From Granulosicoccus sp. (lineage in GTDB: Bacteria > Pseudomonadota > Gammaproteobacteria > Granulosicoccales > Granulosicoccaceae): a DNA stretch of 32,519 nucleotides. The notes below the pieces were generated by a model. The model was not told the origin of the DNA. It did not search any database and saw only the letters and a list, made by a program, of their open reading frames with translations. How positions within the stretch are numbered: the first letter of the stretch is position 1; each line of letters begins with the position of its first letter. Shown here piece by piece: positions 1 to 32,519 of the stretch. The translations under genes were made by a program, and so were the position numbers. Location of the stretch: assembly GCA_020627685.1 (NCBI GenBank), contig JAHDGK010000047.1:1-32519 (forward strand). The letters are read 5' to 3'.

Positions 1-55
1 TTTTGGGAGGAATATCTGCCGTCTTGCTGGCGCCTTTTCGGGGTTTGTCAGTCAT
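1..55 (-). CDS. possible 5' end of a gene leaving the left edge
   Basis: A minus-strand ATG at 55 opens a frame that stays open to the window edge. The visible N-terminus is 18 residues, polar and basic (MTDKPRKGASKTADIPPK). There is no strong Shine-Dalgarno; an AAAGAC run lies about 3 nt upstream. The residues look like a cytosolic N-terminus rather than a signal peptide. With so few codons neither the family nor the reality of the gene can be settled. It would be head-to-tail with, and downstream of, the phosphatase gene on the same strand. Confidence 0.35.
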   Translation of the reverse strand, partial: MTDKPRKGASKTADIPPK

Positions 56-153
56 TTGTCTTTACACTAGTATGCATTCCCCAATATTACTGTAATAAAT
101 GCCAGTAGTAAACTGAGTATTGTCAAAAGGTGAAAACTCGAATGCACTCCCTG

Positions 154-780
154 TTATACCGTGCGTGAAGAAGTATAGATTTTGGCAAAATCTCGTACAT
201 CAATTGCTTTAGCGCCCGCAAGTAAGGCTGATTGCAAACCATCATCTGTATCCTCGAAAACAAGACACTTTTTCGGTGAAACATTCAATTTTTCTGCGGT
301 TGTCAGATAGGGCTCTGGTGATGGTTTGTGGTTTCGCACATCTTCCGCAGACACTATAACGTTGAATTTGTGGCGAAGTGACACTGCATCCAGTGAAGCT
401 AGAACACTTAGTCGCTGTCCGCTAGAGGCCACAGCCAGTGGTTTTATTTTCCAGTACTTTATAGCAATTTCACTAACTTCAGGAATAGCTTTTATATGAT
501 TGCTCAGTCTAAGAAAGTGGAGCTCGCTTTCGACTATGGCTGTTTCAATGTCAATATACGTTGAATGTTGTTTTGCAAAGCTCTCTATCAAACATCTGCG
601 AGTAAGGCTTAGTCTTTTTTTGTACCATTTTTTCTCTAAAACAGCGCCTTGGTCTTCTAGAGATAATCTAAATGACTCGAAGTGCATGGGCGCTGTGTTC
701 ACCAGAGTACCATCACAGTCGAAAATTATGGCATCAAAGGAATACGCTGAAAGGTCTATAGGAAGGGCTGAGAATGTCAT
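154..780 (-). CDS. HAD-superfamily (subclass IA) phosphatase, beta-PGM/phosphoglycolate phosphatase-like
   Basis: This 208-residue protein has the complete HAD core. Motif I is FDCDGTLVNT, with nucleophile Asp21 and acid/base Asp23. Motif II is VASSG with Ser119/Ser120, motif III is Lys152 in NHKPSP, and motif IV is VFEDTDDG with Glu176/Asp177. The insert between motif I and II is an alpha-helical C1 cap as in beta-phosphoglucomutase-type hydrolases. It probably acts in the cytoplasm on a small phosphorylated metabolite; the exact substrate cannot be read from sequence. It is the last gene of the transporter operon, 12 nt after the ATPase stop, which suggests it processes the imported solute. 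Motif I lacks the DWAGT signature of phosphonoacetaldehyde hydrolase (PhnX). No strong ribosome site is seen, so translation may depend on the upstream gene. Confidence 0.9.
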   Translation of the reverse strand: MTFSALPIDLSAYSFDAIIFDCDGTLVNTAPMHFESFRLSLEDQGAVLEKKWYKKRLSLTRRCLIESFAKQHSTYIDIETAIVESELHFLRLSNHIKAIPEVSEIAIKYWKIKPLAVASSGQRLSVLASLDAVSLRHKFNVIVSAEDVRNHKPSPEPYLTTAEKLNVSPKKCLVFEDTDDGLQSALLAGAKAIDVRDFAKIYTSSRTV

Positions 781-792
781 TTCAGGATGCCA

Positions 793-1860
793 CTATTGTT
801 CTACAGGCACTAAAATTGTTTTTGTTGCTTCAAAAATTGCATGTATAGATTCGCCCTTCTGATATTTTTCATTCATTTCGGCATCTACCACGAATATATC
901 TCCAGCATCTGTATTGATCAGGTATTCCATGTGTCCACCTAAATACGTGCTGTGTTGAACTCTTCCGGCTAAAGAGTTGGGAGTATATGTATGGGTAAGC
1001 CTGATGTTCCGCGGTTGTATCGATAACTTCATGTCCTTAGAAATATGTTTTGCCGCATACGAGTCCAGTGTCGTAGAAGAGACTTTTACTACAGCTCTAT
1101 TTCCACTTGTCGATTCAATCTCGCAAGGAATAATATTGGCATCGCCGATGAAATCTGCGATGAACTCTGATTGTGGCTGCTCATAAAGTTCGGTCGGTGT
1201 GCCTTGCTGGGCTATCGCCCCATCCTTCATAACCACAATTTTGTCCGACACAGCCATGGCTTCTTCCTGATCATGTGTGACATAGACGGCAGATAGTCCA
1301 AGCGATTGCTGTATTTGCCTTATCTCTTCTCTGACGTGTCGTCTCAGTTTGGCATCGAGATTTGATAACGGTTCATCAAAGAGAAGAACATCTGGTTCCA
1401 ATATAACTGCTCGAGCAACAGCTACCCGCTGCTGCTGGCCACCAGACAATTCACTTGGCAGGCGATTCTCAAAACCAGTCAGTCCGACCATCTCCAGAGC
1501 ACGGAAGGCTTTCTCTTTTCTGGTTTTTTTCGGTGTTGAAGATACTGTCAGACCGTATGAGACGTTCTCCAGAACATTCATGTGTGGAAATAGCGCATAT
1601 GATTGAAACACCATCGCCACATTTCTGTAAGTGGCCGATTGGTGAGTTACATTTTCTTGTCCAATATAAATTTCTCCACCAGTTGCTTGTTCAAGGCCTG
1701 CAATAATACGTAGTGTTGTTGTTTTACCGCATCCGCTTGGTCCTAATAACGTGACGATTTCTCCCTCAGGTATTTCTAGGGACAGATTCTCAATGGCGGT
1801 TACGGTTCCATAACACTTCTTAATATTACTAAGGCTTACGCTTGCGTTTTCTGAGTTCAT
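793..1860 (-). CDS. ABC transporter ATP-binding protein (FbpC/PotA-type, with TOBE domain)
   Basis: This 355-residue protein is an importer ATPase that would sit on the cytoplasmic face of the membrane and power the adjacent fused permease. Visible motifs are Walker A GPSGCGKT (40-47), Q-loop Gln86, signature LSGGQ (138-142), Walker B VLLFDEP (158-164), D-loop and H-loop His196. The roughly 120 C-terminal residues match the position and length of a TOBE regulatory domain, usual in iron(III), spermidine and sugar-phosphate importers of this class. Its ATG overlaps the permease stop by 4 nt (1857-1860), indicating translational coupling. The HAD phosphatase follows 12 nt downstream. Family assignment is secure; the substrate is not determined by this subunit. 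Confidence 0.95.
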   Translation of the reverse strand: MNSENASVSLSNIKKCYGTVTAIENLSLEIPEGEIVTLLGPSGCGKTTTLRIIAGLEQATGGEIYIGQENVTHQSATYRNVAMVFQSYALFPHMNVLENVSYGLTVSSTPKKTRKEKAFRALEMVGLTGFENRLPSELSGGQQQRVAVARAVILEPDVLLFDEPLSNLDAKLRRHVREEIRQIQQSLGLSAVYVTHDQEEAMAVSDKIVVMKDGAIAQQGTPTELYEQPQSEFIADFIGDANIIPCEIESTSGNRAVVKVSSTTLDSYAAKHISKDMKLSIQPRNIRLTHTYTPNSLAGRVQHSTYLGGHMEYLINTDAGDIFVVDAEMNEKYQKGESIHAIFEATKTILVPVEQ

Positions 1861-4049
1861 AAGGCAGTACCTTTAATAGGTTGTTCGATTTCACGGGAGT
1901 AGATTCTGTTGGAATCGCTAACTCGATTTTCTCTACGTAGCTTTCGTCTACCAACAAGCATCTGCAAAAAAGTGATTGCAGCAAGCATGGTTAGTATAAG
2001 AACAACTGAGTAGGCTATAGCGATACCGAATTCACCGTTCTCAACTCGCCCGACGATGAAAGATGTCGCCATGTTATGTTCCGCACTTACTAAAAAAATC
2101 ACAGCGCTAACAGACGTGATTGCTCTTACGAAGCTATAAATTAGAGCTGCTAGGATGGCAGGGCCCATGAGTGGTGTTATAACTCGCCTTAAGGTGGTAA
2201 AGCTTGTAGCTCCAAGCATTAAGGATGCTTCATCTAGGCTTTTATCCAACTGGGAAAGCGCCGCGATTCCACCCCGCACCCCGACTGGCATGTTTCTGAA
2301 CATGAAAGCGATAATCAGTATCAAGCCCGTGCCTGTCAGTTCTATAGGTGGGACGTTGAACGCCAGAATGTAGCTAATTCCCACTACTGTTCCAGGAATG
2401 GCAAAACTGAGCATTGTTCCGAATTCGAAAACACTTTTCCCTTTGAAGTTTTGCCTCACTAGTAGATAGGCTGTAAGAAGGCCCACAAGCGCCGTTAGTG
2501 GTGCAGCTAAGGATGCAATCTTAATCGTTGTCAGAAAGCTGTCCCACGCTGAACCGGATAAAAACATACCGTCTCTGAAATCTATTCCAAATGCTTGTTG
2601 GTAGTGTTTCAGTGTGAACGAATTATCGTAACCCCAGAGTGATACAAAACTTCCGTATACGATCATGCCGTAGATAATTAGTGTAAAAATTGCCCACGGA
2701 ATTGACGTTAGGTAGCAGGCCCATTTCAGAGCTGGGTTTAAACCACTGTGCTGTCCAGAGTCACCTTTTCCCGTTACAGATGTGTACGATTTATTTCCTA
2801 ACCATCTTCGTTGTATTAGAAAAGCTGCCACTGTAAGTGTGAGTAATGCAATACCCAATACGGCAGCTCTTGAAGTGTCAGCTACAGCACCAACGATTGC
2901 AAAGTAAATTTCTGTAGACAAGACATTGAAGTCACCGCCGAGCACTAGGGGGTTTCCAAAGTCTGCAAGGCTTTCAATAAAACCAAGTAGAAATGCGTTA
3001 GCTAGTCCAGGTTTCATTAAAGGAAGAGATACGTTTGAAAACGTTTGCCAGCGGTTGGCTCGCATGGTCAATGATGCTTCTTCCATTGATGGGCTTACAC
3101 CTTCGACGACACCAATTAATACTAGGAATGCAATGGGTGTGAAAGAGAGTAACTGGGATAAATATACTCCGGTAAAACCATACAACCATCGAGATTTTTC
3201 AATTTCGAAGAGTATATTGAGCCAATCTGTCACCACACCAGCTCGTCCAAATAAGAGAATTAATGATAAGCCAATAACAAAAGGCGGAGTTATGATAGGA
3301 AGGACAGTGAGTATACGGAGAGTTTTTTTTGCGCGGAATTGTGTGCGAGTTGCGATCAGCGCAAACGATAGGCCCAATGCAGTCGTTCCAATTCCCGTCG
3401 CAACCGCCAGAATTAACGAATTAATTGCAGGTCCACAATGATCGCCACCAGTGAAGCAACTGATTCCCCATACGTCACCTGAGAGTATGCGAGAAAGAAA
3501 TCGCACTATTCCTAGGCTGCCGTCCGGGTATTCGAACGCCCGTATTAGCACATGAGATATCGGAAAGAAAACAAAGGTCGCAACCAGTACGATGATCGTT
3601 CCAATGAGTCCCGTAATAAATGCGTCGCTTCCTACTTGTCTCATATGTGCAAGACCGGTCGTAAGTAGAAAGAGGAAAGCGAACGAAGTGACGAAAGCCC
3701 CTGCGCCCACAGCTCCATTTGACGGAAGCAACTCGCTTTCCAGAGATAAGAACGAATGCGCAATGACGTATCCAAGTCCTAAGGCTCCAATCACGATGAG
3801 TTGCTTCGCCTTGTTGTCTTGGTTGGTTCTAAGACAAAGTATGCCTGCCGTTGTTACCATTAATATAATGGGGGGGGAAAACCAGCCCCGTCCATAAAGG
3901 ACTGACTGCAAAATTGCTGAGGCGTTTTCAAGGTTGTTCAGGGCTAGTGCCCATTGAAATGACCAAAATCCGGTATCAACTGAATACCAGGGCAGAAAAA
4001 GAAGGCCAAGGAATCCTATGGCCACCCAAAGGGTTGCAGTTTTATTCAT
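1857..4049 (-). CDS. fused two-domain ABC transporter permease (FbpB/AfuB-type)
   Basis: This 730-residue integral membrane protein joins two binding-protein-dependent permease domains. Each half carries an EAA loop that docks the ATPase: about residues 320-345 (EEASLTMRANRWQTF...) and about 605-630 (DEASLMLGATSFTTL...). Before the first domain lie four to five extra hydrophobic segments (about residues 5-160), then a periplasmic loop with two Cys (SCFTGGDHCG). This duplicated layout is typical of the iron(III)/sugar-phosphate/aminoethylphosphonate family of importers. The gene follows the binding-protein gene after an 86-nt gap with a strong hairpin and overlaps the ATPase gene by 4 nt. A run of eight C (G on the plus strand, 3870-3877) lies near codon 58, a possible slippage site. 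No good Shine-Dalgarno is visible. Confidence 0.93.
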   Translation of the reverse strand: MNKTATLWVAIGFLGLLFLPWYSVDTGFWSFQWALALNNLENASAILQSVLYGRGWFSPPIILMVTTAGILCLRTNQDNKAKQLIVIGALGLGYVIAHSFLSLESELLPSNGAVGAGAFVTSFAFLFLLTTGLAHMRQVGSDAFITGLIGTIIVLVATFVFFPISHVLIRAFEYPDGSLGIVRFLSRILSGDVWGISCFTGGDHCGPAINSLILAVATGIGTTALGLSFALIATRTQFRAKKTLRILTVLPIITPPFVIGLSLILLFGRAGVVTDWLNILFEIEKSRWLYGFTGVYLSQLLSFTPIAFLVLIGVVEGVSPSMEEASLTMRANRWQTFSNVSLPLMKPGLANAFLLGFIESLADFGNPLVLGGDFNVLSTEIYFAIVGAVADTSRAAVLGIALLTLTVAAFLIQRRWLGNKSYTSVTGKGDSGQHSGLNPALKWACYLTSIPWAIFTLIIYGMIVYGSFVSLWGYDNSFTLKHYQQAFGIDFRDGMFLSGSAWDSFLTTIKIASLAAPLTALVGLLTAYLLVRQNFKGKSVFEFGTMLSFAIPGTVVGISYILAFNVPPIELTGTGLILIIAFMFRNMPVGVRGGIAALSQLDKSLDEASLMLGATSFTTLRRVITPLMGPAILAALIYSFVRAITSVSAVIFLVSAEHNMATSFIVGRVENGEFGIAIAYSVVLILTMLAAITFLQMLVGRRKLRRENRVSDSNRIYSREIEQPIKGTAL

Positions 4050-4098
4050 GAGTAAAGGGAGATTTGCGAGCTGGCTCGTGAGAGATTTACGAGTAATA

Positions 4099-4122
4099 GT
4101 CGGCTGATTATTTTCAGCCGAC
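4099..4122 (-). other. intercistronic hairpin between binding-protein and permease genes
   Basis: A perfect 9-bp inverted repeat, GTCGGCTGA / TCAGCCGAC, with a 6-nt loop begins 13 nt after the binding-protein stop codon. There is no T-run after it on the minus strand, so it is unlikely to be a full terminator. Such hairpins after the binding-protein gene of ABC operons often protect the upstream mRNA or cause partial termination. That would give the usual excess of binding protein over membrane subunits. Confidence 0.6.
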
Positions 4123-4135
4123 CCAGATTTGCCAA

Positions 4136-5155
4136 TTAGTTTTTCGCGACGTTCTTTACGTCTCGATCCCAGCGCTTCAGCAGTCGTTCACGCGTTTCTG
4201 TCGAGCCATAGGTTGCGAAGTCGTAGTCGATCAGCTTGATTGAAGCGAGATCTGGTGATTCCGGTGCCACCGTCGCTTTGGAATTCGAAGGCACTTGATA
4301 AGACTCAACTTCAACGGAGCGCGATTGGACATCTGCATTTAGGGAGTACTCTACCCATTTTTTAGCAGCTTCAAGGTTCTTCGCCCCTTTGATTATACTC
4401 ACGGCACCCACTTCGTATCCGGTTCCCTCGCATGGGGCCACGATCTCTAATGGGAAACCACTTGAGGCTAACGTGACCATGTCGTGCATAAAGCCGATAG
4501 AGATAGTCGTTTCTCCTCGAGCGGCAGCCTTACTCGGAGCTGATCCAGATTTAGTATATTGGTTTACATTTTTACCGATCTCCGCCAAGAGGGACATGGC
4601 TTCATCTTCACCAAATAGTTGTACAAATGTAGCTAGCTCTGTGTAGGCGGTACCTGAACTATTAGGATTAGCCACTTGAATTTCTTTTGCATAGGAAACA
4701 TCAGCAAGGTCTTTCCAGCAGCTAGGTGCCTTTAATCCCTTTTCTGCTAGTAGCTCTCGATTGTATGCCACGCCTAATGCGCCGGCATAAATTCCTACGG
4801 TCTTACCCTCAGATATAGTCGACATATTTACAGCCCAGCCGAGTAAATCTGAGGTGTCGATACCAGATGCTTGAGTAAGATCTTCTGATGCTGCAATTAG
4901 GTGGGGGTCGCCAGTACCACCCCACCAAATATCAATTTTAGGGTTTGCCGCTTCTGCCCGGATCTGTGCCAAAGACTCTCCTGTACTTTTACGCACCATG
5001 GATACGTCAATTCCGGTTTGTTTTTCGAATCCTTTAGCCATTAAGTCGCACCATGGCTGTTCAGCGCTGCAGACTACGTTGAGTTTGTCAGCGGCGGTTG
5101 CATTTCCCCCAATTAAAGACAAACCAATGATTATGGTTCCTATTAGTTTTTTCAT
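4136..5155 (-). CDS. periplasmic substrate-binding protein of ABC transporter (family 1, FbpA/AfuA-like)
   Basis: This 339-residue exported protein has a clear Sec signal peptide (MKKLIGTIIIGLSLIGGNATA, probably cut before ADKLN). It has the two-lobed family-1 fold pattern: NVVCSAEQPWC at the start, an IDIWWGGTGDPHL segment, and YTKSGSAPSKAAARGE followed by TISIGFMHDM. The start at 5155 is chosen because it begins the signal peptide and has AAGGAA just upstream and GGAGG about 11 nt upstream; an earlier TTG at 5173 would add six residues. No adjacent Tyr-Tyr pair, the iron ligands of FbpA, is present. Together with the Ser/Gly-rich SGSAP segment this favours an anionic organic ligand over ferric ion (inference). 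Four Cys in the mature protein could form disulfides. It is the first gene of the operon. Confidence 0.92.
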   Translation of the reverse strand: MKKLIGTIIIGLSLIGGNATAADKLNVVCSAEQPWCDLMAKGFEKQTGIDVSMVRKSTGESLAQIRAEAANPKIDIWWGGTGDPHLIAASEDLTQASGIDTSDLLGWAVNMSTISEGKTVGIYAGALGVAYNRELLAEKGLKAPSCWKDLADVSYAKEIQVANPNSSGTAYTELATFVQLFGEDEAMSLLAEIGKNVNQYTKSGSAPSKAAARGETTISIGFMHDMVTLASSGFPLEIVAPCEGTGYEVGAVSIIKGAKNLEAAKKWVEYSLNADVQSRSVEVESYQVPSNSKATVAPESPDLASIKLIDYDFATYGSTETRERLLKRWDRDVKNVAKN

Positions 5156-5193
5156 GTTCCTTAATGCCTCCAATAATTTATAAACAGTGATGT

Positions 5194-5218
5194 CGGAACG
5201 ACTGCTTGCTAAGTTCCG
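5194..5218. promoter_or_regulatory. inverted repeat CGGAAC-N13-GTTCCG, candidate operator or leader hairpin
   Basis: Perfect 6-bp arms lie about 40-60 nt upstream of the binding-protein start codon and downstream of the candidate promoter at 5251-5280. They could be a half-site pair for the neighbouring response regulator, another repressor site, or a stem in the 5' UTR. No second copy was noticed in the window. Confidence 0.4.
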
Positions 5219-5250
5219 CCAAAAAATTATGAGGCGCTGAATTCGGTAAT

Positions 5251-5280
5251 TCTATAAATAGTATTTCATAAATATGACAA
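5251..5280 (-). promoter_or_regulatory. candidate sigma-70 promoter for the transporter operon
   Basis: On the minus strand a TTGTCA (-35, 5280-5275) and TATAGA (-10, 5256-5251) are separated by 18 nt in an AT-rich stretch, about 95 nt upstream of the binding-protein start codon. The rest of the 333-nt divergent spacer (5156-5488) serves both the transporter operon and the two-component genes. No equally clear plus-strand promoter is visible there. Confidence 0.45.
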
Positions 5281-5488
5281 AAATAGCTTGAACGAGGCGG
5301 ATTCGACTTACTGTGAAAGGTTGTGTTGCGAATGTTTCAATTATTACAAAATTTGTTTTGGAAATTATTAGAAAACAGGACACATGGACCACATCAGATA
5401 TTGCTAAACCGACCTTATCTGGTCAAGATACGCAAAGAGTTAGATATGCACCTATGTACTAAATGTAGAGGTTGAAAGGGTAGTCCTT

Positions 5489-6214
5489 ATGAGCACCAAA
5501 GCTCAAACAGTGGCAATTATTGATGACGATCCGTTGGTTCGCTCAACGTTGTCCGATTTACTTCAGGAAAACGGCTTTGAGTCCTTCGCTTTCTCTGACA
5601 GCGCATCGCTACTTAACTCATCTCACCGTTGCTTCGATATATATTTAGTCGACCTGCGTTTGGCGAATGAAAGCGGATTAGATATTGTCAGGAATATTGT
5701 TGTTCGTCATAAGGCTCCAGTAATTATGCTCAGTGGTTATGGTGATGAAATCGACAAAGCTATAGGGTTAGAGGCGGGTGCTGATGACTATATTTCCAAG
5801 CCTTTTAACTCGCGTGAACTCATTGCACGCGTACGTGCCCTTTTGCGGCGATGCCACAACCAGTCCGAATTATTACAAAGTGTCGTGGCCGTCGAGGGTG
5901 GTGGGGTTAGTTTTGGTGGCTTTACAGTTGATCGTGGGAACCGCCGAGTTTACAACTCGTTGAATAAAGAAGTGTCCCTGACCAATGCAGAATTCCGGCT
6001 ATTGGAATATATGTTGATCAACCACGATAGAATTATTGATAGGGGAGAGCTAGTAGATCACTTGGGAGGCGATTTGTCTCAGTATGTGGATCGAACCATC
6101 GATGTGATGATTCTCCGGTTGCGTGGAAAGATTGAAATCTCACCCTCAAAGCCAGTTCATCTGCAAACGCGCCGTGGTCGTGGCTATGTATTCGTGTTAA
6201 ATCCACAGACATAA
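5489..6214 (+). CDS. OmpR/PhoB-family DNA-binding response regulator (TorR-like)
   Basis: This 241-residue protein has an N-terminal receiver domain (about 7-120) with acidic pocket Asp12-Asp14, phosphoacceptor Asp55 in YLVDLRL, Ser82 and Lys104 in SKPF. A C-terminal winged-helix domain (about 145-238) ends in the typical TIDVMILRLRGKIE...RRGRGYVF pattern. It would be phosphorylated by the kinase encoded 14 nt downstream and act as a transcription regulator, most likely of the divergent ABC/HAD operon (inference from position). Only a weak AAAGGG ribosome site precedes the ATG. All catalytic residues are present. Confidence 0.95.
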   Translation: MSTKAQTVAIIDDDPLVRSTLSDLLQENGFESFAFSDSASLLNSSHRCFDIYLVDLRLANESGLDIVRNIVVRHKAPVIMLSGYGDEIDKAIGLEAGADDYISKPFNSRELIARVRALLRRCHNQSELLQSVVAVEGGGVSFGGFTVDRGNRRVYNSLNKEVSLTNAEFRLLEYMLINHDRIIDRGELVDHLGGDLSQYVDRTIDVMILRLRGKIEISPSKPVHLQTRRGRGYVFVLNPQT

Positions 6215-6228
6215 CGACTGCATCTGCG

Positions 6229-8784
6229 ATGTCACTTTGGAAACACAAGTATCACGATAGTATTCAGGCCAGGCTACTGGTTGCCGTCGCGTTGCTTACT
6301 TTGTCTGCATTGGCTATTGGTCTCACTTCCTGGTATTGGTTGTCGCACTCCAATCGAATTTTGGAAGATCTACACACCGGTACAATCCAACAGGTTAATC
6401 GATCACATGAGCTAACCAAGCAAAGTGCGGTTTTTACTGCTTCTGCCACGTTTCTTTTAAACTTAAAATCGCCCTATCTTGTTGAGACAGAAGGCTCGAA
6501 GTTGTTAAAGTCTATTGATGATGCTATTGCTTTGTGGGAGCAAGGTTCGTTAGCAAGTGTTGATGGTGGGTCTGCTCCGCAACCGATACTATCTCAGCTG
6601 CGGCGAATGCGAAGCCATATTTCTTTGCTCATATCATCTGTAAGAGATATATCGAATTTCGAGGACGCATCGAGAATTATTACTCAAAAGCTTGCCTCAT
6701 CTGAAAGGCAACTTACGGATCGTTTGCCAAAATCTAGGTCTCCATCCCACCGAGAGGCGATAAGACAGGTACAGATTTCCACGCAATTGCTGATTACGGC
6801 ATCTCAGGAGACAAGTCTGCTTAGCTTGGGTGAATATAGGAGGCGCATTGAAAAAAATTATGCGAGCTTTCCCTTTGACGAAGGACACGTAGAGGAAACA
6901 GTCGCACTCCAAGAGATCTATAGGCTTGCAATCGATGATCAAGGCTTATTTCAGGTTAGAAGGAAGTTGTTGCGGAGCAATATCGAGGCGCGTAGAGCGC
7001 TGAGTGGTATTAGTACTAGCGCTAATCAACTAAATATTCTCGTGCTTGATCTGATCGAGCGCTCGGAAGCAGAGATATCTAAACAACGTGAGACCACCAG
7101 CAAGAATATCCGGGCGGCGTTGGGATTTGTCGTTTTGTTGGGGGTTGGCAGTATTGTTATGGCGCTGTTGGCCGCGTTTTATATATCGGGTTATGTGGTT
7201 AAGAATCTTAATACAGTGACTCAAGCAATGAGCGCACTGGCAAGGAGTGATTTTACCCAGCGCAACGATTCTGAAAATGTACCGTTGGATGAGATCGGAA
7301 GACTCAAAGAAGCGTTCGAAGTGTTCCGTGCTAACGCCTTTAAACTAAAGCGCCTCAATGTGCAGCTAGAACAGAAAACCGCGTTATTTGAATCGACATT
7401 TAATAATATAAACGACGGTGTCGCCATCACAGATAGTAGAAGTCGAGTTCTCGCTTGCAATTCAAGGCTTAACTATGTGCTGAGTTTTTTATCCAGCGAG
7501 CTTGCTGTTTCCACAGGTGGCGTGTTAGACGATCGCACTTTGGTATTTCCAGGCTCGACTAATCAGTTTGATGTATCTAATGAGTCTCAATCTTATAGAG
7601 AGGTTCGGAATGAGCTTGGTCAGAGCATAGAGATTAGAACTAGCAAGCTTCCAGATGGCGGAAAGGTTTGGCTGTTTTCTGACACAACGGAGCGTAGGCG
7701 CATCGAGGAACGTTTAAGCCATTTTCAGCGCCTTGAAAGTTTGGGTCAGCTTACGGGTGAGGTTGCACACGATTTCAATAATGTGCTGAGTGCTATAAAA
7801 ACAGCAGTTCAACTTGCGATCTCTAAAGACGAAACTACCGTCAGTGATGCTGAATTGTATCGAATTGATGATGCTGTTGATATTGGTACTGCACTCACAC
7901 AGCGTTTGTTGGCTTTTGCGAAAAAACAGAATTTAGACCCAACGAGAATTGAACTCAATGAGTTAGTCTCTGGTGTTTCAGAGCTTATATCGTTAAGTAT
8001 TGGTCAAAGAATACGACTGAATGTAATACACTCAGATCAAGACATTTATGTTCATATTGATCGTATCCAGTTAGAGAGTGCGCTCTTAAATTTATGCATC
8101 AACAGCGCGAATGCTACGACTGGTGAAGGTACGATAGAGATATCTATCTTTAAAGATGAGGAGCAAAGTGCGGTTATAACTGTTAAGGACTTTGGATGTG
8201 GAATGTCTGAAGCATCACTTGCTCATGCGATAGAGCCTTTTTATTCAACTAATAGAGGTCGAAATGGTAGTGGTTTAGGTTTGAGTATTGTCTATGGTTT
8301 CCTAAAGCAATCGGGTGGTGATCTTCTTATAGAGAGCGAAGAGGGGAGGGGGACTACTGTTAAGTTAGTATTTGCTCGGTATTCTTCAGAGTCGATCTCT
8401 TCTTCGGAGCCGCTGGATATTTCTGGGCATATTCATTCATCGGTTTTATTGGTAGAGGATGATCGAGAGTCCCGTTGTCGAGCAGGCGAATATCTTGATG
8501 AATTGGGAATAAAGTACAGCGATGTGCCAGCTTATCCAAATGCAATGCAGATGCTGAGAAGTGATCAGTTTTTTAGCATTCTGTTTACCGATCTTCATCT
8601 AGGGGGTGAACTGACTGGTTGGGATCTTGCGCGTTACTGCTTAAAGCGTCGTTTGGTTGAAAAAATAGTTATTACTTCAGGAAGAAGTCAAGAGTTGACA
8701 AACCCACCTGAAGATTTAATAGGACATATAGAACTGCTGCCTAAGCCCTATACTAGGGATGAGGTGCAAGCCGTTTTAAAGTAG
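6229..8784 (+). CDS. hybrid sensor histidine kinase (TorS-like layout, HAMP-PAS-HisKA-HATPase-REC)
   Basis: This 851-residue inner-membrane kinase has TM1 at about 14-37, a long helical periplasmic sensor region (about 38-292) and TM2 at about 294-320. HAMP (about 321-375) and a PAS-like segment (about 384-480) follow. HisKA has His514 in GEVAHDFNN. HATPase_c carries N-box LCINSANAT, G1 DFGCGMS and G2 GSGLGLSIVYG. A C-terminal receiver contains Asp788 and Lys839. There is no C-terminal Hpt domain, unlike TorS/ArcB. The receiver may therefore modulate kinase activity directly, or a separate Hpt protein may exist elsewhere. It forms an operon with the response-regulator gene (14-nt gap). The periplasmic region probably senses the transported solute, directly or through the binding protein (inference). 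Confidence 0.93.
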   Translation: MSLWKHKYHDSIQARLLVAVALLTLSALAIGLTSWYWLSHSNRILEDLHTGTIQQVNRSHELTKQSAVFTASATFLLNLKSPYLVETEGSKLLKSIDDAIALWEQGSLASVDGGSAPQPILSQLRRMRSHISLLISSVRDISNFEDASRIITQKLASSERQLTDRLPKSRSPSHREAIRQVQISTQLLITASQETSLLSLGEYRRRIEKNYASFPFDEGHVEETVALQEIYRLAIDDQGLFQVRRKLLRSNIEARRALSGISTSANQLNILVLDLIERSEAEISKQRETTSKNIRAALGFVVLLGVGSIVMALLAAFYISGYVVKNLNTVTQAMSALARSDFTQRNDSENVPLDEIGRLKEAFEVFRANAFKLKRLNVQLEQKTALFESTFNNINDGVAITDSRSRVLACNSRLNYVLSFLSSELAVSTGGVLDDRTLVFPGSTNQFDVSNESQSYREVRNELGQSIEIRTSKLPDGGKVWLFSDTTERRRIEERLSHFQRLESLGQLTGEVAHDFNNVLSAIKTAVQLAISKDETTVSDAELYRIDDAVDIGTALTQRLLAFAKKQNLDPTRIELNELVSGVSELISLSIGQRIRLNVIHSDQDIYVHIDRIQLESALLNLCINSANATTGEGTIEISIFKDEEQSAVITVKDFGCGMSEASLAHAIEPFYSTNRGRNGSGLGLSIVYGFLKQSGGDLLIESEEGRGTTVKLVFARYSSESISSSEPLDISGHIHSSVLLVEDDRESRCRAGEYLDELGIKYSDVPAYPNAMQMLRSDQFFSILFTDLHLGGELTGWDLARYCLKRRLVEKIVITSGRSQELTNPPEDLIGHIELLPKPYTRDEVQAVLK

Positions 8785-8820
8785 ATACAATATGCGTTTA
8801 TTTATATCTTGTATGTCAAT

Positions 8821-9744
8821 ATGATGATTGAGCGTGTCGCAATTCTAGGTGCAGGAGCTTTAGGCGCTGTCTATGCAAATATATTTAATGAGGCAGGTAT
8901 TGAGACTAAAGTTGTTGCAAAGGGAGAGCGTTTTGAGAGGCTCCAAAACGATGGTGTGTATATTAACGATGTCCATTATGAGCTGCCCGTCATTAACGCT
9001 GAAACAGATGCCGGTGGCTTCAAAGCTGATCTAAATATTGTTGCCACCAAATACCATCACTTAAAATCTGGTTTATCCGATCTTTCCAAATTTGTTCATG
9101 CTGATACAGTTTTTATTTCTCTTCTCAACGGACTAACCAGTGAATCAATCATTGAAGAGATGTACGGCAAGGGCAGAGCACTGCAGTCTATCGCGATGAA
9201 TCTGGATGCGCGTCGCGAGGGTAATAAAATATTCCATTCACGGCCCCCACTGTTAGTTTTCGGCGAACTGGATAATCAAGAGCTCAGTGCAAAGGTGCTT
9301 GCGGTACAAGATGTTCTAGATAGGGCAGGTATAGATCATAAGACCCCCAAAGATATGCAGCGAACCATGTGGTGGAAATTCATGGTGAATGTCGGTATGA
9401 ATCAATCATCTGCTGTGACAGGCGCTACCTATGGTCGATATAAAATCGAGCCCGAGCTTCGCTGGTTGAAAGAAACACTTATGCGTGAGGTTATCGCAGT
9501 GGCGCAGGCCGAAGGGATCGACCTTAGAGATGAGGATGCGACCAGTTTTTATGAGACGCTAGACATCATTGCAGAAGATGGAAAAACATCGATGTTGCAA
9601 GATATTGAAGCGTCACGCAAAACTGAAGTAGATATGTTTGCCCCTGTTGTCATTGAGCTGGGAGAAAAGCATGGTATTCCGACGCCAGTAAATCGAACTG
9701 TACTCAGCGTTATCCGTACGCTGGAACTTAAGTACAGTCATTGA
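8821..9744 (+). CDS. 2-dehydropantoate 2-reductase family protein (PanE/ApbA)
   Basis: This roughly 307-residue cytosolic oxidoreductase has an N-terminal Rossmann dinucleotide site (AILGAGALGAVYA). Its C-terminal helical domain shows the family landmarks WWKFMVNVGMNQSSAVTG (catalytic Lys plus Asn residues) and SMLQDIEASRKTEVD (substrate-binding Glu region). The family reduces ketopantoate to pantoate with NADPH in CoA synthesis. Many paralogs act on other 2-oxo acids, so the true substrate is open. A type III pantothenate kinase lies 16 kb away in this window, but there is no operon link. The start at 8821 is preferred over an in-frame TTG at 8809; neither has a good Shine-Dalgarno. It is convergent with uup across 23 nt with no obvious terminator. 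Confidence 0.88.
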   Translation: MMIERVAILGAGALGAVYANIFNEAGIETKVVAKGERFERLQNDGVYINDVHYELPVINAETDAGGFKADLNIVATKYHHLKSGLSDLSKFVHADTVFISLLNGLTSESIIEEMYGKGRALQSIAMNLDARREGNKIFHSRPPLLVFGELDNQELSAKVLAVQDVLDRAGIDHKTPKDMQRTMWWKFMVNVGMNQSSAVTGATYGRYKIEPELRWLKETLMREVIAVAQAEGIDLRDEDATSFYETLDIIAEDGKTSMLQDIEASRKTEVDMFAPVVIELGEKHGIPTPVNRTVLSVIRTLELKYSH

Positions 9745-9767
9745 TTTGTCTTCTTAAAGGCTAAGCA

Positions 9768-11717
9768 TTACTGCCGCTCTTCTAACAACTCCCAACGTTC
9801 ATACATAGTGTCGAGTTTTGCCTGAAGCTCTCCAGCCTCTTTAATTTTACTGTCGGCTGCGGCTTTGTCGGTGTAGAAGTCGGGCTCATTCATTTTTTCA
9901 TGGATGGCAGCAATATCAGCTTCCAGAATGTTGATTTCAGCTGGTAGCTTTTCTAGTTCCAGTGTTTCTGCGTAAGTGAGTTTTTTCTTATTTTCAGCTT
10001 TGTCTTGATTTTTCTCAGAACCGGCTGGCTTGCTAACCGCTGTAGAGCTTCCCCCGGCAGGTTGTAGTACAGGAGATGTTTCGAACACGGGTTTTAACGT
10101 GTTTGAGTTGGCGCGTTCACGTTCAAAGTCTTCATAACCGCCAGCTACATCAATGAAGCGACCATTGCCTTGATACACAAAGCTACGGGTAACGACATTT
10201 TCTAATAGTTCCCTATCGTGACTGATGAGAATAACGGTACCTTTGTATTCACCTAGAAGCGCCTCCAGTAACTCGAGCGTTTCTATATCCAGATCATTGC
10301 TAGGTTCATCAAGCACAATCAGATTTGAAGGCTTCAGGAAGAGCTTTGCCAGCATCAGCCTACCCATTTCACCGCCGGAGAGCGCAGTTATAGGGGCGCG
10401 TGCACGCGATGGCTCAAACAAGAAGTCTTGCATATAACTCATGATGTGACGAGGTGCGCCGTTAACTTCAACCGTGTCGCGCCCACCACTGACGTTATCG
10501 GCTGCGGACAGTTTTGTATCTAATGCTGCACGGAGTTGGTCGTAGTAGGCCACCTCTAGTTGTGTACCCGTATGAACGCTACCACTGGTCGGTTCAAGCT
10601 CATTAACCAGAAGCTTTACCAACGTAGACTTGCCGCATCCGTTGGGCCCAATGATGCCAATACGATCATCGCGCATGATAACGGTGGATAAGGGCGCAAT
10701 AATATTTTTATCACCAAACGAGACGCTCACGTCTTTGGTTTCAAAAACGATCTTCCCGGAGTTTTCAGCTTGATTGACTGACATGCTGGCCTTGCCAATG
10801 ACCTTTCGTCGTGCAGCATGCTGTTCACGCAGTTTTTTTAAAGCCCTTACACGCCCTTCATTTCTGGTGCGGCGAGCTTTGATACCTTGCCGAATCCATG
10901 CCTCTTCCTGTGCCAGCTTTTTATCAAACAAGGCATTCTGTTGAGCTTCTACTTCCAAGGCCTGAGCTTTATTAATTCGGTATGCCGCGAACCCGCTAGG
11001 CCACTCGGTCAGGTTGCCACGATCTATCTCACAAATATGATTAGCAACTGAGTCTAGAAATTTTCTATCGTGCGTGACAAATATTAGGGCGCATTTCAAT
11101 GTTGCTAAGTGTTTTTCCAACCAGGCGACGGCACCTATATCCAAATGGTTTGTGGGTTCGTCTAAGAGCAGAACGTCCGGGTTGGTGACCAGTGCACGCG
11201 CGAGCACGACTCGTCGTTTCATACCACCTGACAGGCTTTGCACATCTGTATTTGCATCCAACTGCATTTTGGACAGCGTTTGCTCCACTACCTGAATAAG
11301 CGACCATCCATCGTTTGCATCAATTTTGTCTTGCAAGGCAGCTAAGTGATCGATCAATGGTTTGCCTGATTCACTTTTTTCATGCCCCTCGCCCAGTCTT
11401 TCAGACTCTCGATGAAACTCGGCAAGTACTGCCCCGATGGAATCCAAACCGGATGCAACGACTTCGTAGATTGATCCCTGAAAGTCTGTGGGTACGGCCT
11501 GAGGAAGGTAGGCTGCGTTGACTCCGCTACGAGTGATGACTTCGCCGGTATCTGGGATAAGTTGTCCGGCGATAATCTTAAGTAAGGTTGATTTACCTTC
11601 GCCGTTTCGACCGACCAAGGCCATACGAGCACCAGCCTCAATGGTCAATGACACATTGTCCAGTATGGTGGTTGGTCCAAAGGCAATGGAGACCTGCTGC
11701 ACTCGAATTAATGACAT
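9768..11717 (-). CDS. uup: ABC-F ATPase Uup
   Basis: This 649-residue soluble protein has two ABC cassettes and no membrane segment. Walker A motifs are GRNGEGKST (36-44) and GPNGCGKST (about 356-364). Signatures are LSGGMKRRV and LSGGEMGRL, with Walker B followed by DEPTNHLD and DEPSNDLD. The linker between cassettes is long, charged and helical. The C-terminal ~75 residues form the coiled-coil DNA-binding-type domain (LTYAETLELEKLPAEI...ERWELLEE) that distinguishes Uup from EttA and Ybit-type paralogs. The family acts on ribosomes, and loss of Uup affects transposon precise excision and ribosome assembly in E. coli. Length and domains fit the family. A Ser/Gly/Pro-rich insert (about 540-570) precedes the coiled coil. 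Confidence 0.95.
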   Translation of the reverse strand: MSLIRVQQVSIAFGPTTILDNVSLTIEAGARMALVGRNGEGKSTLLKIIAGQLIPDTGEVITRSGVNAAYLPQAVPTDFQGSIYEVVASGLDSIGAVLAEFHRESERLGEGHEKSESGKPLIDHLAALQDKIDANDGWSLIQVVEQTLSKMQLDANTDVQSLSGGMKRRVVLARALVTNPDVLLLDEPTNHLDIGAVAWLEKHLATLKCALIFVTHDRKFLDSVANHICEIDRGNLTEWPSGFAAYRINKAQALEVEAQQNALFDKKLAQEEAWIRQGIKARRTRNEGRVRALKKLREQHAARRKVIGKASMSVNQAENSGKIVFETKDVSVSFGDKNIIAPLSTVIMRDDRIGIIGPNGCGKSTLVKLLVNELEPTSGSVHTGTQLEVAYYDQLRAALDTKLSAADNVSGGRDTVEVNGAPRHIMSYMQDFLFEPSRARAPITALSGGEMGRLMLAKLFLKPSNLIVLDEPSNDLDIETLELLEALLGEYKGTVILISHDRELLENVVTRSFVYQGNGRFIDVAGGYEDFERERANSNTLKPVFETSPVLQPAGGSSTAVSKPAGSEKNQDKAENKKKLTYAETLELEKLPAEINILEADIAAIHEKMNEPDFYTDKAAADSKIKEAGELQAKLDTMYERWELLEERQ

Positions 11718-11927
11718 GAAGTTTTTATGGGTAACTTTGAAAACACGGGGAGTCAGGCATTAATCATCTATGCTGCCGTTGTACGAAAAATCTAGGCATC
11801 AGAATGACGTCGGTCGATTTGCAGATCACCGGACGTACGCTGAGCGTGCATTATACGCACCCGTTGCGGGGTATTAATGCGCCAGAGCGGAAAATGATGG
11901 CTCGTTCATGCTGTTTTCTCTCATTGC

Positions 11928-12857
11928 TCATGACTTGTTTTGTTGAGCTAAGCACTCATCCCAATAGGGAACGCCTCCAAATCGCTCAACGAGAAAATCC
12001 ACAAACGCTCTGACGCGTTTAGACAGGTGTCGAGTTTGCGGGTAGACCGCATAAACGTTCAAATCGTCTCGTTGATACTCATTGAGCAGTTGCACTAAGG
12101 TCCCGCGCTCGAGTTCTTTGAATACGATGAAGGAAGGTAATTGCGTAATGCCGAGTCCTTCCATGGCGGCGCATCGCAAAAACTCACCGCTGCTGGCTTT
12201 TAAATATGGGGTGATCTTCTGCTTAAGGAGCTCCCCTTTTGCGTTGCGGAATTTCCATTGCTCGTTGTTCTTAAACAAGTTGTATGCAAGGCACTTATGC
12301 TTCGCAAGCTCTTGGAGAGTCTTTGGTTCCCCGTTTTGCGTCAGGTATTCCGGGCTTGCGCAAATAACATGTCGGATGGGGGCAAGGGGCCTGGCGATCA
12401 GACTTGAATCGGGTAAATTTGCAATTCGTATTGCTAAATCAAAGCCTTCTTTCATCAGGTCCACTGAACGATCATTAATGTCTAGGTCGAATTTAATCTG
12501 GGGATGGGACACCATGAACTCGTTAATGGCAGGCCCTAGATGCATAAGGCCAAAGGTGGAAGGCAAGGTGACTTTTAGGTTTCCTTTCAGGTTTGAATGA
12601 TCCTCAGTGACTGAAAGCTCTGCTTCTCTAAGATCATCCAATAATCGGCTTGCTTGTTTGTAAAACGCTTCTCCGGTATCCGTTAGATTCATACGGCGAG
12701 TTGTACGATGAAACAACTCAACACCCAGGTGATCTTCCAATTCTTTCAAACGTCTGCTGACTGCAGATTTAGCGATGCCAGCCTGGTCGGCAGCCGCACT
12801 GATGCTGCCTGTTTCGACAACACGAGTGAAGACTTCCATGTTTTCAAATCGATTCAT
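11928..12857 (-). CDS. LysR-family transcriptional regulator
   Basis: This roughly 309-residue regulator begins MNRFENMEVF. A classic LysR winged helix-turn-helix occupies about residues 10-65 (SISAAADQAGIAKSAVSRRLKELEDHLGVELFHRTTRRMNLTDTG). The effector-binding domain is at about 90-295. The start at 12857 matches the normal LysR N-terminus; an ATG at 12902 would add 15 residues unlike the family. The gene is divergent from the exported MBL-fold gene, the usual arrangement for a LysR regulator and its target, so it probably controls that gene and itself (inference). The sequence is closest in style to the AaeR/DhcR-type single-gene LysR group. The effector is unknown. Confidence 0.93.
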   Translation of the reverse strand: MNRFENMEVFTRVVETGSISAAADQAGIAKSAVSRRLKELEDHLGVELFHRTTRRMNLTDTGEAFYKQASRLLDDLREAELSVTEDHSNLKGNLKVTLPSTFGLMHLGPAINEFMVSHPQIKFDLDINDRSVDLMKEGFDLAIRIANLPDSSLIARPLAPIRHVICASPEYLTQNGEPKTLQELAKHKCLAYNLFKNNEQWKFRNAKGELLKQKITPYLKASSGEFLRCAAMEGLGITQLPSFIVFKELERGTLVQLLNEYQRDDLNVYAVYPQTRHLSKRVRAFVDFLVERFGGVPYWDECLAQQNKS

Positions 12858-12927
12858 TGTGGCTGATAAATTATGTTGCCGAAATAAGAACAATATATTC
12901 ATATTATCTCTGTTTATTCTTAGTTAA

Positions 12928-12944
12928 GCAACTCGCATACTTGC
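12928..12944. promoter_or_regulatory. candidate LysR operator GCAA-N9-TTGC
   Basis: An imperfect dyad, AAGCAA-CTCGCATAC-TTGCCT, lies in the divergent spacer between the LysR gene and the MBL gene, about 140 nt before the MBL start. The size and spacing fit a T-N11-A type LysR box. This is a pattern match only. Confidence 0.3.
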
Positions 12945-13030
12945 CTCAGCTGCTTAGAATTTCGTTGATTTACAGCTAATGGGTGACGGCGTAGTCCAGC
13001 GCTGGCTAAACCCCTCTATGGGCGGCACAG

Positions 13031-13050
13031 CGGCCGGTTCGGAACGGCCG
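13031..13050. promoter_or_regulatory. GC-rich hairpin in the leader of the MBL-fold gene
   Basis: Two CGGCCG blocks flank GTTCGGAA, about 33 nt before the MBL start codon and upstream of a good AGGAG ribosome site (8-nt spacing). It may be a leader stem-loop or a protein-binding dyad. It stands out against the more AT-rich spacer. Confidence 0.35.
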
Positions 13051-13082
13051 GGAACATCAGAAGAGAATCAGGAGATAGAAAT

Positions 13083-14057
13083 ATGAAGACAAGAATTACC
13101 GCAGCCGTAATACTTGCGACTTTCGGCCTCGGAGCCAGTTTTTTAAGTCATGCTAATGATCCGGTTTGGGATGGAAACATCGTTGAGTTGATCTCCGAGG
13201 AGCTTCAGCCAGATGTGTTTGCTTACTATCCGGATGATGCAAAAGTGCTTGAAAAACTCGGTAAGCCGGTGGCCACCAGCGGTGGTTTTATTATCGGAAA
13301 TGACGGCGTCCTGCTCATCGACACCATGTTGAATAAGCGCTTAAACAATCAAGTTCAGGAGTTGATACGAAACGAAACTGACAAACCCATTTTGTTTGCC
13401 GTCAATACCAGTTTTCATGGTGATCATTCTTACGGGAACATGTACCTGCCGGACAACACCACCATCATCCAGCACAGTGTTACCAAGGCGTATATCGATC
13501 AACACTTTCAGGCAGATACTGAATTTATGATTCAGAACTTTGGCCAAGGTCGGGGCATTGAAGAAATTCGCCCGGTTACCGGAGATATCTTGGTGACACC
13601 GGGCAGCGCAGTGAGCGTTGATTTGGGCGGCAAGCGAGTGGACATCATCGACTTTGGTTTTGCGCAAACGGGTGGAGATTTGTTTGTATGGGAACCTGAT
13701 GCAAAAGTACTTTGGACTGGGAACCCCATCATCACGGTTAAGCCTTCTCTGCCATGGCTACTAGATGGTCATTTACTAGAGACGCTAGAGTCGATCAAAA
13801 AAGTGTATGAATTTCTCCCCGACGACGCGCAAATTGTGCCTGGGCATGGATCGGTTATGGAGAAGGGTGATATCCAGTGGCACATCGATTACCTGGAGAC
13901 GGTTAAATCTGAAGTGCAAGAAGCGATCGATGAAGGCTTGACGCTTGAACAAACCGTTGAGCGCGTCAAGATGCCTGAGTTTGGAGGGTATGCCTTATTT
14001 GGCTGGGTGCACCCCGGACTGAATGTTCCGGCAGCCTACAAAGACTTGAGTCAGTAG
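13083..14057 (+). CDS. exported metallo-beta-lactamase-fold protein with altered metal ligands
   Basis: This 324-residue protein has a Sec signal peptide (cut after SHA, residue 24) and an MBL-fold hydrolase body. The canonical HxHxDH motif appears as S110-F-H112-G-D114-H115. The usual third-strand His is Gln195 in AQTGGD. The bridging Asp of the GD motif is Asn214 in WTGNP. His255 in VPGHG is kept. Thus three of about seven classical metal ligands are changed, while the fold markers (TSGGFIIGNDGVLLIDT, TGGDLFVWEPDAKVLWTG) remain. It could bind one metal, use a different set of ligands, or be non-catalytic. A strong AGGAG ribosome site precedes the start. It is divergent from a LysR gene and followed by a perfect 12-bp hairpin. 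Fold assignment is secure; activity is unknown. Confidence 0.9.
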   Translation: MKTRITAAVILATFGLGASFLSHANDPVWDGNIVELISEELQPDVFAYYPDDAKVLEKLGKPVATSGGFIIGNDGVLLIDTMLNKRLNNQVQELIRNETDKPILFAVNTSFHGDHSYGNMYLPDNTTIIQHSVTKAYIDQHFQADTEFMIQNFGQGRGIEEIRPVTGDILVTPGSAVSVDLGGKRVDIIDFGFAQTGGDLFVWEPDAKVLWTGNPIITVKPSLPWLLDGHLLETLESIKKVYEFLPDDAQIVPGHGSVMEKGDIQWHIDYLETVKSEVQEAIDEGLTLEQTVERVKMPEFGGYALFGWVHPGLNVPAAYKDLSQ

Positions 14058-14067
14058 TTCTAAGATG

Positions 14068-14096
14068 AGTAGAGTTGGCATCACGCCAACTCTACT
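14068..14096. terminator. perfect 12-bp hairpin between convergent genes, likely bidirectional terminator
   Basis: AGTAGAGTTGGC and its exact complement are separated by 5 nt, 11 nt after the MBL stop and just beyond the stop of the minus-strand neighbour. There is no clear T-run on either side, so termination may rely on stem strength or Rho. The position between convergent genes is the main argument. Confidence 0.6.
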
Positions 14097-14114
14097 TGAT
14101 GGTGCGTGAAGCGT

Positions 14115-14993
14115 TTAGGCCACTTCGCTGCTTTGATTAACAGCATCGTTCTGAGCAGTAGAGCCGCCTTGAGCAGCATCCAGCCACCAAGGGTAAGGCG
14201 CTTTAGCCAAATCTAAATAGAACGTTGAATAAAAGAGGCCGTAGTCTTCGGAAGGCTTGGAACCTGCACATAACTGGAATCTGAAATCGGTCATTTGCAG
14301 TGTTTCAAGGTCAGCCCACAGTTGGGGATCGTTGATTGATCCACCAGCTACAACTAGATGAAAAACATACTGACTACCTGCGGAGTATCCGATAGCACGA
14401 AGTTTTTCAGACTCAAAGTGGCTTAGTACAGTGGTTGTGTTCTCTGTTTTGATATTGCAGGCATAAGCGGTAATTGGCTGAGTACTGCCTTGCAGTGCTT
14501 TAACCGTCATGCGATTAGGATCAAGCTTGACACGTTTGGCTTTCGGCATAGAAAACGCCGCCATATCCAAAAGAGTCGAGATGCTGAAATAGGGGCTGTC
14601 TGGGTTTAGACGATGTGGCTCTGACAGTGCGCGAGCTGCGCCAGGCATGCCGGCTTGCTTTAAAAGCATGCTCATTCCCAATACCAACTTAGGTGAGTGC
14701 ACAACCCGTTTTTCAAGCAGGGGCTGCACCTGAACTTTCCGACGATCTTCTATCAGTGTCAGTTTGTTCTTCTGCGCGAATTTCTGCAGGTAGTTAAGGC
14801 TGCGTGGTTGCAACTCAGCCATATCGGAAGGAACAAACAGCGCGTTTTTGTTTTCAACACGCTTACACGTTAAAACCGTTTTTACCCGAGACTCTGCTGG
14901 GTCGGAGCGCTGCATACTGCCCACCGCCGCTGAGTTAACCCAAGAGCTCTTACGTTTGTTGAGATCTTCTGAGTTTGTCGCTTGATTGTTCAT
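14115..14993 (-). CDS. hypothetical protein, 292 residues
   Basis: I do not recognise the family. The protein has no signal peptide or membrane segment and starts with a polar, low-complexity tail (MNNQATNSEDLNKRKSSW). A mixed alpha/beta body runs from about residue 35 to 270 (LTCKRVENKNALFVPSDMAE..., ending YSTFYLDLAKAPYPWWLDA), followed by a Gln/Ser/Asn-rich tail. The polar tails and soluble core suggest a cytosolic protein. An AAGGTG ribosome site sits about 10 nt before the ATG. It is a single-gene unit between two hairpins. Codon use looks like its neighbours and the frame is intact over 879 nt, so it is a real gene. Confidence 0.75.
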   Translation of the reverse strand: MNNQATNSEDLNKRKSSWVNSAAVGSMQRSDPAESRVKTVLTCKRVENKNALFVPSDMAELQPRSLNYLQKFAQKNKLTLIEDRRKVQVQPLLEKRVVHSPKLVLGMSMLLKQAGMPGAARALSEPHRLNPDSPYFSISTLLDMAAFSMPKAKRVKLDPNRMTVKALQGSTQPITAYACNIKTENTTTVLSHFESEKLRAIGYSAGSQYVFHLVVAGGSINDPQLWADLETLQMTDFRFQLCAGSKPSEDYGLFYSTFYLDLAKAPYPWWLDAAQGGSTAQNDAVNQSSEVA

Positions 14994-15135
14994 CGCTTAC
15001 TACACCTTAAAACCTGTGATTAAACGGCAGCCGTTTTGGAGACGGTTGCGTTGTCTAATTCAGGTAAAGCGAGAAGCGCGCCACATTTGGTAAAGATCAG
15101 CTAACGGTTATCCGGGCGTCTTAGTAAGGGTTTAA

Positions 15136-15159
15136 TTTGCGTCAACAAAATAACGCAAA
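15136..15159 (-). terminator. hairpin downstream of the BolA-family gene
   Basis: TTTGCGT / ACGCAAA arms with a 10-nt loop start 13 nt past the stop codon at 15172. The sequence after it on the minus strand is AT-rich (AATTAAACC) but has no T-run. It is a plausible weak terminator. Confidence 0.4.
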
Positions 15160-15171
15160 GTGCGCGAAACG

Positions 15172-15408
15172 TTAGCTCTCAGCAGACTCGCTTTTCGTCA
15201 GAGCTTTGATCGTCAATGCGTGGATGGCGCCGGATTTAATATGCTCATCCAAAACCGCATAGACCATTTTGTGTCTGTTTAAGGTCGATAGTCCTTCGAA
15301 CGCATCGCTGACTACGCGTGCCTCGAACTTACTGCCATCACCTGTGATTTCAGCTTGCGCGCCATCAATAGCACTTTCCACCAAATCGCTGAAATAATCC
15401 ATCCGCAT
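15172..15408 (-). CDS. BolA/IbaG-family protein
   Basis: This 78-residue protein starts MRMDYFSDLVESAI, with GAGGTG 6 nt upstream. An open frame continues 5' but the extra 42 codons cross a terminator and do not match the family. Features are the GDGSKFEARVVSDAFEGL strand region and the helix-strand ending NRHKMVYAVLDEHIKSGAIHALTIKAL, characteristic of BolA proteins. The GDGSxF segment is closest to IbaG. BolA-type proteins pair with monothiol glutaredoxins to bind [2Fe-2S] clusters, with His in NRHK and near the C-terminus as candidate ligands. In enterobacteria ibaG sits beside mla/murA genes; here it stands alone. Confidence 0.88.
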   Translation of the reverse strand: MRMDYFSDLVESAIDGAQAEITGDGSKFEARVVSDAFEGLSTLNRHKMVYAVLDEHIKSGAIHALTIKALTKSESAES

Positions 15409-15456
15409 GTCGTTCACCTCGTTTGCGGTCGGGAGTATAACTCTTTTGAGTTTTTT

Positions 15457-15484
15457 AAAAAAAATGGGCCTGACTGGCAGGCCC
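15457..15484 (-). terminator. intrinsic terminator (minus strand)
   Basis: A 7-bp GC-rich stem GGGCCTG / CAGGCCC with a 5-nt loop is followed on the minus strand by ATTTTTTTT. It lies 137 nt beyond the lipoprotein stop (15621) and 49 nt before the BolA-family start (15408). It either ends the lipoprotein transcript or acts as an attenuator in the BolA leader. A second stem (15501-15530) sits just upstream of it. Confidence 0.8.
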
Positions 15485-15620
15485 AATTTGGGGGGTGAGA
15501 ACGTGACACCAACTATCGATTGGGGCACGTGCAAAGACTTTAGTTGGTGCTATAGATAAGTCAAATAAATTATTGAATTAAAAGACTAAATAGTGACAAC
15601 AATGGCGCATAATGTGGTGA

Positions 15621-15965
15621 TTACTGCGGGTTCTCATAAAAGATATATGACGTAGAGTAATCACTGAATTCGAAATAGACTTTTTTCTCGCCGCTATCGA
15701 CGCTGCCATTTAAATTTGCGTCCAAAACACCGTAGCCGAATCGATAGGGACGATCAGCTCCACTGTTGGTGCCGGAGGCGGTCGTCAGCTTGTCTACCTT
15801 CATGAAGCGCTTCACGAGCTTTTCGCCAGCGTAGATTTCGATGATGCCGTCTGTGCCAGTCCAATTTTGAATTGAGCGTCCAATATTGTTCTGAGATTCC
15901 TGTGTACAAGAGGCAAGTAGTAACGCTCCTGCCATGATGCCCAGTAATTTGATGGGGTTGCGCAT
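15621..15965 (-). CDS. small hypothetical lipoprotein
   Basis: This 114-residue protein starts MRNPIKLLGIMAGALLLASC. The lipobox LLASC puts the acylated Cys at residue 20, with Thr-Gln after it, so Lol sorting to the outer membrane is expected. The mature part reads as a small beta-rich domain (GIIEIYAGEKLVKRFMKVDKL...GYGVLDANLNG...KKVYFEFSDYSTSYIFYENP). The family is not recognised. An AGGAT ribosome site lies about 10 nt upstream. It stands as a single gene with an intrinsic terminator 137 nt downstream. Confidence 0.85.
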   Translation of the reverse strand: MRNPIKLLGIMAGALLLASCTQESQNNIGRSIQNWTGTDGIIEIYAGEKLVKRFMKVDKLTTASGTNSGADRPYRFGYGVLDANLNGSVDSGEKKVYFEFSDYSTSYIFYENPQ

Positions 15966-16097
15966 TGAGTTCGTATCCTTATGAGTGGTTTAAATTCGGC
16001 CTGTGCAGAGCAATTATCACACTTACCGTGCAAAGATCTGCGTACGTCCGGCAATAACAAGCGATAATATAGGGCTCGATTGCAAGGTAACAAGCAT

Positions 16098-16313
16098 ATG
16101 TCAGTACAGAAGCAGTTCGGCATTATTGTAAAAATGCCTGAAAACGACCCTATGGCAGCCCCGCATTTACTCGGTGATGACTGGGCAGGGGAGCGATGGT
16201 TCGAAACTGCTGAAGAGCGTGACAGAGCCTACGACGGCATGTTGCACAACCCTGGCAACTACCGTAAGGGAGATCGTCCCTCCATACAGCTAAGCAAGAT
16301 AGATCCTAACTAG
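16098..16313 (+). CDS. small conserved-looking hypothetical protein, 71 residues
   Basis: The ATG at 16098 is chosen because AAGGT lies about 9 nt upstream; an in-frame TTG at 16080 would overlap that site. The product starts MSVQKQFGIIVKMPENDPM and continues with GDDWAGERWFETAEERDRAYDGM, then a basic stretch and QLSKIDPN. It is charged, soluble, with no signal or membrane segment. The helix WFETAEERDRAYDGM resembles short proteins found beside housekeeping genes in gammaproteobacteria, but I cannot name the family. It is divergent from the lipoprotein gene and convergent with the phosphatase gene. Confidence 0.7.
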   Translation: MSVQKQFGIIVKMPENDPMAAPHLLGDDWAGERWFETAEERDRAYDGMLHNPGNYRKGDRPSIQLSKIDPN

Positions 16314-16339
16314 CGACGTACCTTGGGCCGTTTTTGGGT

Positions 16340-16870
16340 CTAAACAACATTTTTCGGGAAATCTTCAAACACCAGCTCTATGCTGGCATCAGATTTTGCT
16401 GCGCTGCCGTGAGAGCGGTTCGCCATGGGTAGCGGATTTAATGACGAACACGCGAAATGTCGAACTCCCAGTGTCGGCATGGACGGATTACAGGCCGCAG
16501 ATAGTCGATAACTGAGTTGTTCAAGCCCCGGATTGTGGGCAATGATCATGATGTGTCTAAGCCCTGATTCCGCAATGGCAAGTTGTTCCAACATCGTTTC
16601 AGGCGTGCACAAGTACAGACTCTTGGATACCCAAAGCTTGTCCTCACAAAACCCGAAAGCTTCTGTGAAATAGGCAGCCGTTTCCTGCGTTCTCTTTGCC
16701 GAACTGCATAAAATCAAATCTGGAATGCAGTCGCGTTCAACCAGGCGCTTGGCCATGATGGGGGCATCATGGTTGCCCCGATCATTTAGCGGACGGTCAT
16801 GATCCAGTTGGCCTTCTGTTTTCCAACTGGATTTTGCGTGACGGACGAGTGTAAGTAATCGATTCTGCAT
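16340..16870 (-). CDS. SixA-like histidine phosphatase
   Basis: This 176-residue protein belongs to the phosphoglycerate-mutase-like branch with the short SixA fold. Nucleophile His11 is in LVRHAKSSW, Arg60 is in SSAKRTQET, and His112 is in IIAHNPGLEQL. In E. coli SixA dephosphorylates phosphohistidine (ArcB Hpt and the nitrogen PTS protein NPr). The target here is unknown, although a hybrid kinase lies 8 kb away. The start at 16870 gives the usual MQNRLLTLVRHAK N-terminus; a TTG at 16897 adds nine unlikely residues. The C-terminal ~35 residues after the fold (Ser/Ala-rich) are longer than in SixA. It sits 56 nt downstream of the first LysM lipoprotein gene and may share its transcript. Confidence 0.9.
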   Translation of the reverse strand: MQNRLLTLVRHAKSSWKTEGQLDHDRPLNDRGNHDAPIMAKRLVERDCIPDLILCSSAKRTQETAAYFTEAFGFCEDKLWVSKSLYLCTPETMLEQLAIAESGLRHIMIIAHNPGLEQLSYRLSAACNPSMPTLGVRHFACSSLNPLPMANRSHGSAAKSDASIELVFEDFPKNVV

Positions 16871-16926
16871 CGATACGATAATAAACCTAAACCGCAATGG
16901 CTAACGTTGCCATTGACTGTCCTTTC

Positions 16927-17676
16927 TTATAGTTTCTTATCGCCTATAACCACTGCGCCGTCAGCTTCGCGTAAATACCCGACACCCTCGCTTGTTACGA
17001 CCTTGTACCAGTCATTGGCCAGATACTCCAGTTCAAACAAGGTACCGGGTGCGGCGCGCATGATCAGGTTCGAGTAGTTTGCCGGTTGTTGATAAATTCC
17101 TTTTGGGTAGTAGGTGCCGACGATTTTGACTTTAGCGTTTTCCTGGTTTTTCGTTGTCTGGGTGCGGCTTAAGTTCTTATCTATCGGTGTTAAATCAAAT
17201 GAGCGATTGGTTGATACCGTTTGTATAACTACTGAGCCCTGTTTACGAATTTTCGGAACTTCGGTGTGTTTGGCACTCGGTTTTGTTGCCTGTCTTTGAA
17301 TGGCTAAGGATGTCGATGCGACACGAGTGCCTGCTTGAGTGGCCTTCTTGGCAAGCGCCGGATTGTTTTGGGGCAGCAGCGTAGGCGGAATCTTTATGAT
17401 CGAGCCAATGCGTATTTTATGAGGATCTGAAATGCGATTGTATTTAGCAATCTCCTGCCAATGAGTCGCATTGCCTGTGTATCGAAGGGCGATATCGCCA
17501 AGACGCTCGTGAGGCCCTACGGTATGCACAACTTCCTGTGATTTTGTCAGCTGCAATGCCGGGACTTCTGCCGGCACCTCTATTTCGGGCGGAGCTTGGT
17601 TTGTTGCACACCCTTGAATAGCTGTAATTGCGGTGAGCAAAAATCCCAGTGTCAGTATCGAGTTATTGTTTTTCAT
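16927..17676 (-). CDS. LysM-domain lipoprotein with C-terminal SH3-like domain (short paralog)
   Basis: This 249-residue envelope protein has a signal peptide and lipobox IQGC (Cys23). One LysM domain follows at about 50-98 (VHTVGPHERLGDIALRYTGNATHWQEIAKYN...IRIGSIIKIPPTLL), then a basic Thr/Gln-rich linker. A C-terminal SH3-like domain occupies about 190-245 (GTYYPKGIYQQPANYSNLIMRAAPGT...VVTSEGVGYLREADG). LysM binds N-acetylglucosamine in peptidoglycan, so the protein likely bridges outer membrane and wall. The start at 17676 gives a compact signal peptide; an ATG at 17694 adds six residues. It shares all three modules with the next gene upstream (18055-19527), so the two are paralogs. A 9-bp inverted repeat lies about 30 nt upstream. 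Confidence 0.9.
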   Translation of the reverse strand: MKNNNSILTLGFLLTAITAIQGCATNQAPPEIEVPAEVPALQLTKSQEVVHTVGPHERLGDIALRYTGNATHWQEIAKYNRISDPHKIRIGSIIKIPPTLLPQNNPALAKKATQAGTRVASTSLAIQRQATKPSAKHTEVPKIRKQGSVVIQTVSTNRSFDLTPIDKNLSRTQTTKNQENAKVKIVGTYYPKGIYQQPANYSNLIMRAAPGTLFELEYLANDWYKVVTSEGVGYLREADGAVVIGDKKL

Positions 17677-17703
17677 TTTTATTGTTCTCGGCATCTGGTC
17701 TCA

Positions 17704-17755
17704 CTCGCTAGCGTGCGGCTACAAGAGGAATGAGTCCCTGGTATCAGCTAGCGAG
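17704..17755. repeat. inverted repeat CTCGCTAGC-N34-GCTAGCGAG
   Basis: Perfect 9-bp arms flank 34 nt immediately upstream of the shorter LysM lipoprotein gene. They could be paired operator half-sites or a long-loop RNA stem. The surrounding gap, 17677-18054, contains this repeat, the terminator at 17941-17975 and nothing else recognisable. Confidence 0.4.
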
Positions 17756-17940
17756 ATTTGCCATTAACTAGGGGGCGAATTGTCTCTGCTGTGGCGGATT
17801 TTGAGTGTGAGCTGGCTCTGACTCCTGGTTCCGTAAACGTGTGCCGAGTCTCATAAGGCCTGTTTTTAAAGGCATTTGGCGCACCCGCGTGACCTATTTC
17901 AACCTTTCAAATGAGCGCGAATTCCCCCCGAAATTTGGCC

Positions 17941-17975
17941 AAAAAAAAGCCCGATCTGTTGCCAGACCGGGCTTT
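17941..17975 (-). terminator. intrinsic terminator after the long LysM lipoprotein gene
   Basis: On the minus strand a stem AAGCCCGGTCTG / CAGATCGGGCTT (one mismatch, 4-nt loop) runs into eight T. It is about 80 nt beyond the stop codon at 18055. It is the strongest intrinsic terminator in the window and separates the two LysM genes into different transcription units. Confidence 0.88.
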
Positions 17976-18054
17976 GCTTATGTTGAAGAAGTGAATTTGC
18001 TATGACATGTTCGTTGCTATTTCACTTATCAATTTTGATATGCGTGAAGATCGA

Positions 18055-19527
18055 CTACTTGATATCTCGCTTATGGACGTAGCCTGTGCCTTTTTCAGTT
18101 TCAACTTCAAACCAGTTACCCATGGCTTTAGAAACCTTTAGCGATGTACCCGGGGACACTCGCATCAACAAGCTGGATGAGAAATCGGCATCGTTGTAGA
18201 TCGCTTTAGGGTAATAAGTGCCGCTGACCATAATGTTGTTCAAGTCAGGTTCAATGGACGCAAGGCTTTGCACATCTTGAGCGTCAGCCGCGATGGAGAT
18301 CGGCTTGTTTTCTGGATCTGAAAAGTTTGCTTCGACGATAGTGATTGGCTGAGTTTCATCCGCTAGCAGTTGAGTGTTACTCAAAGATGAGGCTTCACTG
18401 AGCATCTCACTGCTGGCCTTAATGGCTTTGTTATCCGCTGCTGCAACAACTTCTGCAGAAGCTGCTGGTTTTTGAATAACTTTGGCCGGGGTGTTGCTGG
18501 CTAGCGCATCATCAGACTTAACAATACTGTCCGGAACCATAATGACTTGTCCGGCACGAACCTGAACAGCCTGCTTTTCTGAAAAGTTATTATGACCGGC
18601 GATTATCTTCCAGTTAGTCGCATCGCCTGTTGTCCGTTTAGCAAAGTCCCATAAAGTTTCGCTAGGGTTCAACTTAATAGCCTTGCCGGAAATTTCAGCT
18701 GTCGGAATTTCCAACCGTTGAGTCGGTGCTAAAGCAATGGCCTGCGTGTTGATTTTGATGGGGTTAGCAGCAACTTCAACACTTTCTGTTTCGACGATCG
18801 TGGCCGCTAGCTCAGGCTTAAGCATTTTGGTCGGAATAGCCAGCTTCTGGCCAGCGCGCACGCCTGCGTTTTGATTCAGATTATTGACGTCTGCCAGGAC
18901 ATGCCAATTTGTCGCATCACCGGTGGTCTTCTTGGCGATTTCCCAGAGCGTTTCATTCTGAGCAACGGTGTGGATGAATTCAGGCTCATCGGGAGTTGCC
19001 GCAGATAATTCAACTGCGTCTGCTGTCTCGTCCAGCAGGAATGGATCTGCTTCGGCCAGTTCCGTGGTATCTCCATCTTCCAGCATCGGATCAACAAGGA
19101 GAGGCTCTTCTGCTGATTCGTCGAAAATGACTAGCTCTTCGGCTGTTGGCGCCTCAAAGACGTCTTCGAAGTTCGCAGTTGCATTTTGTATGGCTACTGG
19201 GCTCAGTGTGTCCTCTGGCAGCAGTGCATCATCTTCGAGCATGGCTTGGTCGATTTCATCCATAAGGAAGTCTTCTGACATCTCGCCATCCGCGACTACC
19301 TTTGCGTCATCACCGTCGACGCTGTCAGAGAAGCCCAGCATGTACATGCTGACGTCCCAAGCGTGTTTGCCAACCTTGGCAGTCGCTTCACCGGCGGTCA
19401 GGATGCCAGCGCCAATCGGGCTCAAATCAACGCCATCCATTTTTGGTGCTGAGGCACAGCCGCTTAAGGACAGGACGGTAGCTGCCAGCAGGCTTTTTTT
19501 GAAAATCTTTGGGTTGGGGTTGGGCAT
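18055..19527 (-). CDS. LysM-domain lipoprotein with two LysM domains and C-terminal SH3-like domain (long paralog)
   Basis: This 490-residue protein starts MPNPNPKIFKKSLLAATVLS with lipobox LSGC (Cys24). An open frame 27 codons longer lacks a signal-peptide start. After the lipid anchor comes a very acidic, Ala/Glu/Asp-rich region (about 68-180). Two LysM domains follow at about 183-233 and 281-333, both containing the same TTGDATNW core, and then an Ala/Ser-rich linker. The C-terminal SH3-like domain at about 430-490 begins SGTYYPKAIYNDADFSSSLL. It probably spans from outer membrane to peptidoglycan. The SH3-like domain and GTYYPK(A/G)IY motif are shared with the downstream paralog. A GNRA-loop stem (19592-19607) lies in its promoter region, and an intrinsic terminator follows. 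Confidence 0.9.
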   Translation of the reverse strand: MPNPNPKIFKKSLLAATVLSLSGCASAPKMDGVDLSPIGAGILTAGEATAKVGKHAWDVSMYMLGFSDSVDGDDAKVVADGEMSEDFLMDEIDQAMLEDDALLPEDTLSPVAIQNATANFEDVFEAPTAEELVIFDESAEEPLLVDPMLEDGDTTELAEADPFLLDETADAVELSAATPDEPEFIHTVAQNETLWEIAKKTTGDATNWHVLADVNNLNQNAGVRAGQKLAIPTKMLKPELAATIVETESVEVAANPIKINTQAIALAPTQRLEIPTAEISGKAIKLNPSETLWDFAKRTTGDATNWKIIAGHNNFSEKQAVQVRAGQVIMVPDSIVKSDDALASNTPAKVIQKPAASAEVVAAADNKAIKASSEMLSEASSLSNTQLLADETQPITIVEANFSDPENKPISIAADAQDVQSLASIEPDLNNIMVSGTYYPKAIYNDADFSSSLLMRVSPGTSLKVSKAMGNWFEVETEKGTGYVHKRDIK

Positions 19528-19591
19528 GTGTTCTCTCACCATCAGATTTGAATAGGGGCAGACGATCGATAGGTGGTAAGAACGCTTCGGA

Positions 19592-19607
19592 TGCAATGAA
19601 AATTGCA
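19592..19607. other. short stem with GAAA loop upstream of the long LysM gene
   Basis: TGCAAT / ATTGCA arms with a GAAA tetraloop lie about 65 nt before the start codon at 19527. They may be an operator dyad or RNA stem. The 312-nt gap 19528-19839 between this gene and glnS otherwise shows only AT-rich sequence, with no clear terminator after glnS. Confidence 0.3.
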
Positions 19608-19839
19608 CTTAGGCGTCACCACTTCGACGAATGTGACACTAAATTTAATAGTCGCTGAATCGGTGTCCGTCAAACCTATCTGCGGTTTGAAGCAAAACTT
19701 TTTTGAACACGGATGTGTAAGCGCTAAATCTGAACGCGTTGTGTCGTCTTAGTTACAAGCGTGAGAGATAAGAAAAATCGATAAATACCGCACAAATTGC
19801 GCTCTTCCATGAGCATAATTTTTATATTGTGCTAGCGGA

Positions 19840-21501
19840 TTATTTGGCCCAAGTATCGCGCAATGTCACTACTCGATTAAACACTAAGTTATCCGATGAA
19901 TGATCATGTCGGTCAGCGACAAAATAACCTATTCGCTCGAACTGAAAGTGTTGTTCAGCAACGGCATCTTTTAATGCAGGTTCAACAATGCAATTGCTAA
20001 GAATAATCTCAGACTCAGGGTCGATAGCATCTTCTATCGATTCAGCTTTCGCAGGGTCCGGAGTATTAAACAAAGGATTGTAGAGTCGAATTTCAGCTGA
20101 CTCTCCATAGGTGGCCGATACCCAATGTATGACGCCCTTAACTTTTCGTCCTTCGGGTTTCTTGCCTAGTGTATCGGGGTCGTGAGTGCAGCGTAGTTCG
20201 ACAACTTTTCCAGCGTCATCCTTAATGATTTCTTCGCATTTAATGACATATGAGCTGCGTAAGCGAACTTCTCCTCCAGGAATCAGGCGCTGATATTTTG
20301 GTGGAGGGACTTCAGCGAAATCGTCCCGATCAATGTAGATTTCACGGGTGAAAGGAACTTCTCGCGTGCCGGCTGTATCGTCTTGAGGGTGATTTGCCAG
20401 TGTAAAGCGCTGTTCGTGATCGGCCGGGAGGTCGGTGATGACTACTTTTATGGGGTCGAGTACGGCCATGCGGCGCGGGGCTTCGCGATTAAGCTGATCC
20501 CGGATACAGCCTTCGAGTACCATCATTTCAATCCAAGCATCGTTCTTGGTAATTCCGATGCGCTCGCAGAACTCGCGCAGTGCCTCAGGTGTATACCCGC
20601 GACGACGCATACCAATGATGGTTGGCATGCGTGGGTCATCCCAACCGTTAACGATGTTCTCTTCTACCAACTTAATCAGCAGGCGTTTGCTGAGCATGGT
20701 GTACTCAAGAGACAGTCGAGCAAACTCGATCTGCTGTGGGTGAGACGGCGTTTTTAAGTTGTCCAGCACCCAGTCGTAGAGAGGGCGGTGATCTTCAAAT
20801 TCAAGCGTACATAAAGAGTGCGTGATATTTTCTATGGCATCAGACACACAGTGTGTGTAGTCGTACATCGGGTAGATAGACCATTTATCGCCCGTACGTA
20901 TGTGGTTTACCTTGCGTATTCGATACAGGGTTGGATCGCGCATATTGATGTTGCCCGAAGCCATGTCAATCTTGGCGCGAAGCACGTGATCACCATCGTT
21001 GAATTCGCCCGCTTTCATACGGCTGAATAAATCCAGGTTCTGTTCGATACTGCGATTTCTGTAAGGGCTCTCGATGCCGGGTTCGGTTAGTGTCCCGCGC
21101 ATTTCGCGCATCTCTTCTGCGCTGCTGCTATCGACGTAGGCTTTGCCTTGGCGAATAAGCTCACAGGCGTATTCGTACAACTCATCGAAATAATCTGATG
21201 CGTGCCTTAGCTCGTTCCATTCGAATCCCAGCCACGTGACATCGTCTTTTATGGCCAGCGCGTATTCTTCACTCTCCTTGGCAGGGTTAGTGTCATCGAA
21301 TCGCAGATTGCATCGACCGTTGTAACGAGTAGCCGTGCCGAAATTCAGGCAAATCGATTTCGCGTGACCAATATGCAGGTAGCCGTTGGGTTCGGGTGGG
21401 AACCGGGTGACGACCTGGCCACCGTTTTTGCCCGCAGCGACATCTTCGTCAATGATGTTTCGAATGAAGTTGCTAGCCTTAACAGGCTCTGATTTGGACA
21501 T
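19840..21501 (-). CDS. glnS: glutaminyl-tRNA synthetase
   Basis: This 553-residue class I aminoacyl-tRNA synthetase charges tRNA-Gln with glutamine in the cytosol. It has the HIGH motif at 43-46 within [15 protein letters not shown] and the KMSKS-equivalent MLSKR at 268-272. Characteristic GlnRS blocks include [37 protein letters not shown] and the anticodon-binding beta-barrel segment with [16 protein letters not shown]. Length is almost identical to the E. coli enzyme (554). The catalytic domain reads as true GlnRS rather than GluRS because of the [14 protein letters not shown] block. It is transcribed alone; the start ATG at 21501 has no strong Shine-Dalgarno. Confidence 0.97.
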
Positions 21502-21619
21502 GATTATTGGTGCTGCCGATCATAAGAGTAATGGATGGCTGCAAGTATAGACTCAGCAAGGAGCTGATTGTGCGGGTCTTGAAGATACCTTGATCTATCG
21601 CAAGCGCCGAGCGAATTAT

Positions 21620-22282
21620 CTAGGGTTGGAACTGGGGCGCGTAGTCTTCGTAGAACTCATTGACTGCATCAATATAGCGATGTGTCTCGTCAAATGGGGG
21701 AATACCGTTGTACTTGTCGACATTGCCAGGCCCCGCATTATAGGCGGCCAACGCTAACTTCTTATCCGACGAGTAGCGGGCCAGCATCGCTGCCAGATAT
21801 TGTGCACCGCCAATAAGGTTCTGCTGTTTATCCAAAATATTTTTAACACCCATCGCCTTCGCAGTGCCCGGCATCAGTTGCATCAGGCCTTTCGCGCCTG
21901 CGCTCGACACGGCTTTGGGATTGAAGCAGGACTCGGCTCTTGCCACCGCTTTAAGCAGCGCAGGGTCGACTGAAAACTTCTCAGCAGCTTGTACAATATC
22001 GTAATTCAGGGCGTGACCTTTCGCTTCAAGCTGCTTTCGAGTCATGCCCAGGCAGGGGTTACTGGTTTCAGGTTCTCGGGTGAAACTCAGATAACTGGTG
22101 CGAATCACTTGACCGTTTACTACTGGGGCATCACTGAAGGTCACAACACCGTTCTTATCCCGGTGTTTGAATAATCCGTCGCTGAACGCAGACGAGGCAG
22201 TCGCCAACAGCAAAGCCGATGCGAGACACATCGAAGATGTTGCGCGCAGAACCCAATCCGTTTTTTGACTAAAAGCTGCCAT
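21620..22282 (-). CDS. exported lytic transglycosylase (SLT domain, DUF4124 N-terminus)
   Basis: This 220-residue protein has a signal peptide (hydrophobic core ATSSMCLASALLLATASS, cut near SAFSDG) and a short DUF4124-type segment (GLFKHRDKNGVVTFSD, about 36-65). The SLT domain at about 92-215 contains catalytic Glu117 in ARAESCFNPKAVSSAGAKG, GLMQLMPGTAKAMGV and AYNAGPGNVDKY. It cleaves the beta-1,4 bond between MurNAc and GlcNAc, giving 1,6-anhydro ends. It lacks a lipobox and so is probably soluble in the periplasm. The gene starts about 48 nt downstream of a perfect 24-bp palindrome that overlaps its likely -35 box, suggesting repressor control. Confidence 0.94.
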   Translation of the reverse strand: MAAFSQKTDWVLRATSSMCLASALLLATASSAFSDGLFKHRDKNGVVTFSDAPVVNGQVIRTSYLSFTREPETSNPCLGMTRKQLEAKGHALNYDIVQAAEKFSVDPALLKAVARAESCFNPKAVSSAGAKGLMQLMPGTAKAMGVKNILDKQQNLIGGAQYLAAMLARYSSDKKLALAAYNAGPGNVDKYNGIPPFDETHRYIDAVNEFYEDYAPQFQP

Positions 22283-22314
22283 GGGTAAAATATCGACGGG
22301 TTCGCGAAAGATAT

Positions 22315-22353
22315 AAAACCCGGGCAGTCTGAGTGAGAACTAGTTCTCACTCA
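22315..22353 (-). promoter_or_regulatory. 24-bp perfect palindrome (22330-22353) overlapping a putative promoter
   Basis: The palindrome half-site is TGAGTGAGAACT, repeated exactly in reverse complement with no spacer. On the minus strand a TTCTCA inside it is followed 17 nt later by TTATAT, a plausible -35/-10 pair for the transglycosylase gene. The absence of a loop and of a T-run argues for a dimeric repressor operator rather than a terminator. No regulator gene adjoins it. Confidence 0.6.
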
Positions 22354-22367
22354 TATATACCTGTTAG

Positions 22368-22949
22368 CTAGCTGACAGGGGCGCTCCAATGACTGACGTG
22401 ATCCGATAATTCCGGCCGTTTTCTGGGTCCGGGGGTGGCAGGCGGAGTGCCTAAGTACAGAAACCCAGTAATTTGATCCTTCGTTTCAATGCCGAGCGCT
22501 TGTTTGACCGTCTCATCATAGGCATTGGCGCCGGATAACCAAACGGAGCCAAACCCCAAGGCTGTTGCCCCCAGTTGCATGAGCTGTGTGGCGGCGCCTG
22601 CTGATAAGGTTTGTTCAATCTCAGGTGCCTTCGGGTGGTCTTTAGTGAGCGTTGTTACAATGACTACAATAAGAGGCGAGCGGAGTGGTTTCTCTTTGAG
22701 CCGTTCCAGTTTTTGTTCGCTAATATCCGGTTCACGAATTTTTGCAGCCTTAACGAATACATCGGCTAACGCGTGTCTGGCCTCATCGCGGATAACGATG
22801 AACCGCCACGGGCGCAGCTTGCCGTGATCCGGTGCCGTGATCGCGCATTGGAGTATTTGATTCAGTTGCTCCTCATTCGGGGCCGGGTCAGTTAACTGAT
22901 TGGCCGGTACGGACTGGCGAGAGTGCAGTGTTTCTAGCAAAGCGTTCAT
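22368..22949 (-). CDS. nitroreductase-family oxidoreductase (YdjA-like)
   Basis: This 193-residue protein is close to E. coli YdjA (183 residues). It begins MNALLETLHSRQSVPANQLTDP, with the FMN-phosphate-binding Arg11 and Ser13. Then come APDHGKLRPWRFIVIRDEAR, the AGAATQLMQLGATALGFGSVWLSG helix-strand unit and a C-terminal GFLYLGTPPATPGPRKRP. The family binds FMN as a dimer and reduces nitro or other acceptors with NAD(P)H; the physiological substrate is unknown. The start at 22949 matches the family and an upstream in-frame start at 22994 is unlikely. It is divergent from the M61 peptidase gene. Confidence 0.93.
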   Translation of the reverse strand: MNALLETLHSRQSVPANQLTDPAPNEEQLNQILQCAITAPDHGKLRPWRFIVIRDEARHALADVFVKAAKIREPDISEQKLERLKEKPLRSPLIVVIVTTLTKDHPKAPEIEQTLSAGAATQLMQLGATALGFGSVWLSGANAYDETVKQALGIETKDQITGFLYLGTPPATPGPRKRPELSDHVSHWSAPVS

Positions 22950-23075
22950 AAAGCGTTTCGTCTGGGGCTGTACCTGCAGTATACCGAGCGTCAACTGTTA
23001 TTGAACTGTATCGCTGGCGCATTGGCGTTTCGGTACTACATATAAGATGAGTCAACCGGGGCCATACCTCAATCA

Positions 23076-24917
23076 ATGAGCATGCATTACCACGTCAGCT
23101 TCAGCGACGCTGCGGCACATCTTATTGATGTGACGCTTACTCTGAGCAATCCGGATCCTGTCGGGCAGGTTTTCAGATTGCCTAATTGGATTCCCGGCAG
23201 CTATATGATCCGGGATTTTTCGCGCAACATCGTTAGCTTGCGTGCGGAAAGTGGCGGGCAGGATGTCAATGTGGAGAAGGTCGATAAATCGACTTGGCGC
23301 TGTGCACCTTGCGAATCCGTGCTGATCCTTCACTATCGTGTCTATGCATGGGATTTGTCTGTCCGGGCAGCCCATGTCGATCAGACCCATGCTTTCTTTA
23401 ATGGCACGAGTATTTATCTTTCGGCAGAAGGTCGGTTGGACGAGATGCATACTGTGGTTATCGACAGGCCGGATTGCGATGCTGATTCGTGTTTTGAGCT
23501 GTCAACGACACTGACTCCCAGTCAAGTTGATGATTCCGGGTTCGGAGAATACACGGCAGCAGATTACGATGAGTTGATCGATCACCCCGTTGAGCTGGGC
23601 ACCTTTAAGCGTCTTGAGTTTCTAGCGTGTGGCGTTAAGCATGAAGTGGTATTGACCGGAGACTGCTTTTTTGATGAAAAACGCGTTACTGATGACTTAA
23701 GAAAAATTTGTGAGTACCAGATAAATTTTTTCGGCCGGCCTGCACCTGTCAGTCACTATGTCTTTATGGTGATGGTTGTTGATGCCGGATATGGTGGATT
23801 GGAGCATCGCGCCTCTACGGCATTGATGATAAGCCGGGAGAATCTCCCCCTGATTGGTCAAACTGACGTCAGCGACAAGTATCTCGATTTCCTGGGCCTG
23901 TGTAGTCACGAGTATTTTCATACCTGGAATGTCAAACGCATAAAGCCTGCTCAATTCGTTCCGTTTGACTTGCGTACTGAATCGTATACCGAGCTGTTGT
24001 GGTTTTTTGAAGGTATGACGTCCTACTACGACGATCTCGTGCTGGCACGTACCGGGCTTATCGACACTGAACGGTATCTGGGGGTTTTGTCCAAAACGCT
24101 GACACGGGTACAGCGTGGTTCAGGACGGTTGTCTCAAACAGTCACAGACTCAAGTTTTGATGCCTGGAACAAGTTTTATAAACAAGATGAGAATGCGCCC
24201 AACGCCATTGTTAGTTATTACGCGAAAGGTGCCTTGATTGCATTATGTCTGGATGCACTTTTGCGGGAAAAATCATCCGACGATGTCACTTTAGACTCCC
24301 TAATGCGTGTGTTGTGGAATCGATGGCTGGGTTCTGGCAATGGTTTGGCAGAGGACGAGCCGCAGCAGTTAGCGTCGCAGTTGTTAAATGAGGATATGAA
24401 CGAGTTTTTTGATAGCGTTCTGTATTCAACTGATGAGCTTCCGACCGCTGAAGCACTTGCATGGCATGGCGTCACTTTAGACTGGAGAGAACGCCTCTCC
24501 AGTTCAGACGTGGGTGGAACTCGCTCAGCTAAATCCAAATCGGATTCGACTCCGTGGCTGGGAGCCAACATTGTGGATGCCGCCGGTGGTGTCCGGATCA
24601 CTCATGTTATGCACGGTGGTCCGGCGTCCATAGCAGGTTTGTCCGCAGGAGATCTGGTGATTGCGATACAAGACTTGTCTGTTAGTACGTCAGACGTTGA
24701 TAATCATCTAGCTCGCTATGCCTCTCTAGATTCATTGTCGGTGCATTATTTTCGTTTGGGGCGTTTGAGGACTACACAACTGCCAATTCAATTGCCGCCC
24801 CCTGATACAGCCGTGCTCAGTGTTAACGATAAAAGCAAGGTTGATCGGTGGCTGGGCGATGTTCGCCTTGCCGATAATGATCAAGCGTCTAAGTCCTTTA
24901 CCAGCAAGCATTCATGA
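23076..24917 (+). CDS. M61-family metallopeptidase with PDZ domain
   Basis: This 613-residue protein has an N-terminal beta-sandwich with the M61 hallmark WIPGSYMIRDFSRNI and the mid-region GGLEHRASTALM. The zinc site is HEYFH (His278-Glu279-His282) followed by TWNVKRIKP and the downstream Glu helix WFFEGMTSYYDDL. A PDZ domain sits at about 500-580 (WLGANIV...ITHVMHGGPASIAGLSAGDLVIAI). Relatives are glycyl aminopeptidases. No signal peptide is visible, so it is likely cytosolic. The stop overlaps the birA start by 4 nt, tying it to the birA-coaX operon. Divergent promoters with the nitroreductase gene must lie in 22950-23075. Confidence 0.95.
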   Translation: MSMHYHVSFSDAAAHLIDVTLTLSNPDPVGQVFRLPNWIPGSYMIRDFSRNIVSLRAESGGQDVNVEKVDKSTWRCAPCESVLILHYRVYAWDLSVRAAHVDQTHAFFNGTSIYLSAEGRLDEMHTVVIDRPDCDADSCFELSTTLTPSQVDDSGFGEYTAADYDELIDHPVELGTFKRLEFLACGVKHEVVLTGDCFFDEKRVTDDLRKICEYQINFFGRPAPVSHYVFMVMVVDAGYGGLEHRASTALMISRENLPLIGQTDVSDKYLDFLGLCSHEYFHTWNVKRIKPAQFVPFDLRTESYTELLWFFEGMTSYYDDLVLARTGLIDTERYLGVLSKTLTRVQRGSGRLSQTVTDSSFDAWNKFYKQDENAPNAIVSYYAKGALIALCLDALLREKSSDDVTLDSLMRVLWNRWLGSGNGLAEDEPQQLASQLLNEDMNEFFDSVLYSTDELPTAEALAWHGVTLDWRERLSSSDVGGTRSAKSKSDSTPWLGANIVDAAGGVRITHVMHGGPASIAGLSAGDLVIAIQDLSVSTSDVDNHLARYASLDSLSVHYFRLGRLRTTQLPIQLPPPDTAVLSVNDKSKVDRWLGDVRLADNDQASKSFTSKHS

Positions 24918-25741
24918 ATCAGCAACCCGACAAAGAGCGTATTGAGCACGAACTGGCGGCAGGTGGCTTTCCTGACGTTCAGGTACACAGTTTCTCGCAG
25001 CTAGAATCCACCAGTGTTTGGCTACGCGAACAGTATATGAGCGGGGATGCTACACCGGATTCTTTTGCGAAACACTTGTGCGTAACTGATTGGCAAACTG
25101 CGGGGATAGCGCGCCGTGGGCGGACCTGGCAAACCAAGCCTGGCAATGTGACTTTCTCAATACTGTCTTCGACGGAAACTGCTGCAAAAGATATGTTAGG
25201 GCTGAGTTTGGTTACCGGTATTGGCGTGGCGGATTGTCTAAAGCGCAACGCTGCGATAAACGTTCAGTTGAAATGGCCTAATGACGTGTTGGTAAAAAAC
25301 ACCAAGTTAGGCGGTTTGCTGACTGAGATAAATAGCCAGATGAATCGTGACAGTCAATCTGGTGTCAACCAGGTGCTGACAGGAATCGGTATCAATTTTT
25401 TACACGATTCAGATGTTTTGAATTTGGGAATTGGTGCCACATCTCTTGAGAGCGAAGGAGTGACGCCCGATACCCAGCAAAGGGATGGTCTTGTTGGTAA
25501 ACTCGCCGCCAGTGTTATCGGGGCTCATCAACAGTTTTTCGAGTTGGGTTGGGGCGCGTTTTCTGAGCGCTGGGAATCATTAGACTGGTTGTTTAACAAA
25601 GAAGTGATGATTCATTCTCAACAATCTACGGAACAAGGCATAGCCCGCGGTGTCAATGAGCATGGAGCGTTACTCATTGAGCGCTCAGGTACCACCTACC
25701 CGGTTTACGGTGGCAATGTATCCATAAGGCCAACTGCATGA
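24914..25741 (+). CDS. birA: biotin-[acetyl-CoA-carboxylase] ligase without repressor domain
   Basis: This 275-residue enzyme activates biotin with ATP and transfers it to the biotin carboxyl carrier protein. It starts directly with the catalytic domain (LESTSVWLREQ) and lacks the N-terminal HTH of E. coli BirA, making it a group I (non-regulatory) ligase. The biotinyl-AMP loop reads AGIARRGRTW (63-72), where the usual GRGRRG has become GIARRG; the key second Arg pair is kept. LKWPNDVLV (119-127) and TKLGGLLTEI follow. A C-terminal SH3-like domain occupies about 225-272. It overlaps the genes on both sides by 4 nt. Confidence 0.94.
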   Translation: MNQQPDKERIEHELAAGGFPDVQVHSFSQLESTSVWLREQYMSGDATPDSFAKHLCVTDWQTAGIARRGRTWQTKPGNVTFSILSSTETAAKDMLGLSLVTGIGVADCLKRNAAINVQLKWPNDVLVKNTKLGGLLTEINSQMNRDSQSGVNQVLTGIGINFLHDSDVLNLGIGATSLESEGVTPDTQQRDGLVGKLAASVIGAHQQFFELGWGAFSERWESLDWLFNKEVMIHSQQSTEQGIARGVNEHGALLIERSGTTYPVYGGNVSIRPTA

Positions 25742-26559
25742 GAATTTTGGTAGACATCGGTAACTCGCGTTTCAAGTCTGCAATTGAAGACGAAACGGGG
25801 ATACATCCTTTAGAAACGTTTGCCTGGAAAGATGTTTTTCTTCACGACATCCTGGAGCGAGTGTGGTTGAAACCGCTCGCTGGCCGTGTTCCCACTAGCG
25901 TTCATGTCTCAAATGTGGCCGGCGATAGGTTGTTACCCAATTTGAACGCTTGGTGTTGTGGTGAATTCGGCTTTAAGCCTGTGGCGGTTGCATCAACAGC
26001 GGAATTTGAAGGCCTGAAAAACGGCTATCAAGAACCGACCACATTCGGCATAGATCGTTGGGCTGCCATGATAGGGGCCCATGCCGAGTATGAAGGCGCT
26101 ATTTGTGTGGTTGATTCTGGAACAGCCACAACGGTCGATCTGATTGATGCGTCAGGTCAGCACTTGGGCGGCGCGATTTTGCCCGGCATCTATACCATGC
26201 GTCGTTCCTTAGGGAAATATACGTCAGCATTATTTGCAGCCGATGGTGAAATAAGCCCGTTCTCCGACAATACGGCCGGTGGCATTGCTGGTGGTACCGG
26301 TTATGCATCAGTAGGCGCTATTGATCGTCTTGTGTACGAGGCCGAAAAGATTGTCAGCCCGTTAACAACGGTGGTCACCGGCGGCGAATCTGAAATCCTT
26401 AAATCGATGATGTGCGCCAATGTCATCAGAGACCCTGTACTTGTATTAAAAGGGGTTTCAGTGATGGCGGGTCGTTTAACGGCCGATGAAATTACCAAAG
26501 CCTCGTGCTGTCAGGAAACGCTAAAACACTCTTTGAAGAGTGCTGGTTCGGTTGGCTAG
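25738..26559 (+). CDS. coaX: type III pantothenate kinase
   Basis: This 273-residue enzyme phosphorylates pantothenate, the first step of CoA synthesis, using an ASKHA fold and a monovalent cation. Visible motifs are LVDIGNSRFK (phosphate-1 site, Asp6), TFGIDRWAAMIGA (pantothenate region), VVDSGTATTVDLID (Thr-rich phosphate-2 site) and GGAILPGIYTMRRSL. It overlaps birA by 4 nt, a common birA-coaX pairing. The C-terminal tail after residue 250 is polar and longer than usual. The feedback-insensitive type III enzyme implies that CoaA is not needed. Confidence 0.95.
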   Translation: MRILVDIGNSRFKSAIEDETGIHPLETFAWKDVFLHDILERVWLKPLAGRVPTSVHVSNVAGDRLLPNLNAWCCGEFGFKPVAVASTAEFEGLKNGYQEPTTFGIDRWAAMIGAHAEYEGAICVVDSGTATTVDLIDASGQHLGGAILPGIYTMRRSLGKYTSALFAADGEISPFSDNTAGGIAGGTGYASVGAIDRLVYEAEKIVSPLTTVVTGGESEILKSMMCANVIRDPVLVLKGVSVMAGRLTADEITKASCCQETLKHSLKSAGSVG

Positions 26560-26751
26560 AGTTTGGTCACAAGCAAGCAATTCCTACTCGTGCCATGTGC
26601 TGGGTCGAGTGGTGATGTGATTCTAGTTTGCAAGTTTTAGAGTCGCAGCTCTAGAAAACAGGGCATATTACCGCCAAGACTAAATAGCTTTGGTGACTGC
26701 TTTCGTTAAACTGGTGTTTGTACATGACGCCTGTTTGAGAAAGGAGTTTCT

Positions 26752-29172
26752 ATGATTAGTCCTAACCGATTATTGCTAACAGGGTTGACGATGGCAGCGA
26801 TAGGGGGAGTAGTTTTCTCCCTATCGGCAAACGCCTCTCCAATCGTTGACGGATCCACCATCTCTTGGCCAGACGATGGATACTACCAAGTTCAACGTGC
26901 AAATGATTTTGTCACCGAGTGTGAGGGTACGCCGCTGTGTGTGGTTGACGCGGGCGAATACATTGTTATTAACCACACAACTGGACAGCGGTTTGAAAAC
27001 GTAGTCGTAACCGGTGCGTCGAGTGGAGGCGATTCGGATTATCAGTTAGTAGGTAATACGTTTACATTCCCGGAAGGTAACTGGTTTCAGGTGCAGGAAA
27101 CCTCTACCTACACATCAGTGTGTAACGGGGAAAGTAGCTGTGACGTTGAATCGGGGCAGTACGTAGTCATAAACCATACGTCCGGACAACGCTATAACAA
27201 TGTCCTGGTTGGAATGTCTGCCGAGCTGAGTACGCCGGTGGGTGGCACGCAGCCGGTAGTAGACGGCAACATCATTACCTGGGCTGATGATGGTTGGTAT
27301 CAAGTTCAAAATAGTACTGACTACACAACGCTATGTGAAGGTGGACGTGAGTGTGAGGTACCTGCCGGCACCTATCATGTGATCAATCTAAGTTCAGGCA
27401 TGCGTTATGAGAACATCATTGTCGGTAGCGTAGAGCCGGATCCTTCAGAGCCCGGGGCAGAGCCTATGCCTGTACCAACGTCGGGTGAATTTTATCCTTC
27501 TATTCTCTCTATTTCAGATACCACCGTACTTGTGCCCGAGGTGCCCGCTGATGCATCTATTCCAGAGAATGCTCAACAGGTGGGCGATGTAAACGGGGAT
27601 GGATTGATCGATTTAATGATCATACTAGAGGGGGAGCAAACCTATCAGCGAAGCGCCGCTGTCTTATTTGCCAATGCACTAAATAGCTACCCTGATCTGC
27701 CACTGAATGAGAATCTAATTACCGATACCAGTGAGGTGTTAACGCATGGTTTCATCATCAATGATGTCGGTACAGACATTGGAGGTGTAGGTGACATTAA
27801 TAACGACGGATTCGATGATTTGTCGTTGCTGTCCAGTGGCTACTTTGCAGTACCAACAAGATTCGTTTTGGCAGGCGCTGCAGACTTTTCTGCTCGTATT
27901 GGTACTAGCGATATCGCGAGTTTGCAGGTGTTAGTGAATCTGCCCGTCAATGCCACCTTGGTTAATGCAGGCGATATTAGCGGCGATGGCATTGAGGATC
28001 TTTTTGTCACAGCGCCCAATGATGTGCGCGGTGCAGTTATCTACGGCGCGAATAATCTCGATATGACGTACAGCACTCGTCAGGCGCTTCAAGACGAATC
28101 GGTTTTCCCGGGGTGTGCAGACAACTTTTGTAGTATGGCTGCCATAGGCGATTTTGACGGCGATGGTATGGCCGATATTTACGGCCGCAGGTTCGGCGCT
28201 AGAGGGTGTGGATTCGCTGGATTTGCAGTGGTGCTTTATGGCCAAGCTGGAGGTATTGAGCAAGCAAATGCTATTTATGAATACGCGCCTGAAGATGTGA
28301 CTCGCATTGTGGATGAGCCTGGAGCTGATTGTTTTTCAGGCTCCATTATGGATCGGCTTTCTGGCAATGACATTGATGGGGACGGTGCAACCGATCTATT
28401 TCTGGGCTCGCGTTTAGAGGGCGATGTGGGTAATTTAGTGTTTGGTACGAGTGACCGTCGACGGGAATTTCTTTCCACTGCTGATTTGGACGGGCAGCTG
28501 GGCCTTAGCATTTCGGGGATCGATGACATTGAAGTATTCGATGGCAATAATGATGGGTTCGATGACATCGTGTTTGATAATGTCAGTAGTTACCTTGGGC
28601 ATGCGAGGAACATCAGTTCTGTTGATGGGCCTGTTGTTCGTCGATCTCCAACCTCTTTTGTTATTAACGTGGCTAATTCACTGACTTCTGGTGGGGAACG
28701 ACTGTCCATCAGTATTAATAATGTACCGGCCGGTGAGTTTGACGTTGGTACGGTTGATATTACGATAGATAATTTTATTGGCACTGCAGAAGCTGTGGTT
28801 GATGTTGTTGTACTTTCCTCGGACGATGAAACGTTAACAACACTTCGCCGGGTAGTCCCTGAATTTTTTACGCAAGAGCGTGTCACAGCCGATTTGCTCG
28901 CACCGAGATTGGTTGAGCTAACGTTAAATGCGAATACTTTAATTACGTACTATTCGCATTATTTAGTTTGGCGTAATGGTGTACCTATCGGGCGCTCTAT
29001 TAACGGTGCGGATAATTTTATTGATAACAATGTTGAGTTGGGCAGAACCTACACTTATTACATAACACCTGATTATCTTTATGACGATTCATTTGATGTG
29101 TCTCTAATGCGCCAAGGCCCTTTGTTGCAACGACAAAGTAATTCTGTGAGTGTGACTACGCCGGCGCCCTAG
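26752..29172 (+). CDS. secreted FG-GAP repeat protein with three N-terminal Cys-pair modules
   Basis: This 806-residue exported protein has a signal peptide cut near SANA/SP (residue 28). Three copies of a ~55-residue module (about 32-86, 98-153, 168-224) follow the pattern W/F..DGYYQVQ...(Y)T..C.G...C.V..G.Y.VINH.TGQR..N..V, each with one Cys pair. A Pro/Glu-rich linker leads to six Ca-binding-type FG-GAP/integrin-like repeats at about 276, 342, 404, 464, 538 and 596 (GDVNGDGLIDL, GDINNDGFDDL, GDISGDGIEDL and similar). The C-terminal ~90 residues resemble a fibronectin type III strand pattern (YLVWRNGVPIG...GRTYTYYITP). A surface or extracellular binding role is likely; the ligand is unknown. 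An AAGGAG ribosome site is 6 nt upstream. No C-terminal sorting signal was recognised. Confidence 0.9.
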   Translation: MISPNRLLLTGLTMAAIGGVVFSLSANASPIVDGSTISWPDDGYYQVQRANDFVTECEGTPLCVVDAGEYIVINHTTGQRFENVVVTGASSGGDSDYQLVGNTFTFPEGNWFQVQETSTYTSVCNGESSCDVESGQYVVINHTSGQRYNNVLVGMSAELSTPVGGTQPVVDGNIITWADDGWYQVQNSTDYTTLCEGGRECEVPAGTYHVINLSSGMRYENIIVGSVEPDPSEPGAEPMPVPTSGEFYPSILSISDTTVLVPEVPADASIPENAQQVGDVNGDGLIDLMIILEGEQTYQRSAAVLFANALNSYPDLPLNENLITDTSEVLTHGFIINDVGTDIGGVGDINNDGFDDLSLLSSGYFAVPTRFVLAGAADFSARIGTSDIASLQVLVNLPVNATLVNAGDISGDGIEDLFVTAPNDVRGAVIYGANNLDMTYSTRQALQDESVFPGCADNFCSMAAIGDFDGDGMADIYGRRFGARGCGFAGFAVVLYGQAGGIEQANAIYEYAPEDVTRIVDEPGADCFSGSIMDRLSGNDIDGDGATDLFLGSRLEGDVGNLVFGTSDRRREFLSTADLDGQLGLSISGIDDIEVFDGNNDGFDDIVFDNVSSYLGHARNISSVDGPVVRRSPTSFVINVANSLTSGGERLSISINNVPAGEFDVGTVDITIDNFIGTAEAVVDVVVLSSDDETLTTLRRVVPEFFTQERVTADLLAPRLVELTLNANTLITYYSHYLVWRNGVPIGRSINGADNFIDNNVELGRTYTYYITPDYLYDDSFDVSLMRQGPLLQRQSNSVSVTTPAP

Positions 29173-29416
29173 GTTCGCTAAGCTTCTGGCTTTTTGTACA
29201 TGCATATGGGACGTAGTCGAGCGTTACATTGTGCTGCTTTAGATTGAGCGGCGCTGGGCGAGATTACATCCAACAACAGATTGACGGGGTCTATTCATTT
29301 GATTTGTGAGTCAACAAGGATTTGTTGCTAAGAGAATTCAGAACGATATTGCTGAGTCGCTAGTTAACTTAACCGTTACTACGAAAAGCTTTAAGGCTTT
29401 GGGCGCGCTCACTACT

Positions 29417-30664
29417 ATGAATTTTTCCATCTTAATCCGGCTCGTAGTATTGCTGGCGCTTCTGAGCCCAAATGCTTATGCGCAAGAAGGGGGCGTCGAT
29501 TTCTCTGGTTTATACGAGCGCATCTATCAGATTCAAGTGGTCTCTAAAGATGCCGGCAGCAAATCATCAATAGGGTCTGGATTCCAAGTCAGCAGTGAAG
29601 GGCACATCGTAACTAACTATCACGTCGTGTCAGCGTTTGTGAACGCGCCCAATCAATACAACATCAAGTATGCAACCTATGACGGTCAGTTCGGATTTCT
29701 AGAGTTGTTGGATTTTGACATCGTGAGTGATATTGCTGTGTTGAAGCATCCATCACCTGCCGCTGAGGCTTTCGAACTTTCATCCTCAATACCGGCAAAA
29801 GGGGAGACGGTCTATGCGCTGGGAAATCCTGGCGATTGGGGTATCGTTATGGTGCCGGGACCTACTAATGGTTTGGTCGAGCATAGTTACGAAGATAGGG
29901 TGTTGTTTTCCGGTAGCTTGAATTCCGGTATGAGTGGTGGCCCTTCTTTAAGTCATGACGGGAAAGTTATAGGTGTGAACGTGGCTACAGCAGGGAGTCA
30001 GTTGAGCTTTCTAGTGCCAGTGGCAAAGGTTCATGCATTGTTAGAAAAGCAACGACAGTTGTCTCAGGAATCGTTTAACGTCGAGATTGCAGCGCAAATA
30101 CTTGCCTGGCAACAAGTCAGAGTTCAGGAGCTAATTGATATGCCCTGGAAATCAGAAGAATTCAACGGCAAAGATTTGTTTGGTGCATTGCGTAACGATT
30201 TTCAGTGTTGGGGCAGTACTAATGAATCAGATACTGAGAGAAAATTGGAGTTAGTCCGAAAGTACTGTAGCACCGGTGATGATGTTTATATTGATTCGGG
30301 TATTAACTCGGGACAAATAAGCTTTTCATTCAGACACCTTAAACCCGTTAAGGTGAACGACATGCAGTTTTCAAAAATGCAGTCGCTATCGATGTACTCT
30401 GAAAACGATCTTGACTATGAGCATGCGACTAATTTTGCATGCGAGACAGATTTTATAGAGGCCGAAGAATCAACCGCTGATAGTTATCATAGAGTGGTGA
30501 CTTGTATTCGGGCTTATAAAAAGCTTAAGGGTCTGTACGATTCCGTTGTTATGGTAATGAGCAACTCCGGCTCTGAAGTATTCAAAAAGCAGTTAGCCAT
30601 GTCAGGCTTAAAGAAGGATCACATACTCCAAATGAATCGTCGATTCGTGGAGCGATCACTATGA
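29417..30664 (+). CDS. exported trypsin-like serine protease (S1C/DegP-like) with novel C-terminal domain
   Basis: This 415-residue protein has a signal peptide (MNFSILIRLVVLLALLSPNAYA). The chymotrypsin-fold domain (about 30-215) carries an intact triad: His69 in TNYHVVS, Asp105 in VSDIAVL and Ser173 in SGMSGGPSL. Unlike DegP there is no PDZ domain. The C-terminal ~200 residues are a charged domain with several Cys (CWGSTN, YCSTG, ACETD, VTCIRAYK) that I do not recognise. The start at 29417 is chosen because it opens the signal peptide; a GTG at 29306 would place 37 residues before it. Its stop overlaps the FHA gene by 4 nt. The gap 29173-29416 holds no further gene. Confidence 0.88.
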   Translation: MNFSILIRLVVLLALLSPNAYAQEGGVDFSGLYERIYQIQVVSKDAGSKSSIGSGFQVSSEGHIVTNYHVVSAFVNAPNQYNIKYATYDGQFGFLELLDFDIVSDIAVLKHPSPAAEAFELSSSIPAKGETVYALGNPGDWGIVMVPGPTNGLVEHSYEDRVLFSGSLNSGMSGGPSLSHDGKVIGVNVATAGSQLSFLVPVAKVHALLEKQRQLSQESFNVEIAAQILAWQQVRVQELIDMPWKSEEFNGKDLFGALRNDFQCWGSTNESDTERKLELVRKYCSTGDDVYIDSGINSGQISFSFRHLKPVKVNDMQFSKMQSLSMYSENDLDYEHATNFACETDFIEAEESTADSYHRVVTCIRAYKKLKGLYDSVVMVMSNSGSEVFKKQLAMSGLKKDHILQMNRRFVERSL

Positions 30665-31704
30665 ACTATGTAGTGACGGTGCAGACGGGCTCGGTTCGGC
30701 AAATTGAGAAGGTTGAATTTACTGCTGAGAAGCCAATTGTTGTCGGCAGAGCATTTGATAGTGATGTGGTTGTGGACGACGACTATATGGATGCACGCCA
30801 TGTAGAGTTTGCTCTCGACGATGAGGGTAGGGTTTTAGTACGCGATCTTGATACTCAAAACGGCACACTCATAGCGAAGAAAAACATTGGCGAAGCTCGA
30901 GTCTATGATTTTCAGTCTGAAATTTTTAGTGGTGAGTCAACGATAACCTTACACAAGTTGGACGCCGAGGTAGCACCCGCTCTTAAGCGAGAGACTGTGC
31001 ATGCCATAGAGAGGAAATTTGGTTCGGTTTTATGGACGCTCATTGCAACTGTAGTTGCAAGCGCAGGCATAGTTTTGTCGGTGACGCTGGTTGAATTCGA
31101 TGAAGTGAACAAACAGCTGCTAGTGGATAGTTTCCTCATGGTGGGTGTGGCCGTATTGTGTTGGTGCTTGTTTGCGGGTGTGATAGGGAAGCTATTCAGA
31201 CACAAGAGCTACCTCAAACTACATTGGAGTTTGTCTTGTGTCGTGTTCGGTGTCAGTGCCGTGTTTAGTTTGCTGGCTGATGTGCTGAGCTTTAATTTAG
31301 ATTCTTCATTCTGGCATGTAGTGTTGGGGTATATCTCTGTCGGTTTAGCCGTCTGGTTGCTTATCTATGGCACGCTTTCATTGAGCACGCGGCTTAGGAT
31401 GAACAAGAAGATCATCGCCTCGACTCTCATGGCTGTCTTTCCAGCTGTTGTCGGCTCCGGCGTCCCCATGCTGGCTGAAGACCACGAGAATTGGACCGAG
31501 CTGGCCTATGTGGCTCGAGTCAATCAGCCGCCTGCGCTGCTTTTCAGACAGCCAACTTCTCTGGTCGCACACATAGAAAATACCGAGGCGCTGTTCACTC
31601 AGCTGGACCGTGAGGTCGAATTGAGTGGCGTGGGAGATTCTAATTACTCGCCTGCAGAGCCTGAGCCCCCCTCAGAGATTGTGGTTTCGGAGTCAGATCA
31701 GTAG
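30661..31704 (+). CDS. FHA-domain protein with five predicted membrane segments
   Basis: This 347-residue protein has an N-terminal FHA domain (about 5-100): Gly29-Arg30 in VVGRAFDSD, His47 in MDARHVEF and Asn67-Gly68 in DTQNGTL. The Ser of the usual SxxH phosphothreonine motif is Asp44. Five hydrophobic segments follow at about 121-146, 152-176, 188-212, 216-240 and 248-268, then an ~80-residue acidic, Pro-rich tail. With FHA in the cytoplasm, five crossings put the tail in the periplasm, where the coupled protease would be. The 4-nt overlap with the protease gene indicates co-production. No Ser/Thr kinase is in the window. Function is unknown; signal relay across the membrane is an inference. 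Confidence 0.85.
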   Translation: MNYVVTVQTGSVRQIEKVEFTAEKPIVVGRAFDSDVVVDDDYMDARHVEFALDDEGRVLVRDLDTQNGTLIAKKNIGEARVYDFQSEIFSGESTITLHKLDAEVAPALKRETVHAIERKFGSVLWTLIATVVASAGIVLSVTLVEFDEVNKQLLVDSFLMVGVAVLCWCLFAGVIGKLFRHKSYLKLHWSLSCVVFGVSAVFSLLADVLSFNLDSSFWHVVLGYISVGLAVWLLIYGTLSLSTRLRMNKKIIASTLMAVFPAVVGSGVPMLAEDHENWTELAYVARVNQPPALLFRQPTSLVAHIENTEALFTQLDREVELSGVGDSNYSPAEPEPPSEIVVSESDQ

Positions 31705-31741
31705 ATTTTTACCCAAATCAGCTGATTTTTAATGCCGTGAT

Positions 31742-31762
31742 ACACCCTGGCTGGGGTGTTTT
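31742..31762 (+). terminator. probable terminator of the protease-FHA operon
   Basis: ACACCC / GGGTGT arms with a 6-nt loop run into TTTT, 38 nt after the FHA stop. The stem is short but well placed. A perfect AAATCAGCTGATTT palindrome lies just before it (near 31717-31730). Confidence 0.5.
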
Positions 31763-31860
31763 GGACATTAGATAAAAAAAACTTCGATTTGGCCGGTATT
31801 GTGCGTTGCCAAACCGGTTCGAAATGCATAAACTTACCGGCTCTGAGAAGGGCGGTGTTT

Positions 31861-31889
31861 TTGACAGCGTTTCTATCAGCGAGTCTGGC
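31861..31889 (+). promoter_or_regulatory. candidate promoter of tRNA-Thr
   Basis: A perfect TTGACA at 31861-31866 stands about 80 nt before the tRNA. The -10 region at 17-18 nt spacing (TCTGGC) is poor, so this is a weak call. A 5-bp CAGGC/GCCTG stem at 31916-31930 lies in the presumed tRNA leader. Confidence 0.3.
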
Positions 31890-31946
31890 AATTCTTTGCC
31901 CACTCACATGCAGGACAGGCAGCAAGCCTGGTAGGAAGACAGCAGT

Positions 31947-32022
31947 GCCGGTATAGCTCAGTTGGTAGAGCAACTGATTTGTAATCAGTAGGTCCCGAGT
32001 TCGACTCTTGGTGCCGGCACCA
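31947..32022 (+). tRNA. tRNA-Thr (anticodon TGT)
   Basis: This is a 76-nt cloverleaf with encoded CCA. The acceptor is GCCGGTA pairing TGCCGGC, the discriminator is A, and the D-arm contains AGCTCAGTTGGTAGAGC. The anticodon stem ACTGA/TCAGT encloses loop TTTGTAA with anticodon TGT (31980-31982), and the T-arm loop is TTCGACT. It reads ACA and other ACN codons. No duplicated 3' end was seen nearby, so there is no sign that it serves as an integration site here. Confidence 0.97.
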
Positions 32023-32055
32023 TTTCCTGTAAGCGCTCGCTAAAAAGCAGCTTTG

Positions 32056-32086
32056 GTTAACCAACTTTCCTCAAGTTAACCAACTT
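32056..32086. repeat. direct repeat GTTAACCAACTT, two copies, 19-bp period
   Basis: Exact copies lie at 32056-32067 and 32075-32086. They span the 3' end of the DUF2835 gene, so the stop codon is part of the first (plus-strand) copy and the second encodes KLVN. A small local duplication could explain it. Confidence 0.6.
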
Positions 32087-32278
32087 ACTTTCATCTGTAA
32101 AAGTAATCTCAAACCGCCCATGCACTCCTGTGTGGCTGACGAACTTCCGAAGTTCAATAGCGGGGAATTGCAGGCGGTGTCCATCTTCTGATTGAGCCAT
32201 TACTACCTGACTTTGACCGCGGTAGTAAGCCTGATAGTCCGTTGCAGAGATATTTAAGGTAAAAAATTTTCTGGGCAT
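32057..32278 (-). CDS. DUF2835 family protein
   Basis: This 73-residue protein starts MPRKFFTLNISATDYQAYYR and contains the family blocks YYRGQSQVVMAQSEDGHRLQFPA and FVSHTGVHGRFEITFTD. That is the full length of the small gammaproteobacterial DUF2835 proteins of unknown function. GAGGTG lies about 9 nt before the ATG. The last codons and the stop fall in a tandem 12-bp repeat (32056-32067, 32075-32086). It faces the tRNA gene convergently. Confidence 0.9.
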   Translation of the reverse strand: MPRKFFTLNISATDYQAYYRGQSQVVMAQSEDGHRLQFPAIELRKFVSHTGVHGRFEITFTDESKLVNLRKVG

Positions 32279-32446
32279 TTATCGGGCACCTCTATACGCA
32301 CACTCAATCTAAGCTAAACGTTGATAAGTGTAGTGTCTTAACCCATCTTTTCACCCGATATCCCAGGAGGCTTCTCGTCAGCCGTACCAAACGCTATCCT
32401 TTGAACATGCACCTACAGACCAATGCAGCATCTCGCGAGGGATTTC

Positions 32447-32519
32447 ATGAACCGTAGAAACTCAATAAAAGTCCTCGCCGCAGGTGGCCTGGTCGCAGGC
32501 GTTGGTGGCTACCGTTGGT
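32447..32519 (+). CDS. 5' end of a probable Tat-exported protein (runs off right edge)
   Basis: The ATG has GAGGGA 5 nt upstream. The first 24 residues read MNRRNSIKVLAAGGLVAGVGGY and on to RW at the edge. The twin Arg followed by a polar residue, Ile-Lys and a Gly/Ala-rich hydrophobic stretch fits a twin-arginine signal peptide. Such signals usually export a cofactor-containing enzyme, but the body is not visible. The spacer 32279-32446 must hold its promoter and that of the divergent DUF2835 gene. Confidence 0.75.
   Translation, partial: MNRRNSIKVLAAGGLVAGVGGYRW

Follow-up and report, generated by a model that had tools for sequence, protein, structure and literature searches.

Two intact open reading frames near the end of a 32,519-nucleotide stretch of Granulosicoccus sp. 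DNA (the window) encode an exported serine protease (415 aa) and a membrane protein with an FHA domain (347 aa), and the stop codon of the first gene overlaps the start codon of the second. This raises the question of whether the two proteins form a functional unit and, if so, whether a signal would pass through it into the cell or out of it. A previous reading of the sequence alone had noted the 4-nt overlap, which we found at the same position as a shared ATGA, and had proposed a coupled pair in which the FHA domain reports inside. Here we followed this proposal by profile searches and by comparing the locus with related genomes.

The gene pair and its surroundings

The features of the pair are listed in Table 1. 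Upstream of it lie a biotin ligase gene and an FG-GAP repeat gene, both assigned by Pfam, as well as a gene that we take from its sequence to be coaX-like; a tRNA-Thr gene follows downstream. The signal in a promoter and terminator scan was within the spread of shuffled sequences.

Table 1 Features of the protease–FHA gene pair in the window
Feature	Coordinates	Strand	Basis
HtrA/DegS-type serine protease, exported, with four-Cys C-terminal domain and without PDZ	29417..30664	+	Trypsin_2
Signal peptide, apparent cleavage after AYA	29417..29482	+	by eye; N-termini of relatives hydrophobic
Protease domain, aa 53-187; His69, Asp105, Ser173	29573..29977	+	Pfam Trypsin_2
C-terminal domain, aa 214-415; Cys264, Cys284, Cys342, Cys363	30056..30661	+	alignment, Cys counts
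ATGA start/stop overlap of protease and partner genes	30661..30664	+	sequence
FHA-5TM-tail membrane protein	30661..31704	+	Pfam, hydropathy
FHA domain, aa 26-80, predicted cytosolic; Asp44 at the Ser position, Arg30 and Asn67 retained	30736..30900	+	
Five transmembrane segments, aa 125-269	31033..31467	+	hydropathy
C-terminal tail, aa 272-347, acidic, predicted periplasmic, PP motif	31474..31701	+	

The FG-GAP gene (26752-29172), just upstream of the pair, encodes an exported protein with, by eye, three N-terminal copies of a unit of ~65 aa that contains paired Cys residues. These units had no Pfam match, and the gene belonged to no gene group common to other loci. Elsewhere in the window, two neighbouring and mutually related LysM genes lie on the minus strand (16927-17694 and 18055-19608); both products look lipoprotein-like by eye, and the longer one has an SH3 end. 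A minus-strand ORF of 292 aa (14115-14993) had no Pfam match at E<=0.001, and about 1.3 kb adjoining it (14994-16339) contain no ORF of 130 aa or more. In the region 154-8784, genes for a HAD-like phosphatase, an ABC ATPase, a permease and a binding protein share one strand, and the opposite strand carries a response regulator gene and a hybrid histidine kinase gene. By eye, the region resembles an uptake locus for phosphonate or iron that has a two-component system of its own.

An HtrA/DegS-type protease with a four-cysteine domain

The ATG start of the protease was chosen from the signal peptide and from an alignment with 29 relatives. The protein matched Pfam Trypsin_2 over residues 53-187 with an E value of 2.2e-22. 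It had been called trypsin-like in the sequence-only reading, which is right for the fold; as a class, HtrA/DegS-type is more exact, as the nearest named families are HtrA proteases (best NCBIfam match degP_htrA_DO, all below the NCBIfam cut-offs) and the PDB sequence matches are HTRA1, DegP and DegS. The catalytic triad His69-Asp105-Ser173 was invariant in 44 of 44 aligned pairs, and so were Met172, which precedes the catalytic serine, and Asp375.

The same invariance (44/44) was found for the four cysteines of the C-terminal domain. Among 55 full-length proteases, 54 had exactly four Cys in their last 215 residues (G575 has five), and in 29 of 30 aligned rows these four were the only Cys beyond the first 35 residues, the exception being L106, whose start is uncertain. 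Since the four cysteines are invariant and the protein is exported, they could form two disulfides, and we conclude that the domain is probably disulfide-bonded. The description of this part as an unrecognised Cys-containing domain still stands: residues from about 214 to 415 had no Pfam match above cut-off, and no match to PDB sequences was obtained up to an E value of 10. A match to Astro_p19 at residues 155-243 (E 0.006) was below the Pfam cut-off of that family. A PDZ domain was absent from all 30 members of the protease family searched (E<=0.01).

A membrane partner with an FHA domain, five transmembrane segments and a tail

The FHA domain of the partner was identified by PF00498 (E 7.6e-9, 36.3 bits against a cut-off of 20.7, residues 26-80). 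At E<=0.01, this profile matched 28 of 29 partners. Five hydrophobic peaks follow at residues 125-143, 158-176, 191-209, 221-239 and 251-269. In the family mean they reach hydropathy values of 1.58 to 1.90, whereas the next peak reaches 0.15. All five segments had a hydropathy of at least 1.0 in 43 of 44 partners, of at least 1.2 in 39 and of at least 1.5 in 23. The loops differ in charge, with mean K+R values of 1.55 and 2.41 for loops 2-3 and 4-5 versus 0.68 and 0.23 for loops 1-2 and 3-4, and the tail is acidic on average (D+E 9.4 versus K+R 4.8). Taken together, positive-inside loops and an acidic tail predict a cytosolic FHA domain and a periplasmic tail, the latter on the side of the protease. 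The topology drawn earlier, with FHA inside and the acidic tail outside, is thus what loop charges and hydropathy predict.

The tail has a PP motif common to many relatives and is poorly conserved, with a mean pairwise identity of 18%. An alternative explanation is that the five-TM protein is a transporter, a channel or an enzyme which the protease matures or quality-controls. Protease and partner do occur one to one, and the five-TM body is kept where the FHA domain has been lost (see below). However, in 29 aligned rows the TM-plus-tail region had no invariant column and none that reached 90% conservation, unlike a typical enzyme or transporter; a search of the five-TM region against PDB sequences gave nothing useful (best E 0.33), and no Pfam family outside FHA was common to more than two of 29 partners. 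We consider this explanation very unlikely.

The FHA domain itself has kept part of its phosphopeptide site. Arg30 is present in 41 of 44 partners, Asn67 in 42 and His47 in 40, whereas at the Ser position of the phosphate pocket 12 partners have Ser, 11 have Asp, 10 Cys, nine Ala and one Glu. The Asp44 found in the window should weaken phosphate binding. In Agrobacterium Fha, passages of PMC3953482 report that single mutants of the equivalent Arg and Ser reduced secretion and that the double mutant abolished it. Since the single mutants had only a reducing effect, a pocket with Arg alone, without Ser, may by analogy still work weakly.

These data bear on a second alternative, according to which the partner is a constitutive tether or scaffold without signalling that does no more than position the protease at the inner membrane. 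Its FHA-like domain would bind proteins of the cytosol independently of phosphate, presumably as the corresponding domains of the T3SS ring proteins YscD and PrgH do. Of 29 partners, 28 matched the Yop-YscD_cpl profile at E<=0.01, although the window partner was below the cut-off of this profile (25.8 versus 33.2 bits). The low retention of the pocket Ser and the dispensability of FHA in one family (f149, see below) point in the same direction. On the other hand, the phosphopeptide-site residues Arg30 and Asn67 are nearly always kept, and the domain decays where canonical kinases are absent. On balance, the tether explanation appears rather doubtful to us.

Protease and partner form a conserved two-gene module

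In every genome with a readable downstream gene (54 of 54), the protease gene was directly followed by the gene for the five-TM partner. G146, G191 and G347, in which the downstream side is lost at a contig end, were left out of this count, although in G347 an overlapping FHA gene can still be followed for roughly its first 100 codons. L084 and L061 (a Chromatiales bacterium from Bugula neritina) are the same contig and were counted once. All 54 partners matched the five-TM profile, the worst with an E value of about 7e-9, 29 of them being themselves rows of that profile.

The pair is patchily distributed. Full-length relatives of the protease (E<=1e-60) were present in 14 of 143 relatives searched and, within the family of the window, in eight of 48 genomes. 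A partner match always lay just downstream of the protease, at E<=2e-12 in 13 of these 14 genomes and at 4.9e-5 in G121; in the remaining genomes of the set FHA matches were only weak and located elsewhere. The class-wide sample had the protease in 25 of 369 genomes, again patchily. With 31 fetched stretches and the window, 32 genomes were compared, and in 29 of 29 readable cases the downstream ORF overlapped the protease gene by 1-16 bases. The phylum sample (398 genomes) had 19 genomes with the protease, five of them outside the class, and all 15 genomes that were new in this sample had the partner, with an overlap of 10-28 bases. Finally, the pair was present in 12 of 12 genomes of f149, a family with small genomes: the 10 newly read ones all had the partner, overlapping in eight and 30-36 bases downstream in two.

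The two proteins were also searched for independently of each other. In the same 369 genomes, the profile of the C-terminal domain alone (E<=1e-4) found 24 and the five-TM-plus-tail profile alone (E<=1e-6) found 22. All 22 were among the 24, and in the other two (G191 and G347) the protease is at the contig end. Each of these genomes had one match per profile, with up to eight candidates scored per genome.

No third conserved gene was widely common in the stretches compared from the first 32 genomes. Based on a crude gene call, the protease recurred in 16 families and the partner in 14, followed by ABC-transporter ATPases in seven, which are common everywhere, and then by a few genes in three families each. 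Since only protease and partner recur widely, we conclude that they form a conserved two-gene module. The neighbourhood is conserved, as the proposal of a coupled pair had implied.

In a mirror-tree comparison of distance matrices, the C-terminal domain followed FHA somewhat more closely (0.54) than it did the tail (0.46) or the TM region (0.44), and so the comparison does not favour the tail as the contact. AlphaFold models made for two sequences (window and L061) had mean pLDDT values of 33.6 and 47.2, were unusable and gave no contact model.

The FHA domain has decayed in a family without canonical kinases

The sequence-only reading had pointed out that no kinase gene is nearby. Indeed, the window has no Ser/Thr kinase gene: the three PF00069 matches above cut-off in the source genome are on contigs 12, 45 and 91, and a fourth, below cut-off, is on contig 107, while the window is contig 58. 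A kinase gene beside the pair was rejected as a rule, as the strict kinase motif was found in only two of 47 loci, at 7.4 kb (L097) and 3.2 kb (L178) from the pair. In L178 (G575), the Ser/Thr kinase gene lies downstream at 11372, with the protease ending at 8187, and is the nearest in the 47 loci. A gene group that looks kinase-like by eye occurs in the fetched stretches of L097, L102 and L103, not adjacent to the pair.

At the level of whole genomes, the PF00069 kinase profile (E<=1e-15) matched 42 of 44 pair-bearing genomes, and also 23 of 23 pair-negative relatives. All 42 kinase-bearing pair genomes keep the FHA domain. The two kinase-negative genomes both belong to f149: the partner in G195 has no FHA, and the FHA in G306 lacks Arg30 and Asn67. 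In f149 as a whole, none of 12 genomes had a kinase at this threshold; five had weak PF00069 matches (2.8e-14 to 1.5e-10), one of which lies beside a presumably phosphatase-like gene, and another presumably resembles a lanthipeptide synthetase (labels by eye).

The FHA domain of the partner is missing in six of the 12 f149 genomes (G195, G794, G797, G798, G799 and G800), its Arg is changed in four (G306, G792, G795 and G796) and kept in two (G791 and G793). Only four of the 12 had an FHA domain anywhere in the genome (Pfam, E<=1e-4), and yet all 12 keep the four-Cys protease and a partner that matches the five-TM profile. In the partners of L187 and L188 (G799 and G798), a charged, Lys/Asn-rich N-terminal stretch replaces FHA, and five TM segments and the tail remain. 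Five of the 12 genomes are less than 90% complete. Arg30 was thus kept in 41 of 42 kinase-bearing genomes versus two of 12 f149 genomes, for which Fisher's test gives 3e-8, a value that overstates the case because f149 is a single clade with one evolutionary history, and the tree inside it does not separate independent FHA losses. Among the kinase-bearing genomes, G247 has an FHA without the Arg, and in G081, G310 and G405 the NG of FHA is changed to NP.

These losses do not support the view that the system exists for FHA to report inside, since six f149 genomes without FHA retain protease, five TM segments and tail. They also count against a third alternative, along the lines of the sequence-only proposal: DegS/RseA-like outside-in proteolysis, in which the protease would sense periplasmic stress and cleave the tail, and FHA would report this inside. 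The prediction that protease and tail are on the same side and the invariant catalytic triad fit this explanation. Nevertheless, the FHA domain, which would be its output, is dispensable, the pair has no conserved third gene next to it, and the tail is poorly conserved. We regard it as unlikely.

A proposed mode of action

Protease and membrane body were never seen apart, and we therefore consider them the core of the system. As this core persists without FHA in f149, FHA is unlikely to be its only output; its decay in the family that lacks canonical kinases is what would be expected of an input domain. From these patterns, FHA looks like an optional phospho-input that is accessory to the protease and its membrane partner.

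The explanation that we favour, and to which we would give an even chance, is a two-protein, membrane-gated periplasmic protease that is adjusted by FHA from the cytosol in most lineages. The first gene would encode an HtrA/DegS-type protease that is secreted to the periplasm and has the four-Cys domain in place of PDZ. The partner would hold and gate this protease at the inner membrane by means of its five-TM body and periplasmic tail. In most lineages, Ser/Thr kinases would pass a phosphothreonine (or related) signal to the cytosolic FHA domain, and periplasmic proteolysis would thereby be adjusted in the inside-to-outside direction. Protease activity, physical contact, gating and the direction of the signal are what we infer from the comparisons above. 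A more specific version is possible but tentative: cytosolic Ser/Thr kinases would set the activity of a dedicated periplasmic protease through the five-TM FHA protein as an inside-out phospho-switch, with phosphothreonine signalling reaching across the inner membrane to envelope proteolysis, and in one lineage the core would have outlived kinase loss by shedding FHA.

With the pair, envelope biology gains a widespread, single-copy system of two genes that has no name yet, together with a family of four-Cys domains for which sequence searches gave no solved relative. Provided that the FHA input is real, the pair would offer a route from cytosolic Ser/Thr phosphorylation to proteolysis beyond the inner membrane. 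Convenient genetic systems are offered by family f140: in the five genomes checked of eight bearing the pair (G186, G628, G711, G713 and G729), the FHA of the pair is the only one found in the genome (PF00498, E<=1e-4), and each has one to three kinases. Elsewhere, FHA matches per genome numbered four (G000) or two (G247 and G081).

Comparison with known systems

A role in anti-phage defence was not supported, as neither protein had a whole-protein PADLOC match. Residues 38-210 of the protease matched the last part of RT-Protease_XI, matches to PDC-M35A and LmuA were weak, and the partner had none. No relative was found on plasmids at E<=1e-20 or in phages at E<=1e-10; six loci on viral contigs match only the protease part, within residues 3-237. 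Trypco-type conflict systems were set aside because of their different organisation, as outlined in passages of PMC7159879. NP_811686.1 of Bacteroides thetaiotaomicron likewise brings FHA and trypsin-fold domains together, but as a single polypeptide with two FHA domains (FHA-FHA-Tryp), and the passage of PMC2605481 that describes it mentions no membrane partner. Among the papers listed by narrow word searches of open-access PMC it is the closest mention, and none of those papers described such a pair, which within this literature appears undescribed, in line with the first reading, which had recognised no described system of this form.

The T3SS ring proteins YscD and PrgH have an FHA-like cytosolic domain followed by a TM segment and a periplasmic part. 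They differ from the partner in having one TM segment and a large periplasmic domain, in contrast to five segments and a short tail. Fha of the T6SS shares with the partner an N-terminal FHA and an association with the membrane: passages of PMC3953482 describe it as tied to a membrane complex and report mutation of the Arg and Ser of its pThr motif. The difference is that the pocket Ser is mostly not kept in the pair. Furthermore, since no conserved neighbours accompany the pair, it is not part of a T6SS locus.

DegS is a membrane-held HtrA protease and serves as a working likeness to the pair. With DegS, AlgW and DegP, the protease of the pair shares the family, the predicted periplasmic location and an intact triad. 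It differs from them in having the four-Cys domain instead of PDZ, a separate membrane partner and, in the window protein, no lasting membrane anchor, as its signal peptide appears cleavable by eye. HtrA proteases have Asn before the catalytic Ser, whereas this position is Met in all 44 aligned proteases of the pair, and the HtrA/Do model TIGR02037 gave 59.7 bits with the window protease, far from its cut-off of 416.2. MarP of Mycobacterium is the other likeness, as a periplasmic HtrA-like protease held by TM helices; according to passages of PMC4992679, it combines membrane helices with a periplasmic trypsin-fold protease and has a disulfide, and its tethering is needed. In MarP, however, four TM helices and the protease form one polypeptide, whereas in the pair five TM segments are encoded by a separate gene, with FHA inside. 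Where MarP has four N-terminal helices, the protease of the window carries a signal peptide alone, and it scored 51.5 bits with NF033740 (MarP), against a cut-off of 250. By analogy, the pair functionally resembles MarP and DegS but lacks defining features of both.
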